This document shows positions 1 to 64,000 of a DNA stretch of 64,000 nucleotides, piece by piece. The stretch is taken from contig JAUSBY010000007.1 in the NCBI GenBank assembly GCA_030651765.1, positions 1 through 64,000 on the forward strand. Direction: 5' to 3'. The DNA is from Coriobacteriia bacterium (GTDB lineage: Bacteria > Actinomycetota > Coriobacteriia > Anaerosomatales > Anaerosomataceae). Position 1 is the stretch's first letter. Every line of letters begins with the position of its first letter. The notes below the pieces were generated by a model. It was not told where the DNA came from. It did not search any database and was given only the letters and a program-made list of their open reading frames with translations. The translations under genes were made by a program, and so were the position numbers.

Positions 1-1
1 G

Positions 2-1393
2 GCATCGACATACACCTACACTGACGCTGGGAACCTGTCCGGTGCGCTCACCGGCGCCACGCAGCGCACCTACGAGTTCGACGAGCGCGGCAACCTCAAG
101 AGCGCCACGGTGGCTGGTGCCAAGACGACCTTCATCGTCGATACCAACGACCGGCTCATCTCATCAACCAACAGCAGCGGGAAGACCACCTACGTCCACG
201 ACGCGGCACTCGGGCGCCGCACATCGCAGACCCTTTCGGGCACGACCACCACGTATGCCTACGACAATGCGAGCAGGCTCACCGGCTGGTCGCGCGGTGC
301 CGACAGCGCGACCTACACCTACGACGCGGCCGGGCAGCGCACGCGCACCGTTCACATGCAAGGCGGCAAGACGCCTGTGACGACCACGACCGACTACACC
401 TACGACGGCATCACGCTGCTGTCGCTTGCCGCCCTGCAAGGCGCGGCCACCTGGAAGGTCTCCTACCTCTACGACGAGGACGGGCGCCCGTATGCCGGCG
501 TCTACCAGGCGGGCGCCACCACGGTGACGTTCCTCATCGCCACCAACGACCGGGGCGATGTCGTGGGGCTCACGAACACCTCAGGCGCCTGGTTCGCTCG
601 CTACACCTACGACCCGTACGGTCGCGTGCTCACGCAGACCGCGCAGGCGGTCTCCGGCATCAACGTGACCCTTGCCGGTCAGATCCGCGACCGCCAGGTC
701 CTGCGCTACGCAGGCTACGTCTACGACGCGCACTCGGCCACCTACTACCTCGCAGCCCGCCACTACGACCCGGCGGCGATGCGCTTCCTCACGAAAGACC
801 CCGCGCGCGACGACGGCGAGGAGAGCGCGTACCAGTACTGCGCGGGCGAGCCGGTGGGCAAGGTCGATCCGACGGGGCTGCGGAGTCAGACGCGCCGGTT
901 CACCCTGTGGGCGTGGCGGAGTCTCTCAGGCCCTGATCCGTCGGCAAGGGCAATGGCTGCGTCTGCGCTCTTCTACGAGGGAGAGACGCTGGCATGCGAG
1001 CTCACTCTCTCTTGGAACAGAAGCGCAGGCAGCGTATCCTGGAGACTGGAATGGTCGCGGCGCGGTAACGCACATCGCTACCTGCCCATGCGTGCCGGGA
1101 TCGACTTGGGCTACGTCTTCAGTCTGCGTGTCACCCCGCGGGTCAAGCTGAATGGCAGTACAAGCTGGACGCAGGTTCCCAGTACTGTTATCCAACGGTC
1201 AGGGAGGGCGCGCAAGTCGGGGGTAACGATCCGCAAGCTCGGGCCTTACTACACGCGAAACACAGCTACTAGCAAGGGACGCATTCGTCACGTAGTGGCA
1301 GTCTCGGTGCACGTTGGACAGAATAGCGCCCACAGACGCTCGACCTACTCTGTTGCGCTGGCGAACCCCTATGGCAGCCCGAGAGCGAGGTAG
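2..1393 (+). CDS. RHS/YD-repeat protein, C-terminal part (5' truncated by window)
   Basis: The reading frame is open from the window edge, so the gene begins upstream. Repeated YD-type motifs (YEFDERGNLKSAT, YTYDAAGQRTRT, YTYDPYGRVLTQ) are the RHS strand-turn repeats that build a secreted or surface shell. The core ends in the classic signature RHYDPAAMRFLTKDPA and then DPTGL at 866-880. About 170 residues follow (881-1390) that are unlike the core, as expected for a variable C-terminal domain, often a toxin in polymorphic RHS systems. I do not recognise that tail: it is rich in Arg, Ser and Trp and has no obvious catalytic motif. Small membrane-protein genes follow at once and could encode immunity. 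RHS identity is certain; toxin function is not shown. Confidence 0.9.
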   Translation, partial: ASTYTYTDAGNLSGALTGATQRTYEFDERGNLKSATVAGAKTTFIVDTNDRLISSTNSSGKTTYVHDAALGRRTSQTLSGTTTTYAYDNASRLTGWSRGADSATYTYDAAGQRTRTVHMQGGKTPVTTTTDYTYDGITLLSLAALQGAATWKVSYLYDEDGRPYAGVYQAGATTVTFLIATNDRGDVVGLTNTSGAWFARYTYDPYGRVLTQTAQAVSGINVTLAGQIRDRQVLRYAGYVYDAHSATYYLAARHYDPAAMRFLTKDPARDDGEESAYQYCAGEPVGKVDPTGLRSQTRRFTLWAWRSLSGPDPSARAMAASALFYEGETLACELTLSWNRSAGSVSWRLEWSRRGNAHRYLPMRAGIDLGYVFSLRVTPRVKLNGSTSWTQVPSTVIQRSGRARKSGVTIRKLGPYYTRNTATSKGRIRHVVAVSVHVGQNSAHRRSTYSVALANPYGSPRAR

Positions 1394-1798
1394 TTGTGCG
1401 TGGAGACACCTAGCGAGCCCTCTTCGTTCATCGCACCGTCGCCAGGCACCGAGATCGCCGAGCGGTTCAGCTGGGGCGCGTTCCTCATCCCCGAGTTCTG
1501 GTACCTGATCCACAGGCTCTGGTGGCGGGCGGCGTACTTCTGGCTGATCAGCATCGGGGCGATGTGGTGGTTCCTGCTGATGGACTGGAGTATTGGGGAT
1601 GAGCCGTATGCGCCGACTGTCGTGTGGTACCTCCTCTACTACGGGTCGTCTTACGCGTGCGCACGGAACGCTCGCTCGCGGGCCCGAGAGGCATCGTGCC
1701 TATACGATGACGATGTGCTCCTCGTCCGCAGTGAGCGGCTGTGGCTGATCGCCGGACTGGTCTGGCTCGGCTGGGACGCGGTGAGGCTGCTCCGGTAG
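1394..1798 (+). CDS. small membrane protein following the RHS gene (DUF2628-like pattern)
   Basis: 134 residues starting from TTG directly after the RHS stop, or from GTG at 1400. A soluble N-terminus leads into FSWGAFLIPEFWYLIHRLWW, an aromatic-rich pattern like that of DUF2628-type small membrane proteins, then two hydrophobic segments (about residues 45-65 and 70-85) and a final one near the C-terminus (LWLIAGLVWLGW). Zero spacing from the RHS gene suggests translational coupling. By position it could be an immunity protein for the RHS tail, but nothing in the sequence shows this. Family assignment is from pattern memory only. Confidence 0.55.
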   Translation: MCVETPSEPSSFIAPSPGTEIAERFSWGAFLIPEFWYLIHRLWWRAAYFWLISIGAMWWFLLMDWSIGDEPYAPTVVWYLLYYGSSYACARNARSRAREASCLYDDDVLLVRSERLWLIAGLVWLGWDAVRLLR

Positions 1799-1894
1799 CT
1801 CCGGCAGTCGGGGGTGCGAACCCCCGACGCCAGGGACGGGCTAGGTCCCTGCGGAGGTACGGGTGGTGCGCACACCGAGGGGACGGGCGTTCTT

Positions 1895-2327
1895 GTGAGG
1901 GTATTCTGGTGGACGATGGGCGTTGCTACGGGCCTCTTCATCGTGCGCGGACTGGCGAAGACACCGCGGCACTCCTTCTTGGTTATAGCGCCTCGGGAAT
2001 GGACCAGCGCTCTGGGAGTTCTCCTGGTGGTGAGTGGAGTAGTGCTGGCAAGCGTGATCGCGATTGGCGTGAGAGTCCGCGCATCGACAGGGCGAGATCT
2101 CAGCATCCCATGCGATGCGTCGCTGAGGCCGTCGCCGCATTCTACTGCTGGGGTTTGGCATCGGCGGTCTGCCAGACTGGAATCCACTCTGGATGACCCT
2201 GATGCTCGCCCCTCGCATGTTTGCGGGTGTCTCGATCTTGCGAAGCACTGCTCGTGCGTGGTGCATCGGTCGTGGAGCGCGGCTCTCGCGCCCCCACGAC
2301 GGCTTTCACCTACCGGAATCGGAATGA
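1895..2327 (+). pseudogene. small membrane protein gene, apparently frameshifted
   Basis: A GTG at 1895, 12 bases after a GAGGGGA ribosome-binding site, opens a credible membrane protein: two hydrophobic segments (GVATGLFIVRGL and SALGVLLVVSGVVLASVIAI). After about 2090 this frame turns into low-complexity Ser/Pro/His sequence. Frame 3 then becomes protein-like from about 2139 (ILLLGFGIGGLPDWNPLWMT) and ends in TGA at 2325. The two halves are most simply one gene broken by an indel between about 2090 and 2140. The alternative is that the first frame is a real gene ending at 2356. The context is an RHS-associated region, where broken small genes are common. Confidence 0.4.
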
Positions 2328-2494
2328 GTCGACCGGCGAGGACGCACCATGCGTGACAGCTCGGTCAGTCGGGCGGGGAGCTCCTGCAGCGATATCGGCC
2401 ATAGGCGCCGTGGGTCGTCGAGAGCTTCCTGCACGGATCGCTTCGGCGCACCGGTTCGCGCCTTGGGCTGCGAGTCTGACGGGAGGAAACGGAC

Positions 2495-3004
2495 TTGACG
2501 ACTTCTTCGCCCGGATGGCTGGAACAAGCGCTCTGGGAGTACTCGCCGGATGTCCTCCGCATCGGCATCCTCGCGGTGAGTCTCCTCGTCGCCAGGGCGG
2601 TATTTCTGGTGCTCGCGCGTAGGATGCACTTTCGGCACAACGCCGCCCTGCTTGGCGCTGCCGTGCTCGGCGGCACGGTGTTCGTCGGTATGCTATTCGG
2701 TTGGAACTCGATCCCTGTGGTTCCTGACCCTGCCCCCATGTCATTCACCGCAGACGCATGGGTGTCGAAGCCGTGGCTGCGATGGGCGATGGCACAACAC
2801 CTGGTAGAGTCCGGTCAGTTGCTCGGGATGGAGCGCGAAGAGGTCAGGCTCTTGTTGGGTGATGGAGATGGCTCGTACGACGGACCGTCGGCCGAATCCG
2901 GTGAGGTTCCTCCGGGAGATCACGGCCCCGAGGTTGACGAACTGGACAAGTGGATGCTGTATCGGCCACGGGACATGCTCTTCCTGATCCCCCCGAGCTG
3001 GTAA
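2495..3004 (+). CDS. hypothetical membrane protein
   Basis: 169 residues. The TTG start at 2495 has a GGGAGGAAAC ribosome-binding site just upstream. There are two hydrophobic segments near residues 22-40 and 48-68, then an acidic soluble C-terminal half (ESGQLLGMEREEVRLLLGDG). That tail resembles the short helical module found in some RHS-neighbour proteins, but I do not recognise the family. It is the third small membrane protein in a row after the RHS gene, so a role linked to that island (immunity or an orphan remnant) is possible but not shown. Confidence 0.5.
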   Translation: MTTSSPGWLEQALWEYSPDVLRIGILAVSLLVARAVFLVLARRMHFRHNAALLGAAVLGGTVFVGMLFGWNSIPVVPDPAPMSFTADAWVSKPWLRWAMAQHLVESGQLLGMEREEVRLLLGDGDGSYDGPSAESGEVPPGDHGPEVDELDKWMLYRPRDMLFLIPPSW

Positions 3005-3127
3005 TCGCCTATGACGCAGCCGGGCGGGCGGTTCGCGCCTGGATCGTCAACTAGCGGATCACGGAAGACTAGGGTCGCCTCACCGAATCCTGCTCCCTGT
3101 GCACGTGGACATTCGGGACCACGCGTG

Positions 3128-3163
3128 CCAGAATACTGACTGAACGTTCAGTCAGTATTCTGG
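3128..3163. promoter_or_regulatory. perfect 36-bp palindrome, probable TetR-family operator
   Basis: The half-site ccagaatactgactgaac (3128-3145) is followed without spacer by its exact reverse complement (3146-3163). It lies 25 bases before the start codon of the TetR regulator. The central tgaacgttca is a common TetR-family operator core. Autoregulation of the downstream regulator-exporter operon is the natural reading. Confidence 0.8.
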
Positions 3164-3188
3164 TCGAGGCTCACGGGAGGTCGCTCCG

Positions 3189-3797
3189 ATGGTCGCAGAT
3201 GGCGCGATGCCGAGCGCACGCGAGCGGATCCTCGCAGTCGCGGGCGACCTGTTCGCCGGCGGGGGCTTCGACGCGGTCTCGGTCGCGGACATCGCCTCGG
3301 CCGGCGGCATCTCCACCGGGCTCATCTACTACCACTTCAAGGACAAGCAGACACTGTACGAGACCGCCGTGCGTGAGAGTATCCATCTGTTCGAGGGCGT
3401 GGCGGTCGAAGCGCTTGCGGGTGACGCAGCGCCCGAGGCGCGGCTCCGCGAGTTCATCGCGGCCTACATGCGGCTGCTCGAGGGTCACGAGTCGCTCATG
3501 AGACTGCTCATCCGGAGTATCTCGGATCCGGGCGGTCCGGCTCCGCGGCACATGCTGATGAGGAGTTCGGCGATCGTGGATCGGGTGCAGGCGGTCCTCG
3601 AAGAGGGGATCGCGGCGGGCGACTTCCGCTCGCTCGACGCACACATGGCCGCTATCGCGCTCTTCGCGCTCATCAACACGCTGATGACCGCGCGGGTGCT
3701 CGATGCGCCGCTCGGGCAGCGCGCCGGTGGGGACATCGAGCAGCAGGCGGCGTTCATGACCGATCTGTTCCTTGGGGGTATCACGTCGTGCTCCTGA
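3189..3797 (+). CDS. TetR/AcrR-family transcriptional regulator
   Basis: 202 residues, typical TetR length. The N-terminal helix-turn-helix spans about residues 14-60, with the characteristic GISTGLIYYHFKDKQTLY. The C-terminal all-helical part would bind ligand and dimerise. The ATG at 3189 has GGGAGG eight bases upstream; an alternative in-frame ATG lies at 3207. The gene overlaps the next one by 10 bases, so regulator and exporter are co-transcribed. The palindrome just upstream is the probable autorepression site, with the exported substrate or a related molecule as the likely inducer. The ligand cannot be read from sequence. Confidence 0.92.
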   Translation: MVADGAMPSARERILAVAGDLFAGGGFDAVSVADIASAGGISTGLIYYHFKDKQTLYETAVRESIHLFEGVAVEALAGDAAPEARLREFIAAYMRLLEGHESLMRLLIRSISDPGGPAPRHMLMRSSAIVDRVQAVLEEGIAAGDFRSLDAHMAAIALFALINTLMTARVLDAPLGQRAGGDIEQQAAFMTDLFLGGITSCS

Positions 3798-5869
3798 ACT
3801 TCGCCCGCTTCGTCGTCAGGCGTCGGCGCGCCATCGTCGCCGTCTACGTGCTGCTGTTCCTCTTCGGCGCCTTCGGCATGATCAACAGCCGAATCAACTA
3901 CGACATGCTGTCTTACCTGCCCGATGAGCTCGACTCGGTCAAGGGTTTCTCGGTCGTCGACGAGCAGTTTGGACTCGGCAACACGGCGCAGATCCTCATC
4001 TACGGCGAGAGCGATCCGGGCGTGCAGGCGCTCGTGGAGCGGTTGCGGGAGATCGAGGGCGTGAAGGCGGTCAACTGGGCGAGCGACATGGGCCCGATCA
4101 CCGAGCCGGTGGAGTTTCGCGACGAGGTCATCGCCGAGAACTACTACGCCGAGGGCGCCACCATCGTGCAGGTGAGCTTCGATGAGAGCGGCAACACGCC
4201 GCTGGTGAAGAGCGCGGTATCCGAGATTCGCGAGGCCATCGAGGGCTATGACGCGCACCTCACAGGAGCGCAACAGCTGGAGCTCGAAGAGGTCATGGAT
4301 CGCGACCAGGTGCGCTTCGCCGTGGCGGCGCTCGCGCTCGTCACCATCGTGCTGCTGCTCACGCTCCCGTCGATCGTCGTGCCGGTGGTCTTCGTGCTCG
4401 CGATCCTCACGGCGGTGGTGGTCAACCTCGGCCTGTCGTACTACATCGGCCAGGAGGTCAGCTACATCACCGGCGTGATCGTCTTCGCGCTGCAGTTCGC
4501 CGTCACGATGGACTACGCGCTGTTCTTGTACCACCGCTTCACGGAGGAGCGCACGCCGGGGAACGAGGAGGAGGCGATGGCTGTCGCCGTGGCCTCCACG
4601 TTCAAGTCGATCCTTGCGGCGGCCGTCACCACCATCGCCGGCTTCCTTGCGCTCGTGGTGATGAAACTCGGCTTCGGTCTGGACATGGGTGTCACGCTCG
4701 CCCGCGGCGTGCTCATCACGCTCGTCGCGATCATCACGCTCCTGCCGGGCCTGCTCCTGTTCGCGCTCCCGCTCATCGACCGCATCAGCCACAGGGTGCC
4801 GCGGTTCGACTTCTCACGCCTCGGACACTTCATCGGCCGTCACGCCGGTGCCGTCATGCTCATCGGAATGGTGCTGTTCGTGCCTGCGATCTGGGGCTAC
4901 TCGCACGTCACGCTCACGTACGACCTCAACAGCAGCCTGCCGGACGACTTGCCCTCAACGCTTGCCGCCGAACGCGTGGCCGATGCGTTCGGCCGCGCCG
5001 AGACCGTGTTCATCGTGCTCGAGGACAGCGGCACGACCCCGGACCTCGAGCGGCTGTACGACCGGCTCGGCGAGGTCGACGGTGTCACGCGCGTCTTCGG
5101 CTACGGGTCGCTCGTGGACCCGCGCATCCCTGTCGAGTTCATCCCTGCCGAGGCCCGGGAGGCCTTCTACGCCGAGGGCTACACCTACGTCACGCTCGAT
5201 GTGGCCTTCGACATGAAGGATCCGGAGCTCTCGCCGATGCTCGACGACATCCGAGCTGTGGCCGCCGACGAGTGGCCGGGCGTGACCCACGTGACCGGCC
5301 AGCCGGTGCTGATGGACGACATGGAGCGGGTATCCCAGGGCGATGCCGAGCGCATCAACCTGATCTCGATCGTCGCGATCTTCCTGATCGTGGCGATAGC
5401 GTTCAAGTCGATCACGTTGCCGGCCGTGCTTCTCGCGGTCATCCAACTTGCGATCCTGCTCAACCAGTCGTTCGAAGCATTCTCGTCAGGTGACCTCATC
5501 TTCGTGGCGTCATTGGCGATCGGCGCTATCCAGCTTGGTGCCACGGTCGACTACGCGATCCTCATCACTACGCGCTACGAGGAGGAGCTCACCCGCACGC
5601 GCGACCGCGTGGAGGCGATAACGGTGGCGGTGGGAGAGTCGAGCCAGTCCATCCTGGTGAGCGCCGCCACGATGTTCGCCGCGACGATCGCGCTCGCCGT
5701 CATGTCGAGCGTCGGCATCATCAGCTCGCTCACGATGCTCATCGCGCGCGGCGCGATCGTGAGCTTCTTCGTCGTCATCGTCTTCCTGCCGGCCGTTCTC
5801 GTCGTCGGTCAGCCGATATTCGAGCGAACCAGCCTCGGCTGGCCCCGCCATACCAAGAAGGGTGAATGA
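3788..5869 (+). CDS. MMPL/RND-family transporter
   Basis: 693 residues from GTG 3788. The layout is the duplicated RND/MMPL plan: one transmembrane helix, an extracytoplasmic loop (about 35-175), five helices, then a repeat of the same from about residue 350. The conserved Asp-Tyr proton-relay pairs of TM4 and TM10 are visible as MDYALFLYHRF (Asp 242) and VDYAILITTRYEEEL (Asp 588). Family members export lipids, glycolipids or hydrophobic drugs by proton antiport. It sits between its probable regulator and a secreted heptad-repeat protein, a common trio in Gram-positives. The substrate is unknown. Confidence 0.9.
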   Translation: MLLNFARFVVRRRRAIVAVYVLLFLFGAFGMINSRINYDMLSYLPDELDSVKGFSVVDEQFGLGNTAQILIYGESDPGVQALVERLREIEGVKAVNWASDMGPITEPVEFRDEVIAENYYAEGATIVQVSFDESGNTPLVKSAVSEIREAIEGYDAHLTGAQQLELEEVMDRDQVRFAVAALALVTIVLLLTLPSIVVPVVFVLAILTAVVVNLGLSYYIGQEVSYITGVIVFALQFAVTMDYALFLYHRFTEERTPGNEEEAMAVAVASTFKSILAAAVTTIAGFLALVVMKLGFGLDMGVTLARGVLITLVAIITLLPGLLLFALPLIDRISHRVPRFDFSRLGHFIGRHAGAVMLIGMVLFVPAIWGYSHVTLTYDLNSSLPDDLPSTLAAERVADAFGRAETVFIVLEDSGTTPDLERLYDRLGEVDGVTRVFGYGSLVDPRIPVEFIPAEAREAFYAEGYTYVTLDVAFDMKDPELSPMLDDIRAVAADEWPGVTHVTGQPVLMDDMERVSQGDAERINLISIVAIFLIVAIAFKSITLPAVLLAVIQLAILLNQSFEAFSSGDLIFVASLAIGAIQLGATVDYAILITTRYEEELTRTRDRVEAITVAVGESSQSILVSAATMFAATIALAVMSSVGIISSLTMLIARGAIVSFFVVIVFLPAVLVVGQPIFERTSLGWPRHTKKGE

Positions 5870-5870
5870 C

Positions 5871-7814
5871 ATGGCACGATCGTTCGGGTTCTTCTCCGTG
5901 GCGCGCCGCTCGGCGGCTATCGCTACGCTCGCGGCCGTATACATCCTGTCTGCCGCCACGGCGTCGTCTTACGTTGCGCCCGGAGTCCCAAAGGCGGTTA
6001 CGGACAACGAGACCGTCTACGTGATCGCCGATGCGACCGGCGCGCCCCGCACGACGGTCGTCGTGGACTGGTTGCAGGTCGAAGGGACGGGCAGGTTCAC
6101 GATCGCCGACCCGGCCCCCGGAGTCGGTGCCATCGAGTCACTCACCGATGGCTTCACCCCCGAACGCTCGGGTGAAGACGTGATCGCGACTGTCGATGTG
6201 GACGGTAACGGCGACTTCTTCTACCGCGCCGAGACCGACGCCGAGCTGCCGCTCGAGGTGGGGATGGTGTACATCCTCGACGGCGTTGAGATGGCGCCCA
6301 CCGATCTCGCCGGCAAGAGCGGGCGGCTGCGCATCGAGATCACGCTCACCAACCTTCTCGAGCGCGAGGACACGGTGACCTTCGTCGGGGCCGACGGCAT
6401 CGAGCAATCATCTGAGGTCACGTACACCGTACCGCTCCTGTGCGTCCCGCAGTTCGAGATCGACGGCACCCGCATGACCGCGATAGAGGCGCCGGCAAGC
6501 GCACAGATCGCCATCGCGGGCTCGACGCTCACGTATGCACTGCCGATGGTACCGTCGCCCGAGATGACCGGGTTTCTCGAGATGGACGCGCGCGACATCG
6601 AGCTCGCACCGCTCATCATCTCGGTGCTCCCGAAGCTCCCGGCGTCGCCCGATTTCTCGGTAGCCGATGATCTGCTCGAACTGCGTGACGGGCTTTCTGA
6701 CCTGCGCAGACTCTCCGAGGGCCAGCTGCAGGTGCTGGACGGCATAACCGGCGGCATGAGCGAGATGGACCTTTCGGGCGCGGCGGGTGCGGCCGACGGC
6801 ATCGCGACTCTCACATCCGGTCTCGGCGAACTCGGCGATGGAGCCGACGGCCTCGCGCAGCTCACGTCCGGGCAGTACCTCTATCTTGACGGCGTCATCG
6901 CGGGCATCGACGCCTCCCAGTTCGACTCACTCACGCAGCTCCAGGCAGCCATCGGGCAGATGCACGTCGCTGCATCCGAGTTGGCAACCGGCACGGCCGG
7001 GCTCGTACAGCTTCTCGACGGGCAGATCGCGCTTGCCGAGGGCATCCGTGCGAGCAACGCGGCGCTGCTCGCCCAGGCCGGCGGGTTCGCCGCGACCTAC
7101 AGCGTCGATCCCACGCTCAGCCCCGCGGCCGCCGACTTCCAGACACTCGCCGAAGGCCTCGGTGCGCAGGACCATCTGCTCGGCGTGCTGCTCGACGGCG
7201 GCGACCCCGACGGTCCCGGCCCGGCGCCCGCGATGCCGGGGCTCTACGACACGCGCGACTCGCTTGACACCATAGCCGACGGGATCGCGATGCTCGCCGA
7301 CGGCCTCGGGCAGATCGAGGCACAGTCGGCTGCGCTCAGCGCGGTGCCGGACGCATTCGTTCAGATCCGTCAGGCGCTCATCGTGCTGCGCGACGGCGGT
7401 ATGGTGTCCGGTCAGGCGCTGCCTGGTCTCGGCGTCACGCGCGACGGTCTTGCCGGTGTCGCCGACGGCCTCAGCCAGGCCGAGACCGGGCTCGCCGGTT
7501 CGGCGGCCGAACTCGCGCGTCTGGCCGAGCTTCCCGTGATGATGGTCGAGCTTGCCGACACGCTCGATGCGCTCGCGCGCGGCGGAGCGGTGCGCGGACA
7601 GCACCTCCCCGGCCTGACCACGACCAGCGGCGCGCTCCAGCAGATCACGAGCAATCTCGGCTGGGGTGTGGACGACATGCGGGAAGGGGAAGCACTCACT
7701 GAGGCGATGTCGGCAGCCGCCGACGCCTACACGAGCTTCCTCGGTCTGCCCGAGGGAGCCGAGGGGAACCTGAGCTTCCTGTACAAGCTCGACGGCGTGA
7801 AGTCGACCGACTGA
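5871..7814 (+). CDS. secreted X-X-X-Leu-X-X-Gly heptad-repeat protein (YhgE/Pip-type partner of MMPL)
   Basis: About 647 residues. I chose ATG 5871, which has AAGGGTG just upstream; GTG 5862 overlaps the transporter stop and is an alternative. A signal peptide (RRSAAIATLAAVYILSAATA) is followed by a beta-rich region (about 40-255) and then long runs of Leu/Gly heptads (SGLGELGDGADGLAQLTSGQ, VADGLSQAETGL and others) to about residue 600. Such repeats occur in YhgE/Pip-like proteins coded beside MMPL transporters. I see no C-terminal membrane anchor, unlike full YhgE proteins, so it may be released or held by the transporter. Its role as a periplasmic or wall-side adaptor is inference. Confidence 0.7.
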   Translation: MARSFGFFSVARRSAAIATLAAVYILSAATASSYVAPGVPKAVTDNETVYVIADATGAPRTTVVVDWLQVEGTGRFTIADPAPGVGAIESLTDGFTPERSGEDVIATVDVDGNGDFFYRAETDAELPLEVGMVYILDGVEMAPTDLAGKSGRLRIEITLTNLLEREDTVTFVGADGIEQSSEVTYTVPLLCVPQFEIDGTRMTAIEAPASAQIAIAGSTLTYALPMVPSPEMTGFLEMDARDIELAPLIISVLPKLPASPDFSVADDLLELRDGLSDLRRLSEGQLQVLDGITGGMSEMDLSGAAGAADGIATLTSGLGELGDGADGLAQLTSGQYLYLDGVIAGIDASQFDSLTQLQAAIGQMHVAASELATGTAGLVQLLDGQIALAEGIRASNAALLAQAGGFAATYSVDPTLSPAAADFQTLAEGLGAQDHLLGVLLDGGDPDGPGPAPAMPGLYDTRDSLDTIADGIAMLADGLGQIEAQSAALSAVPDAFVQIRQALIVLRDGGMVSGQALPGLGVTRDGLAGVADGLSQAETGLAGSAAELARLAELPVMMVELADTLDALARGGAVRGQHLPGLTTTSGALQQITSNLGWGVDDMREGEALTEAMSAAADAYTSFLGLPEGAEGNLSFLYKLDGVKSTD

Positions 7815-7815
7815 C

Positions 7816-7834
7816 GCGGAGTGCGCGACTCCGC
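7816..7834 (+). terminator. small GC hairpin between the transporter operon and degV
   Basis: gcggagt and actccgc form a perfect 7-bp stem with a 5-base loop directly after the upstream stop codon. There is no T run, so it may be a weak terminator or an RNA-processing hairpin. Confidence 0.35.
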
Positions 7835-7854
7835 ACGACAGCGAGGAGCCTCCA

Positions 7855-8727
7855 GTGGCCGTGAAGGTGATAACAGATAGCACGTCGTACATGCCGCGCG
7901 AGATGCTGCGGGAGTTCGATGTGGGCGTGGCCGCGCTGTCGTCGCTGCTCGACGGCGTGACGTTTGCCGACGATGCCGACGATTTCGAGCCGTTCTTCTC
8001 GGCGCTCGAGGCGTCCAGCGCGATGCCTACGACGTCGCAGCCCGCGGTCCAGGACATGGTCGATCTCATGGCCGAGCGCGTCAGCGCGGGGCATGAGGTG
8101 GTGGGCGTGTTCATCTCCGAGAAGATGAGCGGGACGTACTCGACGGCGCTTCTGGCGCGGGACATGGTGCTCGAAGGGCATCCCGACGCGGTGATCGAGG
8201 TCGTCGATAGCGAGAGCAACTGTATGGAGCTCGGTTTCGCAGTGCTCGCAGCCGCGAAGGCTGCGGCGGCGGGCGAGACGGTCGCCGATGTGGTGACCGC
8301 TGCGCGGCGCGTGATCGAGCGCACGCGCTTCTTGTTCGTACCCGAGACGCTCGAGTACTTGAGGCGCGGCGGGCGTATCGGGGGCGCCTCGGCGCTCATC
8401 GGCTCGCTGCTGCAGATCAAGCCGATCCTCACGGTCGCGGGCGGTCAGACCGACGTGTTCGCCAAGGTGCGCACCAGGCACAAGGCGATCGGCGCGATCG
8501 TGGATGCCCTGGCTGCGGACATGCGCGACAAGGGTGGCCTCGGCGGGGTGATCGTGCACCACATCCATGCCGAGGCGGCCGGTCGCGACCTTGCCGCGCG
8601 TGTCGCGGAAGTCGTCGGGCATGCCGTCGACGTCTGCCCCATCGGTCCGGCGATCGGCGCACACGTGGGTCCGGGCGCGGTGGCCCTCGCCTATCACACG
8701 GTCGGACCGATGCACAAGTCCGGCTGA
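7855..8727 (+). CDS. DegV family fatty-acid-binding protein
   Basis: 290 residues, normal DegV length, from GTG 7855 with CGAGGAG upstream. Hallmarks are the opening VKVITDSTSYMP, the PTTSQPA lipid-head-group loop near residue 60, FISEKMSGTYSTA near residue 85, and the C-terminal GPAIGAHVGPGAVA. DegV proteins bind a fatty acid; FakB-type members present it to the kinase FakA for phospholipid synthesis. No FakA-like gene is visible nearby. Its position behind the MMPL exporter fits a lipid theme. The stop is five bases from the end of a convergent gene. Confidence 0.9.
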   Translation: MAVKVITDSTSYMPREMLREFDVGVAALSSLLDGVTFADDADDFEPFFSALEASSAMPTTSQPAVQDMVDLMAERVSAGHEVVGVFISEKMSGTYSTALLARDMVLEGHPDAVIEVVDSESNCMELGFAVLAAAKAAAAGETVADVVTAARRVIERTRFLFVPETLEYLRRGGRIGGASALIGSLLQIKPILTVAGGQTDVFAKVRTRHKAIGAIVDALAADMRDKGGLGGVIVHHIHAEAAGRDLAARVAEVVGHAVDVCPIGPAIGAHVGPGAVALAYHTVGPMHKSG

Positions 8728-8732
8728 CCCGG

Positions 8733-10064
8733 TCAGAGTCCGTGGGCGGCCGCGAAGTCGTCGACCACGTCGGCGAGCGTCCGTCCGCCTTCGCGGTCCT
8801 CGATGTGGTACTTCGCCCGGACAGACGGCTTCCCGAGATCGACGAGGCGTGACAGGTCCACCGGTGTCGCCACGATCACGACGTCGGCGTCGGTCGCCTG
8901 CACGGTGGCCTCAAGGTCCGCGAGCTGCTCCGGCGAGTAGCCCATCGCGGGCAGAACCTCGGTCAGGTGCGGGAATGCCGCCAGCGTGTCGGCGATGCTG
9001 CCTTTCGCAAACGGGCGCGGATCGATGAGTTCGGCCGCCCCTGCCGAGCGTGCGGCGAGCGCGCCGGCGCCGTATGGCATGCCGCCGTGCGTGACTGTCG
9101 GGCCGTCCTCGATCACGAGCACGCGCTTGCCGACGATTGGCACGCTCCCGTCGAGGTCGATGGCCGAGGTCGTCTCGATGACCTCGGCGTCCGGGTTGTA
9201 GCGGGCGGCAGCGTCGCGCACTCGTGCCACGTCGGCGGGGTCCGCGCTGTCGACCTTGTTGATGACGAGCACGTCCGCGCGCAGGAAGTTCGCCTCTCCG
9301 GGATGGTACGCGCGCTCGTGCCCCGCGCGGTGCGGGTCGAGCGCCACGATCTCGAGGTCCGAGAGGTAGAAGGGCAGGTCGTTGTTGCCGCCGTCCCATA
9401 CGATGACGTCGGCCTCCTTCTCGGCCTCGCGGAGGATCGCGGTGTAGTCCACGCCGGCCATGACGACGGCACCCTCTTCGATCAGTGGCTCGTACTCCTC
9501 GCGCTCCTCGATCGTCGCGCCGAGTGCATCGAGGTCCTCGAGCGACGCGTATCGCTCGACGCGCATCGCGAGCAGGTCGCGGTAGGGCATCGGGTGCCGG
9601 ACGTCCACGGCGCGGATCCCGCGCTCGCGAAACAGCTTGAACAGGTGCCGGCTGATGCCGCTCTTACCCACGCCGGTGCGCACGGCGCACACCGAGATCA
9701 CCGGCTTGATCGAGGCGACCATCGTCGGCTCGGCCCCGAGGAGCGTGAAGTCGGCACCCGCCGCGATGACCGCTTGCGCATGGTGCATGACGTACTCGTG
9801 GCTCACGTCGCTGTAGGCGAAGACGACTTCGTCGGCCTTCTGCTCGGCGATCAGGTCGAGCAGCGTACTCTCGGCCACGATCGGGATGCCGTCCGGATAG
9901 CGGGGCCCGGCCAGGTCGGCGGGAAACGTCCGCGAGTCGATGCCGGGGATCTGAGTTGCGGTGAATGCTACGACGCGCACGGACGGGTCGTCTCTGTAGC
10001 GTGTCAGGAAGTCGTGGAAGTCCCGCCCCGCCGCTCCCATGATGACGATCCGCCGCTCTGACAT
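8733..10064 (-). CDS. COG2403-type predicted GTPase / cyclic 2,3-diphosphoglycerate synthetase-like
   Basis: 443 residues. I take the ATG at 10064 because GAGGGGAG sits just upstream and the protein then opens with a Rossmann-like strand (RRIVIMGAAGRDFHDFLTRY). A nucleotide-binding domain follows: a degenerate P-loop AVRTGVGKSG near residue 130, then a guanine-specificity-like VINKVDSAD near residue 270. Relatives in methanogenic archaea make cyclic 2,3-diphosphoglycerate; bacterial members are mostly uncharacterised. It stands alone, divergent from the next gene. The family is fairly clear but the reaction in this organism is not. Confidence 0.75.
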   Translation of the reverse strand: MSERRIVIMGAAGRDFHDFLTRYRDDPSVRVVAFTATQIPGIDSRTFPADLAGPRYPDGIPIVAESTLLDLIAEQKADEVVFAYSDVSHEYVMHHAQAVIAAGADFTLLGAEPTMVASIKPVISVCAVRTGVGKSGISRHLFKLFRERGIRAVDVRHPMPYRDLLAMRVERYASLEDLDALGATIEEREEYEPLIEEGAVVMAGVDYTAILREAEKEADVIVWDGGNNDLPFYLSDLEIVALDPHRAGHERAYHPGEANFLRADVLVINKVDSADPADVARVRDAAARYNPDAEVIETTSAIDLDGSVPIVGKRVLVIEDGPTVTHGGMPYGAGALAARSAGAAELIDPRPFAKGSIADTLAAFPHLTEVLPAMGYSPEQLADLEATVQATDADVVIVATPVDLSRLVDLGKPSVRAKYHIEDREGGRTLADVVDDFAAAHGL

Positions 10065-10318
10065 GCGAACTCCCCTCGGTATACGGAACAAGGCCGGTCT
10101 TATGCAACACACACGCCCGTCACAGGCCTGACGATCCCCATCAGGAGCGTACTCCTGCGGGCGCGGTGCGTCACCATCGTATTCATTCCCATCGCGCCCC
10201 GGCGCATCTCCCGGTCGTTCACCCGAACGGTGCAGGACGTTCACATCTTCTTCAAACGGCGCACGGATACTCAGGTAGTCAGATGAGTCACCGAGTCACC
10301 TTCAAGGAGGTGCGTACG

Positions 10319-10852
10319 ATGAACAGAAGCAAGTCGATGGCGCTTGTCACAGCCGGCCTCGTAGCCGGACTGGTTCTCGGCAGCGTGGGCGTGTCCTATG
10401 CCGCTACCGAGTCGGAGACGACCAACCCGGTCGTCTGCTCCGGGATCCGCATGGGTGAGGCCATCCGCGGTGCGGGTGCCCGCCTGGTCGATGTCCTGGC
10501 CGACCTCACCGGCCTGTCCACCGACGAGATCGCGGCCGAGCGTGCCGATGGCAACTCGATCGCGGACATCGCCGAGGCGAATGGTGTAGCGACCGAGACG
10601 GTCGTCGACTCGGCGCTCGAGGCCCGCAAGGTGCTCCTCGATGCCAAGGTCGCCGACGGCACTATCACGCAGGACCAGGCCGATGTGGCCTACAGCCAGA
10701 TGACCGAGCGTGTCACCGACCGCGTGTCCACGGATGAGACCGGGCGGCCCGCGTGGGCCGGCCAGGGTCGTGGCGCCGGTAGCGGTCAGGGCGGTGGCGG
10801 CATGGGTCAGGGTGGCCAGGGCGCCTGCGGTACGTGCACCCAGACGCAGTAG
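10319..10852 (+). CDS. small secreted helical protein with Gly-rich Cys tail
   Basis: 177 residues from ATG 10319, placed nine bases after a strong AAGGAGGTG. A signal peptide (ALVTAGLVAGLVLGSVGVSYA) is followed by a helical region with a repeat-like motif typical of short actinobacterial and firmicute secreted proteins (LADLTGLSTDEIAAERADGN, SIADIAEANGV; DUF2680-like in style). The last 40 residues are Gly/Gln-rich and end in ACGTCTQTQ, a terminal CxxC. A lone Cys lies near residue 37. The gene is monocistronic with a hairpin after it. Function unknown; the Cys pair could bind metal or form a disulfide at the surface. Confidence 0.65.
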   Translation: MNRSKSMALVTAGLVAGLVLGSVGVSYAATESETTNPVVCSGIRMGEAIRGAGARLVDVLADLTGLSTDEIAAERADGNSIADIAEANGVATETVVDSALEARKVLLDAKVADGTITQDQADVAYSQMTERVTDRVSTDETGRPAWAGQGRGAGSGQGGGGMGQGGQGACGTCTQTQ

Positions 10853-10872
10853 CTCCCATCAACGATCTGTCC

Positions 10873-10902
10873 GGACAGGCGGTCCTTCGGGGCCGCCTGT
10901 CT
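10873..10902 (+). terminator. hairpin after the secreted-protein gene
   Basis: acaggcggtcc, a ttcg tetraloop and gggccgcctgt pair with one G-U. The stem is strong but lacks a T tract, which is common in GC-rich actinobacteria. Confidence 0.6.
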
Positions 10903-10979
10903 GCGTTCGCGTGTCGCATCGCCCGTGGTGTGGCATGATTAAGGATGGGGGAAGCGTACCGACACAATGAGAGAAGGTC

Positions 10980-11792
10980 GTGCCTACAGTGGCCGAAGAA
11001 GCGCACTCACTTGCCGTCCTCATCGACTTCGAGAACCTGGCTATCGGGATCGAGCGCCCGTCGGGGCGCACGACCTCGGGCAGGGCCTCGCGCGCGAAGA
11101 GCGCGGTCGACGTCTTCGACATCAAGCTCGTGCTGGAGCGGCTCGTGGAGAAGGGCAAGGTCATCGTCAAGCGCGCCTACGCGGACTGGGGACGGTTCAG
11201 CCAGTACCGCGAAGTGATGCATGACGCAGGCATCCAGATGATGGAGATTCCCGAGCGTGGCAAGATGGGCAAGAATCACGCTGACATCCAGCTGTGCGTG
11301 GATGCCATGGACCTGTGCTACTCGAAGGATCACATCGACACGTTCGTCATCGTCTCCGGCGACTCGGACTTCACACCGCTTGTCTCCAAGCTCAAGGAGA
11401 ACGGCAAGTCGGTCATCGGTCTCGGGATCAAGGATTCGACGAGCGACCTGCTCGCGTCGAGCTGCGACGAGTTCATCTACTACGAGGACGTCGTGCGCGG
11501 CCCGGCCGCCCCGGCGGTGTCCAGCGCGGACATCCCCAAGGCGAAGCGTCCCGCGATCGACCTGCTCATCGAATCGGTCCACGCGCTCCAGCGCGAGAAC
11601 AAGGACATCATGCTCGCCTCCGCGGTCAAGGACACGATGCGCCGCAAGCAGCCGCAGTTCTCGGAGTCGAGCTACGGGTACCGATCGTTCTCCGACTTCC
11701 TGCAAGACGCCGAGCGGCTCGGCATCGTGACCCTGCGCACCGATCAGCGGTCGGGCACGTGGGTGGTCGTCGGTTTTGCCGAGAAGCGGTGA
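10980..11792 (+). CDS. NYN-domain (PIN-like) protein with C-terminal OST-HTH/LOTUS-like domain
   Basis: 270 residues. The N-terminal NYN/LabA-type nuclease fold (about 8-170) shows the acidic residues expected of the PIN-like active site: LIDFENL near residue 15, HADIQLCVDAMD near residue 105 and SGDSDFTPLV near residue 123. After a linker, residues 190-270 (DLLIESVHAL..., YGYRSFSDFLQDAERLGIV) match the OST-HTH/LOTUS pattern of RNA-binding proteins. A role in RNA cleavage or decay is the family expectation. Start is GTG 10980 or GTG 10989; AGAAGG upstream is rather close to the first. Confidence 0.85.
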   Translation: MPTVAEEAHSLAVLIDFENLAIGIERPSGRTTSGRASRAKSAVDVFDIKLVLERLVEKGKVIVKRAYADWGRFSQYREVMHDAGIQMMEIPERGKMGKNHADIQLCVDAMDLCYSKDHIDTFVIVSGDSDFTPLVSKLKENGKSVIGLGIKDSTSDLLASSCDEFIYYEDVVRGPAAPAVSSADIPKAKRPAIDLLIESVHALQRENKDIMLASAVKDTMRRKQPQFSESSYGYRSFSDFLQDAERLGIVTLRTDQRSGTWVVVGFAEKR

Positions 11793-11825
11793 CCTCGGCC
11801 ATGTGCGGGGGTCGTTAGGCGCCAG

Positions 11826-13151
11826 ATGCGGATCGCGTACTTCACCGACACGTACCTGCCGGAGATCAACGGCGTGGTCACAAGCCTCGAGTCGCACTCC
11901 CGGCTCCTTGCCGAGCGTGGCCACGACATCATCATCATCTGCCCGAGATACCGGCGCTCGGCACTGAGTGCCGTCCCCGGCGTTCAGGTCAAGCGGTACC
12001 GGAGCTTCAGCTTCGTGACCAACAAGGACACCCGCGTGGCGCTGCCGTCGATGGCGTCCGTGGCCCGGACGCTCCAGCGGTTCCGGCCCGACGTGGTGCA
12101 CGTGCATACGCCGCTCTCGATCGGGGTCATCGGGCTGGCGACCGCGCGCCTGATGCGACTTCCCACCCTCAAGACCTATCACACCTATATCCCGGACTTC
12201 ATGCAGTACGTCGAACTGCACCGGTTGCTGCGCCTCGACGACTTCCAGGACCGGGTCGTCAACTCGCTCATCTTCGAGCGGATGTTCGAGTCGGGCACGT
12301 GGCGCCGGCTCGCGCGCGCCGGCGCGACGAGGAGGCAGGCGCTTGAAGACATCGCGAGCGTTGCGGACTCGGTGGTCGGCGATCTCGCTCCGACCGAGCG
12401 CGCTCAGCTCTCGGCCCGCGTCGCCTGGCAGTTCACCCGTACGCTCTACAACCGCGCGGATCTCGTGCTGACACCCTCGGTCACGCTCAAGCGCGAGCTC
12501 GAGGCCCACGGCGTGACCGTGCCGGTCGAGTGCCTGAGCAACGGCATCGATATGTCGCTCGTCTCCGTCAAGGACTCGTATGCCTCAAGCGGCCGCCTGC
12601 TCCACGCCGGGCGCCTCGGCCATGAGAAGAACGTGGACGTGGTGCTCAAGGCGTTCGCGCGCCTGGTGGCCGAGAGGCCCGGCTCGACGCTCGACATCAT
12701 CGGTGACGGACCTGCACGGGAGGGGCTCGTCAGGCTGGCCGAGCGACTCGGCGTGGCCGATAGCGTGCACATGCCGGGGTTCATGGACCGCCACGCGCTC
12801 GGTCGCGTGTACGGCGACTACGACGCGTTCGTCACAGCGAGCACGATCGAGACCCAGGGGATCGTTCTGCTCGAAGCGATGTCGGCCGGCCTGCCCGTGA
12901 TCGGGGTGAATGCGCTTGCGATTCCCGAACTCGTGCGCGACGGGCGGGACGGGCTGATCGTCGAGCCGGGCGACGAGGTCGCGCTTGCCGGGGCGATGCG
13001 GCGCCTACTCGATGACGAGACGCTGCGACGGGAGTTCGGCGCGGCGTGTCGCGAGGACGTACGGCCGCACGCGATCGAGCGCGTCGTCACGCGGCTTGAG
13101 GGCATCTACGCCGACGTGGTCCAGGCACACCGGGCGGGCGCGGGGACATAG
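11826..13151 (+). CDS. GT4 glycosyltransferase (MgtA/PimB-like)
   Basis: 441 residues, two Rossmann halves. The opening RIAYFTDTYLPEINGVVTSL is typical of GT4 enzymes of the mannosyl/diacylglycerol-glucosyl type. The C-terminal donor site shows the E-x7-E pattern (TIETQGIVLLEAMSAGLPVI). Acceptors in this group are usually diacylglycerol or phosphatidylinositol lipids, so a membrane glycolipid step is likely, on the cytoplasmic membrane face. An insertion of about 50 residues (RRLARAGATRRQALEDIASV onward, about 160-200) between the halves is unusual. The gene follows the NYN gene by 33 bases and may be co-transcribed. Confidence 0.85.
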   Translation: MRIAYFTDTYLPEINGVVTSLESHSRLLAERGHDIIIICPRYRRSALSAVPGVQVKRYRSFSFVTNKDTRVALPSMASVARTLQRFRPDVVHVHTPLSIGVIGLATARLMRLPTLKTYHTYIPDFMQYVELHRLLRLDDFQDRVVNSLIFERMFESGTWRRLARAGATRRQALEDIASVADSVVGDLAPTERAQLSARVAWQFTRTLYNRADLVLTPSVTLKRELEAHGVTVPVECLSNGIDMSLVSVKDSYASSGRLLHAGRLGHEKNVDVVLKAFARLVAERPGSTLDIIGDGPAREGLVRLAERLGVADSVHMPGFMDRHALGRVYGDYDAFVTASTIETQGIVLLEAMSAGLPVIGVNALAIPELVRDGRDGLIVEPGDEVALAGAMRRLLDDETLRREFGAACREDVRPHAIERVVTRLEGIYADVVQAHRAGAGT

Positions 13152-13174
13152 GCGGGCCGACCTGGCGTCGGCCG

Positions 13175-13369
13175 TCACACGGGCGCGATGCTGATGGCCT
13201 CCACCGGGCACATCTCGACGCAGGCTTCGATGTCGTCGTACGCCTCGTGTGGCGGCTCTTCGTCGATCACGTACGCCAGGCCGTCCTCACCCATCCGGAA
13301 CACCTCCGGACACGTCTGCTCGCATATCCCGCACCCGATGCAGAGGTCACGGTCGACGATCGCCTTCAT
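13175..13369 (-). CDS. single-cluster ferredoxin
   Basis: 64 residues from ATG 13369 with a GAGGGAG ribosome-binding site. The motif LCIGCGICEQTCPEVF supplies three ligands of one [4Fe-4S] cluster, and CP in EMCPVEA supplies the fourth. Two extra cysteines (in EQTC and EAC) do not complete a second cluster; they match the disulfide-forming pair of Thermotoga-type single-cluster ferredoxins. It is monocistronic between convergent and parallel neighbours. It serves as a general low-potential electron carrier in the cytoplasm; partner enzymes are not evident here. Confidence 0.92.
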   Translation of the reverse strand: MKAIVDRDLCIGCGICEQTCPEVFRMGEDGLAYVIDEEPPHEAYDDIEACVEMCPVEAISIAPV

Positions 13370-13414
13370 GGCGGGACTCCCTCCTGTGTGGTGGCGCTCT
13401 AACGGGAGTGTCCC

Positions 13415-13933
13415 CTACGGCTGCATGTCCGACACGGGGCCGCTGTCGGCAACGAGGTACTCCCACGTCACGACATCGAGCCATCGGCCGAACTTGTGTC
13501 CGACCTCGTGCATCGTGCCCGCTTCCGTGAAGCCGAGTTCGCGCACCATGCGTATGCTCGCGACATTCTCCGTGCAGATGCGGGCAAGCACCGAGTGGAG
13601 TCCCGCGCGCGGAGCGGCCTCGAGAAGCGCCACTGCCAGTGTGCGCCCGACGCCGCGCCGGTGCCAGTTCGCGTCCACATAGATCGATAGCTCGGCAGTC
13701 GCGTCGTAGGCGGGGCGTTCCGAGTAGGGTGACAGCGCGCCCCAGCCGATGACGGCGCGTGCCTCCTCGGCCACGATCACCGGATGACGTGCCGCGCGGG
13801 TGGAAAGCCAGCGCATGCGGTCCGCGGCTGTCTTGGGCTCGGTGTCGAAGCTTGCGGTGGAGCCGGTCACGGCGACGTTGTAGATCGACGCGATGGCTTC
13901 GGCGTCATCGGTCACGGCGGCGCGTAGGAGCAT
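13415..13933 (-). CDS. GNAT N-acetyltransferase (Pat/bar-like)
   Basis: 172 residues. The GNAT acetyl-CoA site is visible as HRRGVGRTLAVALLEAA (about 92-108), preceded by a YVDANW strand. The C-terminal GFTEAGTMHEVGHKFGRWLD is typical of the phosphinothricin/methionine-sulfoximine acetyltransferase subgroup. The probable substrate is a small amine or amino-acid analogue in the cytoplasm. It reads convergently with nothing and stands 42 bases from the ferredoxin gene on the same strand, so the two may share a transcript. Confidence 0.88.
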   Translation of the reverse strand: MLLRAAVTDDAEAIASIYNVAVTGSTASFDTEPKTAADRMRWLSTRAARHPVIVAEEARAVIGWGALSPYSERPAYDATAELSIYVDANWHRRGVGRTLAVALLEAAPRAGLHSVLARICTENVASIRMVRELGFTEAGTMHEVGHKFGRWLDVVTWEYLVADSGPVSDMQP

Positions 13934-14144
13934 GTCGACCCTCTCGGTCCGGGTGTTCGTTGGCGGTTCTGCCCACTACGGTACGCCGCGGCCCACCTGA
14001 CGGCTACTGCATAGTGAGGCGCGCGAGGTCAGGCGCGTCGGGTGATTCACATGGACGCATCGAGCACACGTGCCGTACACTGTGCACCTGCCGCGGACCT
14101 TCTCAGCGCGCGGCGGCATGCTCTGCGAGCCAGACCGAGAGAGG

Positions 14145-15425
14145 GTGAGCGTCATTCCGGGCAAGACGATCGCCGAGAAGATCTTCTCGGCACACTCAGG
14201 AACCGATGCGTACGCCGGCGACATCGTCGTGGCGAACGTGGACTTCGTGATGGGGCAGGACGGCACCACGCCGCTTGCCATCCGCGCGCTTGAGAACATG
14301 GGCGTGGATCGCGTGTTCGATCCGGCCAAGGTTGCCGTGGTCATGGACCACTCGAGCCCAAGCCCGATCGAGGGCGTCTCGGCGCTCCATACGATGATGC
14401 GCGAGTTCGGCAAGAAGACGGGCGCAAAGGTCTACGACGTGGGCTGCGGTGTGTGCCACCAGCTCATCCCCGAGGCCGGCCACGTCGTGCCGGGCGACCT
14501 CATGGTCGGCTGCGACAGTCACACCTGCACCTACGGCGCGGTCAACGTCTTCTCCACGGGCGTCGGCTCCACCGACGGTGCGGCCGCGATGGCCTCGGGC
14601 AAGCTGTGGTTCAAGGTGCCGGACACCATGAAGGTCACCTACTCAGGCGAGATGCAGCCGGGCGTGTTCAGCAAGGACCTCATCCTCGCGCTCGCGGGCG
14701 AGATCGGTGTGGACGGCGCCACCTACATGGCGCTCGAGTTCCACGGGCCGGTCATTGACGCACTCTCGGTGGACGCCCGGATGACGATCTCCAACATGGC
14801 GATCGAGGTTGGCGCCAAGGCCGGTCTCATGCGTGCCGATGCCACAACGCTCGCCTGGTACGAGGGCCGAGGCAGTCGCACTCCGCAGCCTGTCGACCCG
14901 GACGCCGACGCGGTCTACGCCGAGGAGATCACACTCGACGCGTCGGCCCTCGGGCCGCAGATCGCCAAGCCACACGCCGTTGGCAACGTGTCGCCGGTCG
15001 AAGAGGTCGCCGGTACGCCGATAGCGCAGGGCTTCATCGGCACCTGTACCAACGGACGGCTCGAGGATCTCAAGATCGCGGCGGACATCCTCCGCGGACG
15101 GAAGGTGCACCCCGACGTGCGCCTCATCGTCGCGCCGGCAAGCAAGCAGATCTTCCTCGACGCCATGGAGGCCGGCTACATCCGCGACCTCGTGGAGGCT
15201 GGCGCGATCCTGGTGGCTCCCGGCTGCGGCCCGTGTGTGGGTACGCACAACGGCGTGCCGAGCGATGGCGAGAACGTCATCTCTACGGCCAACCGCAACT
15301 TCAAGGGCCGCATGGGCAATAGCAACGCGTTCATCTACCTCGGCAGTCCCGCCACCGTGGCTGCTTCGGTGATCGAGGGCGCCATAACCGATCCGCGGAA
15401 GTACTTCACGGGACAGGGGGCGTAA
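14145..15425 (+). CDS. 3-isopropylmalate dehydratase/homoaconitase-family large subunit (copy 1)
   Basis: 426 residues from GTG 14145; earlier in-frame starts (14070, 14118) give N-termini unlike the family. The three [4Fe-4S] cysteines are visible: one in SHTCTYGA-type context ([11 protein letters not shown] precedes the active site), [11 protein letters not shown], and the CGPCVGTHNG pair. The enzyme isomerises a 2-hydroxy acid by dehydration and rehydration. Its small subunit follows three bases later and an isocitrate-dehydrogenase-type enzyme lies 1 kb downstream, while a second leuC (31537) belongs to the leucine genes. Context therefore favours an aconitase- or homoaconitase-like role over leucine synthesis, but substrate is not proved. 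Confidence 0.85.
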   Translation: MSVIPGKTIAEKIFSAHSGTDAYAGDIVVANVDFVMGQDGTTPLAIRALENMGVDRVFDPAKVAVVMDHSSPSPIEGVSALHTMMREFGKKTGAKVYDVGCGVCHQLIPEAGHVVPGDLMVGCDSHTCTYGAVNVFSTGVGSTDGAAAMASGKLWFKVPDTMKVTYSGEMQPGVFSKDLILALAGEIGVDGATYMALEFHGPVIDALSVDARMTISNMAIEVGAKAGLMRADATTLAWYEGRGSRTPQPVDPDADAVYAEEITLDASALGPQIAKPHAVGNVSPVEEVAGTPIAQGFIGTCTNGRLEDLKIAADILRGRKVHPDVRLIVAPASKQIFLDAMEAGYIRDLVEAGAILVAPGCGPCVGTHNGVPSDGENVISTANRNFKGRMGNSNAFIYLGSPATVAASVIEGAITDPRKYFTGQGA

Positions 15426-15428
15426 GAG

Positions 15429-15932
15429 ATGGCGATCACGGCGAAGGCGTTCAAGTACGGGGACGACATCAACACCGACTACATCATCAGCGGCAAGTAC
15501 AAGTTCAAGAGCAACGACATGGCCGCGATGTCCGTGCACGCGATGGAGGAGTTGGACCCGCGCTACTACGAGAAGGTGAGTCCGCAGGGCGGCTTTCTCG
15601 TGGCAGGTAGCAACTTCGGCATGGGTTCGAGCCGCGAGCAGGCGCCGCTCGTGCTCATCGGCTCCAACACGAAGGCCGTACTGGCGAAGAGCTTCGCGCG
15701 CATCTTCTACCGCAACGCCATCAACACCGGCCTGCCGGTGGTGGAGTGCGACACGGACTTGATCGACGACGGCGACGATCTGGAGCTCGATCTTGAGGGC
15801 GGCGTGCTCAAGAACCTCACGCAGGGAACCGAGATACCGTTCGCCCCGCTGCCGCCGGTGATGGCGCAGCTGCTCGCCGACGGCGGGCTTGTCGAGCACT
15901 TCAAGAAACATGGCGGGTTCGCGGTCTCGTGA
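15429..15932 (+). CDS. 3-isopropylmalate dehydratase/homoaconitase-family small subunit (copy 1)
   Basis: 167 residues, normal for the detached swivel domain that completes the active site of the large subunit. The family signature GSNFGMGSSREQAPL carries the substrate-phosphate/carboxylate-binding Ser-Arg. The substrate-specificity loop after DDINTDYIISG reads KYKFKS, not the YL-x-T seen in the second copy (YLNT at 62930). That loop difference supports a different substrate from isopropylmalate. The last base-pairs overlap the start of the next gene (GTGA), so translation is coupled. Confidence 0.85.
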   Translation: MAITAKAFKYGDDINTDYIISGKYKFKSNDMAAMSVHAMEELDPRYYEKVSPQGGFLVAGSNFGMGSSREQAPLVLIGSNTKAVLAKSFARIFYRNAINTGLPVVECDTDLIDDGDDLELDLEGGVLKNLTQGTEIPFAPLPPVMAQLLADGGLVEHFKKHGGFAVS

Positions 15933-16390
15933 ATCCCGGGCGGCGTTCGCCCGAGCCCTGGGACGGCGTAGAGCGTCGGAGCGGCACCAAGCGACGGCGG
16001 AGGCGCAGGTATCGTTTCATCGACCGCCGCCATGGGTTCGACCGTCGCACCCGCTATCCCGTGCTCGGCACGATGCGCGACCATCAGTGGATCGTCGCGT
16101 TCGTGATCGCAACGCTCTGCGCGCTCTCGGCCATCGATGGCCTGCTCACGCTCGGCGAGATCTCACTCGGGATCGCCTCGGAGGGCAACCCCGTGCTTGC
16201 TGCTGCAGGGGAGCGCCACGTGTTGCTGGCAGTGGGCGCCAAGGTCGCCGGTACGCTGGTGGCGAGCGCGGTCATCTGGCACGGCCGGACGCGCCGTTCG
16301 ATCCTCGGGCTCTCGCTCGTCGCCATCGGCGTCTTCTCGGCGCTCGTGGCGTACCACCTCGGCAATCTCGTCGGCCTCGGCTGGCTGTGA
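15929..16390 (+). CDS. small membrane protein with Arg-rich N-terminus (DUF5658-like)
   Basis: 153 residues from GTG 15929, overlapping the upstream stop. The first 50 residues are strongly basic with repeated RR motifs (GVERRSGTKRRRRRRYRF, DRRHGFDRR). Three hydrophobic helices follow (about 55-75, 92-112, 123-145). The combination of (E/D)RR repeats and a short membrane domain is the DUF5658 pattern as I remember it. Function unknown. The coupling to the hydro-lyase small subunit is probably just operon packing. Confidence 0.6.
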   Translation: MNPGRRSPEPWDGVERRSGTKRRRRRRYRFIDRRHGFDRRTRYPVLGTMRDHQWIVAFVIATLCALSAIDGLLTLGEISLGIASEGNPVLAAAGERHVLLAVGAKVAGTLVASAVIWHGRTRRSILGLSLVAIGVFSALVAYHLGNLVGLGWL

Positions 16391-16472
16391 GATCCGCACG
16401 GTGAACCTGGCGTGCCGGGAGCGCGTCGTAGGGGATGTACTGTGCAACCGCGTGAATCCGTGGAGGTCCACA

Positions 16473-16892
16473 ATGCGAATCATCGGCCTTTTCGCGGCAG
16501 CCATCGCCATCGTCTTGTTCGCCGCTGGCTGCACGTCCGCCGGCTCCGCGGGCGATCTTGAGAATGCCGAGTGGAGCCTGGTCGCCTCCTCGGTCAGTTC
16601 CTCGAACCTCGGCGCTGCGGGGATCACTGCCCGGTTCGCCGACGGAGCGGTCGGCGGCTCCGGCGGCGTCAACAGCTACGGCGCGGAGTACGAGTTGGGA
16701 CGCAGTGGGGCGATCGAGATCGGCGACGTGACATCCACACTTATCGCAGCGGTCGATGAGGAGGCCAACGCTGCCGAGGCCGCCTACTTCGCGCTGCTGC
16801 GCGAGGTCGTCGCCTACCAGGTGGACGGCGCCGTCCTCACGTTGTCGGATGCGAGCGGCAACGACCTGCTCGTCTTCGAGCGCGCCGAGTAG
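16473..16892 (+). CDS. META/HslJ-like lipoprotein
   Basis: 139 residues from ATG 16473 with TGGAGGT upstream. The lipobox LFAAGC at about residues 15-20 predicts a diacylglyceryl-anchored lipoprotein. The mature part matches the META domain: ENAEWSLVA, FADGAVGGSGGVNSYGAEY and the closing LTLSDASGNDLLVFERA. META-domain proteins include E. coli HslJ; their exact role is unclear, with links to stress resistance. It stands between the hydro-lyase operon and the dehydrogenase gene, with no obvious functional tie. Confidence 0.82.
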   Translation: MRIIGLFAAAIAIVLFAAGCTSAGSAGDLENAEWSLVASSVSSSNLGAAGITARFADGAVGGSGGVNSYGAEYELGRSGAIEIGDVTSTLIAAVDEEANAAEAAYFALLREVVAYQVDGAVLTLSDASGNDLLVFERAE

Positions 16893-17000
16893 TCTCTCGC
16901 GTCAATCTCGCGCGGCGCTCACAAGGTCGCGTACAATCTCCAGGCACCTGTCCGCGGGCGAGCCGCTGTGAGCCGCCCCGAACACCCGGAGGTACACCGA

Positions 17001-18092
17001 ATGGCCAAGCACACTGTCACCCTGATTCCCGGCGACGGCATCGGACCTGAGCTCACCACCGCCATGACGCGCGTGGTCGAAGCGACCGGTGTCGATATCG
17101 CCTGGGAGATCGCCGAGGCCGGCGCCGACGTCATGGACAAGTACGGCACACCGCTGCCGCAGCATGTGCTCGACTCGGTCCGCAAGAACAAGGTGGCCAT
17201 CAAGGGCCCGATCACCACGCCTGTCGGCACCGGGTTCCGGAGCGTGAACGTGGCGCTGCGCAAGGAACTCGATCTGTACGCCTGCCTGCGTCCGTCGTTC
17301 TCGATTCCCGGAACCGGTGCGCGCTACGACAACGTCGATCTCGTCATCGTGCGCGAGAACACCGAGGATCTCTACGCGGGTATCGAGTTCGAGGAAGGCA
17401 GCGACGGCGCCCGGCGCCTCATCGAGTTTGCGGCGGCCGAGGGTGCGGGGACCATCCGCCCCGACTCGGGCATCTCGCTGAAGCCGATCAGCATCACAGG
17501 AACCAGGCGCATCGTGAAGTTCGCGTTCGACTACGCGATCGCTAACGGCCGCAAGAAAGTCACCGCGGTCCACAAGGCCAACATCCTCAAGCACTCGGAC
17601 GGGCTGTTCCTGAGAGTCGCTCGTGAGGTCGCCGAGGAGTATCGCGACTCGGGTATCGAGTTCGAGGACTACATCGTGGACGCCACGTGCATGCAGCTCG
17701 TGCTGCATCCCGAGTGGTGGGACGTGCTCGTGCTGCCGAACCTGTACGGCGACATACTGTCGGACCTTGCAGCCGGTCTCATCGGCGGGCTCGGCGTTGC
17801 GCCCGGTGCGAACATCGGTACCGACTACGCGGTCTTCGAGCCGGTCCACGGCTCGGCTCCCAAGTACGCCGGCAAGGACATGGCGAATCCGACCGCGGAG
17901 ATTCTCTCGGCGGTACTCATGCTCAACCATCTGGGAGAGCGCGACGCGGCGTCACGCGTGCTGGCTGCGGTCAGGACCGTGCTGGCCGAGGGCGAACGCG
18001 TGACCTACGACATCAAGCGGACGAACACCGGCAGCACCGAGGGGTGCGTGGGTACGCAGGCATACGCCGACGCGCTCATCGAGCGGTTGTAG
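17001..18092 (+). CDS. icd: isocitrate/isopropylmalate dehydrogenase family, isocitrate type
   Basis: 363 residues from ATG 17001, nine bases after CGGAGG. Family marks are LIPGDGIGPEL, the catalytic Tyr/Lys region and the cofactor loop HGSAPKYAGKDMANPTAE. The motif FRSVNVALRKELDLYACLRP keeps the Ser and Asn that bind isocitrate in isocitrate dehydrogenases; LeuB enzymes differ here. I therefore call isocitrate dehydrogenase rather than LeuB, although no other leuB candidate exists in this window. The Lys-Tyr after AP resembles NADP enzymes but the rest of the loop is NAD-like, so the cofactor is unresolved. It likely forms a short path with the 14145/15429 hydro-lyase. Confidence 0.82.
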   Translation: MAKHTVTLIPGDGIGPELTTAMTRVVEATGVDIAWEIAEAGADVMDKYGTPLPQHVLDSVRKNKVAIKGPITTPVGTGFRSVNVALRKELDLYACLRPSFSIPGTGARYDNVDLVIVRENTEDLYAGIEFEEGSDGARRLIEFAAAEGAGTIRPDSGISLKPISITGTRRIVKFAFDYAIANGRKKVTAVHKANILKHSDGLFLRVAREVAEEYRDSGIEFEDYIVDATCMQLVLHPEWWDVLVLPNLYGDILSDLAAGLIGGLGVAPGANIGTDYAVFEPVHGSAPKYAGKDMANPTAEILSAVLMLNHLGERDAASRVLAAVRTVLAEGERVTYDIKRTNTGSTEGCVGTQAYADALIERL

Positions 18093-18130
18093 GGGGCGCT
18101 GGTAGCGCCAGGGGGCGAGTCCGCCTGGTT

Positions 18131-18159
18131 GCCCATTCGAGATTTCCTCACGAATGGGC
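18131..18159 (+). terminator. stem-loop after icd
   Basis: gcccattcg and cgaatgggc pair perfectly (9 bp) around an 11-base loop, 39 bases after the icd stop. A short cttgtc follows rather than a full T tract. It is a plausible terminator. Confidence 0.55.
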
Positions 18160-18188
18160 CTTGTCGAGGCGCCGATGAGCGTGCATAA

Positions 18189-18204
18189 TGTGATAGGTAT
18201 CACA
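18189..18204. promoter_or_regulatory. CRP-like palindrome upstream of a multihaem cytochrome
   Basis: tgtgataggtatcaca fits the CRP consensus TGTGA-N6-TCACA exactly and extends to 7-bp arms. It lies about 225 bases before the cytochrome start. A CRP/FNR-family regulator is the expected binder; none is coded in the window. The remaining intergenic sequence from 18093 to 18428 shows nothing else I can name. Confidence 0.6.
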
Positions 18205-18428
18205 CTCACGAGTGGTCCGAGGCCACAGGGGCGCGGGATGTGATGCGCGGAACGCGATGACCCATCGTCTTCATCTGGGCACCTCGACGATGGTTAGCGA
18301 GTGGTGCAACCGGCCGCAGTTCGATCGCGTTGGCTGCTGCGCCCTAGTGCCCGACCTTCATCTGTGCTACTGGGGGCCTCGCACCAACGGTCGGACGGAA
18401 GATGACGTGCCGATGGGGAGGAGTCCGA

Positions 18429-19475
18429 ATGAGGAGAGCGATTCTGGTAGGCGTCGCCCTGGTCATCGCGATCGTCGCGGTGGCGAGCGTCGCATATGGG
18501 TCTGAGATTCTCGGGTACGCCGACGCGGACTGTATGTCGTGTCACGAGGTGGGCACGGAGTCCATCGCGCAGAGCAAGGTCGACTTCTCGGCTGAGAACG
18601 TGGACTTCGTCAAGTGTGGCGCGTGCCACGCGGCGATCCCGGTCCCGAGTTGGGATGATCACTTCCACGGCTACTACTCATTCTGCGGATCGCGCTGTCA
18701 TGGCCTCATTGACGAGCCGACGTTCTCAGAGCCGGCTGGCGAGGCGATTGAGCCGCTAGTCAGGACTAGCTACGGTTACTTCCAGTCCGTCGACTCGCTC
18801 TGCGCTGAGGCGACTGAGATTCATGAGGCACACCTCGGACAGGGCTGGGTCAACATCACCTTCCAGAGTATCGATCCTTCTTGCGGCTCATGCCATGGCG
18901 CCGCCTCCTGCAACGCGTGCCACACCGACCCCGCTCATGGCGGCCACGGCGGAACCCCGAGTTGCACCTCGGCCGGCTGCCATCTGGCCACAGCGCCGCA
19001 GGAGTCGCCCTCATGTCTCGGCTGCCACACGGAGGCACACGAGAACATCACGGAGGCGCACACCGCCACCGCAAGCCAGGAGTGCGTCGACTGCCACAGA
19101 AGCGCGGATCTCTTCGAGCTCCACGCCGACGCAGCGGCCGGTCCGTGTGCCGTGTGCCACTCGACGCAGCTTCCCGACTCGGCAGAGTGTGTGAACTGCC
19201 ACGCGTACTCGCCGGTGGCCGAGAATCACTATCCGGCCGATGTGCACCTCGCCGTGACCAACGCCGGCTGCGGCAACTGCCACTCGCTGGACCTGGCCAC
19301 CGAGCACGCCAAGTACTCGGCAAGCTGCAGCGCCTGCCATAGTGGTTCGTTCGATGCTGTGGTCGCCGACTGGGACAAGACGTGCGACGGATGCCATCCC
19401 ACGCGGCACAAGGACCGCGATTCCGGCGGCGGTTCGGGCGGCGGCGGCGGCAAGCAGCAGGCCGGCCGCAGGTAG
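18429..19475 (+). CDS. secreted or anchored multihaem c-type cytochrome (11 CxxCH plus 2 variant sites)
   Basis: 348 residues from ATG 18429 with GGGGAGGAG upstream. A hydrophobic N-terminus (ILVGVALVIAIVAVASVAYG) acts as signal or anchor. I count eleven CxxCH motifs (the first CMSCH near residue 36, the last CDGCH near residue 321) plus one CGSRCH and one CTSAGCH, which could bind two more haems if the maturation system accepts them. The C-terminus is a Gly/Lys/Arg-rich tail. It is monocistronic, ended by a strong hairpin, and has a CRP-like site upstream. Role: extracytoplasmic electron transfer; partner unknown. Confidence 0.9.
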   Translation: MRRAILVGVALVIAIVAVASVAYGSEILGYADADCMSCHEVGTESIAQSKVDFSAENVDFVKCGACHAAIPVPSWDDHFHGYYSFCGSRCHGLIDEPTFSEPAGEAIEPLVRTSYGYFQSVDSLCAEATEIHEAHLGQGWVNITFQSIDPSCGSCHGAASCNACHTDPAHGGHGGTPSCTSAGCHLATAPQESPSCLGCHTEAHENITEAHTATASQECVDCHRSADLFELHADAAAGPCAVCHSTQLPDSAECVNCHAYSPVAENHYPADVHLAVTNAGCGNCHSLDLATEHAKYSASCSACHSGSFDAVVADWDKTCDGCHPTRHKDRDSGGGSGGGGGKQQAGRR

Positions 19476-19504
19476 TACCGCCTGACGCGTTGATCGCTTA
19501 GGAA

Positions 19505-19538
19505 AACGGGTCCCCACCCTTGAGGACGGGGACCCGTT
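19505..19538. terminator. strong terminator between convergent genes
   Basis: aacgggtcccc and ggggacccgtt form a perfect 11-bp stem with a 12-base loop, followed by ctctgtct. It separates the cytochrome gene from the oppositely oriented deacetylase gene and could serve both. Confidence 0.8.
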
Positions 19539-19557
19539 CTCTGTCTCGCGACGGTCC

Positions 19558-20721
19558 TCACAGGCTGCGGTATCGCAGGACCTCGTCGATGACCCGCCCG
19601 GTCGCCTCGAGTACAGAGGCGCGTTGGTCATGCGTGTGGGCCGGGCCGTCATCGCCCCTGAGTGACGCTGGTGGCTCGTAGCCGTGCGCACGCACGCGCT
19701 CGCGCCACTCGGCAGGGAGTTCGTCGGGCAGCGTGATGCCGGCAAGCGCGGAGGCGAGCAGCGTCCACACGCGCGGCACCACGGTCGCCCACGCGTACCC
19801 GCCCCCGCCGCACGCGACGAGACGGCCGTCACAGACCTCCTCGGCAAGCTCGACACTCCGTGCGAACAGCCACTCGTAGCCGGCGATCGTCTGCCCGAGG
19901 GTGGTCAGAGGGTCGCTCCAGTGCGCATCGGCGCCGTTCTGGGTCACGATCACGTCCGGACGGAACTCCCGGGCGGCTGGTGCGACGACGCGTTCGAACG
20001 CAAGGCGGTAGCACTCGTCGGTGGCGTACGGTGGCATGGGGATGTTGATCGCACTGCCGAGTCCCGCGCCGGCGCCCCGCTCCCGTGCCGAGCCGGTTCC
20101 CGGGTACAGATAGCGGCCGTCCTCGTGGAGCGAGATCGTGAGGACCCGGGGTTCCTCGTAGAACGCTTCCTGTACGCCGTCACCGTGATGGGCGTCGATG
20201 TCGAGGTAGAGGATCCGGAGGTCGGGGTCGCGGTGTAGCACCGCTGCGATCGCCACCGCCACGTCGTTGTACACGCAGAAGCCCGCCGCACGGTCGCGGT
20301 GCGCGTGGTGGAGGCCTCCTGCGGGGGAGAACGCACGGCGGGTGCGTCCGTCACAGACGTACTCGGCGGCTACCGTCGTCGCTCCCGCAACGAGCGCCGC
20401 CGCGTCGTGTATGCCGCGGAACTCGGGGGTGTCGCCCGGGCCGATGCCGCGCCGCGGCCTCCACCAGCCCGGCGCCGCTGAGGCCTCGATCACCGTCTCG
20501 ATGTACCGCGCATCGTGCGCCCTGAGGAGTTCGACCGACGATGCGGGCCGGGGTGCAACGAGCTCGAGAGCCCCGTTCGCGACGAGGCCGTAGGCACCGA
20601 TCAGGTCGATGGTGAGCGAGACCCGCTCGGGTCGCAGCGGATGGGCGGGGTCGAGGTCGTATGCGGCTAGCGATTCGTCGTAGACGAGTGCGGTGCTCAC
20701 GCCCGGCTGTGTCGCGGTCAT
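19558..20721 (-). CDS. histone-deacetylase-family hydrolase (AcuC/APAH type)
   Basis: 387 residues. I take ATG 20721 because GGAGG lies five bases before it; ATG 20733 is a possible earlier start. The zinc-dependent deacetylase fold is clear: GGLHHAHRDRAAGFCVYND has the paired active-site histidines, YLDIDAHHGDGVQEAF the Asp/His metal and catalytic residues, and QNGADAHWSDPL a further metal Asp. The opening LVYDESLAAYDLDPAHPLRPER is typical of AcuC-like proteins. Members deacetylate acetyl-CoA synthetase, polyamines or acetylated sugars and amides. The substrate here is unknown, and no acuA or acs gene is adjacent. Confidence 0.9.
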   Translation of the reverse strand: MTATQPGVSTALVYDESLAAYDLDPAHPLRPERVSLTIDLIGAYGLVANGALELVAPRPASSVELLRAHDARYIETVIEASAAPGWWRPRRGIGPGDTPEFRGIHDAAALVAGATTVAAEYVCDGRTRRAFSPAGGLHHAHRDRAAGFCVYNDVAVAIAAVLHRDPDLRILYLDIDAHHGDGVQEAFYEEPRVLTISLHEDGRYLYPGTGSARERGAGAGLGSAINIPMPPYATDECYRLAFERVVAPAAREFRPDVIVTQNGADAHWSDPLTTLGQTIAGYEWLFARSVELAEEVCDGRLVACGGGGYAWATVVPRVWTLLASALAGITLPDELPAEWRERVRAHGYEPPASLRGDDGPAHTHDQRASVLEATGRVIDEVLRYRSL

Positions 20722-20832
20722 CTCGGCCTCCATGCGGCTGAACGTGTCTAGAGCATACCCTCGGAGGAGCTATGCCCGCCGCTCCGATCGAGCCGAGCCG
20801 AGCCGAGGGGTGCGGCTCCCGCTCCTTTGCGC

Positions 20833-20838
20833 TATACT
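20833..20838 (+). promoter_or_regulatory. ilvD: putative -10 element of the ilv operon
   Basis: gcgctatactcg contains tatact, a good -10 hexamer, about 30 bases before the structured leader. No convincing -35 is present at 16-18 bases upstream. The same gcgctatact occurs before the leuA leader at 28996. Confidence 0.45.
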
Positions 20839-20864
20839 CGCCCCTTACCAATTGCACAGCATGA

Positions 20865-21120
20865 TCGGCGTTGATGGGGACGAGTAGAGGTCAATCCCAG
20901 CTGCAGAGAGTCGGGGACGGTGGAAACCCGGCGCGGGACGCTTCGAACGCCACCCCTGAGCCACCCGGACGAACGGACCGGTGCCCTTGCGCGGATGACC
21001 TCCGCGGGAGCCGGTGCTACTAAGACGGGTCGGTGGCATCCGTTACCTGCCGCATGAGCGAGACGCTCCGGCCCACGGGCCGATTCGGCGTCATCGCGGG
21101 TGGCATCAGGCCACCATCTC
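20865..21120 (+). promoter_or_regulatory. T-box-like leader of the ilv operon
   Basis: The long untranslated leader before ilvD carries T-box hallmarks: gatggggacgagtag near its 5' end, gcagagagtcggggacgg and ggtggaaacccggcg as in the distal part of stem I, then cgaacgccacccctgagcc as at the specifier-loop boundary. A T-box-sequence candidate, gcgggtggcatcaggccacc, lies at about 21096-21115; a second ggtggcatccg occurs near 21031. No terminator with a T run follows and the ribosome-binding site (gaggaaggg) can pair upstream, so control may be translational. I cannot fix the specifier codon. Confidence 0.55.
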
Positions 21121-21176
21121 CTACGCTGCATGCGGCACCTACGGACGCCCCGTCCCTCGACGAGGAAGGGCGACTG

Positions 21177-22844
21177 ATGGAGCATCGCAGCGATTCGATG
21201 AAGAAGGGTCCGGCCAGGGCCCCTCATCGCAGCCTCCTCAAGGCCGACGGCCTTACCGACGAGGAGATCGCACGCCCGTTTGTCGCCGTCATCAACTCGG
21301 CTAACGACATCATCCCCGGGCACGTGGGCATGGATCGCGTCGCCGATGCGGTGAAGACCGGCGTGCTTATGGCCGGCGGCACTCCGCTCGAGATCTCGAC
21401 CATCGGCGTGTGCGACGGCATCGCGATGGGTCACGAGGGCATGCGCTTCTCGCTCGCCAGCCGTGAGGTCATCGCGGACTCCGTGGAGATCGCGGTCTCG
21501 GCGCACGCGTTCGACGCGGTCGTGATGATCCCCAACTGCGACAAGGTCATCCCTGGCATGCTCATGGCCGCCGCGCGGCTCGATCTGCCCACCGTGGTCG
21601 TCTCGGCTGGGCCGATGCTCGCGGGTCGCTGGGAGAACAAGCACGTCGACCTCGACACCGTCTTCACCGCCGTCGGGGCGCACGCTCGCGGCGAGGTGAG
21701 CGACGAGTCGCTCCTCGCGCTCGAGAACGGCGCCTGCCCCACGTGCGGCAGCTGCGCGGGCATGTTCACCGCCAACTCGATGAACTGCCTGACCGAGGCG
21801 ATCGGGATGGGTCTGCCGGGCAACGGCACGGTCCCGGCGGTCTACTCGGAGCGAATCCGTCTGGCCAAGCACGCGGGCATGCGTGTCATGGAGTTGCTGG
21901 AGCGTGGCATCACCGCTCGGCAGATCATGACGCCCGCGGCGATCACCAACGCGATGACGGTGGACATGGCGTTTGGCGGCTCGTCCAACACCGTTTTGCA
22001 CCTGACGGCCATCGCCGCCGAGGCGGGCGCTCCTATCACCCTCGACGACTGGCAGGCCGTCTCGGCGCGCACCCCCAACCTCGTGCGCGTCTCGCCGGCC
22101 GGCGGGTACCACATCGAGGACCTCTACTTTGCGGGCGGCATTCCCGCGATCATGGCCGAGCTCGCCAAGGGTGACCTGATCGACACGCATGCGCGGACGG
22201 TGACCGGCGGCACTATCGGCGACGTCATCAAGCGCGTGCCCGGCGCCGACGGCGCTGTGATCCGCAGCATCGATGAGCCGTACTCGGCCGTCGGCGGGCT
22301 GCGTGTGCTCAAGGGCAACCTCGCGCCGAGAGGCGCGGTCGTCAAGCAGTCGGCGGTGGCGCCCGAGATGCGGCAGCACTCGGGTCCGGCGCGTGTCTTC
22401 GAGTCCGAGGAGGATGCGCAGGCGGCGATCATCGGCGGGCGTATCCGCGAAGGCGACGTCATCGTCATCCGCTACGAGGGCCCCAAGGGCGGTCCCGGCA
22501 TGCGCGAGATGCTCTCGCCGACCTCGGCCGTCAAGGGCATGGGCCTTGCCGGCAGCGTCGCGCTCATCACCGACGGGCGCTTCAGCGGCGCGACATCCGG
22601 CGCATCGATCGGTCACGTGAGTCCCGAGGCAGCCGAGGGCGGCCCCATCGCGCTCGTGGAGGAGGGCGACACCATCACGATCGATATCGACGCCGGCACG
22701 CTCACCCTCGAGGTGACCGATGAGTACCTCGCGATGCGCGCTCGCGCGTGGACGCCGCGAGAGCCCAATGTCACGACCGGCTACCTCGCGCGCTATGCGC
22801 GCTTCGTGACGAGTGCCGACAAGGGAGCGGTGCTCGAATGCTGA
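21177..22844 (+). CDS. ilvD: dihydroxy-acid dehydratase
   Basis: 555 residues, full family length, from ATG 21177 with GAGGAAGGG upstream. It dehydrates dihydroxy-isovalerate and dihydroxy-methylvalerate to the 2-oxo acids of valine and isoleucine. The three Fe-S cysteine sites are visible: [13 protein letters not shown] region, [10 protein letters not shown] and [20 protein letters not shown]. The C-terminal [20 protein letters not shown] is the family signature. It leads the operon ilvD-ilvB-ilvN-ilvC and sits behind the T-box-like leader. The next gene begins 28 bases later. Confidence 0.97.
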
Positions 22845-22872
22845 CGACTCGGAAGACACAGGAGGTGAGAGC

Positions 22873-24621
22873 ATGAGGATGAGCGCCGCGGAGGCACTCG
22901 TGAAGTCGCTGCAGGCCGAGGGTACCGAGGTCGTTTTCGGCTATCCGGGCGGTGTCGTGCTGCCGATCTTCGACGCGCTGTACGAGGCCGAGGGAGTGCG
23001 TACCATACTCACGCGTCACGAGCAGGGCGCCACACACGCCGCTGACGGTTATGCGCGCGTCACCGGCAAGCCCGGCGTCGTGATCGTGACGAGCGGTCCC
23101 GGGGCGGCCAACACCGTCACCGGCATCGCCAACGCGTACATGGACTCGGTACCGCTCGTGGTCGTGACCGGGCAGGTGGCGACACACGTGCTGGGCACCG
23201 ACGCGTTCCAGGAGACGGACATCACGGGCATCACCATCCCGATCACCAAGCACAACTACCTGCTCGACGACCCGGCCGATCTGCCCGATGTCATGGCTGA
23301 GGCGTTCCACATCGCCACGACCGGCCGCCCGGGCCCCGTGCTCGTGGACATCCCCGTGGACATCGCGCGCGGTGAGCTCACCTACAAGCGCCCCGAGCGG
23401 CTGAACCTGCCGGGCTACAAGCCCACGGTCAAAGGTCACGCCAAGCAGATCCACCAGGCCGCCACGCTGATCGCCCGGGCGCGCAAGCCGCTCCTGTACG
23501 TCGGCGGCGGCGTGCTCGCCTCCGAGGGCTGGAGGGAGCTCAAGGAGCTTGCCGAGCTCATGCAGCTGCCCGTGGTCACCACGCTCATGGGCAAGGGCGC
23601 GTTCCCCGAAGACCATCACCTGTTCGTCGGCATGCCGGGCATGCACGGCGGCAAGTTCACCAACTACGCCATCACCGAGACAGACCTCCTGCTCGGCGTC
23701 GGCGTCCGTTTCGATGACCGCGTCACGGGCAAGCTCGCCGCCTTCGCCACGAAGGCCAAGGTCGTTCACATCGACGTCGACCCAGCTGAGATCGGCAAGA
23801 ACCGCAGCGTAGACGTGCCGATCGTCGGCGATGCGAGGACCGTGCTCGCCGCCATCACCGCCGAGCTGCGCAAGATGAACGCCGAGCCGCGCACGGATGC
23901 GTGGATGCGCGTGATCGACGACTGGCGTGCGCGCTACCCGTTCCACTACCACCCGAGTACGGACACGATCATGCCCGAGTACGCGGTCGAGCGCGTGCGC
24001 GAGCTCACCGCCGACCGGCCGACGGTCTTCACCACCGAAGTAGGCCAGAACCAGATGTGGTCGTGCCAGTACCTGCGCATCCGGGAGCCCCGCACGTGGG
24101 CATCCTCCGGCGGCCTGGGCACGATGGGCTTCGGCCTGCCGGCGGCCATCGGCGCGCAGCTTGGGCGGCCGGACCACCTCGTGATCGACATCGCCGGGGA
24201 CGGCTCGATCCAGATGAACTCCCAGGAACTCGCGACGGCCGCCATCAACGGTCTGCCGGTCAAGGTGGTCATCTTGAACAACGGCTACCTCGGCATGGTC
24301 CGGCAGTGGCAGGAACTCTTCTACGAGAAGCGGTACTCGAGTTCCACGCTGCCGCAGGACTGCCCGGACTTCGTGAAGCTCGCCGAGGCCTACGGCGCCT
24401 TCGGCGTGCGGGCCACGCGGCCCGAAGAGCTCGACGCGGCGCTCACGGCCGCCTTCGACCACGACGGCCCCGCCGTCGTGGATGTGCGGGTCGAGCGCGA
24501 GGAGAACGTCTTTCCGATGGTCGCGCCCGGCGGCTCGATCGATGAGATGTTGGGTGGCATCCCGGGTGGTCCGGTCTCCGAGATGCTCGACGGCGAGTTG
24601 CTCGAGGAGGTGTGGGAGTAG
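22873..24621 (+). CDS. ilvB: acetolactate synthase, large (catalytic) subunit
   Basis: 582 residues from ATG 22873, ten bases after GGAGGTGAG. The TPP-activating glutamate lies in RHEQGATHAADGYAR near residue 50. The TPP/Mg motif starts at GDGSIQMNSQELATAA near residue 440 and closes in ILNNGYLGMVRQWQ. FAD-binding middle domain is present. It condenses pyruvate with pyruvate or 2-oxobutyrate, the first shared step of branched-chain amino-acid synthesis. The regulatory subunit gene starts on the next base after its stop, so equal expression is expected. Confidence 0.97.
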   Translation: MRMSAAEALVKSLQAEGTEVVFGYPGGVVLPIFDALYEAEGVRTILTRHEQGATHAADGYARVTGKPGVVIVTSGPGAANTVTGIANAYMDSVPLVVVTGQVATHVLGTDAFQETDITGITIPITKHNYLLDDPADLPDVMAEAFHIATTGRPGPVLVDIPVDIARGELTYKRPERLNLPGYKPTVKGHAKQIHQAATLIARARKPLLYVGGGVLASEGWRELKELAELMQLPVVTTLMGKGAFPEDHHLFVGMPGMHGGKFTNYAITETDLLLGVGVRFDDRVTGKLAAFATKAKVVHIDVDPAEIGKNRSVDVPIVGDARTVLAAITAELRKMNAEPRTDAWMRVIDDWRARYPFHYHPSTDTIMPEYAVERVRELTADRPTVFTTEVGQNQMWSCQYLRIREPRTWASSGGLGTMGFGLPAAIGAQLGRPDHLVIDIAGDGSIQMNSQELATAAINGLPVKVVILNNGYLGMVRQWQELFYEKRYSSSTLPQDCPDFVKLAEAYGAFGVRATRPEELDAALTAAFDHDGPAVVDVRVEREENVFPMVAPGGSIDEMLGGIPGGPVSEMLDGELLEEVWE

Positions 24622-26191
<1,570 letters not shown>

Positions 26192-26195
26192 CGCG

Positions 26196-27341
26196 ATGCA
26201 GAAGAAGTACCTGATGACGCCGGGCCCGACGCCCGTACCGCCGGAGGTCCTGCTGACGCAGGCCGCGCCGATCATCCACCACCGCACCCCCGACTTCTCG
26301 GCCGCGTTCGCCGAGGCGATCGAGGGGCTCAAGTACGTCTTCCAGACCGAAGGAGACGCCCTACTCTTCGCCTCGTCAGGCACCGGCGTCATGGAGGCGG
26401 CTATCGCCAACTGCTTCTGCCCCGGCGACAGTGTCATCGTGTGTCGCAACGGCAAGTTCGGCGACCGTCAGAAGCAGATCGCCGAGGTCTACGGCCTGAA
26501 CGTCATCGACCTCTCCTACGAGTGGACGAGTGTCGTCGACCCCGCCGACGTGGCAACAGCCCTCGAGGAGAACCCCGGTGTGCGCGGCGTCATCGTCACG
26601 CAGTCGGAGACCTCGAGCGGTGTGCTGAACGACGTCAAGTCTATCGGCGCGATCGTGCGCGAGTATCCCGAGTGCGTGCTGATCGTGGATTCGATCACCG
26701 GCATCGGCGCGGTCGAGTGCAGGACCGACGAGTGGGGACTCGACGTGGTCATGACCGGTTCGCAGAAGGGCCTCATGCTGCCGCCGGGTCTGGCCGCGTG
26801 CACGGTCTCCGAGAAGGCGTGGCGCGCCTACGAGCGCTCGACGCTGCCCAAGTACTACTTCGACTGGATGAAGTACAAGAAGAACATCGAGAAAGACACC
26901 ACGCCGTTCACTCCGGCCGTGTCGCTCGTGCTCGGTCTTGTGGTGGCGCTGAAGATGATCCGCGAAGAGGGGCTTGAGAACACCATCGCCCGGCACAGCA
27001 TGCTCGCCGAGGCCACACGTCGCGGCTGCGAGGCGCTCGGCCTCACGCTCTTCGCGCCGCCCGAGGGTCGCGGCAGCGCGGTCACGCCGGTGTGGGTGCC
27101 GGAGGGTGTGGATGGCAAGAAGATCGTGAGCATCCTCAAGAACAAGTACGGCATCACCATCGCCGGCGGTCAGGACGACTACGCGGGTCGCATCTTCCGC
27201 GTGGGGCACCTCGGCTACTTCGGCGTGTTCGACATCATCACCACGCTCGCGGGCCTCGAGATGACGCTCGCCGAGCTGGGCTACGCGTTCGAGCGCGGTA
27301 GCGGTATCGCCGCCGCGCAGGCCGTCTTCATGGGGGAGTAG
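26196..27341 (+). CDS. class V PLP aminotransferase (serine/phosphoserine type)
   Basis: 381 residues from ATG 26196, five bases after the ilvC stop. The opening YLMTPGPTPVPPEVL is the alanine-glyoxylate/serine-pyruvate aminotransferase signature; the PLP lysine lies in TGSQKGLMLPPG near residue 194. It is immediately followed by serA with a 5-base gap. That pairing is common in organisms where a class V enzyme of this type takes the SerC role, converting phosphohydroxypyruvate to phosphoserine. I therefore favour serine synthesis over a catabolic role; substrate is inferred from context. No serB is visible. Confidence 0.85.
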   Translation: MQKKYLMTPGPTPVPPEVLLTQAAPIIHHRTPDFSAAFAEAIEGLKYVFQTEGDALLFASSGTGVMEAAIANCFCPGDSVIVCRNGKFGDRQKQIAEVYGLNVIDLSYEWTSVVDPADVATALEENPGVRGVIVTQSETSSGVLNDVKSIGAIVREYPECVLIVDSITGIGAVECRTDEWGLDVVMTGSQKGLMLPPGLAACTVSEKAWRAYERSTLPKYYFDWMKYKKNIEKDTTPFTPAVSLVLGLVVALKMIREEGLENTIARHSMLAEATRRGCEALGLTLFAPPEGRGSAVTPVWVPEGVDGKKIVSILKNKYGITIAGGQDDYAGRIFRVGHLGYFGVFDIITTLAGLEMTLAELGYAFERGSGIAAAQAVFMGE

Positions 27342-27346
27342 ATACG

Positions 27347-28927
27347 ATGAAGGTACTGGTAGCTGAGAAGATCGCCGACGGAGGCATCGAGCTGCTCAAG
27401 AAGGAGTTCGAGGTCGACGTCATCACCGGCATGACCCCGGAGGAGCTCGTCGCCGCGATACCGGCCTACGACGGCCTCATCGTGCGCTCGGCCACCAAGG
27501 CGACGCGCGAGGTGCTCGAAGCGGGCGTGAAGCTCAAGATCGTCGGCCGCGCGGGCGTGGGCGTGGACAACGTGGACGTGGTGGCCGCCACCGAGCGTGG
27601 CATCGTGGTGTGCAACGCCCCGACGTCGAATATCGTCTCGGCCGCCGAGCACACCATCGCACTCCTGCTCGCGCAGGTGCGCAACATCCCACAGGCCAAC
27701 GCGTCCATGCACGCGTGCAAGTGGGAGCGCTCCAAGTTCACCGGTACCGAGGTGCTCGACAAGACACTCGGCCTGGTCGGCCTCGGTCGTATCGGTGCGC
27801 TGGTTGCCGAGCGTGCGAAGGGTCTCGGCATGAAGGTTGTGGCGTTCGACCCGTACATCACCGAGGAGCGCGCCGCGCAGCTCGGCATCGGGTATGCGGC
27901 CACACTCGACGAGCTTCTGGCACAGGCCGACTTCATCACCGTGCACCTGCCCAAGACCAAAGAGACCATCGGCATGTTCGGACCGGACGAGTTCGCCAAG
28001 ATGAAGGACGGCGTACGGCTCGTGAACACTGCCCGCGGCGGCATCTACCAGGAGGACGCGCTCATCGCCGCACTCGAGAGCGGCAAAGTCGCCAGCGCCG
28101 GCATCGACGTCTACGAGGTCGAGCCGTGCACGGATTCGCCGCTGTTCGCCTTCGAGCAGGTCATCGTGACCCCACACCTCGGCGCTTCCACCGAAGAGGC
28201 GCAGGACCGCGCCGGCGAGCAGATCGCCGAGTACGTGGCGGCGGGACTCCGCGGCGACATGGTACCCACCGCAGTCAACATCGCGCCGGTCTCTCCCGAG
28301 GTCATGGAGGCCGTGGGGCCGTTCATCCCGGTGGCCGAAGCGCTCGGTAAGGGCATCGCTCAGATCGCGCGCGGACCGGTCTCGGAGATCGAGGTGCACT
28401 TCATCGGTCACCTGGCCGAGCAAGACACACGCATCCTCAAGACCGCTGCGCTCAAGGGCTTGCTCACCGTGGTCACGCAAGACGCTATCAACTTCGTCAA
28501 CGCCAACCACTACGCCGAGCAGCGCGGCATCGCGATCACCGAGCACAGCCGCACCGACAGCCTGGACTACATCAGTCTCATGGTGGTCGTTGCGCGCACC
28601 GGTGACGGCGAGTACAAGATGGGCGCCACGCTCATCGGCAAGAAGAACGAGCCGCGCCTGGTGGCGTTCAACGAGTTCGACATCGACATGGCGCCTTCGG
28701 AGCACATGCTGTTCTTGCAGTACTCCGACGTACCCGGCGTGGTGGGCAAGGTCGGCACCGCGCTCGGCGAGAACGAGATCAACATCGCGTCGATGCAGGT
28801 AGGGCGTACCGCCGAGGGCGGCACGGCGCTCATGGGCATCAACGTCGATTCGCCGATCTCCGACGCGCTCATGGAGCGCATCAACGCCAAGGCCGAGGTG
28901 ACCGAGGCCTGGAGGATCGAGCTCTAG
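27347..28927 (+). CDS. serA: D-3-phosphoglycerate dehydrogenase, long form
   Basis: 526 residues, the long type with ASB and ACT regulatory domains. NAD binding is shown by GLVGLGRIGALVAERAKGLG (about 145-165). The catalytic Arg lies in NTARGGIYQEDAL near residue 230, with the Glu following and the His in TPHLGAST near residue 280. The last 80 residues form the ACT domain (HMLFLQYSDVPGVVGKVG), the serine-binding site for feedback. It commits 3-phosphoglycerate to serine. It closes the long ilv-ser transcript and is followed by a GC-rich hairpin. Confidence 0.96.
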   Translation: MKVLVAEKIADGGIELLKKEFEVDVITGMTPEELVAAIPAYDGLIVRSATKATREVLEAGVKLKIVGRAGVGVDNVDVVAATERGIVVCNAPTSNIVSAAEHTIALLLAQVRNIPQANASMHACKWERSKFTGTEVLDKTLGLVGLGRIGALVAERAKGLGMKVVAFDPYITEERAAQLGIGYAATLDELLAQADFITVHLPKTKETIGMFGPDEFAKMKDGVRLVNTARGGIYQEDALIAALESGKVASAGIDVYEVEPCTDSPLFAFEQVIVTPHLGASTEEAQDRAGEQIAEYVAAGLRGDMVPTAVNIAPVSPEVMEAVGPFIPVAEALGKGIAQIARGPVSEIEVHFIGHLAEQDTRILKTAALKGLLTVVTQDAINFVNANHYAEQRGIAITEHSRTDSLDYISLMVVVARTGDGEYKMGATLIGKKNEPRLVAFNEFDIDMAPSEHMLFLQYSDVPGVVGKVGTALGENEINIASMQVGRTAEGGTALMGINVDSPISDALMERINAKAEVTEAWRIEL

Positions 28928-28960
28928 CGGGTGCGCACCCGTGTGCCACACAGCTGCCTG

Positions 28961-28990
28961 CGCGAGGGGTCCTCAACGGGGCCCCTCGCG
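28961..28990 (+). terminator. GC-rich hairpin after serA
   Basis: cgcgagggg pairs perfectly with cccctcgcg, extended inward by U-G and two C-G pairs around a 6-base loop. No T tract follows. It probably ends the ilv-ser operon just before the leuA promoter region. Confidence 0.65.
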
Positions 28991-28995
28991 TGCGC

Positions 28996-29001
28996 TATAC
29001 T
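28996..29001 (+). promoter_or_regulatory. leuA: putative -10 element of leuA
   Basis: tatact in gcgctatactgcg, the same context as at 20833. Transcription would be expected to start around 29007-29010, essentially at the ATG of a short peptide frame. No good -35 hexamer is visible; the upstream hairpin occupies that position. Confidence 0.4.
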
Positions 29002-29008
29002 GCGCTGC

Positions 29009-29077
29009 ATGAACGAGTGCGCACACATGCTCCGCGAGGGTCTTCTCGGGCGACTTATGCAGCCGGCCGCCGTCTGA
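29009..29077 (+). CDS. putative leaderless leucine-rich leader peptide of leuA
   Basis: A 22-codon frame starting at or next to the predicted transcription start, hence perhaps leaderless. Leucine occurs four times ([12 protein letters not shown]), including an adjacent pair. The stop codon lies in the loop of a hairpin (29062-29095). Position, size and leucine content fit a transcription-attenuation leader. The leucine density is modest compared with classic leu leaders, so this stays a candidate. Confidence 0.4.
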
Positions 29078-29095
29078 CCGACGGCTCGTGCCGGC
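29062..29095 (+). promoter_or_regulatory. two-part hairpin overlapping the leader-peptide stop
   Basis: Inner arms gccgtc (29069) and gacggc (29080) enclose the TGA; outer arms gccggc (29062) and gccggc (29090) also pair. It could be an attenuator or protector element ahead of the leuA ribosome-binding site. Confidence 0.4.
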
Positions 29096-29135
29096 CAACC
29101 CGCCCGTACCCGCACGTGCGACAAAGGAGCGTCCC

Positions 29136-30701
29136 GTGAGCAGTTCACCGAACGCCACTCCCGATAGGGTATTCATCTTCGACACCACGCTTCGCGACGG
29201 CGAGCAGTCGCCCGGCGCGAGCATGAACACCGCCGAGAAGCTCGAGATCGCCCGCCAGCTCGTGCGCCTCGGCGTCGACGTGATCGAGGCCGGTTTCCCG
29301 ATCTCGAGTCCCGGCGACTTTGAGAGCGTGCGCCGCATCGCCGCCGAGGTCGGTGAGGCCGCCGTGGTCTGCGCGCTCTCCCGCGCGATCCCGGCCGACA
29401 TCGAGCGTGCAGCCGAGGCGCTTGCAGGAGCCGCGCGTCCGCGTATCCACACCGGGATCGGCGTGTCGGAGAGCCACCTGCGCGACAAGCTCCGCATCAG
29501 CGGCGAGCAGGCGATCGAGCGTGCCGTTGCCGCGGTCAAGCTCGCGCGTTCGCACGTAGACGATGTGGAGTTCTATGCCGAGGACGCGGGCCGAGCAGAG
29601 CCCGAGTTCCTCTACCGGATGATCGAGGCGGCCATCGGCGCCGGCGCCACGGTGGTGAACATCCCGGACACCACCGGTTACGCGTACCCGGAGGTCTTCG
29701 GCGACCTGATCCGCGGCCTCATGGAACACGTGCACGGCATCGAAGACGTGATCGTCTCGGTCCACTGCCACAACGATCTCGGCATGGCGACGGCCAACGC
29801 GCTTGCCGGCGTGAAGGCGGGCGCGCGGCAGATCGAGTGCACCATCAACGGCCTCGGCGAGCGAGCCGGCAACACCGCCATGGAAGAGGTCGTCATGGCG
29901 CTCAAGATGCGCCCCGACGTCTTTGGCGTGGACTCCGGCATCAACACCAAGGAGTTCGTGCGCGCGTCGCGTCTGGTCTCGAGCATCACGGGCATCCTCG
30001 TGCAGCCCAACAAGGCCATCGTCGGCGCCAACGCGTTCGCGCACTCGAGCGGCATCCATCAAGACGGTGTGCTCAAGGAGCGCTCGACCTACGAGATCAT
30101 CGACCCGGCCGATGTGGGCGCCGGCGGCTCCTCGATCGTGCTGACCGCACGCAGCGGCCGCGCGGCGCTCAGGCACCGGCTGGCCGAACTCGGCTACGCG
30201 ATGGAGGACGCCGAGTTCGAGCGCGTGCATGAGGCCTTTCTCGAGCTCGCCGACAAGAAGAAGGAAGTCTACGACGAGGATCTCGAGGCGCTCGTCGGCG
30301 AGACGGAGCGCATGATCGGCGAGGTCTACCACCTCGAGCAGGTCCACGTGAGCTGCGGCGACCCCGGGATACCGACGGCGACCGTCGAACTCATCACGCA
30401 AGACGGCGCGCATCTGATCGACTCGAGTCACGGCAACGGCCCGGTCGACGCGGTCTACAAGGCGATCAATCGCATCGTGGATGCGCCCAACGACCTGACC
30501 GAGTTCAGCGTGCAGTCGGTCACGCGCGGCATCGATGCGGTCGGCGAAGTGACCATCCGCGTGAAGGGCGAGGACGGCCGGACCTTCACCGGTCGCGGCG
30601 CGCACCCCGACATCATCGTGTCGAGCGCTAAGGCGTACGTGAACGCGCTCAACCGCCTGTTGCTCGCTGCCGAGGCGCCGGGTCCTCCGGCCGAGGTGTA
30701 G
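29136..30701 (+). CDS. leuA: 2-isopropylmalate synthase
   Basis: 521 residues, full length with the C-terminal regulatory domain. I use GTG 29136, eight bases after AAAGGAG. Catalytic-barrel marks are [31 protein letters not shown] (metal histidines) and [16 protein letters not shown]. The C-terminal 130 residues ([18 protein letters not shown] onward) form the leucine-binding dimer domain, so feedback control is expected. It condenses acetyl-CoA with 2-oxoisovalerate. The downstream toxin-antitoxin pair separates it from leuC. Confidence 0.96.
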
Positions 30702-30730
30702 GGGCGGTTGCAGCCCGTGTCGCTCGTGCG

Positions 30731-31150
30731 CTAACGCAATCCCTCGACGAGCTCGGCGAAGGTGGCGGGGGAGAGCGTCCGCGGCGTCGTGCCGGTCAGC
30801 CCGAGCAGATGTGCATCGCCCGAGACGATCACCTCGGCGCGGCCGATCAGCGCGAGCGCGATGAGATGGTCGTCGTCGGGGTCGGGCGAGACCTGGCGGA
30901 TGGATGCCGGGTCGGGCACCGAGATCGCGACGCGTCCGAGCCAGTCCACGAAGTCCTCGGCAACAAGGTCTTCCAGCCGAGAGGCGATCTTCGGGCGACG
31001 CAGCACTCCGAGCAGCTCATCGAGCAGCCGCGGACACACGACGGCGTCGAAGAGTCCTTCGCCGAGGGCGCGGATCAGCCGGGCGGGGGATCCGTCGCGC
31101 GACAGAAGCGCAGCGACGTAGACGTTCGTGTCGAGGACGGCGCGAATCAC
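30731..31150 (-). CDS. PIN-domain toxin (COG1569 type)
   Basis: 139 residues from GTG 31150. The PIN nuclease acidic residues are in place: VLDTNVYVAAL near the N-terminus, CPRLLDELLGVL in the middle, and DPDDDHLIALA with VSGDAHLLGL towards the C-terminus. PIN toxins cleave RNA, often tRNA or mRNA. The antitoxin gene upstream overlaps by four bases (GTGA), which enforces coupled synthesis. The pair is inserted, on the opposite strand, between leuA and leuC. Confidence 0.88.
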   Translation of the reverse strand: MIRAVLDTNVYVAALLSRDGSPARLIRALGEGLFDAVVCPRLLDELLGVLRRPKIASRLEDLVAEDFVDWLGRVAISVPDPASIRQVSPDPDDDHLIALALIGRAEVIVSGDAHLLGLTGTTPRTLSPATFAELVEGLR

Positions 31151-31383
31151 GAGGAGTTGGAGCGGAAGCGATGCACCTCTTCAACGGCAAGACGCAGGGC
31201 CTCGTCCTCGGACATGCCGGCCGAGCTCCACGCGCGCTCGAGTACCTCCATGCCGAGATATGCCCGGAGCGCCTCTTCGACGACCTCGTAATCCTTCTTC
31301 CCGGTCCGGGCAGCCATCACCTTGGCGCCACGCAGGACGTCCTCGTCGATGTAGACTGTGGTTTTTGTCTTCGCCATACTCAC
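31147..31383 (-). CDS. ribbon-helix-helix antitoxin
   Basis: 78 residues from GTG 31383, or 76 from ATG 31377. The N-terminal TKTTVYIDEDVLRGAKVMAA is a ribbon-helix-helix strand and helix for DNA binding; the acidic C-terminal half (MSEDEALRLAVEEVHRF) would neutralise the toxin. An 11-base palindrome overlaps the start region and is a plausible operator for self-repression. The gene reads ahead of, and overlaps, the PIN toxin. Confidence 0.82.
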   Translation of the reverse strand: MSMAKTKTTVYIDEDVLRGAKVMAARTGKKDYEVVEEALRAYLGMEVLERAWSSAGMSEDEALRLAVEEVHRFRSNSS

Positions 31384-31390
31384 ATTGTGA
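31380..31390. promoter_or_regulatory. short palindrome at the antitoxin start
   Basis: tcacattgtga has 5-base arms around one base and overlaps the possible GTG start of the antitoxin. Ribbon-helix-helix antitoxins usually bind such sites near their own promoter. Confidence 0.4.
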
Positions 31391-31536
31391 AGGAAAAAGG
31401 TAAAAGAGGCAAGCGAGGAAGCGTCGCTTTCCGCACCTCAGACGACGATGTCCGCGGTCTGGCGCGCGGGTCTGTGGTCTCACGGCGCGCCATGCCGTAG
31501 AATGCACGAACCGTACTCGGCACGAAGGAGCAGCTC

Positions 31537-32805
31537 ATGCCCCGACCGATGACCATCACCGAGAAGATCCTGGCCGCGCATGCGGGGCTGCCCGAGGTCG
31601 AGCCGGGGCAGCTCATCGAGTGCGATCTCGATCTCGTGCTCGCCAACGATGTGACCGCGCCCATCGCCATCCGCGAGTTCGCGAAGATAGGTGTCGAGCG
31701 GGTGTGGGACGCCACCAAGATCGCGCTCGTGCCGGACCACTACACGCCCAACAAGGACATCAAGAGCGCCGAGCAGGCCAAGATCATGCGCGACTTCGCA
31801 CGGGCGCAGGCCATCACGCACTACTACGAGATCGGTTGCATGGGCGTGGAGCACGCGCTCCTGCCCGAGCAGGGCGTGGTGGGCGCGGGCGACGTGATCA
31901 TCGGCGCCGACAGCCACACGTGCACTTACGGCGCCCTCGGCGCGTTCGCAACCGGCGTAGGGTCCACCGACGCCGCCGTGGGCATGGCCACCGGCCGGGC
32001 GTGGTTCAAAGTGCCGGCGAGCCTCAAGTTCAACGTCACCGGCACGCTCGGCCCCTGGGTGTCGGCCAAAGACATCATCTTGCACATCATCGGCATGATC
32101 GGTGTTGACGGCGCGCTGTACCAGTCCATGGAGTTCACCGGCGACACCATCACCGGCCTGGACATGGACGGCCGCATGACCATCTGCAACATGGCCATCG
32201 AGGCTGGCGGCAAGAGCGGCATCATCGCCGTCGACGACGTGACGCGCACCTACATGCAGGGACGCACCGAGCGGCCGTGGACCGAGTACGTCTCGGATGA
32301 GGGCGCCGTCTACGAGCGCGTCTACGAGATCGACGCCGCGACCATTCCGGCGACGGTGTCGTTCCCGCACCTGCCGAGCAACACGCGCCCGGTGGCCGAA
32401 GCGCGCGACGTGAAGGTCGACCAGGTGGTCATCGGCTCGTGCACCAACGGACGGCTCGAGGACATGCGCGTGGCCGCGAAGGTGATCGAGGGTTTTCGCG
32501 TGCACCCGGACGTGCGCCTGATCGTCATCCCGGCCACCCAGCAGGTGTATCGAGACATGATGCACGAGGGGCTCACCGACATCTTCCTGGATGCCGGCGC
32601 GGCGGTCTCCACGCCGACGTGCGGTCCGTGCCTCGGCGGGCACATGGGGATCCTCGCGGCAGGGGAGCGGGCGCTTGCGACGACCAACCGCAACTTCGTC
32701 GGCCGTATGGGCGACCCCACAAGCGAGGTGTACCTGGCGAGTCCCGCGGTGGCCGCGGCGACGGCGGTGCTCGGGCACATCGGGTTGCCGGCAGATCTGG
32801 GCTAG
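31537..32805 (+). CDS. leuC: 3-isopropylmalate dehydratase, large subunit (copy 2)
   Basis: 422 residues from ATG 31537, with GAAGGAG upstream. Cluster cysteines lie in [25 protein letters not shown] and [11 protein letters not shown]. It is closely similar in plan to copy 1 but ends [20 protein letters not shown], as in leucine-pathway enzymes. Its neighbour leuA and the leuD remnant 18 bases downstream identify it as the leucine-pathway subunit. Its intact small-subunit partner is now at 62867. A tagaat -10-like hexamer occurs at about 31497. Confidence 0.92.
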
Positions 32806-32823
32806 CCCGGAGCTACCCGGCGG

Positions 32824-32931
32824 ATGACTCGTGAGGTCCCTCCCTTCATGAAGGAGATCATCGAGGCTGGCGGGTTGGTGGAGCGGACGAGGTGCGCGCC
32901 TGAGTCAGTGCGCCCTAGTTGGTATCACTGA
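32824..32931 (+). pseudogene. leuD: 3' remnant of leuD directly after leuC
   Basis: A 36-codon frame whose start reads VPPFMKEIIEAGGLVER, matching the last helix of LeuD (compare PPFIRDIIEGGGLVEA at the end of the intact leuD at 62867). It is in the position where leuD normally follows leuC. About 85 per cent of the gene is missing, and the reading frame runs on into unrelated sequence. The remnant differs from the intact gene at several residues, so it is not simply the displaced end of that copy. Confidence 0.75.
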
Positions 32932-33278
32932 CGGCTCGAACTGTCCGCTCACACGGCTACCGGAAGAACTGCTTCCCGCGACTCGTCGTTCACGCCGAGA
33001 AACGCCACACGGGCGCAGCACGCCGGTCCGCCCGCTTCGGGGTGTCCTCAGCGGACGGCGCCTATCGCCCCTCACCGCCACGAGAATGCAGATTGCCGCC
33101 GCCATCCGGTGGCGAGCTGCGTGCTGCCGTCGATTCGACGGTGGAACTGGATCACGCCGCATCGGTTCGTCGTCGTCTACCTGAGGCCATCCGAGTCGCG
33201 GTACTCCCGCGATACGGCCGCCCCCGCCCGTCGGGTACACTATCGCATGTACGATACCGTCGCTTCGCTGGAGCTGCC
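32932..33278. other. non-coding junction between leuC and the glycan locus
   Basis: About 350 bases with no convincing gene on either strand. Open frames here have no ribosome-binding site and no recognisable protein pattern. A tacact -10-like hexamer occurs near 33237, just before the gmd remnant. No inverted repeats or insertion-sequence ends were recognised. Confidence 0.6.
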
Positions 33279-33515
33279 ATGAAACGTGCGCTCATCGCTG
33301 GCGTCGCCAGCCAGGACGGCGCCTGCCTCACCGAGTTTCTGCTCGGCAGAGGGCATGAGGTGCACGGCATCGAGCGTCCTTCATCGAGATTCAACGTCGA
33401 GCGTGTCTACCAGCTCTATCAGGATCCCCACGTCACCGATGCCACCAACCTGGTTCGCATCCTTGCCGCAGGAACCGCAGCCGCGCGCTCGGGCTTCCTG
33501 GCGCGCCGTGACTGA
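33279..33515 (+). pseudogene. gmd: remnant of GDP-mannose 4,6-dehydratase
   Basis: The frame from ATG 33279 begins [20 protein letters not shown], then [13 protein letters not shown] and [17 protein letters not shown]: unmistakably the first 60-70 residues of Gmd, with the conserved G-x2-GQDG Rossmann loop altered (ASQDG) and about twelve residues missing between YQDPHV and TDATNL. After this the sequence leaves the family and stops at 33513, overlapping the next start codon. The normal protein has about 340 residues, so this is a dead fragment that now lies directly ahead of a glycosyltransferase gene. Confidence 0.8.
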
Positions 33516-34335
33516 CCGGTTGACAGACGCGCGCCCGCTCGTCTCGGTAGTGACCGTCTGTTTCGACGCCGAGCGTCATCTTGCCGAGGCAATGGAGTCC
33601 GTGCTGGGGCAGACGTATCCCGACATCGAGTACCTCGTTGTGGACGGCGGGTCTACCGATGGCACGCTGGACGTGATCTGTTCGTTCGAGTCCCGGTTTG
33701 GTGGTCGTCTCCGTTGGATCTCCGAGCCTGACGAAGGTATCTACGACGCGATGAACAGGGGCATCGACATGGCCGAGGGCGAGCTTGTTGGCCTACTCAA
33801 CGCGGACGACGCTTACCTGCCCGACGCGATCGAGAGCGTCGTGGCGGCGTATGCCGAGTCGCCTGATGCTGGTGCCGTGTACGGTGACGTGCACGTCGTT
33901 GATGATGCCGGTGCGTTGGTGCGCACCGAGTCGGCGCGCGAGCCGGCACAGATGCCGCTCAGGCCGGAGCAGATGCCCTTCTGCCACCAGTCCCTGTTTG
34001 TAGCTCGCTGGGCGTACGAGCAACTCGGCGGGTACGACACTCGGTTCCATGTCCTCGCGGACTACGAGTGGGTGCTCAGCGCACGGGCGGCTGACCTGCC
34101 GATGGTGCATGTCGCCGTCCCGCTCGTGCGCTTCCGACTCGGCGGCGCATGCAGCGCTGACATGGCGCGCTCCAACGCGGAGCGTGAGCGCATCCGGGTA
34201 CGGTACGGCGCGAACCCGTTGATTGAGCGCGCGAAGCGGGTGAGGCACTCGGTAAGCCGCATGGTCTATGCTGCGTTGAGAGGCGGGCGGGCCGTGAGCC
34301 CGGCTGCACCGGACGGGGAGCGATGCGAGCAATGA
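33508..34335 (+). CDS. GT2-family glycosyltransferase
   Basis: 275 residues from GTG 33508, overlapping the gmd remnant stop. GT-A fold marks: [37 protein letters not shown] and the nucleotide-sugar DxD-like [15 protein letters not shown]. The C-terminal part carries [20 protein letters not shown]. The enzyme adds a sugar to a lipid-linked glycan on the inner membrane face. It overlaps the next gene by 13 bases and starts the glycan operon. A paralogue in opposite orientation lies at the other end of the locus (61844). Confidence 0.9.
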
Positions 34336-34769
34336 TCGAGCACATCACCCACAATGGCCACCTTCTGGCGATCATCGTGCGCGCAAGCTTCACGCGTGAT
34401 GGCATCGAGTTCTTCACGCCTGACGAGTTCAGCCAGCAGCTGGCGTACATGAGACACCCGCGTGGCAAGCTTATCGACCCGCACGTACACAATCCGGTGG
34501 AGCGCTCCGTGGCGCTCACCCAGGAGGTGCTGTTCATCCGCCGCGGGTCCTTGCGGGTGGACTTCTTCGATGACGACCGAGAGTACCTCGAGAGCGTGGT
34601 CCTGGGCGCGGGTGACGTGATCCTGCTCGCTGGCGGCGGCCACGGTTTCGAGGTGCTCGAGGAACTTGAGATGTTCGAGGTCAAGCAGGGTCCCTACGCG
34701 GGCGAGGCCGACAAGACCCGGTTCACATGCCCGGAGGACTTCGCGCCGCGGATGAAGGACGACAAGTGA
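34323..34769 (+). CDS. cupin-fold protein of the sugar-modification operon
   Basis: 148 residues. The cupin pattern is visible as HVHNPVERSVALTQEVLFIR, GSLRVDFFDDD and GDVILLAGGGHGFEVLEE, then EVKQGPY. Such small cupins are often coded beside DegT aminotransferases in surface-sugar clusters, where relatives act as sugar isomerases or binding partners. Start and stop both overlap neighbours (13 bases upstream, GTGA downstream), so it is tightly coupled to the glycosyltransferase and the aminotransferase. Exact reaction unknown. Confidence 0.75.
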   Translation: MRAMIEHITHNGHLLAIIVRASFTRDGIEFFTPDEFSQQLAYMRHPRGKLIDPHVHNPVERSVALTQEVLFIRRGSLRVDFFDDDREYLESVVLGAGDVILLAGGGHGFEVLEELEMFEVKQGPYAGEADKTRFTCPEDFAPRMKDDK

Positions 34770-35902
34770 GCGGCTTCATCCCGGTGAACGAGCCGCTGCT
34801 CGACGGCAACGAGCGCGCCTATCTGGCCGAGTGTATCGAGACGGGCTGGATCTCCTCGGAGGGGCCATTCGTCGCGCGGCTCGAGGAGGGCATGGCCCGG
34901 CTCACCGGCCGCGCGCACGGTGTCGCCGTTACCAACGGATCGGAAGCGCTCGAGCTTGCGGTTGAGATCCTCGGCATCGGGCCGGGCGACGAGGTCATCA
35001 TCCCGGCTTTCACCATTATCTCGTGCGCCGCACCGATCGTCAGGCGTGGCGCTATCCCGGTGGTGGCCGATGCTGATTCGCGCACCTGGACGATGGATGT
35101 CTCCGCCCTGGAGGCATTGGTCACCCCCCGCACGCGCGCGATCATGGCGGTGCACATCTATGGGTTGCCGGTGGACATGGAACCCGTACTGGACTTCGCG
35201 GCGCGTCACGGTCTCTCGGTCATCGAGGACGCCGCCGAGGCGCACGGCCAGATGTACCGCGGCCGGCCGTGCGGCTCCTTCGGCGACGTGAGCGTGTTCA
35301 GCTTCTATCCCAACAAGCACGTCACCACGGGTGAGGGCGGCATGGTGCTCGTCGACGACGATGCGCTCGCTTCGGCCGGCCGCTCGAAGCGCAATCTGTG
35401 CTTCGAGCCCGAGCGACGCTTCGTGCACCGCGAACTTGGCTACAACATGCGTATGTCCAACCTGCAGGCGGCCGTGGGGGTGGCGCAGCTCGAGCGGCTG
35501 CCGGAGTTCATCGCGCGCAAGCGCACCATGGGCGAGCGGTACACGCAGCTGCTGGCCGACGTGCCGGGTCTCGAACTGCCGGCTGCCGAGACGTCGTACG
35601 CGCACAACGACTACTGGGTCTACGGCCTCGTGCTGGCCGACGAAGTACCCGCCGACGCTCGCGAGGTCATGAGGCGGCTGGCGGAGCGCGGCACCGGCAC
35701 CCGGCCCTTCTTCTACCCCATGCACCTGCAGCCCGCCTTCCTTGAGCGCGGGTTGTTCGCTGGCGTCTCATGTCCCGTAGCCGAGCGTCTCGGCGAGCGT
35801 GGCTTCTACATACCGAGCGGGCTGGCGCTCACCGACGCGCAGATCGAGCGCTCGGCGGAGTCGGTCGCCGGTGTCATGGTGGAGCTGGCGGGCGTGCGCT
35901 GA
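34766..35902 (+). CDS. DegT/DnrJ/EryC1/StrS sugar aminotransferase
   Basis: 378 residues from GTG 34766. PLP-site marks: VTNGSEALELAVEILGIGPG, IEDAAEAHGQMYRG and the Schiff-base lysine in FYPNKHVTTGEGGM near residue 185. It transfers an amino group from glutamate to a nucleotide-linked 4-keto or 3-keto sugar. It resembles PseC/perosamine-synthase-type enzymes (opening IPVNEPLLDGNERAYL). Since gmd next door is broken, a GDP-perosamine role would now lack its precursor enzyme in this window. It is followed by a methyltransferase with one-base overlap. Confidence 0.9.
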   Translation: MSGFIPVNEPLLDGNERAYLAECIETGWISSEGPFVARLEEGMARLTGRAHGVAVTNGSEALELAVEILGIGPGDEVIIPAFTIISCAAPIVRRGAIPVVADADSRTWTMDVSALEALVTPRTRAIMAVHIYGLPVDMEPVLDFAARHGLSVIEDAAEAHGQMYRGRPCGSFGDVSVFSFYPNKHVTTGEGGMVLVDDDALASAGRSKRNLCFEPERRFVHRELGYNMRMSNLQAAVGVAQLERLPEFIARKRTMGERYTQLLADVPGLELPAAETSYAHNDYWVYGLVLADEVPADAREVMRRLAERGTGTRPFFYPMHLQPAFLERGLFAGVSCPVAERLGERGFYIPSGLALTDAQIERSAESVAGVMVELAGVR

Positions 35903-36684
35903 TGGCTGGGTCGGACAACTTCGGCACTTACTCGTGCTACTACGATCTCTTCTACGGCGACAAGCCGTACGCCGAGGAGGCTGCGTTCGTAGACGCTCTC
36001 ATGCATGAGCACGCACCGGGCGCCCGGTGGCTCCTGGAGCTCGGCTGCGGGACCGGCCGCCATGCGCGGGAGCTCGCCGCGTTGGGCTACACCATCTACG
36101 GCGTGGATCTCTCGGAGGCGATGCTTGCTGACGCGAGGCGCGTGGCCACCGAGCTTGAGAGGGGCCCGCTTGCCGGACGGGTGTACTTCCTGCAGGCCGA
36201 CGCACGCTCGTACCGTGCGGGCCGGACGTTCGATGTGGTCATCTCGCTCTTCCACGTCATGAGCTACCAGACCTCCAACGACGATCTGCTCGCGGCGTTC
36301 GCCACGGCGGCCGCTCACCTCGAGCCGGGCGGCGTGTTCGCCTTCGACTGCTGGTTTGGGCCGGCCGTCCTGACCGAGCGACCGGAGCACCGCGTGCGGA
36401 CGCTCACCGACGGGCAGATCAGCGTAACGCGCACGGCCACGCCCGTGATGCGTGCTTCCGATAACGTCTGCGAAGTCGTGTACGACATCGAGGTGACAAG
36501 GGTGGCCTCCGGTGAGGTCACGAGGCTCACCGAGACCCACCCGATGCGCTACCTGTTCACGCCTGAGATCGAGTTGGCGCTCGACTTCGTGGACATGGAC
36601 CTGGTGCATTCGTGCGAGTTCGGCACCGGTGCCCAGCTCGGATTCCACACCTGGAACGCGTGTTTCGTCGCCCGAAAGCGCTAG
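35902..36684 (+). CDS. SAM-dependent class I methyltransferase
   Basis: 260 residues from ATG 35902 (TGATG overlap with the aminotransferase stop). The SAM-binding motif is LLELGCGTGRHARELAALGY near residue 45, followed by YGVDLSEAMLADA. The post-motif FDVVISLFHVMSYQTSNDDL and the EPGGVFAFDCWFGPAV segment match sugar N- or O-methyltransferases found next to DegT aminotransferases. Methylation of the amino-sugar made by the neighbour is the likely role. Confidence 0.85.
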   Translation: MAGSDNFGTYSCYYDLFYGDKPYAEEAAFVDALMHEHAPGARWLLELGCGTGRHARELAALGYTIYGVDLSEAMLADARRVATELERGPLAGRVYFLQADARSYRAGRTFDVVISLFHVMSYQTSNDDLLAAFATAAAHLEPGGVFAFDCWFGPAVLTERPEHRVRTLTDGQISVTRTATPVMRASDNVCEVVYDIEVTRVASGEVTRLTETHPMRYLFTPEIELALDFVDMDLVHSCEFGTGAQLGFHTWNACFVARKR

Positions 36685-36694
36685 GCGGACGCCG

Positions 36695-39223
36695 GTGAAG
36701 ACCGTCGCCATCTACCTCGGGGGCACGCCGACCGACGGCGGGACGTACCAGAACGCACTCTCGCTCGTGGCGTCGCTCGGGGTGTTGCCGCGCGACGAGT
36801 ATCGGGTCATCGGTTACTGCCGGGACGATGCGTGGCCGGAGATCGTACTGGCGCATGGCCTGGAAGCGGCGCGCACCGAGCCGCTCGGCCTTGCTGCCCG
36901 CGTGATGACCAAGATCGCTCGCGTGGTGTCGCTTCCGGTGTCGTGGCGGCGGCGCATCGGCTCGGCGGTGGTGCCCTTCGGCCGGCAACTCAAGCGCGAC
37001 GCCGTAGACCTGTGCATCTACCCCAACTTCGAGCACTACGCGTGGGAGCTCGCTACGCCGTCGCTCGGTGCGATCCACGACCTGATGCACCGCTACGAGC
37101 CGCACTTTCCCGAGGTCGCCGAAGGTGGGATTCCCAAGGCGCGTGACCGCATGTTCGGCCGGATGAGGCGGGGGGCCACTGCGGTGCTGGTTGACTCCGA
37201 GCTCGGGCGGGCCCAGGTCGTCGAGTCGTACGGTGCGTACGGTGCTGACCTCCACGTGCTGCCCTATGTCGCTCCGGGTTACGTGTGGGACGCTGCGGAT
37301 ATTGGCGAGGCCGCGACCGCCGAACTCGGTGCGTGGGCGGCATCTGTCGGTCTGCCCGACCGCTACCTTTTCTACCCGGCGCAGTTCTGGCAGCACAAGA
37401 ACCACGGGCGGTTGCTGGATGCGTTCGTACGGCTTGCGGCAGCGCGCGATGACGCACGCCTCGTGCTCGTCGGCTCGGAGAAGAACGGCTCGGAGACGGT
37501 CGGGCATGCGGTCGAGCGGCTCGGGCTTGCCGGGCGCGTACTCTCGCTCGGCTACGTTACCAACGGGCAGATGACCCACCTGTACCGGCATGCCCGGGCC
37601 CTCGTGATGCCGACGTTCTTCGGACCCACCAACATCCCGCCGCTCGAGGCGTTCGCGCTCGGGTGTCCGGTGGCCGTCTCGGGCATCTACGCGATGCCCG
37701 AGCTGTACGGCGACGCGGCGCTCTATTTCGATCCGCGCTCCGAGGACGAGATCACCGACGTCATCGAGCGGCTGTGGAAGGACGACGAGCTGTGCGAGCA
37801 GCTGCGCAGGCGAGGTTACGAGCGCGCTGCCCGATGGGGGCCGGACCACCACGCAGCACGCCTGCGCGAGATCGTTGACGCTGTGATCGTCACGGACGAC
37901 GCGACGACCGGTGAGGCGGGCACTGGCGACGCCGCAGGCGCACCGGCCTCCCTCCCCGACGTTCGCACAGGCACCCGATCATTCGCTCTCATGCAGGTGC
38001 TTCGCCTCATCGTGGCATTCGCCGTGGCCTCGCTCGTGTCCCGACAGCTCGGTGCCGACGGTAAGGGCGTGCTCGCGCTCGTGCAGCAGGTGCCCTCGAT
38101 CATGGCGCTGGTCTTCGGATTCGGGTTTGCGGGGGTGAACGTCTACTTCGTCGGCAGCGGCAAGAAGACCGCTTCCGAGGCACTCACGGACTCGATGTTC
38201 TTCGCGCTGATCGCCACCATCGCCGGGGTCCCGCTTTCTTACCTCGCGATGCGGCTGCTGCCGACGCTCAGCGGCTTCGAGTCCGGTGTGCTCCTACTGT
38301 CATCTCTCGTTGTACCTGCGGGTGTGCTGAGCGCGCAGGTGGCAGGCATCCTGGTCGGGCAGGGGAGGCCCGAGGCGCAGGCGCGCGCGCAGTCAGCGGG
38401 ACTCGTGGTGAACGTCGCCATCGTGGGTGCGCTGTACCTGACGGTCAGGCTCAGCGTCGCGTCGGCCGTGTTGGCGAGTATCTCCGGCTCCCTGCTGTCC
38501 ATCGCGCTGATGCTCGCGTGGCTGGGACAGCCACTCGTCGGCGGGAGTCCCCTCCTGCGGGTTCGCGCAGCAGCCGGCTACGCGCGCAAGCGCTACTTGA
38601 CCGATGTTGCCGGCATGCTCGAGATGCGTGTTGACATCGTGATGCTGGGCGCGCTTGCCACCGCAGGCGTGACCGGTATCTACTCGGTGTCGGTGGCGCT
38701 CGTGGAGCTGCTGTGGTTCGTGCCGCGCGCAGCCGAGACCCCGCTGCTCGCGCGCTTCATGAAGGAGCATGCCGAGCGCGGAGCCGCCCTGACCGCGGTG
38801 GCGGTGCGGCTCACCGTGCTCCTCGAGATAGTGATGCTCATCGGTGCGGCGCTGCTGCTCGTACCCGTCGTAGGCTTCGTGTTCGGTCCGGCGTTTTCGG
38901 GCGCGCCGATGCTCTTCTGGGTGCTCGCGCCGGGTGTGGTGGCCAACGGGCTCGTGGGTCCTGTGATCTCGTACCTGACTTCACGCGGGCACCAGTTTCC
39001 GGGGCTGTCGGCGGCGACCGTCCTCGGTAACATCGCGCTCAACGCTGCGCTTATTCCGATGATGGGCGGCGCGGGTGCGGCGCTGGCATCGTCGGTCACG
39101 TACGGGATTGGCTCGGCGTGGTTGTTCTCGCGGTTCATGCGTGAGACCGGCGTGAGACCGCATGAGCTGTTCGTACCGCGCGCGAGTGACGTGCAGGCAT
39201 TCATCGGAGCGCGGAGCCGATGA
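36695..39223 (+). CDS. fused GT4 glycosyltransferase and Wzx/MATE-type flippase
   Basis: 842 residues from GTG 36695 in one unbroken frame. Residues 1 to about 390 are a GT4 glycosyltransferase (FYPAQFWQHKNHGRLLDAF, and PTFFGPTNIPPLEAFALGCP as the donor-binding E-x7-E region). A Thr/Ala/Gly-rich linker of about 30 residues follows. From about 420 the protein is a polytopic membrane protein with at least twelve helices: SFALMQVLRLIVAFAVASLV, SRQLGADGKGVLALVQQVPS and ILVGQGRPEAQ are flippase-like. This places a cytoplasmic sugar transferase directly on the lipid-glycan exporter. The two parts are normally separate genes. Its 3' end overlaps the convergent neighbour by 23 bases. Confidence 0.85.
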   Translation: MKTVAIYLGGTPTDGGTYQNALSLVASLGVLPRDEYRVIGYCRDDAWPEIVLAHGLEAARTEPLGLAARVMTKIARVVSLPVSWRRRIGSAVVPFGRQLKRDAVDLCIYPNFEHYAWELATPSLGAIHDLMHRYEPHFPEVAEGGIPKARDRMFGRMRRGATAVLVDSELGRAQVVESYGAYGADLHVLPYVAPGYVWDAADIGEAATAELGAWAASVGLPDRYLFYPAQFWQHKNHGRLLDAFVRLAAARDDARLVLVGSEKNGSETVGHAVERLGLAGRVLSLGYVTNGQMTHLYRHARALVMPTFFGPTNIPPLEAFALGCPVAVSGIYAMPELYGDAALYFDPRSEDEITDVIERLWKDDELCEQLRRRGYERAARWGPDHHAARLREIVDAVIVTDDATTGEAGTGDAAGAPASLPDVRTGTRSFALMQVLRLIVAFAVASLVSRQLGADGKGVLALVQQVPSIMALVFGFGFAGVNVYFVGSGKKTASEALTDSMFFALIATIAGVPLSYLAMRLLPTLSGFESGVLLLSSLVVPAGVLSAQVAGILVGQGRPEAQARAQSAGLVVNVAIVGALYLTVRLSVASAVLASISGSLLSIALMLAWLGQPLVGGSPLLRVRAAAGYARKRYLTDVAGMLEMRVDIVMLGALATAGVTGIYSVSVALVELLWFVPRAAETPLLARFMKEHAERGAALTAVAVRLTVLLEIVMLIGAALLLVPVVGFVFGPAFSGAPMLFWVLAPGVVANGLVGPVISYLTSRGHQFPGLSAATVLGNIALNAALIPMMGGAGAALASSVTYGIGSAWLFSRFMRETGVRPHELFVPRASDVQAFIGARSR

Positions 39224-40295
39224 TCCCTGCTGTCGCATTCGCCCGAGAACGCCACGAGTACTTAGCCTCGACCGCGTCTCGTCCGCGATGGCCTCTCGCC
39301 GCCGCCTTGTCGGGATGCAGCGCGAGGCTCCCCACTGCGAGTCCCACCGCGTAGGGCGTCGCATCATCGAGTACCACGCCGCAGTCGTGCTCACGCACTG
39401 TGGAGGCGCTGCCTGGGCGATCGGGCACGATCACAGGTACACCGCACGCCATCGATTCGTAGAGTTTCAGCGGGGACAGGCCCCAGTCGCCCTGCCGGTC
39501 GGAGAGCACGAGAGAGCAGAGCGCTCCCGCCACCACCCCTGGGACGACCGAGTATGGGAGCGTCCCGAGGGAATGGACACGGCTGTCCGAAGTCGATGCG
39601 GCATCGACCGCCGGACGACGGACACCGTCACCCAGAAACACCAGATCGACCCCATCAGGCCAGGCGGGGCCCGCTACGGCTGCGAGCGCTAGGTCCACGC
39701 CCTGCCACGGCGAGAGCGCGCCGAAGAACACCGCGTATCGCTCGGGCAGATCGATACCCTCCGGTCTCGGCGCGTCCGGCCTGAACAGCTGGTCATTCGC
39801 GCCGTTGCCGATAACGTCAGTCGCCCGGCCGGTCTCGCGCTCGATCCACGCCGCAAGCTCGGGCGTCACCGCGATGCGCGCGTTCGCGTGCCGGAACTGC
39901 GAGCGCGTCATGCCGTCGATCAGCCACCGCAGCAGCCGGGCCTGCGGCCACATCGTGTAGAAGTCGTCGTACGGACCGTTACACTCCTGTACGACGGGCA
40001 CGCCGAGTCTGCGCGCCATTGTTGCAGCCGGCCAGGCCAACGCGTGTCCCCGCACGTAGAGCGCGTCGTAGCCTCCACCTCTCAGTACCCGCACAAGCCG
40101 ACGCTGCACGCGACCGAACTCCGCCAGCCGGCCGAGGATGCCAGGTGCACGACCGCCCGCGTACGCGGGCTCGAACAGGTCGACCTGCCAGCCGAGTTCG
40201 CGCAAGCCGGAGATGATTTCGTGCACGTGCGCGTGGCTGGCCTGGCCCTCGGTGGTGGCCTGCAGACACAGGTAGGCGAGGCGCCGCACGATCAT
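39201..40295 (-). CDS. GT4 glycosyltransferase
   Basis: 364 residues from ATG 40295, overlapping the upstream stop (ATGA). Marks are AYLCLQATTEGQASHAHVHE at the acceptor side and GLSPLKLYESMACGVPVIVP at the donor side. It is clearly paralogous to the gene at 60720: both share VVQECNG/VVQESNG, NGAN.LFRPD and SPLKLYE.MACGVPVI. The pair occupies opposite sides of the locus in opposite orientation. It extends the lipid-linked glycan; the sugar is unknown. Confidence 0.9.
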   Translation of the reverse strand: MIVRRLAYLCLQATTEGQASHAHVHEIISGLRELGWQVDLFEPAYAGGRAPGILGRLAEFGRVQRRLVRVLRGGGYDALYVRGHALAWPAATMARRLGVPVVQECNGPYDDFYTMWPQARLLRWLIDGMTRSQFRHANARIAVTPELAAWIERETGRATDVIGNGANDQLFRPDAPRPEGIDLPERYAVFFGALSPWQGVDLALAAVAGPAWPDGVDLVFLGDGVRRPAVDAASTSDSRVHSLGTLPYSVVPGVVAGALCSLVLSDRQGDWGLSPLKLYESMACGVPVIVPDRPGSASTVREHDCGVVLDDATPYAVGLAVGSLALHPDKAAARGHRGRDAVEAKYSWRSRANATAGIIGSALR

Positions 40296-41488
40296 CGCTG
40301 CTCGCCGCCGCGCTGCGCATCGTTCAGTACACGTTCATAGAGTGCGATGATCTCGGCCACGCGGTCCCGCCAGTTGAGGGCACCGGAAGCTGATGCGACT
40401 GCGGCGGGCGAGTGTGGCCAGCTCGCGATCTGTACCAGGGCGTCTTCGAGGGCAGTGACATCGCCCGGCTCCACGAGGATGCCCGCAGCCTCTCCGGCGA
40501 GAATCTCGGGCAGCCCGCCCACGCTCGATGCGACTACCGGCGTGCCGCACGCGAGCGCTTCCGCCGCAACCACACCATAGCCCTCTTCGCTGCTGGGGAG
40601 GACGAGCGCGCGTGCCCGGCGCATCGCGTTCGCCACAGCCTGTCGATCAAGCTCTCCGAGTAGCGTGACTCGTGCTCCGGCGGGCATGTGCCGGGCGAGG
40701 CCGGCGATCTCGCTGCCGAGCGGGCCGTCACCCACGATGGTGAGGGGGAGTGAGTGCAACTCGGGTCGTTTACGGTAGCTCTCGACCAGAGTCCGAATGT
40801 TCTTAACCTCGCGCAGCGCACCCACGAACAGGTATCCATGATCCCGCTCGACAGCGGTGAGTGATTGCGCCCCCGCGCCGCTGACAACTCCCGTCGGTCT
40901 GAGGCGGAAGACGACGTCGTCGTAGCCGTTGGGGATGACGCTCACGGGAGTGGACGCGGGCAGAAGGGTGCGCGCTCTGTCCGCCAGCGCCTCACTCACG
41001 CACACCACGTGTGTTGCACGAGCGATCGTCGCGCGGATCCGGGCACCCGCCGCGCCCTCGCGCGCGAGGGCGCGAGTCACATCGCTGCCGTGCAGCGTCA
41101 CGATCACGGGTAACCCCATCTCGGCTCCCACGCGCACCGCCACGTAGCCGTCCGGGAATCCGAAGTGCGCATGGATGAGGTCGAAGTCGCGCCTGCGTCT
41201 CGCTAGAAAGGCGAGCGCGCGCCCGTTGTAGCGCAGGGCGGAGAGCGCGAGCCCCGCCCGCGTCCCGTTCAGGACTCCCGCCGACGTGCTGCGGTAGTGA
41301 ACCCTGATGGCGCCGCTGCCGGGTCGAAGTATCTGCTCGCCGCCGCTCTCAAACGGTGAACAACAGAGTGCCTCGACGGTTACCCCGGCTCCGGCGAGCG
41401 CTCCGGCCTGCTCCGCAAGCCACGGTGCGGAGTTGGGCCGTGTCTTCGAAGGAAACAGGTGGCTCGCTATCAGGACGCGCGGCGGCAT
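40292..41488 (-). CDS. GT4 glycosyltransferase
   Basis: 398 residues from ATG 41488, with AGAGGT upstream. The opening RVLIASHLFPSKTRPNSAPW and the donor motif PSSEEGYGVVAAEALACGTP are typical of GT4 enzymes acting in exopolysaccharide and teichuronic-type clusters. The middle LHGSDVTRALAREG fits the acceptor domain. It overlaps the following glycosyltransferase gene and lies ten bases after the O-antigen-ligase-like gene on the same strand, so the three form one operon. Confidence 0.9.
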   Translation of the reverse strand: MPPRVLIASHLFPSKTRPNSAPWLAEQAGALAGAGVTVEALCCSPFESGGEQILRPGSGAIRVHYRSTSAGVLNGTRAGLALSALRYNGRALAFLARRRRDFDLIHAHFGFPDGYVAVRVGAEMGLPVIVTLHGSDVTRALAREGAAGARIRATIARATHVVCVSEALADRARTLLPASTPVSVIPNGYDDVVFRLRPTGVVSGAGAQSLTAVERDHGYLFVGALREVKNIRTLVESYRKRPELHSLPLTIVGDGPLGSEIAGLARHMPAGARVTLLGELDRQAVANAMRRARALVLPSSEEGYGVVAAEALACGTPVVASSVGGLPEILAGEAAGILVEPGDVTALEDALVQIASWPHSPAAVASASGALNWRDRVAEIIALYERVLNDAQRGGEQR

Positions 41489-41498
41489 GGGTGTACCT

Positions 41499-43490
41499 CT
41501 AGTTCGTCAGTAACGGTTTGATCGTCGGCTGCGACAAGAACGCCTCGGCGTACGCGGAACCCACGTAGTCCTCGGCGATGGCCCGCACCAGCTCGCGGGC
41601 CGCTTCATCGTCGCCGGTAAGCAGGTAGCTCTCGGCCAGTGCGGCGTCGCGAGTCACGCTGGCGGGCATCGGCTCGAGCACGTCCACCGCCTCGGCATGC
41701 CGGTCGAGGTTGTTGAGCGCGCGTGCCTTGTAGACGGCGAGGTCCTGTAGTTCCGGGTAGTCCACGACCGCGAGGTTCGCCACCACGAGGTTCTTCTCAC
41801 CGATGGCGGGGCCGAGCATGCCGGCCGCCTGCCCGAGCAGGTCGAGCCGCTCGAGGGTGTAGAGGAGTTCGTGCGGATGTGCGTCGATCAGCCGGTACGT
41901 CTCCGCGTCCCACTTCTCTACGGCCGTGTAGGCCTCGGAGGTTCCCGCCTGAAGGAGCGGCACCAGCGCGGCCTTGGTGACCGCGAGGTACCGAAGCTGG
42001 ATGGTCTTCTCCCACGGGGCGATGGCTCGCGCGCGATCCAGGCTGCCGATCGAGCCGGTGCGCATGTGCTGGCCGAGATGGTAGTCCGCCCGAAGCGGGA
42101 GCGTGCCGACGACGAGCAGCACAAGCGCGATCACGCCGGCGACCGCTCGCGCCGACATCACAGCGCCAGCAGGCAGATCATGAGACCGGGCGCCCGGCGA
42201 GAGCAGGACCGCGGCACAGACGAAGATCATCAGCATCGTCGGGATGGTGGTCACGGCAAAGAGCGATGTCACGAGCAGGCCTGACGTTGCCGCGAGCCAT
42301 GCGGCATACACTCCGCGTGCTTCCGGATGTCCGGTTGTCGCCCTGACGTTCGCGATGCCCGCGCGCAGGGCCAGGCCGAGCAGAACCAGCAGCGCGAGCG
42401 CTGCGGGGATACCCATGGTGGCAGCGATCGCGAGGTAGACGTTGTGGGGGTCTTCGAAGTAGCTCCTGGCTCCGGTGAGCGGGTCTGCAAGAGATGCGGC
42501 CCGCCCGTACCAGCCCAATGTGAACGAGTCGGGGCCGGTACCGAGCAGCGGCTGATCTCCGATCACGGCGAGCGCGTCTCTCCAGCCGGTAAGGCGACCG
42601 CTGGAGATCGCATCAAGCCCGCCTTCGGCACCGACCGTGAGGCGCTCGGCGAGAAGCGCCGGACCCGCGATCGCCGCGCCAATCGCGAGCGCGGTGGCGA
42701 GGCCCGCTGCCACCAGCCAGACGCGGCGGCGCAGCTGCGCGGAGGCTGCGCCAAACAACGTGACCCCCATCACCAGCAGGCCGACGAGAGTACCGACCCA
42801 TCCCGCGCGAACCTGAGTGACCACCATCGCGGCCATGATCAGCGCGCCGGTTGCGCCCGCGACAGCCCTCTCGCGGGCCGAGCGGCCGCTGAGTAGCAGT
42901 CCGGCTGCGAGCACCAGTGGAACGACGAGGAACGCACCCACGAAGTCCGGGTTGCCAAACAGGCCGCCTCCGCGGCCGTAAAGGAAGCCCACATCTCCGA
43001 GGCCCAGCCCGGTGACGTACTCGGGCGTCATACGGATCGCCTGGTAGAGCGTGGTCACGGCTGCGATGGATCCGCTTCCAACTGTGGCCCATCCAAGGGC
43101 CCGCAGGCGGCTCGTCCCCGTGGCCAGCTGCAGGATGAGGAAGAACACCGCCACGCATCCGGCATAGGCGACCAGTCCGCTGGCTGCGTCGCGACCAAAG
43201 ATCGCAACGGCAGGGTCCAGTCCAAGCACCGTGGCAGCGACAGCGAGCGCGAAGAAGATGAGCAATGCACTTGGCGCGCGCCGCCACCTGGCCGACCGCC
43301 CGCTGGCAAGCGCCCACAGTCCGAGTGCGACCGCCGTGAGGACTACGAGTGCGGTGAGCTTGGGGATGACGAAGGACTCATAGGTGAGCGGGAGTGAACT
43401 CAGGGTGAGTGACGTGGCAGTCGTTGCCAGTGGCGTCAGGGCCACGCACGCCAGGAGCGCGTACCATGGCCATCGCGAGCGGTCGTTCAT
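41499..43490 (-). CDS. O-antigen ligase/polymerase-like protein with C-terminal repeat region (paralogue A)
   Basis: 663 residues from ATG 43490; a start 33 bases earlier is possible. About ten membrane helices fill residues 1-430. The Wzy/WaaL-type signature is GDQPLLGTGPDSFTLGWYGR followed by EDPHNVYLAIAATMGIPAAL, the periplasmic loop with conserved Arg and His. The last 200 residues are soluble and helical, with TPR-like features (SYLLTGDDEAARELVRAIAE). It shares many motifs with the gene at 51092. Enzymes of this family polymerise glycans or transfer them to lipid or protein outside the membrane. Confidence 0.85.
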   Translation of the reverse strand: MNDRSRWPWYALLACVALTPLATTATSLTLSSLPLTYESFVIPKLTALVVLTAVALGLWALASGRSARWRRAPSALLIFFALAVAATVLGLDPAVAIFGRDAASGLVAYAGCVAVFFLILQLATGTSRLRALGWATVGSGSIAAVTTLYQAIRMTPEYVTGLGLGDVGFLYGRGGGLFGNPDFVGAFLVVPLVLAAGLLLSGRSARERAVAGATGALIMAAMVVTQVRAGWVGTLVGLLVMGVTLFGAASAQLRRRVWLVAAGLATALAIGAAIAGPALLAERLTVGAEGGLDAISSGRLTGWRDALAVIGDQPLLGTGPDSFTLGWYGRAASLADPLTGARSYFEDPHNVYLAIAATMGIPAALALLVLLGLALRAGIANVRATTGHPEARGVYAAWLAATSGLLVTSLFAVTTIPTMLMIFVCAAVLLSPGARSHDLPAGAVMSARAVAGVIALVLLVVGTLPLRADYHLGQHMRTGSIGSLDRARAIAPWEKTIQLRYLAVTKAALVPLLQAGTSEAYTAVEKWDAETYRLIDAHPHELLYTLERLDLLGQAAGMLGPAIGEKNLVVANLAVVDYPELQDLAVYKARALNNLDRHAEAVDVLEPMPASVTRDAALAESYLLTGDDEAARELVRAIAEDYVGSAYAEAFLSQPTIKPLLTN

Positions 43491-43683
43491 CGTGTGTCCA
43501 ATCGCAGCCGACGTGTCGGGCACGGCGGGCGGGGGCAGCCGTGCCCCATTCTAGTACGAAGCACACGGGATACCGCTCATCTGCTCGTGATTCCTGTCAC
43601 CTGGCACGGCGCTTGTAGGATGATAGACTACCGTGGTGCTCCGACGGCCGGCCGTGTGCGCCGGGGATACCGAGAGGAACGAC
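43491..43683. other. divergent promoter region between glycan and cytochrome genes
   Basis: About 190 bases separating a leftward glycan operon from the rightward electron-transfer island. A tagact hexamer at about 43627 could be the -10 of the rightward transcript. GAGAGGAACGAC directly precedes the TPR-protein start. No palindromic operator was recognised. Confidence 0.4.
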
Positions 43684-44499
43684 ATGCAAGAGAGTGACCT
43701 CGCTACGCCAGCTGCAGACGATATCGTGCCCGCCGACGATTCAACCGAAGACGCAGCACCGCCCAGAGCGCCGTCCTCACGGAGGCCCAACTCGGTGTTC
43801 TCCGACCCGATCGTGCGACTTCTGACCGGCGTGCTCGTCGTCGTCGTGCTGCTCTTCCTGTCTACAGTCGTGGCTGCGCTGTTCCTGGGAGTGCTCGGAT
43901 CCGAGACGCCGAGAACTACGCGCGAGCGCGACCTGGTCGTTGGCAAGTATGAAGTGGACGCAGGGAACACCGACCCCACGGTCTGGAAGCAGTACATCGC
44001 CGCGTTGGTGGATAGCGGTCGCATCCAGGAGGCGCAGCAGGTCGTAGACCGGGGAATGCAGGTCATCGACAACAGGCCAGGCGCCGACATGACGTTTGCC
44101 CAGACGCAGGTCAATTACTCGGATGGCAAGTACGCGGAAGCGATTGCGACGGCCACTGGGGGCATGGATGCACTCACCGCATATCACGAGGCGCAGAAGA
44201 ACACCGACGGCACGCCCGAGTCCAAGGGTCAGCCGATAAGTGACAACTACTGGGGCATGCTGTACCTACGCGCAGTCTCACACCGCGAACTCGGGCAACT
44301 GGAGGATGCGCTCGAGGACTTCGACGCATACCTCGCCGGGAAGAAGACTGCGTCGAATATTCTCGTGGAACGCGGCGACATCCGCCTCGAGCTTGGGGAC
44401 CGTGAGGGCGCCGAGGCTGACTATCGGCAGGCACTCGTTCACATTCCTGACTACCAGCCCGCGATTGAAGCACTCGAGAAGCTTGGAGTCGAGCGATGA
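43684..44499 (+). CDS. membrane-anchored TPR protein
   Basis: 271 residues from ATG 43684. An acidic cytoplasmic N-terminus (about 1-45) is followed by one helix (LLTGVLVVVVLLFLSTVVAA, about 48-70), then an external TPR-type region: WKQYIAALVDSGRIQEAQQV, YSDGKYAEAIATA, LGQLEDALEDFDAYL and RGDIRLELGDREGAEADYRQ. TPRs here would dock partner proteins outside the membrane. It overlaps the NHL-repeat gene by four bases (ATGA). The pair precedes a set of multihaem cytochromes, so an assembly or scaffold role for those is a fair inference. Confidence 0.8.
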   Translation: MQESDLATPAADDIVPADDSTEDAAPPRAPSSRRPNSVFSDPIVRLLTGVLVVVVLLFLSTVVAALFLGVLGSETPRTTRERDLVVGKYEVDAGNTDPTVWKQYIAALVDSGRIQEAQQVVDRGMQVIDNRPGADMTFAQTQVNYSDGKYAEAIATATGGMDALTAYHEAQKNTDGTPESKGQPISDNYWGMLYLRAVSHRELGQLEDALEDFDAYLAGKKTASNILVERGDIRLELGDREGAEADYRQALVHIPDYQPAIEALEKLGVER

Positions 44500-45797
44500 C
44501 CGATACTCCCACACACGATACTCACGACGATCAGACTCCCTCGGGCGGTGGCGTCGGGCGCGCACAGAATCCTCGAAGCAGGCGTCACCGTCGGAGCCGG
44601 ACGCTGCTCATCGTCATCATCGTCATTCTGCTACTGTCACTGTGCGCTATCGGTGCGGTGTTGGCGCGGCTCGTCATGCCGTCGTCAGCAGATGTAGCCG
44701 AACGTGACGAGGCTGGCGGCATCGAGTGGGTTCGCTCCATCTACGGCTTTGGCCAGTCCGCTAGCGAGATGTTCGTTCGTCCCGCCAAGGTCAACGTCGG
44801 TGAGGACGGCGGTATCTACGTCACCGACCAGCAGCACCGGTTCGTGATGAAGTTCTCGCCCGAGGGGCAGCTCACGCAGGTCATCGGTGAGGACGCCATG
44901 CCGCCGCTATACGCGGTCGGTCCGGTGGCCGAGGGGGACGGGCAGCTGTTCTTTGGCCAGACCGCGCAGGACCTCGTACGGGTCTTCAGCATCGAGGGTG
45001 AGGACGTCTCGAACTTCCCGTTCCCGAGCCCGAATGACATCGAGTACGACGCAGTGAATGACCGTCTCGCGGTCGCTACGAACCTCGGGTTCGTCGTCTT
45101 CGGCTCCGACGGACAACCGCTCTACGAGATTGGGGGGGCGCGAGGAGAAGGGCCGGACGAGTTCGATGTGGTCCCCGGCCTGGCCTACGGACCCGACGGA
45201 ACCCTCTATGTTCTCGATGCGTACAACAACCGCATGAGTGCGTACGACTCAGAAGGCAATCGCGCCTGGCAGGTGCAGACCGGCAAGCCGGCGAAAGGCC
45301 TGGACATCACAAGCCCGGCGATGGCGGCATCCGATGACACGACCGGCACAGCGCGGTTACAGGTGCCCGCCGATGTCGTGGTGGACGGCAACGGCAGACT
45401 GGTCGTGGTGGACTCGATGGACTTCTCCGTCACCGTTTTCAACGCCGATGACGGCTCCCTGGTTGCCAAGTACGGCAACAACGGCAACAAGGACGGCCAG
45501 TTCATGTACCCGACCAGCATCGATTACGACCGGGAGCGGGACTGGTTTGCAATAGCGGACAGCGGTAATCGGCGCGTGCAGATCGTGCGGATCCCCGACT
45601 CCTCCAGCGGTGGCGGGGCGGTAATCGGGGCCGCTCGCCGGGTGCTCGCCGGCCCGCTGCGGGCATGCCTGTTCCCGCTGATTCTGCTCATCGTGATGGT
45701 CCTGGCGTGGCTCTTGCTAAGGAAGCGTAAGGGGCGTGAGCGCGATGACCTCGACGCGGTTCTTGGGGCACCGTCCGCACAGCCCGATACGGTGTGA
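44496..45797 (+). CDS. membrane-anchored NHL-repeat beta-propeller protein
   Basis: 433 residues. One helix near residues 30-55 (LLIVIIVILLLSLCAIGAVL) precedes an external six-bladed propeller: NVGEDGGIYVTDQQHRFVMK, LAYGPDGTLYVLDAYNNRMS, VVVDGNGRLVVVDSMDFSVT and DRERDWFAIADSGNRRVQIV are NHL blades. A second helix (about 385-405) and a basic tail end the protein. NHL proteins are frequent neighbours of surface multihaem cytochromes in other electron-exporting bacteria. Here the gene is directly upstream of one, which supports a role in assembly or secretion, but this is by association. Confidence 0.82.
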   Translation: MTDTPTHDTHDDQTPSGGGVGRAQNPRSRRHRRSRTLLIVIIVILLLSLCAIGAVLARLVMPSSADVAERDEAGGIEWVRSIYGFGQSASEMFVRPAKVNVGEDGGIYVTDQQHRFVMKFSPEGQLTQVIGEDAMPPLYAVGPVAEGDGQLFFGQTAQDLVRVFSIEGEDVSNFPFPSPNDIEYDAVNDRLAVATNLGFVVFGSDGQPLYEIGGARGEGPDEFDVVPGLAYGPDGTLYVLDAYNNRMSAYDSEGNRAWQVQTGKPAKGLDITSPAMAASDDTTGTARLQVPADVVVDGNGRLVVVDSMDFSVTVFNADDGSLVAKYGNNGNKDGQFMYPTSIDYDRERDWFAIADSGNRRVQIVRIPDSSSGGGAVIGAARRVLAGPLRACLFPLILLIVMVLAWLLLRKRKGRERDDLDAVLGAPSAQPDTV

Positions 45798-45828
45798 TGT
45801 GTGATACGTTAGGAACTGACGAATGGCC

Positions 45829-45857
45829 TTGTCTCAGTACCCGCTCAATGCTAGATT
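45829..45857 (+). promoter_or_regulatory. promoter of the six-haem cytochrome
   Basis: ttgtct (45829-45834) and tagatt (45852-45857) with a 17-base spacer resemble a housekeeping promoter. The region is less GC-rich than its surroundings. It would give the cytochrome a transcript independent of the upstream NHL gene. Confidence 0.55.
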
Positions 45858-45914
45858 AACTTAGGATAAGCTCGGACGCGTTGTGCGTCCGCCAGTTTAT
45901 GAGTCCTCTCGGGG

Positions 45915-45925
45915 AAGGAGGTGAT
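45915..45925 (+). promoter_or_regulatory. near-perfect Shine-Dalgarno site of the six-haem cytochrome
   Basis: aaggaggtgat matches the full 16S anti-Shine-Dalgarno complement and lies at good spacing before ATG 45930. It supports that ATG over a second start at 45981 and predicts very high translation. Confidence 0.8.
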
Positions 45926-45929
45926 ATCC

Positions 45930-47051
45930 ATGACAGAGAACAAGAACAAGACAAACCACAACACACAGGGAGTCATCAGTATGAAGAAGACCCTTCTGGT
46001 CGTGGCTATGGCTGCAGTCCTCGTCCTTTCCTTCGCGTCTGCTGCCTTCGCTGTCGGCCCGTTCTACAGCACTGCGTACAAGAATCCGGGTTACCCAACT
46101 GCCGATTTCGCCGGTACCTACCTCAGCTGGGACATCGCCGAGAGCTGGGCTGGCAACACGGGAACCTCCCCGCATGGGGGATACACCTCGACGACGAACA
46201 AGTGCGCCGTCTGCCACTCAGTGCACACGGCGTCGCCGACAGGTAGTGTCCTGACCGCGTACGGCCCCTACTCGTCGTACGCAGAGGGATGCGTCGCGTG
46301 CCACGGCACCTCCTCGACGTTCACCGATGTCAAGATGACCGCCGATGCCGACGGCTACATCTCGCCGCACGGCACCTGCACCCGTTGCCATACGCTCAAC
46401 CCGCATGGCGCCGCCGGCTCGGTGTACCCCACTCTCGCGTCGAAGCTGCTTGTTGCTAGCGCTGACGCCAACATCGCCGCGGACATCGCTGCTTCGGCAA
46501 ACGGTCTGAATGCCGGCATGTTCGATGGCACTGGCGACGTTGCTGCCGGTCTTATCATGGGCACCGGTTATCTGTGCGGCACTTGCCACGCCCAGACCTT
46601 TGCGGTCGGCGTTGCTGGTGGTAACCCGACAGGCGGTGGCAACTTCACGGGTCACCGGGTGCTTGCGAACGCTACCACCACGTGGGATGAGTCCCTCTAC
46701 GGCGCCTCGATGTCGTCGACCTCGACGATCGCTTGGAATAACGCATACGGTTGCGACTCGTGCCACAACGCCGAGGATGCCAGCGGTGGCAGTGCCTTCC
46801 CGCACGGCTACGTTGACGCCAGCGGCGCTGTTCTCGGCAAGACGATCGCCGGTTCGAGCTACATCTGGCTCACGACGGCCTCCGATGCAACGCTTGCTGA
46901 TGCGGCGCTGCTGACCAAGGTTGCGGGCCCGGACGGTCCTCCGACCGCTCTGAACACCGGCGATGCGAACACCGAACTGCTTACGCAGGACGGCCTCTGC
47001 CTCAAGTGCCACCGCTCTGGCGCTGGCGCTGGTGTTGGTCTCAACTACTAG
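45930..47051 (+). CDS. secreted six-haem c-type cytochrome
   Basis: 373 residues from ATG 45930; ATG 45981 would give a shorter but normal signal peptide (KKTLLVVAMAAVLVLSFASA, cut near AFA). Six CxxCH motifs are present: CAVCH, CVACH, CTRCH, CGTCH, CDSCH and CLKCH. Four PHG motifs recur and could give distal haem ligands. The protein is rich in Ala, Gly, Ser and Thr and has no anchor, so it should be released to the cell surface. Its own promoter, exceptional ribosome-binding site and strong terminator imply an abundant product. It is the best candidate here for the outermost electron carrier. Confidence 0.88.
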   Translation: MTENKNKTNHNTQGVISMKKTLLVVAMAAVLVLSFASAAFAVGPFYSTAYKNPGYPTADFAGTYLSWDIAESWAGNTGTSPHGGYTSTTNKCAVCHSVHTASPTGSVLTAYGPYSSYAEGCVACHGTSSTFTDVKMTADADGYISPHGTCTRCHTLNPHGAAGSVYPTLASKLLVASADANIAADIAASANGLNAGMFDGTGDVAAGLIMGTGYLCGTCHAQTFAVGVAGGNPTGGGNFTGHRVLANATTTWDESLYGASMSSTSTIAWNNAYGCDSCHNAEDASGGSAFPHGYVDASGAVLGKTIAGSSYIWLTTASDATLADAALLTKVAGPDGPPTALNTGDANTELLTQDGLCLKCHRSGAGAGVGLNY

Positions 47052-47082
47052 AGTCTGATGCCCGTGTACCACTTGCACTGCC

Positions 47083-47114
47083 GGACCGGCCCCCTCGGGG
47101 GCCGGTCCTCTTTT
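47083..47114 (+). terminator. intrinsic terminator after the six-haem cytochrome
   Basis: ggaccggccccc pairs with gggggccggtcc over up to 12 bp around a tight loop, followed by tctttt. It is the clearest classical intrinsic terminator in the window and would separate the abundant cytochrome message from the next genes. Confidence 0.9.
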
Positions 47115-47217
47115 CTCACCGGTTGACATGCAGCGGTCGGACAGCTGCCCTGGCCTGCGTCTTGCTGTTAGAATTGACGCCTGCGTGAATGTATTCACCC
47201 CGACGTGTGAGGATCGC

Positions 47218-48198
47218 TTGATACCCGCAAAGGCCCGCACGATCATCATGTGGCTGACGCTCAGCACTCTGGGGCTGGCGTTTGTCGTGACTCTGGCCAT
47301 CGGCTACACGGCTGTAGCGCTTCCCGGGTGTGCCAGCTGCCATCTCACCGGCGAGTTCGCCTTGGAGTCCAGTGCGTCACCGCACGCGGCCGTCGGCTGT
47401 ATCGACTGCCATGTGGAGGACACCGCGGCGGGAAGGGTCTCGTTCGCGACCCGCGAGCTCTTCCACATGGTGATCCCGATCGTGGGCCAGCTCGACCGAA
47501 GCTATGCGGCCGTTCCCACGGAGCGTTGTCTCGCGTGTCACGCGGCGGTGGAGAATGCAGGGGTGCTCGGCACCCGAGGCATCAGGATCCAGCACGTGAC
47601 GTGCATCGGCGCCAGCTCATGCACCGACTGCCACTCGGTTACCGCACATGGTGCGTCGACCGCGTGGCCACGCGTGCCCCAGATGGAGGACTGCTACACC
47701 TGCCACGGAGTCTCCAACAAGGTGACCGCGTGCGATGCCTGCCATGCCGATCGCGAGGAGCGGCAGCGGGTCTTTGACGGTCCGTTCCGCGTCACGCACG
47801 GCGCCGAGTGGCAGACCACCCACGGGATGGGCGACATGCGCTCCTGCAGTGCGTGTCATGACGCTGAGAAATGTGCGAGCTGTCACGGTGCGGGCGTTCC
47901 TCACGGCGGTTCGTTCCTTCAGCGACACGCGGAGTTCAGCGCAGGCCCGGAGGCGCAGTGCACATCGTGCCACCGGAAGGAGTTCTGCGACAGCTGCCAC
48001 TCGTACCCGATGCCACACGACATCGCCTTCATCACGGGTCACTCGGGCATCGTGGAGGCTGACGGTGAGGCGAAATGCCTTACCTGCCACGAGGAAGCAG
48101 ACTGCACCGAGTGCCATGCGAGCCACGTTCACCCCGTCACGCAGGAGCAGATGGACTCGTTCCTGCGGGGCGTGCCCGATTCGGGCGGTGGTGACTGA
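47218..48198 (+). CDS. membrane-anchored twelve-haem c-type cytochrome (first)
   Basis: 326 residues from TTG 47218, with GAGGATCG upstream; starts further upstream would run into the promoter region. One N-terminal helix (LSTLGLAFVVTLAIGYTAVA) anchors the protein. Twelve CxxCH motifs follow, from CASCH near residue 40 to CTECH near residue 302. The start resembles NapC/NirT-type quinol-oxidising cytochromes (helix then CASCH). It overlaps the next twelve-haem gene by one base (TGATG), so the two are probably made together and form a complex. Confidence 0.85.
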   Translation: MIPAKARTIIMWLTLSTLGLAFVVTLAIGYTAVALPGCASCHLTGEFALESSASPHAAVGCIDCHVEDTAAGRVSFATRELFHMVIPIVGQLDRSYAAVPTERCLACHAAVENAGVLGTRGIRIQHVTCIGASSCTDCHSVTAHGASTAWPRVPQMEDCYTCHGVSNKVTACDACHADREERQRVFDGPFRVTHGAEWQTTHGMGDMRSCSACHDAEKCASCHGAGVPHGGSFLQRHAEFSAGPEAQCTSCHRKEFCDSCHSYPMPHDIAFITGHSGIVEADGEAKCLTCHEEADCTECHASHVHPVTQEQMDSFLRGVPDSGGGD

Positions 48199-49487
48199 TG
48201 AACGAGCTCGTAGACGCCGTCCTGTCTTTCAGGTTTGACGATCTCTTTGTTCTGATCCGGCAGGTTCTCGACAACCCCGTCGGCAATCTTGAGGCGTCAC
48301 TACTGCTCTTGATCGCGCTGGTTGTGGCAACGCTGCTGGCGATCTTGGTGGCAGTTCTCGTGATCGGCTTTCGCGACGAAGGCGACGAGGAAGACGACCT
48401 GCTCCCCGATGAGTCACCCGCGGTCACACCGCAGCGGGCTCGTGCCGGTACGTCCGGGCGGCATGACCGCGCAGCGACGACTGCTGAGATGACCGAGAAG
48501 CTACCGCTCACGCCGACCGAGCGGCGCTGGCGCCTGACGACCGGTGTCATCTTCGGCTCCCTCGCCCTGGGCGTTGCCTGGATGCTGACAGGGGTGACCA
48601 CCGGTGCTGACTCGATGTGCCTGTCGTGTCACTCGGGCGACATGCCTCACGTAGAGCGCCTTGCCGAGGACAGCTCGGCAGACCCCCACAGCGACACATC
48701 GTGCATCAGATGCCACGAGAGCGGGGGTTGGATGGCGCGCGTGACAACGAACGTGCCACATCGTGCCGCGCACTTTGCACAGGCGATCGTGGATGATGAG
48801 GTAGTCGCCGCGTTTGGAACGCCGATTCCCGGCGGTGCGTGCCTCAACTGCCACGGTGACACTGTGCGCACGGTAAGCACCAACGAGGAGCGCGGGCTGC
48901 GGATGTCACACGCCGAGCCGCTCGACGCGGGCGGCACGTGCATGGACTGCCACGAGATGCAGATCCTCACCGGTGCGGTGGGCTCATGGACAGTCGGCAT
49001 GTCGTCCTGCTTGCGCTGTCACGACAACGAGCAGGCGAGTGCCGAGTGCGAGTACTGCCACACCAAAGACATCGCCTATGCCGTGCATGTGAACTTCGAT
49101 CCAAGCCCGAAACGTCTTGTCCCGGATACGCGATGCGGAAGCTGTCACGACGAGACCAAGTGCGATGCATGCCACGGGCTACGTATGCCGCACAGCGCGG
49201 AGTTTCTCAGCGGGACGCACCCGCGCGAGGCGACGCTCGACATCTGGTACAACGGCGGCGAGACGTGCAAGAAGTGCCACACAGCGACGAGGAATCCGTG
49301 CACTTCATGTCACCGCCAGGTGGGCCCCGGTCACCCTGTCACCGCGTGGCCAACAATCCATGCTTTGGGCGGTCCTGAAGTCGGTGCGGGCGGCTGCAAC
49401 GGCTGCCACGGTTACCTCGCTGCCATTCGCGGCCGCAACTTCTGCGGCGTGTGTCACGAGGAGTACATCGACTACCAGGCGCGGTAG
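48198..49487 (+). CDS. membrane-anchored twelve-haem c-type cytochrome (second)
   Basis: 429 residues from ATG 48198. Two hydrophobic segments (about 34-58 and 113-133) flank a charged, acidic cytoplasmic-type stretch, so the first 110 residues look like an added membrane module. The exterior part has twelve CxxCH motifs, from CLSCH near residue 142 to CGVCH near residue 420. Together with the preceding gene it could form a quinol-to-surface relay of 24 haems. The final motif pair (CNGCH, CGVCH) is close to the C-terminus. Confidence 0.88.
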   Translation: MNELVDAVLSFRFDDLFVLIRQVLDNPVGNLEASLLLLIALVVATLLAILVAVLVIGFRDEGDEEDDLLPDESPAVTPQRARAGTSGRHDRAATTAEMTEKLPLTPTERRWRLTTGVIFGSLALGVAWMLTGVTTGADSMCLSCHSGDMPHVERLAEDSSADPHSDTSCIRCHESGGWMARVTTNVPHRAAHFAQAIVDDEVVAAFGTPIPGGACLNCHGDTVRTVSTNEERGLRMSHAEPLDAGGTCMDCHEMQILTGAVGSWTVGMSSCLRCHDNEQASAECEYCHTKDIAYAVHVNFDPSPKRLVPDTRCGSCHDETKCDACHGLRMPHSAEFLSGTHPREATLDIWYNGGETCKKCHTATRNPCTSCHRQVGPGHPVTAWPTIHALGGPEVGAGGCNGCHGYLAAIRGRNFCGVCHEEYIDYQAR

Positions 49488-49522
49488 GGCCCGTGGACCC
49501 TCGCGCCGGACAGGACTGGTTC

Positions 49523-51019
49523 ATGCGGACTAGAAGCGTCACGTTCGGGGAGCGCCGTTTCGCGCTCGAAGCTGTGGTGTTCGTCTCGGCAGGGGTGGGG
49601 ATGGTGCTTGAGCTGGCGGGTTCGCGGCTCATGGCGCCGTACTTCGGCAACTCCCTATTCGTGTGGACGAGCCTGATCGGCGTCATTCTGGCGTTCATGA
49701 GCCTGGGCAACTACATGGGTGGGCGGCTGGCGGATCGCTGGCTGGATGCCACGATGCTCTCGTGGGTACTCGGAATAGGTGCGCTTGGCGTGGTGCTGAC
49801 CTCGTTCTCTGAGACCGGATTCCTCCCGGCGCTCGCCGAGGCAGGATCCGCGCGCACCATGTCGGTGGTGGCCGCCTGCGTCCTCTTCGCGGTACCGGCG
49901 GTCCTTCTGGGCGTGGTCACCCCGTACTCCATTCGCCTGCGAATGCACGAGATCGAGCATGCAGGGGCAACCGTCGGCCGTCTCTACGCGCTCGCCACCA
50001 TCGGCAGCATTGCGGGCACGTTTGCAGCCGGCTTCTGGCTGCTCTCGGTGATGGGCACCCATAACATCATCCTCCTGTGCGTGGCGGTGCTGGCGCTTCT
50101 CGCGGCGCTGCTCATGGGCCGCATCGACTGGCGCAAGGTCGCACTCCTCGCACTCGTGGCGGTTCTCGCGGCCGTGTCCTGGACGGGTTTGGACAGCGGG
50201 GAGGTGACACTCGACACGCAGTACGATCGCTACATGCTGCGCGCGTTGGTAGATCCCGCTAGTGGGCGACCGCTCATCGGTCTGTCCCGCGACTTCATCT
50301 CTGCCGAGTCGGCCTCGTACTCTGACACGGGCGAGCCCTATGCCTTTGACTACTACGAGTACTACGACCTCGCGGTTGCGCTGCACGGCGGCGTCAACCG
50401 GGCTCTCACTATCGGCGGAGGCACATTCAGCTACCCGCGCATCTTCCTTGCGGAGAATCCCGAAGCCACGATGGACGTGGTCGAGATCGATGGCGAGCTT
50501 GTCCGGGTGGCCGAGGAGCACTTCGGCTTCGCGCGCGACGAGCGCATGCCGCTGTTCCTGGAGGACGGCCGCACGTTTCTGAACCGAGCCACGGGTCCGT
50601 ACGACGTCGTGTTGATGGACGCGTTCAAGTCCGAGTCCACCGTCCCGTACCAGCTCACCACGGTGGAGTCGTGGAGGCGCTGCTACAACGTGCTCGCTGA
50701 CGATGGCATTCTCGTAATGAACGTCGTCGCGTCACCCGCCGATGAGCGCTCTCGCTTCTTCCACGCGCTCACGGCGAGTATCGCCGCAGTGTTCCCTCAT
50801 GTGGAGGTCTTTGCCGTGCAGGGCCTCGGCACCCAGGCATCGCTCGAGAATACGTCGATCGTTGCGGCCAAGGATCCGTCGCTGGATCTGGCGGCCGCTA
50901 TCGAGGCGACCGCTCCCGAGCTTGCGGCGAACCGGATCGTCGGGTACGAGGTCCCGGCCGGGACGCGCTTGCTGACGGACGACTTCGCGCCTGTCGACCA
51001 GTACCTGATGGGGCTCTGA
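49523..51019 (+). CDS. membrane-bound spermidine-synthase-like protein
   Basis: 498 residues from ATG 49523 (GTG 49493 is possible). About seven helices fill residues 10-220, including GMVLELAGSRLMAPYFGNSL and VVTPYSIRLRM. The C-terminal half is a Rossmann-like aminopropyltransferase fold: LTIGGGTFSYPRIF, TMDVVEIDGELV, LEDGRTFLNRATGPYDVVLM. The usual GGGDG is GGGTF, which weakens the case for spermidine synthesis. It follows the cytochrome genes by 35 bases and is likely in their operon. Actual substrate unknown. Confidence 0.82.
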   Translation: MRTRSVTFGERRFALEAVVFVSAGVGMVLELAGSRLMAPYFGNSLFVWTSLIGVILAFMSLGNYMGGRLADRWLDATMLSWVLGIGALGVVLTSFSETGFLPALAEAGSARTMSVVAACVLFAVPAVLLGVVTPYSIRLRMHEIEHAGATVGRLYALATIGSIAGTFAAGFWLLSVMGTHNIILLCVAVLALLAALLMGRIDWRKVALLALVAVLAAVSWTGLDSGEVTLDTQYDRYMLRALVDPASGRPLIGLSRDFISAESASYSDTGEPYAFDYYEYYDLAVALHGGVNRALTIGGGTFSYPRIFLAENPEATMDVVEIDGELVRVAEEHFGFARDERMPLFLEDGRTFLNRATGPYDVVLMDAFKSESTVPYQLTTVESWRRCYNVLADDGILVMNVVASPADERSRFFHALTASIAAVFPHVEVFAVQGLGTQASLENTSIVAAKDPSLDLAAAIEATAPELAANRIVGYEVPAGTRLLTDDFAPVDQYLMGL

Positions 51020-51091
51020 CGCTGCCCGATGTCACCGCGCGGACACTCCGCTCCATCATGGGTGAGAAACACACGCCCGGGTCCTCAGGTC

Positions 51092-53188
51092 CTACTGCTG
51101 AGGCCTGAGACTCTCGATCGCCCCCCGGACCGCAGGATGCTCGGGGGCGTTGGCTTCTAGGGTAGTGAGGATCTCCAGGGCGTCGTCGTGCCGATCCTGC
51201 TGCCCGAGCAGGTCGGCGTAGAGCAGGCCAGCATCGACGTATGAAGGGTCGACATCCCAGAGCGGCTCGAGCGTCTCCAGCGCTGAGCCGATAGCGCCCA
51301 TACGGTACTCGGCGTAGGCCTTGTAGTACGCGGACTCAACACTCAACGGGTAGATTGTCAGGGCCTTGCGTGCCGCCTCGGTCGCTCGCGCGAAGTAGGT
51401 CGGTTCGCCCAGGACGCCACGGTTGGCGGCCAGATACGCGGACAGGGCGTGGTTCGCATACTCACGCGAATCAGCTTCGGCAAGCTCGCGGACGTAGCTC
51501 TCCGCACGGGCGGCAGCGGTCGCGGCGTTTGCAGGGTCCCGCTGCAGCGCAAGCAGTGCGTCATCGACCGCGGATGATGCAGCAATGTACCTCGCCGCGA
51601 TGTGCCACGGTGCTGTGCGTGCCGCTGAGTGCGCATCTGTCGCGGTGGATGAACCGTGTACCGCATCTGCGAGCATGATGTCGGACGCGAGCGTCACGAG
51701 TGACAGCACCGCCAGGAAGCTGCAGAGTACTCCTCCAGCACCCAGGACAAGCGACCGCTTCAGGCTCGGGGATGAAGAGCAGCTGCGCGACCCCGGGGCC
51801 GCGATCGCCGCGAGGGCGAGGGAGAGGATCAGCGCGGAGGTGAGCGTTGTCACGGCGAATGCCTGGGCGACAAGGAGTCCGGCGGCTGCGGCCCACCAGC
51901 CGGAGTAGAGAAGATTGGTGCCGCCGGAGCCTGGCCGCAGGGCTCGCCTCCAGGATGTCACGAGAATCGACGCGATCGTCCCCAGAACAGCGAGCGCCGC
52001 AGGCACTCCTAGCGTTGCGGTCAGCAGAAGCGGCAGGCTGTGTGGGTCATGGTCAGTCATCTTGATGCCCCAGACCTGCATGGATTCGAGTGACCTGGCA
52101 GCGTACCAGCCCAGTCTGTACGAATCCGGACCGGTTCCTAGGATGGGGTATCGTGCGATGACTCCGATCGCGTCCTGCCACAGGATCAGGCGACCGCCTC
52201 CGGCGGTGCTAGCACTGGTCAGGTCGCCGAGTCGCGCGAGGAAGCGCGACGGAATCCCTATCATCAAGGCGGCTGAGCCAACGCCGACAAGTGCCGCGAG
52301 CAACCCGGGCAGGGCTCGTCGCGCCCATGGTAGACGGGCAAGAGCTGCACCCAGGACACCGAGCCCAATGAGCGCACCGATCCATGCGCCCCTGGTCAGG
52401 GTGTTGGCTAGTGTGACCAGGCACAGGCCCCAGCAGGTGAACGCCATGACGCGCTGCCTGGTGTCATCTGCAGAAAGTCCGAGCGCGGCTGCCACCACCA
52501 TCGGGACGACCAGGTACGTCCCGGTGAAATCGGGGTTTCCAAGCAACGACTCGGCGCGTCCGACAAGCGAGGTCGAGCTCATCGCGAGACCTAGGGGATC
52601 CAGGTCCAGAACCTGAAGCAGGCCTACCCCGGCAACGATTGAGCCCCCCGCGACTACTGACCACGAAAGGGCAACGAGGCGCTTCATGTTGGTCACGTGC
52701 TGGATGATCAAGATGAATACCATGACGAGGAGCAAGATCGTTTGGAGCCCGAGTGCAAGGTACTGGTCACCGAAGAATGCTCTTGACGGGCTTATGGCGG
52801 CCACGGTCGAAGCGGCGGCCAGGACCAGAACGACCACCAGCCAGCGATAGTGGGGTATGGTTCGGAGTTGAGTGTGGCTTCGTGCCACACCGATACACCA
52901 CGCACCGTACGCGACCAGCACCAGTAGCGCGAGGACTGCGGCCCGCGGAAAGACCCAGAAACCGTGTGACAAGATCGGGCCCCCGAAGGGGAGCTTGCCG
53001 ATCACTATCGGTACCAGGATCGGGATGCCCAGAAGGGACCACCAGCCGAGGCGTGCTGCGCGGGTCTCCTTGGCGCGCGGGCCATTCTCCTGGAGCTCGG
53101 CTCCAAGCAGATGCTCGTCCGCAGCGGCAGGCGGCTGTCCAACCACGTGTATCCTCCATGCGTGTGCGGGCGGCTTTCCCACCATCAT
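51092..53188 (-). CDS. O-antigen ligase/polymerase-like protein with C-terminal TPR region (paralogue B)
   Basis: 698 residues from ATG 53188; the first 45 residues are not hydrophobic and the true start may be later. Ten or more helices fill residues 48-480. The signature YPILGTGPDSYRLGWYAARS with DHDPHSLPLLLTATLGVPAA closely matches paralogue A (41499), as does GNPDFTGTYLVVPMVVAAAL. The C-terminal 190 residues are TPR-like (ESAYYKAYAEYRMGAIGSAL, LLGQQDRHDDALEILTTLEA). It is convergent with the spermidine-synthase-like gene. Confidence 0.85.
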   Translation of the reverse strand: MMVGKPPAHAWRIHVVGQPPAAADEHLLGAELQENGPRAKETRAARLGWWSLLGIPILVPIVIGKLPFGGPILSHGFWVFPRAAVLALLVLVAYGAWCIGVARSHTQLRTIPHYRWLVVVLVLAAASTVAAISPSRAFFGDQYLALGLQTILLLVMVFILIIQHVTNMKRLVALSWSVVAGGSIVAGVGLLQVLDLDPLGLAMSSTSLVGRAESLLGNPDFTGTYLVVPMVVAAALGLSADDTRQRVMAFTCWGLCLVTLANTLTRGAWIGALIGLGVLGAALARLPWARRALPGLLAALVGVGSAALMIGIPSRFLARLGDLTSASTAGGGRLILWQDAIGVIARYPILGTGPDSYRLGWYAARSLESMQVWGIKMTDHDPHSLPLLLTATLGVPAALAVLGTIASILVTSWRRALRPGSGGTNLLYSGWWAAAAGLLVAQAFAVTTLTSALILSLALAAIAAPGSRSCSSSPSLKRSLVLGAGGVLCSFLAVLSLVTLASDIMLADAVHGSSTATDAHSAARTAPWHIAARYIAASSAVDDALLALQRDPANAATAAARAESYVRELAEADSREYANHALSAYLAANRGVLGEPTYFARATEAARKALTIYPLSVESAYYKAYAEYRMGAIGSALETLEPLWDVDPSYVDAGLLYADLLGQQDRHDDALEILTTLEANAPEHPAVRGAIESLRPQQ

Positions 53189-53209
53189 GCTGTTGCCGCA
53201 GCCCGAAGG

Positions 53210-55090
53210 CTAGTAGCCAGCCAGACGGTTGATCACCGCGATTGTTTGAGGGTCAGCGCTGACTTTCGCCTGTTCCCACCAGGCTCCATTCGTTCTTACC
53301 ATCCGGGCAAATCGGGCAGCCTCACCGGGAGGCCCGCCGTATCGCACCAGGTAGTCACACGCGGTTGTTGCCCACAGCCCCGATGCCGGGCTGGCCGTCA
53401 TGCCGGTTTCGGCAATCGCGTACAGTTTCCCAAAGTCGATGTCACCCGCATCAGCTTGCGCTGCCCACAGGCGCAGGGCGGTTGCGCAAAGCCTCGCATC
53501 CCAACCCATGTTCGTCCTCACCAGATCAGCGCGTTCTGCCACCTTCGGCATCACGAGGCTTGCCTGCACCGGATCCGACATCATCCACGAGGCCAGTATC
53601 CCGACCGCTGACTCGGCGGGCATCACATCTCGGGTCTGCCTAATCAGGACAACCTGTTGCATGATTGCATCCTCGGGAGTGCTCCATGCGGAACCGTACG
53701 TAGCTAGTAGAGAATCGCTGCGGTTCTGAACTGGCGCCCAGGCGACGGCAGTGAGCACAAGTGCGGCAGCGAGAGCCAGGCAAGCCGCAAGCCTGACCGC
53801 CCTGGCTGGCAACTTGAAGCGCGTGAGGGGCATCTCCTGGGCAATCACGACACCGATAAGGCCTGCAGCCAGAGTCCATGCAACCGGGTAGACGAAAGCG
53901 AACTGAGCGTAGACCATCACCGCTACGGCGCCACCCACCAGCGCCAGGACGCCTGGGCGTGTGTACATAGGCGTGACCATGAACGATTGGAGGAGCAGGT
54001 ACTGGATCCAGTAGAGGACTGCTAGCGCGAGCAGTAGTCCCGGCAGTCCCAGGCCGATGCTCAGCGTCAGGAAGGCATTGTGCGCGTCTGTGGTAGTCGT
54101 TGCATCCAGCGCTCCTCCCCTCAAAGACCAGCGTGAGACGAGGGTGGAGTGTGACAGGCCAACTCCAGTGACCGGGTGCTCGGCCACAAGGCGAGCGGCT
54201 GATGCCCAGAGTGTCCCGCGACCGTTGCCCAGCGCATCGAGCAGGCTGGCCGTGCGAGACGAGGTCGCGGGTATCAACAGCGCCGACACGAGCAGGCCGC
54301 CGACCAGTATGATCGCCAGAGTCGATATCGAAGCGAATACTCGGGGAGAAGACCGTTTCGCGCATGCGAGAAGCCCGGCGCAGTAGGCGAGTGCGATCAG
54401 GGCCGCCAATGGTGACACGGCGGAACGGCACTGGCCGATATTCAGGACGATTACTGCGGCGGCTGCAGCTGCCAGACCCACATGAACCGCGCTCCGGCGG
54501 CGGGCCAGGCCCCAGGCCAGGGCAGCCCCGAGGCCCACCGCCAGCAGTTGCAGCTGGTACTGCGAGTTCGGCGTCAATCCGCTCGGTGGGCCTCCCATGC
54601 CATCGGTTGAGCCCCACTGCCACGCCGCAACTCCAGACGCTGTGGCGTAGAGGCTGATTACGATTAGGAGCGCAACAACGGGGCCGTCATGATCTCGGTG
54701 GCGACGCTCAGTGGCCCACGTGGTCAGCCAGACGATACCAGCGCATATGGTGATCCACGTCAGCGCACTGGCATCGGGATCATATGCACCGAACAGCGCA
54801 ATGTACGGCTCCGGAGCGAACAGCGAGTGTACGCATGCGTAGCCTGCGAGCAGGAACACGAACAAGACCGCTGCAATCGGTCTTGAGACGGTGCGTCGAA
54901 ATGCAGATGACACACCTGCAGTGGCCGCTCCTATCAGGAAGACCATCATGAACAACTCACGGTGCGCTATCGAGTTCATGTAGACAGGTGCGACCAGCGC
55001 GGTGGCGACCACGAGCGGCGGCCACCAGTCTCTCAAGGCCGGTCGATTCGCCTGCGCCACGGATTCGTTCATGGAGGATCGGGCACCCAT
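53210..55090 (-). CDS. O-antigen ligase/polymerase-like protein (divergent third member)
   Basis: 626 residues. I use ATG 55090, which has GGGAGAG upstream. About eleven helices occupy residues 20-440. The ligase-type loop reads AEHPVTGVGLSHSTLVSRWS and DAHNAFLTLSIGLGLPG, conserving the Asp/His positions but diverging from paralogues A and B. The C-terminal 180 residues are soluble and helical without clear TPRs. Its stop lies 21 bases from paralogue B, so both are in one operon with the pgl-like genes upstream. It polymerises glycans or transfers them to protein or lipid outside the cell. Confidence 0.82.
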   Translation of the reverse strand: MGARSSMNESVAQANRPALRDWWPPLVVATALVAPVYMNSIAHRELFMMVFLIGAATAGVSSAFRRTVSRPIAAVLFVFLLAGYACVHSLFAPEPYIALFGAYDPDASALTWITICAGIVWLTTWATERRHRDHDGPVVALLIVISLYATASGVAAWQWGSTDGMGGPPSGLTPNSQYQLQLLAVGLGAALAWGLARRRSAVHVGLAAAAAAVIVLNIGQCRSAVSPLAALIALAYCAGLLACAKRSSPRVFASISTLAIILVGGLLVSALLIPATSSRTASLLDALGNGRGTLWASAARLVAEHPVTGVGLSHSTLVSRWSLRGGALDATTTTDAHNAFLTLSIGLGLPGLLLALAVLYWIQYLLLQSFMVTPMYTRPGVLALVGGAVAVMVYAQFAFVYPVAWTLAAGLIGVVIAQEMPLTRFKLPARAVRLAACLALAAALVLTAVAWAPVQNRSDSLLATYGSAWSTPEDAIMQQVVLIRQTRDVMPAESAVGILASWMMSDPVQASLVMPKVAERADLVRTNMGWDARLCATALRLWAAQADAGDIDFGKLYAIAETGMTASPASGLWATTACDYLVRYGGPPGEAARFARMVRTNGAWWEQAKVSADPQTIAVINRLAGY

Positions 55091-55107
55091 TTCGGCTGCT
55101 CTCCCTA

Positions 55108-56976
55108 CTAGGTTGCCGCGTGAGCACTCGTCATGTGCTTGAATGTTGGCTCGAGCTGGCGAACGCATTTCATGAGCGTTTGTGAGTCGCCCTTTCCTGC
55201 AGCATCGATGAGGGTATGCACCCTCTGGCCGAGCCCTGGCTCAACAACGTCGACCCGGTCGACTCGCTGGATCCTCTCCCTGCCGGTGGGGAGAAGCGTC
55301 TCGGTGCCGCCAACCAGTGTCTCGTGGAGCTTCTCACCCGGCCGCAGGCCCACGAACTCGATGTCGGCCGGCACGCCGGCAAGCGCGATCATCTTGCGCG
55401 CGAGGTCGGCGATCCTGACCGGTTCGCCCATCTCGAGGACGAAGATGTCGCCTGCCGAGCCGATGGCCTGCGCCTGGAGAACGAGCCGGGCCGCCTCGGG
55501 AATCGTCATGAAGTAGCGGGTGACGTCCGGATGCGTGACGGTGAGCGGACCGCCGTGGCGGAGCTGCTCCTCGAAGATGGGAACCACCGAGCCGCGGCTT
55601 CCGAGCACGTTGCCAAAGCGCACGGCCACTGCGTTCAGCCCCGTCTCCCTCGTGGCGTCGAGCGTGACGCGCTCGGCCAGTCGTTTGGTGAGCCCCATGA
55701 TGTTGGCCGGGGCGACCGCCTTGTCTGTGGAGATGAGGACAAACCGGGAGACTCCGTGCGTGACGCACGCTGCCACAACGTTCAGCGTGCCGCCGACGTT
55801 CGTCTTCACGGCCTCGGCAGGCTCGAGCTCCATGAGCGGCACATGCTTGTACGCTGCGGCGTGCAGCACGAGCTCCGGCCGGTGCTCGGCAAAGAGCGCG
55901 TCGAGCTTGGCCGCGTCGCGGATATCGCAGATGTGCATCTCGGCCACGGCAGGCGCGCGCGTCTCGAGCTCGAGCCACAGCTCGTACAGGCGCGTCTCGT
56001 CGACCTCGAGCAGCAGCAGGCGCTTCGGCCCGAGCGTGGCGATCTGGCGGCACAGTTCGGCACCGATGGATCCGGCGGCGCCCGTGACCGCCACGACCTT
56101 GCCGGCGACCGTCTCGCGCACCTGCTCGACGTCGATGGGTGTCGGTTCCCGGCCGAGCAGGTCCTCGACCTCGACCGGTCGCAGATCGCGCAGACTGACC
56201 GAGCCCTTCGCGATCACGAGCGGCGGCATCACGCGGGTCTCGATGCCGAGGTCGGCCGCCGCGTTCAGCAGCGCCCGAATGCGATCGCGCGGCGCCGAGG
56301 GCAGCGCCACGACGATCTCCTCCACGCCGAGCCGGGTGGCGATCCCGGCGAGGTCCTCGCTCGTGCCGAGTACCGTCACGCCGCTGAGCGTCTTGCCGGT
56401 GAGCGCAGGGTCGTCGTCGAGGAAGCCGACGGCGGTGAGGCCAAGATCGGGCCGCGCCTGGATCTCGCGTAGCAGCAGCGAACCCGCGCTCCCCGCGCCC
56501 ACGATGAGGACGCGTCGGCCGTCGGACGCGCCCACCGCGCGGAGGTAGAGGAACACGCGGGCAGCGAGCCGGGCGCCCGACGAGCCGAGAAAGACGAGCA
56601 GCGCCTGGAAGAACAGGACGCCGAGCGGCACCGGCCGCACGTCGTCGACGAGCGGTATCGCGAGGTCGGCGACGAGCAGGAGGGCCGCCGTTGCGACGAC
56701 CGCGCCGAGGAGCCGCAACAGCGTGTCCACGCCGACGTAGCGCAAGACGAGCCGGTAGAGTCCCGCGAGAGCGAACGCGGCGACGTAGAGCACCGCCGCG
56801 ACCACCGCGAGCGGGCCTATCCAGCGCGCGAACGGTTCGGGCGGCGATCCGTCGAAGCGGGCGAGGTACGCGGCGTACGTGGCGAGCGCCACGACCGCGA
56901 TGTCGATCACGACGAGCGCGGAGTTCCAGAGGCGCCCGGTGGCCCGGACGCGCGCGAGAAGACCCTGCCCGCTCAC
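55108..56976 (-). CDS. PglF/FlaA1/CapD-type nucleotide-sugar 4,6-dehydratase
   Basis: 622 residues from GTG 56976. Four membrane helices (about 15-125) precede a first Rossmann domain (VLIVGAGSAGSLLLREIQ) and the catalytic SDR domain (VAVTGAAGSIGAELCRQIAT). The membrane-type active site is STDKAVAPANIMGLTKRLAE with Met and Lys replacing the usual Tyr and Lys. It converts UDP-GlcNAc to the 4-keto-6-deoxy sugar. It overlaps its aminotransferase partner (GTGA) and is followed by the third ligase gene. Confidence 0.92.
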   Translation of the reverse strand: MSGQGLLARVRATGRLWNSALVVIDIAVVALATYAAYLARFDGSPPEPFARWIGPLAVVAAVLYVAAFALAGLYRLVLRYVGVDTLLRLLGAVVATAALLLVADLAIPLVDDVRPVPLGVLFFQALLVFLGSSGARLAARVFLYLRAVGASDGRRVLIVGAGSAGSLLLREIQARPDLGLTAVGFLDDDPALTGKTLSGVTVLGTSEDLAGIATRLGVEEIVVALPSAPRDRIRALLNAAADLGIETRVMPPLVIAKGSVSLRDLRPVEVEDLLGREPTPIDVEQVRETVAGKVVAVTGAAGSIGAELCRQIATLGPKRLLLLEVDETRLYELWLELETRAPAVAEMHICDIRDAAKLDALFAEHRPELVLHAAAYKHVPLMELEPAEAVKTNVGGTLNVVAACVTHGVSRFVLISTDKAVAPANIMGLTKRLAERVTLDATRETGLNAVAVRFGNVLGSRGSVVPIFEEQLRHGGPLTVTHPDVTRYFMTIPEAARLVLQAQAIGSAGDIFVLEMGEPVRIADLARKMIALAGVPADIEFVGLRPGEKLHETLVGGTETLLPTGRERIQRVDRVDVVEPGLGQRVHTLIDAAGKGDSQTLMKCVRQLEPTFKHMTSAHAAT

Positions 56977-58196
56977 CGGGCAGCCACCTCCAGCACGCGG
57001 CTGACCGCCTCGGCCGTGTCGTCCATGTCGCGCTCACCGAGTGTCGGGTGCACGAGGAATGCGATCGAGGTCTCGTGGGCGTGCGCGGCGCCGGGAAGGC
57101 GACCGTCCGGGCCGAGTCCGGCCGAGACGAACGCGCCCTCGCGGTAGATCTCGGCACACGAGCCGTACGAGCACGGCACGCCCTCGGCCGCGATCGCTGC
57201 GGCGACACGGTCGCGATCCCAGCCCGGAGCGAGTGCGTCGGGCTCCAGGAACGCGTAGAGGCGGTAGTAGGCGTGGCCGAGCGAGTCGGGCGGTCTCGGC
57301 ACGATAAGGCCGTTCGTCCCGCCGAGGCCCAGCGAGAGCCGGGACGCGTTGTGGCGGCGGGCCTCGAGCCACTCGGGCAGTTGCGCGAGCCCGCGGGCGA
57401 CGAGCACCGCGGCGACCTCCGGCATGCGCCAGTTGCTGCCGAAGCGCTCGACGTGCCACGCGAACGCCGAGCCCGCGCCTGGTGGCGACGGCTCCTGGTC
57501 GAGCGTGGCGAGCGCCTTGCCGTGGTCCTTGTAGCTCCATGCGCGTTCGTACGCGGCGTCGTCGTCGAGGACGAGCAGACCGCCTTCACCGGCGGAGATG
57601 ATCTTGTCCTGGCAGAACGAGAACGTCGCAGCGTGGCTTCCGGGAGAGCCGACCTGACTGCCCCGATACGTTGCGCCGTGCGCCTGCGCACAGTCCTCGA
57701 TGACGATGAGATCCCGGGAGCGCGCGAGGTCGAGGAGCGGGTCCAGGTCGGCCGGCCATCCACCGAGGTGCACGGGGATGACGGCTCGTGTGGCCGCCGA
57801 GAGGACGGCGACGACCGTGTCGGTGGTCAGGCAGCCGCTATACGGGTCGATATCGGCCACGACGGGCGTGGCGCCGACGGCGACCACCGCGCTTGCGGTG
57901 GCGATGAACGTCCGCGCCGGGACGATGACCTCGTCGCCCGGGCCGATCTCAAAGGCCCTGAGCGCGAGTTCGAGGGCCAGGGTCCCGTTGGCCACCGCGA
58001 CCGCGTGCGTGCGGCCCAGCGCCTCGGCATACACCCGCTCCAGCTCGCGTCCGTGCGGCCCTGCCCAGTAGGTGAGCCGTCCGGAGCGGAGCACGTCGGC
58101 GACCGCCTCGACGGCGCTGTCGTCGAAGACCGGCCACGGCGCGAACGGTTTGCTGCGCAGCGGTGTGCCGCCGTCGATGGCGAGGAGTCGGGTCAC
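56973..58196 (-). CDS. PglE-like DegT aminotransferase
   Basis: 407 residues from GTG 58196, which overlaps the acetyltransferase stop; the upstream in-frame stretch is only low-complexity Arg-rich sequence. Marks are VANGTLALELALRAFEIGPG, IEDCAQAHGATYRGS and the Schiff-base lysine in FSFCQDKIISAGEGG near residue 195. It should aminate the 4-keto sugar made by the dehydratase coded next, giving the 4-amino sugar for acetylation. Some plant-of-pathway relatives act on other keto sugars, so substrate is inferred from the neighbours. Confidence 0.88.
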   Translation of the reverse strand: MTRLLAIDGGTPLRSKPFAPWPVFDDSAVEAVADVLRSGRLTYWAGPHGRELERVYAEALGRTHAVAVANGTLALELALRAFEIGPGDEVIVPARTFIATASAVVAVGATPVVADIDPYSGCLTTDTVVAVLSAATRAVIPVHLGGWPADLDPLLDLARSRDLIVIEDCAQAHGATYRGSQVGSPGSHAATFSFCQDKIISAGEGGLLVLDDDAAYERAWSYKDHGKALATLDQEPSPPGAGSAFAWHVERFGSNWRMPEVAAVLVARGLAQLPEWLEARRHNASRLSLGLGGTNGLIVPRPPDSLGHAYYRLYAFLEPDALAPGWDRDRVAAAIAAEGVPCSYGSCAEIYREGAFVSAGLGPDGRLPGAAHAHETSIAFLVHPTLGERDMDDTAEAVSRVLEVAAR

Positions 58197-58810
58197 GTCG
58201 CGTCCTTGACCGGATGCAGCGGGCGGGACGGAACGCCGACGCACACCATGCCGTCCGGAAGGTCGGAGGTGACGGCACTGCCGGCACCCACGACGCTCCA
58301 CGCGCCGATCGAGACGCGCGGCATCGCGCACGCGCCGACGCCGATGAGCGCGCCCTCGCCGACGCTCGCTCCGCCGCAGAGGTTCGCACCGGGGCCCACG
58401 TGCGCATGATCGCCGATGATGCAGTCGTGATCGACCGTGCAGGCGGTATTGAGGATGACGTTCGCGCCGATGCGTGCGTCGGGGTTGACCACGACGCCAG
58501 CCGCTATGAAGGCGCCCGGAGCGATCTTCACCGAAGTCGCGATGATCGCCGATGGGTGTACCACCGCCGCCGGCACGAGCCCACGCGCCGAATACTCGGC
58601 GAACAGCGTCGCTCGCGCACGGTTGTCGCCGACCGCGACGATGAACGCGTCGGCTGCTGCCTGTGCGGCATCAGCGACGACCGGCACGCCAAACACGTCG
58701 GTCACGCCGCCGGTCTCGGCGACCGCTCCCACGACGGAGATCCCACACGCGAGCGCCGCGTCCACGACCACCTTCGCGTGGCCACCGGCGCCGATGACGA
58801 TGAGTCTCAC
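58193..58810 (-). CDS. PglD/NeuD-family sugar O/N-acetyltransferase
   Basis: 205 residues from GTG 58810, with AGGAGGGT upstream. The N-terminal Rossmann-like part opens RLIVIGAGGHAKVVVDAALA. The left-handed beta-helix follows from about residue 90 with hexapeptide repeats and the catalytic-His region CTVDHDCIIGDHAHVGPGAN. In PglD the same module acetylates UDP-4-amino sugar to UDP-di-N-acetylbacillosamine. Both ends overlap neighbours by four bases, so it is translated with the aminotransferase and phosphosugar transferase. Confidence 0.9.
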   Translation of the reverse strand: MRLIVIGAGGHAKVVVDAALACGISVVGAVAETGGVTDVFGVPVVADAAQAAADAFIVAVGDNRARATLFAEYSARGLVPAAVVHPSAIIATSVKIAPGAFIAAGVVVNPDARIGANVILNTACTVDHDCIIGDHAHVGPGANLCGGASVGEGALIGVGACAMPRVSIGAWSVVGAGSAVTSDLPDGMVCVGVPSRPLHPVKDAT

Positions 58811-59451
58811 GGACCCTCCTCGGTGGTGCGGTCGGGCTCGAACGGTTCCATTGTCGCATGTCCCGCGCTCGAGACGCCCCTGCGTGACAGGGCGGTTGCG
58901 ACCGTCATGCCGAGGATGCGCAGGTCGAGTGCGAGCGACCGGTTGTCCACGTACCACACGTCGAGTGCGAACCGCTCGGGCCATGGCACGGCGTTGCGGC
59001 CGTTGACCTGAGCCCAGCCGGTGATACCGGGGCGCACCTCGTGACGGCGGGCCTGCTCGGGGGTGTAGCGGTCGAGATACGCGACGAGCAGCGGACGCGG
59101 TCCGACGAGACTCATGTCGCCGACAAGTACGTTGTAGAGCTCGGGCAGTTCGTCGAGAGATGACGCGCGAAGGAACCGTCCGAACCGCGTGAGCCGCTCG
59201 GCGTCGGTCGCTACCGCGGCGGCGTCGGGCAGTCCGCACGCGGTCGTCATCGAGCGGAACTTGTAGAGGGTGAACACTCTCCCTCCTCGGCCGGGGCGCA
59301 GCTGCCTGAAGAGCGCCGGGGGGCCGAGAGTCCCGCGCACGAGCAGTGCCGTGACCGCCAGGAGGGGAGAGAGCACCACGAGGAGCACCGCCGAGACGAC
59401 GATGTCGCCGAGCCGCTTGACTGCGTCATACACGCGATGCGAGCGCTTCAC
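58807..59451 (-). CDS. PglC-like initiating phosphoglycosyl transferase
   Basis: 214 residues from GTG 59451, the compact PglC length. One N-terminal membrane helix (VVSAVLLVVLSPLLAVTALL) precedes the core YKFRSM, SSLDELPELYNVLVGDMSLV (catalytic Asp-Glu) and GPRPLLVAYLDRY, then RPGITGWAQVNGRN. It moves a phospho-sugar from UDP to undecaprenyl phosphate to start the lipid-linked glycan. It overlaps the glycosyltransferase gene upstream by 26 bases. Confidence 0.93.
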   Translation of the reverse strand: MKRSHRVYDAVKRLGDIVVSAVLLVVLSPLLAVTALLVRGTLGPPALFRQLRPGRGGRVFTLYKFRSMTTACGLPDAAAVATDAERLTRFGRFLRASSLDELPELYNVLVGDMSLVGPRPLLVAYLDRYTPEQARRHEVRPGITGWAQVNGRNAVPWPERFALDVWYVDNRSLALDLRILGMTVATALSRRGVSSAGHATMEPFEPDRTTEEGP

Positions 59452-60625
59452 GGTAGAGCTCCTCGTAGGCATCGATGATGAGCGACAGGTCGTAGGTGCG
59501 CCGGGCAAGCGAGCGAGCGGCCACGCCCCGGCGGGCCACCTCGGCGGGGAAGCCCGCGGCGTCGTCGATGGCCTTGGCGAGCGCGGCGGGATCGTTCTTG
59601 GGCACGAGCCAGCCGGTCCCCTCGGGCAACGCGTCGGTGATGCCGCGCGTGCGCGTGCCGATCACGGGCCGGCCGGCGGCCATCGCTTCGAGCACCGAGC
59701 GCGCGAGGCCCTCGCGTTCCGAGGCGAGCAGAAGCGCATCGGAGGCGGCGAGCAGCGCCGGGATGTCCCGGCGATAGCCGGCGAAGCGGACGCGCTCGGC
59801 GAGTCCGAGACGCTCCACCTGCGCACGCACGGTCGCTTCGAGCGGGCCGTCACCGGCGAAGACGAGAACGACATGCTCCTTGCGCACACGGGCGAACGCG
59901 TCGACGACGAACGCGTGACGCTTGACCGGCATGAACTCGGCGATCATGAGGAGCACGAACACGGTGGCGGGCAGCATGAGCTCGTGGCGCACGGCGTCGG
60001 CCTCATCGTCGGTCACCGCATCTTCAGAAAAGCGCATCGTCTCGACGCCGATGCCGGGGATGAGCCGCACGCGTTCGCGGCGGATCGTGCCGAAGGCGCG
60101 CGCCGCCTCGAAGTCTTCGGCGTTGATGGTCACGAGGTAGTCGGTCCACCGTGCGGCCCGGCGCTCGAGCGCGCGATAGAGCGCGCGGAGGTAGAACCGC
60201 TGACCCCGGTAGAAGTGGAACCCGTGCGCCGTGTAGATCACCACCGGCCGCTGCCCGGGCGGCAGGCGCCGCAGCGCGAAGCGTGTGACGAACGCCGCGA
60301 TCGGCGTGTGCACGTGGACGAGGTCGTAGCCCTCGCGGGCAACGAGCTCGCGCACGTGCCTGGCCGTGCCGATGAGGTTGCGCGGCGAGAGGGGGTTGCG
60401 GGTCCACGGCGCGTCGTGGCACTCGTCGAAGATCCCGGCAAGCGCGGGGGTGGTGGTGGCGCCGTTGGCGAGCGCATCGATGCGCCACCCCTGCTCGCGA
60501 AAGTGGTGCGCGAAGGGGGCGAGGAACACCTCGAGCGTCACGGGCACGGTGGTCACGAACAGTGCCGAGGGAGCCACGCTCCAGATCACCCGCCCTTCGC
60601 GGTCAGTCTCCGTGTCTTCACGCAC
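59426..60625 (-). CDS. PglA/EpsD-like GT4 glycosyltransferase
   Basis: 399 residues from GTG 60625; ATG 60679 would add 18 residues. The acceptor domain carries DLVHVHTPIAAFVTRFALRR and YTAHGFHFYRGQRFYL, the AHGFHFY motif common in enzymes that add the second sugar to lipid-linked bacillosamine-type glycans. The donor motif is LASEREGLARSVLEAMAAGR. It is the first gene of the leftward pgl-like operon, divergent from the glycosyltransferase at 60720. Confidence 0.9.
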   Translation of the reverse strand: MREDTETDREGRVIWSVAPSALFVTTVPVTLEVFLAPFAHHFREQGWRIDALANGATTTPALAGIFDECHDAPWTRNPLSPRNLIGTARHVRELVAREGYDLVHVHTPIAAFVTRFALRRLPPGQRPVVIYTAHGFHFYRGQRFYLRALYRALERRAARWTDYLVTINAEDFEAARAFGTIRRERVRLIPGIGVETMRFSEDAVTDDEADAVRHELMLPATVFVLLMIAEFMPVKRHAFVVDAFARVRKEHVVLVFAGDGPLEATVRAQVERLGLAERVRFAGYRRDIPALLAASDALLLASEREGLARSVLEAMAAGRPVIGTRTRGITDALPEGTGWLVPKNDPAALAKAIDDAAGFPAEVARRGVAARSLARRTYDLSLIIDAYEELYREALASRV

Positions 60626-60719
60626 CGATGATACCGTGTCGGAGCCGGTGGAGCCCCACCGGGCGGTCTGGTCTATCATGCTGGTGAGACGCTTGCGGCC
60701 GCGCATCTGGAGCTCACAC

Positions 60720-61868
60720 GTGAACGAACCTGCTATCGACAGCACCGCCAACGGCCCCGTGCGTCACCTCGCGTACTTCAGCGCACAGGCCGTCGTGGAG
60801 GGCCAGGACTTATGGGCCGCCGTGACCGAGGTCGTCGGTGGCATGGAGCGGGCCGGCTGGCAGGTCGATCTCTACTGTCCGGAGTACGGCACCGCCAAGA
60901 CGCCGGGTGTGCTCGTGCGGCTGCGCCGCATCCTCGGCGCGGGACATCGCCTGGCACGGGCGCTTTCGCTCTACGACGCCGTGTACATCCGCGTGCATCC
61001 GCTGGCGTGGAGCGTCGCGCGGGCGGCGCGGCGCGCGGGCGTGCCCGTGGTCCAGGAGTCCAACGGCTCGTGGGAAGACGCGTTCGTCGCCTGGCCTTCC
61101 ATGCGCGTGATCGCGCCGCTCGTGATAGCCGTTCAGCGCGCTCAGTACCGGGCGGCCGATGCCGTGATCGCCGTCTCGGACACGCTTGGCGAGTGGATCG
61201 CCGCCGAGACCGGACGCACCGATGTCGTGGTGAGCCCGAACGGCGCCAATGCCCGTCTGTTCCGCCCCGACGTTGCTCTCAGGGCCAACATGCCCGAGCG
61301 CTACGTGGTCTTCTTCGGCCAGTTCGCGCCCTGGCAGCGCATCGAGGTGTTGCTCGCCGCGTTCAGGCGGGAGGCGTGGCCGGAGGGCGTGCATCTCGTG
61401 TTCGTTGGTGACGGTGCGCTCCGGCTCGTGGTCGAAGGCGCTGCGGCCAACGACCCGCGCATCCGCTACCTGGGTGCGCTGCCGTATGCCGAGGTGCCAC
61501 GGGTCGTCGTGGGGGCGCTCGCAGCGACGGTGCTCACCTACGCGCCCGACAGGGCCGGGTACTCGCCGCTCAAACTCTACGAGGCCATGGCGTGCGGGGT
61601 GCCCGTGATCTGCTCGGACACGCCCGGCCAGGCCGAGTACGTGCGCGAGAACGAGGCCGGTATCGTGGTGCCTCCCGAAGATCCGGATGCGGTCGCGCAT
61701 GCGGCGGCGGCCTTGGCGGCCGACCCCGACGGTGCCCGGGCTATGGGCGCGCGGGGGCGGCGGGCGGTCGAGGAGCGGTACTCGTGGGACGCGCGTGCTG
61801 CCGAACGGCTGCGGGTCGTCGAGCGCGCGGTCGTCGCGAAGGCTCAGGCCGGGGAATCGGCCTCGTAG
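60720..61868 (+). CDS. GT4 glycosyltransferase, paralogue of the gene at 39201
   Basis: 382 residues from GTG 60720. Shared motifs with the 39201 gene include GWQVDL, VVQESNG, NGANARLFRPD and YSPLKLYEAMACGVPVI. A tatcat -10-like hexamer at about 60673 may drive it. Its 3' end overlaps the convergent GT2 gene by 25 bases, just as the paralogue overlaps the fusion gene. It likely adds a sugar to the lipid-linked glycan; specificity unknown. Confidence 0.9.
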   Translation: MNEPAIDSTANGPVRHLAYFSAQAVVEGQDLWAAVTEVVGGMERAGWQVDLYCPEYGTAKTPGVLVRLRRILGAGHRLARALSLYDAVYIRVHPLAWSVARAARRAGVPVVQESNGSWEDAFVAWPSMRVIAPLVIAVQRAQYRAADAVIAVSDTLGEWIAAETGRTDVVVSPNGANARLFRPDVALRANMPERYVVFFGQFAPWQRIEVLLAAFRREAWPEGVHLVFVGDGALRLVVEGAAANDPRIRYLGALPYAEVPRVVVGALAATVLTYAPDRAGYSPLKLYEAMACGVPVICSDTPGQAEYVRENEAGIVVPPEDPDAVAHAAAALAADPDGARAMGARGRRAVEERYSWDARAAERLRVVERAVVAKAQAGESAS

Positions 61869-62764
61869 TCGTCGGGCCAGCGCTTGCTCCACGAGAACAG
61901 CTGTCGGCGCAGGAGCGCCCACTTCGACGTGTGCACATCGGTGAACGCCAGTTCACGCGGTACCTTCGGGATCAGCAGCGCTCCGGCGGCGCGCCGCCAG
62001 GTGTAGAACCCCCACGACAGGATGCGCTTTCCGGGCGGGTACCCGCGCCCGTGTGACTCGGCCAGGCGGCCGAGGTCGGCGTGGAGCACGTCGGTCATCG
62101 TCACGCCCTTGCGCTGGCGCTGATGCCGGTCGACTGCGGTGATGCGGCCGATTCGGCGGAAGCGGCGACCTTCGCGGGCGAGGCGCAGCCACAACTCGTA
62201 GTCCATCGTGAAGTCGTACGACTCGTCGAGCATCGGCTGGCTGAGCGCCGAGCGCCGGATGAACGCGACCGGCTGACCGATGAAGTTGACGATGTTCAGC
62301 AGGCGCCCGGAGAACCTCGGCACCCAGTTGAGCCAGATGATGGTCCCGTCCTCGGCGACCTGCGCGAGATGACCGTAGACGACGTCGGCCTCCGGATGCT
62401 GCTGGAACGTGCGGACCACGTCCTCGATCACCCGGCAGTCGAAGTACGCGTCGTCGCTGTTGATCCAGCCGATGATCTCGCCGTGCGACGCGGCGAACGC
62501 CTTGTTGATGGCATGTGACTGCCCCCGGTCGGGTTCGCTCGTGTAGCGAAGCGCGACGTGTGCGTCCGAGCCGCCCACCGCGCGCGACGCCGCCTCGGCG
62601 TCGAGGACCGCCAGGCTGCCGTCGGTCGAGCCGCCGTCCATGACGATGTGCTCGATCGACGGGTACGTCTGGCACGCCACGGATCGCAGGTTATGAGGTA
62701 GCCACGCGGCCTGGTCAAACGACGGCGTGAGGATGGAGACGAGTGGTGTCCGGTTCGTGTCTAT
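61844..62764 (-). CDS. GT2 glycosyltransferase with no canonical start codon
   Basis: About 306 residues if read from ATA 62764. The conserved GT2 opening (TPLVSILTPSFDQAAW) is in frame upstream of GTG 62680, but no ATG, GTG or TTG exists between the in-frame stop at 62797-62795 and that region. ATA 62764 lies five bases after a GGGAG ribosome-binding site. Starting at GTG 62680 would delete the first beta strand. Later marks are intact: IEHIVMDGGSTDGSLAVLDA, GWINSDDAYFDCRVIED and MLDESYDFTMDYELWLRLA. Either a rare ATA start is used or the start was lost by mutation (ATG to ATA). Confidence 0.75.
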   Translation of the reverse strand: MDTNRTPLVSILTPSFDQAAWLPHNLRSVACQTYPSIEHIVMDGGSTDGSLAVLDAEAASRAVGGSDAHVALRYTSEPDRGQSHAINKAFAASHGEIIGWINSDDAYFDCRVIEDVVRTFQQHPEADVVYGHLAQVAEDGTIIWLNWVPRFSGRLLNIVNFIGQPVAFIRRSALSQPMLDESYDFTMDYELWLRLAREGRRFRRIGRITAVDRHQRQRKGVTMTDVLHADLGRLAESHGRGYPPGKRILSWGFYTWRRAAGALLIPKVPRELAFTDVHTSKWALLRRQLFSWSKRWPDDYEADSPA

Positions 62765-62866
62765 GTGGGCTCCCGGAGTGTCGGCGCTACGCCATCAGTC
62801 TAACGGTACGCTCCCGATGTGCTAGCATTCCTGGCCAGGCATCACCGCGTCACGAGGAGGCCCACC

Positions 62867-63370
62867 GTGAAGTTCTCCGGCACCGCTCATCGCTACGGGC
62901 GCGACGTCGACACCGACGTCATCATCCCGGCGCGCTATCTCAACACGTCGGATCCCGACGAACTCGCACTGCACTGCATGGAGGACCTCGATGCCGGCTT
63001 CGTGGGCAAGGTGAGCGCGGGCGACATCCTCGTGGCCGAGGAGAACTTCGGCTGCGGTTCGAGTCGCGAGCACGCGCCGATCGCCATCAAGCACGCGGGC
63101 GTCTCGGTGGTCATCGCCAAGAGCTTCGCGCGCATCTTCTATCGCAACGCGATCAACACCGGCCTGCCGATCATGGAGGCGCCCGACGCGGTCGACGGCA
63201 TCGGTGACGGTGACGAGGTCACGGTCGACGCCGATACCGGGACGATCACGAACGTCACGACCGGCGCCAGCTGGCAGGCGCAGCCGTTCCCGCCGTTCAT
63301 CCGCGATATCATCGAGGGTGGCGGTCTCGTGGAGGCCGCGCGAGCCAGACTCGGCGCGAACGCCGGGTAG
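62867..63370 (+). CDS. leuD: 3-isopropylmalate dehydratase, small subunit (copy 2)
   Basis: 167 residues from GTG 62867 with CGAGGAGG upstream. The signature NFGCGSSREHAPIAIKHAG is intact and the specificity loop after DTDVIIPARYL is YLNT, as in isopropylmalate/homoaconitase-type small subunits. It ends PPFIRDIIEGGGLVEAARAR. It has its own short upstream region (tagcat at about 62821 could be a -10) and stands some 30 kb from the leuC at 31537 that it most likely serves. It is the only complete leucine-type leuD here. Confidence 0.92.
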   Translation: MKFSGTAHRYGRDVDTDVIIPARYLNTSDPDELALHCMEDLDAGFVGKVSAGDILVAEENFGCGSSREHAPIAIKHAGVSVVIAKSFARIFYRNAINTGLPIMEAPDAVDGIGDGDEVTVDADTGTITNVTTGASWQAQPFPPFIRDIIEGGGLVEAARARLGANAG

Positions 63371-63420
63371 GAACGCCGTCGCGGCACGCGCTGCGACCCG
63401 TCCGGACCGGGGCGACTGCC

Positions 63421-64000
63421 GTGGACCTCAACCGCATCATCAGGGGCCTCGTCATCGCCGCAGTAGCGAGCGTACTGCTCTACGTGGTGCTCGCGCTGCT
63501 CGCGGACGGCGCCGCCACGCTGGCGGCCATCCGCCTCTTCCCGCCGGGGCTGTTCGTCCTCATGATGGCGTTCGCGGCCTTCGGCTTCACGCTGCGCGCG
63601 CTCAGGTGGGGCTGGCTCATGCGGCGCTCGGGCACGCCGGTCTCCAACGCCGACGCGCTGTATCTCCACTTCACCGGTCAGGCCATGAGCGTCACGCCCG
63701 GCCGGGTGGGCGAGGTCGTCAAACCCTGGCTGTCGCGCGAGGTCACGGGCATGCCGATGTCGACAGGCGTCGCGCTGCTGTTCACCGAGCGGGTCGCTGA
63801 TCTCATCGGCGTGTGTGTCCTCTCGCTCGTGGGCCTCACGGTGCTCGGAGCAGGCGGGCTGTGGCTCGTCATCGGGCTTGCTGTCGTGATCGCCGCGACC
63901 GCGCTCGTTGCCTGGCCCCGGTTCCACGCGCTCGTGCTTCGGCTGCTCGACCGCTTCGCGCTCACCGCTCGCTTCACCGGGCCGGTACGCTCGGCCTTCA
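63421..64000 (+). CDS. UPF0104/AglD-like lysylphosphatidylglycerol-synthase-type membrane protein (3' truncated by window)
   Basis: The frame runs from GTG 63421 to the window edge (193 codons visible). Several membrane helices are seen (IIRGLVIAAVASVLLYVVLA, LFVLMMAFAAFGFTLRALRW and others). The family signature is HFTGQAMSVTPGRVGEVVKP followed by WLSREVTG. Members are flippase-like or act with polyprenyl-phosphate glycosyltransferases. It follows leuD by 50 bases and may belong with the glycan genes by function. The end is missing, so full length is unknown. Confidence 0.85.
   Translation, partial: MDLNRIIRGLVIAAVASVLLYVVLALLADGAATLAAIRLFPPGLFVLMMAFAAFGFTLRALRWGWLMRRSGTPVSNADALYLHFTGQAMSVTPGRVGEVVKPWLSREVTGMPMSTGVALLFTERVADLIGVCVLSLVGLTVLGAGGLWLVIGLAVVIAATALVAWPRFHALVLRLLDRFALTARFTGPVRSAF

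Follow-up and report, generated by a model that had tools for sequence, protein, structure and literature searches.

A conserved TPR–NHL–multihaem cytochrome cassette, probably for extracellular electron transfer, in a Gram-positive bacterium

In the window (the whole stretch of 64,000 nt analyzed here), positions 43684–49487 would be a cassette for extracellular electron transfer in a Gram-positive (monoderm) bacterium, an explanation to which we give, as a whole, a probability of about 0.6. The five genes, for a TPR protein, an NHL propeller, a secreted six-haem cytochrome (cyt6) and two anchored twelve-haem cytochromes (cytA and cytB), are conserved as a unit in the order (probably Anaerosomatales/OPB41). 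How electrons move through the thick wall of Gram-positive bacteria is an open question that such a cassette addresses; the monoderm systems known to us rely on single cytochromes. Five genes conserved together, one of them for an outer cytochrome of OmcS type, are a small, concrete set that can be tested in cultured organisms. This unit separates a nanowire-type core (hexahaem cytochrome, propeller, and membrane multihaem proteins) from the parts needed only for crossing an outer membrane, and it provides a marker by which extracellular electron transfer can be traced in a subsurface order that is known largely through metagenomes.

Layout of the locus and conservation in the order

Six open reading frames, from the TPR gene to an MFS/spermidine-synthase-like gene, occupy 43684–51019, all rightward (+ strand); Pfam and NCBIfam assign to them TPR, NHL, Cytochrome_C7/paired CXXCH, and the fused MFS/spermidine synthase NF037959. 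The TPR protein (43684–44499, 271 aa; TPR_2, 6.5e-8) has one N-terminal transmembrane segment (TM), with the TPR domain predicted outside. The NHL β-propeller (44496–45797, 433 aa; NHL, 3.3e-15) has a TM at each end, both conserved across the family, with the propeller predicted outside; its family profile matches propeller structures in the PDB (5.8e-43). There follow cyt6 (45930–47051), cytA (47218–48198; its frame is open from ATG 47128, with TTG 47218 preferred as start), and cytB (48198–49487, with two N-terminal hydrophobic segments). The motifs, all plain CxxCH, number 6 + 12 + 12 = 30, as the sequence-only reading had counted, and its six genes in one rightward block are confirmed; a DNA pattern search for tandem CxxCH gave no match. 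The glycan genes it placed on both sides are three Wzy_C (O-antigen ligase/O-oligosaccharyltransferase-type) proteins on the opposite strand, plus glycosyltransferases. One Wzy_C gene lies on the left (41499–43523; PF04932, 1.9e-15), with an orthologue, 54% identical, at the same place in genome G038, and two lie on the right (51092–53188, with TPR, 5.4e-15; 53210–55168, 7.2e-13). Similar Wzy_C proteins recur beside related cassettes. Neither a porin nor an outer-membrane β-barrel with bound cytochrome occurs among the block's ORFs (ORF list, Pfam/NCBIfam), which agrees with the earlier statement on porin–cytochrome genes; a porin–cytochrome system (Mtr/Pcc) was dropped as an explanation on that ground.

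The start of cyt6 is most likely ATG 45930, 4 nt behind the near-perfect Shine–Dalgarno AAGGAGGTGAT (45915–45925). A leader is followed by a signal peptide from Met 45981, and the mature protein runs from about 46053. Within the cassette, only cyt6 has such a near-perfect site, and the Shine–Dalgarno match averages 7.4 nt for cyt6 orthologues vs. 4.2–5.2 for the other cassette genes. Downstream from cyt6 stands an intrinsic terminator (47083–47116; an 11-bp stem at 47083–47108 and a T-run), with comparable terminators after 16 of 48 orthologues. Because this strong terminator separates cyt6 from cytA, a single, simple transcript of the whole block is improbable. The sequence-only reading had passed over both signals, the ribosome-binding site and the gene's own terminator, found in cyt6 alone.

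The sixth gene (49523–51019; NF037959, 266 bits, cut-off 40) is loosely associated. A homologue lies near the cassette in a minority of relatives only, with varying order and strand, and it was dropped as a core part for these reasons. The aminopropyltransferase-like protein earlier counted in the set thus does fit the family profile and adjoins the block, but it is a loose neighbor, and the unit comprises the five genes from TPR to cytB. Its inconstant membership and the terminator between cyt6 and cytA refine the six-gene block. Canonical polyamine aminopropyltransferases have a GGGDG-type substrate motif and an Asp–Pro active-site loop; the protein instead reads GGGTFS and MDAFKSES, so that spermidine synthesis appears doubtful.

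Of the order's 69 genomes, 48 give a cyt6 match at E ≤ 1e-25 in profile searches. TPR and NHL accompany it at 50 of the 55 cyt6 loci (TPR upstream of NHL), all five genes occur together at 38, and the exact order of the window is kept at 30. The component scores correlate (rho 0.79–0.93), i.e., the parts of the cassette co-diverge. Such recurrence of the five-gene order across the order is not chance, and the synteny among relatives on which the sequence-only reading had staked its proposal is kept for five genes. The absence of the cassette from the probable Anaerosoma (G009) and Parvivirga (G012) genomes, suggested by a single-sequence search, was overturned by profile searches and gene maps: both carry it. 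The NHL and TPR proteins have common folds, and most of the compared genomes belong to one order; they could thus be unrelated envelope proteins, vertically inherited alongside the cytochromes, with a gene order that means little. This is highly improbable: the TPR–NHL–cyt6 triad survives duplications, cytA–cytB inversions, and a permuted second cassette across many families; the genome's three NHL proteins of this type all sit in cytochrome regions; and NHL adjoins omcS in other phyla.

Relation of cyt6 to OmcS and to described systems

Like OmcS-type cytochromes, cyt6 has a signal peptide and six CxxCH motifs. One conserved distal histidine precedes each haem motif (six in all), the haem motifs are in register with OmcS, and the haem/histidine order h1h2h3h4h5h6 is the same as in 95 OmcS homologues. 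Profile comparison gives 112 for cyt6 with OmcS vs. 50–82 (local) or 48–77 (global) for cyt6 with cytA, cytB, or 26-haem cytochromes; the common paired-CXXCH motif accounts for part of the cyt6–OmcS similarity. When the linkers are permuted, the native OmcS order ranks first of 120, the score climbing with each linker placed. In reciprocal profile searches, OmcS proteins rank first of all ORFs in the OmcS loci (19 best hits), and first place among the ORFs of the actinobacterial loci goes to cyt6-family proteins. A single-sequence OmcS search of these genomes did not match cyt6 itself, and a PDB sequence search with the cyt6 profile returned neither OmcS nor anything meaningful. At the profile level, cyt6 is a remote counterpart of OmcS, in a weak but specific relationship. 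A clearer OmcS homologue exists in G059, of the same order (27% identity over residues 8–406), and there, too, TPR and NHL genes precede it within a few kb. Relatives also have long cyt6 variants, in which extra haems come first and the cyt6 domain, as a rule, forms the extreme C-terminal part.

The OmcS locus of Geobacter (omcS/omcT/oscC and the osc block, GSU2504–GSU2493) likewise encodes a six-haem cytochrome that is secreted and shares the order of haems and histidines. At 24 of 55 loci, the gene immediately before omcS encodes an NHL protein, vs. 1 of 315 background genes; TPR is often nearby, large multihaem cytochromes lie downstream, and a few loci contain MFS/spermidine-synthase-like genes. 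In contrast with Geobacter, cyt6 is shorter and only remotely similar, the NHL and TPR proteins are membrane-anchored, and cytA and cytB are NrfH-type membrane donors instead of the 26-haem OscI. The osc block consists of maturation and secretion genes linked to OmcS (available parts of PMC13194489 and PMC12977616). The cassette has a propeller directly upstream of cyt6, with OscD orthology only putative; no ORF of the block corresponds to the channel-like OscEFG or the prolyl isomerase OscH (ORF list, Pfam/NCBIfam), and the cassette is, therefore, not classed as an osc system. The route across the wall had been called novel in design. This holds only in part: the NHL–cyt6 pair has its likeness in the nanowire loci of OmcS, so the likely novelty is a nanowire-type system fitted to one membrane and not a new principle for crossing the wall.

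Parts of the cassette have been published earlier, and our literature search found no description of the whole. In Anaerosoma and Parvivirga, which belong to the same order, three adjacent multihaem genes (MCK8115470-72 and MCL4078710-12), two of them called quinol-oxidizing, are described in the available text of PMC9686372; they are common to both strains and very probably correspond to cyt6–cytA–cytB. That text, as far as available, names no TPR–NHL partners, OmcS kinship, or order-wide conservation, and NHL appears nowhere in it. From the anode biofilm organism Coriobacteriales S27, an OmcS homologue with all six motifs and 28% identity is reported, among 37 multihaem cytochromes (PMC7399161, available part). 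It is also an actinobacterial six-haem protein of an electrode-enriched organism, but it is nearer to the G059 gene (27%) than to cyt6, and the available part reports a single gene and no cassette. Beyond this homologue, the literature seen, partly in excerpt, yielded nothing on actinobacterial cytochrome nanowires. The cytochromes OcwA, OmhA, and Smh of Thermincola and Carboxydothermus also serve monoderm electron export without porins; their descriptions, in the parts available, contain no TPR–NHL–hexahaem cassette.

From the quinol side to the outer conductor

Both twelve-haem proteins begin, as judged by profile, with a predicted NrfH-type quinol-dehydrogenase module (a TM anchor and a four-haem domain), overlooked in the sequence-only reading. 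Against the PDB, the cytA profile (A2) matches NrfH 2j7a with E 1.8e-13 and cytB, of the conserved family A4, with 8.4e-10. Although cytA and cytB share the N-terminal TM and four-haem module of NrfH/NapC/CymA, each carries eight further fused haems, and the Met after the first CxxCH of NrfH is missing from cytA. The genome holds System II cytochrome maturation genes (ResB, CcsA-like), as had been proposed for checking, and a futalosine-type menaquinone gene (MqnA/D-family); menaquinol would be the presumed electron source. Respiratory quinones were undetected in two cultured relatives (PMC9686372, available text). NrfH modules, synteny, and maturation and menaquinone genes support the earlier proposal of a quinol-to-outside conduit in a Gram-positive envelope.

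NrfH is the donor of the NrfA nitrite reductase and the best match of cytA. The proteins might accordingly be NrfH-like donors in a non-extracellular respiratory chain that ends in a soluble reductase, for nitrite, sulfur, or another substrate. We regard this as very unlikely: Pfam/NCBIfam give no catalytic reductase subunit in the block (a nitrite reductase chain was dropped for this), such a chain offers no evident role for a six-haem protein that is secreted and follows the OmcS pattern, and giant multihaem cytochromes adjoin several related cassettes.

Export of electrons with cyt6 as the dedicated outside conductor has good support and is, in our view, likely. Anchored in the membrane through N-terminal segments, cytA and cytB would take menaquinol electrons through the four-haem module and pass them along the eight further haems in each, then to cyt6. 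The latter would be abundantly produced and leave the cell through Sec; it would receive six bis-His haems on the outer side of the membrane and conduct electrons across the wall and further out, to minerals, electrodes, or partner cells. The propeller and the TPR protein, both anchored, may be its dedicated helpers at the membrane, for folding, retention, or release. We infer these helper roles, as well as the direction of flow and any polymerization of cyt6. Multihaem chains are reversible and sequence does not fix the direction, so that the cassette could instead take electrons from minerals, cathodes, or partner cells, with cytA and cytB reducing the quinone pool. A related Coriobacteriales 16S type does come from a biocathode (PMC7399161, available part), but inward flow seems unlikely, as cultured relatives couple the oxidation of H2 and formate to the use of Fe(III) or sulfur compounds as electron acceptors (PMC9686372, available text). 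Against export counts that Anaerosoma does not reduce Fe(III) (same text), its probable genome, G009, having the cassette.

OmcS-type nanowires polymerize with one haem ligated by the neighboring subunit; in cyt6, the histidine of a CHxxH motif (His82 counted from Met 45981) is a candidate for such ligation between subunits. As cyt6 belongs, remotely, to the OmcS group, the outer conductor would be most interesting as an assembled OmcS-like filament, to which we give somewhat less than even odds. Instead, cyt6 may stay monomeric and shuttle electrons, secreted or bound to the wall, in the same export cassette, with ordinary pili as the appendages; we consider this a credible minority reading. 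AlphaFold models of cyt6 gave no structural sign of polymerization: with 66 sequences, the mean pLDDT is 58 and the pTM 0.62, with no Foldseek or VIA match, and with 23 sequences the mean pLDDT is 44, with no usable match. In such searches, OmcS itself matches only itself and close homologues (PMC9473688). Type II/IV secretion-type pilus ATPases are present in G000 and in the probable Anaerosoma and Parvivirga genomes, so that the pili-like appendages reported for the Gram-positive Anaerosomatales (PMC9686372, available text) may be pili. In the Gram-positive C. ferrireducens, secreted and surface cytochromes dominate and filaments are non-conductive, the secreted Smh and cell-surface OmhA being proposed in such roles (PMC7829351, available part). 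Against the monomer, the nearest counterpart of cyt6 is the OmcS family and not the compact shuttle cytochromes, the NHL companion is common to OmcS loci, and cyt6 has ∼6 kDa of protein per haem vs. ∼3 for cytA, a high ratio as noted for OmcS relatives (PMC12977616). What OmcS filaments do physiologically is itself under dispute (PMC11077965, available part). More tentatively, cyt6 would form nanowires across the Gram-positive wall, with TPR–NHL nucleating or guiding the filament at the membrane, cytA and cytB charging it from quinol, and the long variants as base or adaptor subunits. Such nanowires would require no outer membrane and no secretion channel, and they may explain why the Fe(III) reducer Parvivirga forms appendages only on ferrihydrite (PMC9686372, available text).

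A five-gene cassette in a glycan setting

Six ORFs, all rightward, occupy 43684-51019 of the Coriobacteriia genome G000 (2.26 Mb; GC of the window ~66%), as the sequence-only reading had it. By profile matches they encode, on the plus strand, a TPR protein (43684-44499), an NHL propeller (44496-45797), a Cytochrome_C7/paired-CXXCH cytochrome (cyt6, 45930-47051), two multihaem cytochromes (cytA, 47218-48198, and cytB, 48198-49487), and a fused MFS/spermidine synthase (49523-51019). The three cytochromes carry the 6, 12, and 12 haem motifs first counted, every one a plain CxxCH. The TPR protein has a single, N-terminal TM segment and the NHL protein one at either end; a signal peptide is present in cyt6, and hydrophobic anchors at the N-termini of cytA and cytB (all read from the sequences).

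The cassette recurs across Anaerosomatales, both in a cyt6 search of 119 relatives, with inspection of the neighborhoods of the matches, and in a survey with a cyt6 profile (69 genomes of the order) and per-gene profiles (60 loci). The proposed synteny of six genes stands for the first five; the sixth is close to the cassette in a minority only, with varying order and strand. TPR and NHL genes lie within 4.5 kb of 50 of the 55 cyt6 genes. All five genes are present at 38/55, and the strict order TPR-NHL-cyt6-cytA-cytB on a single strand at 30/55. In some loci (L108, L119, L120, L127), cytA-cytB is inverted, and several genomes have two cassettes. Profile scores of the five components co-vary (rho 0.79-0.93, partly phylogeny since the genomes are related), even between both cassettes of one genome (L046), which argues that the set evolves as one unit.

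Aminopropyltransferases have a GGGDG motif and an Asp-Pro loop. At these positions the sixth gene has GGGTFS and MDAFKSES, so that spermidine synthesis by its product is doubtful.

A second, permuted cassette, cytA-cytB-TPR-NHL-cyt6-like, is present in G000 on the minus strand of contig C6 (L220:2234-8867). Its cyt6-like part is split as 4 + 3 haems over two neighboring ORFs, possibly by a frameshift. Nearby are ResB and CcsA-like genes, cytochrome maturation genes of the kind the earlier reading had suggested seeking.

The glycan genes noted on both sides of the block are indeed there, as glycosyltransferases and opposite-strand Wzy_C proteins (41499-43523, 51092-53188, and 53210-55168, all minus). 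Of the eight Wzy_C matches in G000 (seven above the family cut-off), these three flank the window cassette and a fourth adjoins that of C6; among related loci with NHL and cyt6, 10/48 have a Wzy_C gene near the cassette. Wzy_C proteins include protein O-oligosaccharyltransferases. The Ser/Thr content of cyt6 is 20.8%, versus ~14% in cytA/cytB, and glycosylation of the secreted, Ser/Thr-rich cyt6 by the neighboring Wzy_C proteins is a possibility.

Relationship of cyt6 to OmcS

OmcS nanowires are prior knowledge. With 95 OmcS homologues from 74 loci as reference, the profile comparison of cyt6 with OmcS scores 112, versus 50-82 (local) or 48-77 (global) with cytA, cytB, and 26-haem cytochromes. 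The six haem motifs of OmcS align in register with those of cyt6, and in each family a single conserved distal His precedes every motif. Because common CxxCH motifs inflate profile scores, the five inter-haem linkers of OmcS were reordered in all 120 ways and each order scored against cyt6. The native order is the best of the 120, and the mean score grows with the number of correctly placed linkers (65, 73, 81, 93, 112). Against all ORFs of the OmcS loci, the cyt6 profile places OmcS proteins in the top 19 positions, above 26-, 16-, and 8-haem neighbors. In the converse search, over ORFs from actinobacterial loci, the OmcS profile gives cyt6-family proteins the top rank, with modest E-values (6e-4 and weaker). 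These comparisons show that cyt6 is related to OmcS at the profile level. A PDB sequence search with the cyt6 profile gave nothing meaningful, and the AlphaFold model of cyt6 has a pLDDT of 58; in fold searches, OmcS matches itself and close homologues only (PMC9473688).

A clearer OmcS homologue of the order (27% identity, residues 8-406) occurs in genome G059, where ordinary cyt6 was not found. This genuine OmcS-like six-haem gene of an actinobacterial genome (L228:8987-10912) lies a few kb downstream of TPR and NHL genes, and the locus is intermediate between the cyt6 and OmcS systems.

The gene company is also shared. Of the OmcS loci from Desulfobacterota, Nitrospirota, and other groups, 55 had enough sequence for upstream reading; in 24 of these, an NHL gene is immediately upstream of the first omcS, against a background of 1 NHL gene in the 315 other genes of these loci. 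TPR genes occur too, large multihaem genes lie downstream, and MFS/spermidine-synthase-like genes are rare. The NHL proteins of OmcS loci look secreted, whereas those of the cassettes are membrane-anchored. Surface cytochromes of Desulfovibrio ferrophilus and Geoalkalibacter also have NHL proteins beside them (PMC9769857, PMC12016550). Of the osc genes that accompany omcS, OscH has been linked to folding, OscE-G to secretion, and OscD to morphology (PMC13194489, PMC12977616, citing Shen 2025). Within the five-gene cassette there are no OscE-H counterparts, as expected without an outer membrane.

An OmcS homologue is on record for an anode Coriobacteriales (PMC7399161), and for Anaerosoma/Parvivirga a three-cytochrome cluster, very probably cyt6-cytA-cytB (PMC9686372). 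In the literature searched, we found no account of the five-gene cassette or its order-wide conservation, nor of the TPR-NHL partnership or its parallel with OmcS loci.

Cytochrome features and a proposed electron path

In profile searches of the PDB, the N-termini of cytA and cytB match NrfH (E 1.8e-13 and 8.4e-10), and each protein is an NrfH-like four-haem module followed by eight haems. In cyt6 proteins, the six haem motifs and six distal His (H65, H82, H130, H142, H225, H275) are invariant or nearly so, sufficient for ligating all six haems. There are ~6 kDa of protein per haem in cyt6, versus ~3 in cytA (from its length). The cyt6 start is preceded by AAGGAGGTGAT (45915-45925); in 47 cyt6 orthologues, the best start matches the Shine-Dalgarno consensus exactly over 7.4 nt on average, versus 4.2-5.2 nt in the rest of the cassette. 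Downstream of cyt6 is a terminator (47083-47108), as in 16/48 orthologues. The strong ribosome-binding site and the terminator fit an abundant secreted cyt6 made from its own message.

About a dozen genomes have long variants with 3-16 extra haems ahead of the cyt6 domain, which is usually at the extreme C-terminus (L033:7188-9605, with additional Ig-like sequence; L040:16674-18632; L041:13369-14805; L124:1137-4925; L130:9002-12103; L131; L132; L136; others). They are possible base or adaptor subunits.

We infer the electron path and helper roles as follows. Menaquinol would reduce cytA and cytB at their NrfH modules, and the outer haems of both proteins would pass electrons to cyt6. The latter would be exported by Sec, receive haem from system II machinery (the ResB and CcsA-like genes of C6), and be directed by NHL and TPR at the membrane; it would then carry electrons across the wall, possibly in filament form. 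A MqnA/D-family gene supports menaquinone synthesis in G000. Quinones went undetected in the Anaerosoma and Parvivirga isolates, of which only one reduces Fe(III) (PMC9686372). The same study describes pili-like appendages of Parvivirga on ferrihydrite only, which a cyt6 filament would explain; pilus-type ATPases are also present in these genomes.

Other multihaem cytochromes occur elsewhere in G000 and in relatives. Just past the window (G000:C15:65704-67905; L222:5704-7905), an ORF with 32 haem motifs runs off the contig end and encodes at least 734 aa. In further genomes of the order, giant cytochromes lie near TPR-NHL-cyt6 or long-cyt6 genes: that of L120 has 52 haems in at least 1637 aa and that of L133 has 55 in at least 2339 aa, while L134 and L135 show 40 haems and L141 shows 43. 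Remote from the cassette, a 13-motif cytochrome (18402-19475, plus strand) is flanked by isocitrate/isopropylmalate-dehydrogenase-like and histone-deacetylase-like genes. On C6 (227972-231594; L221:5963-9753), there are four tandem NrfH-like multihaem cytochromes with 12, 9, 9, and 11 haems.
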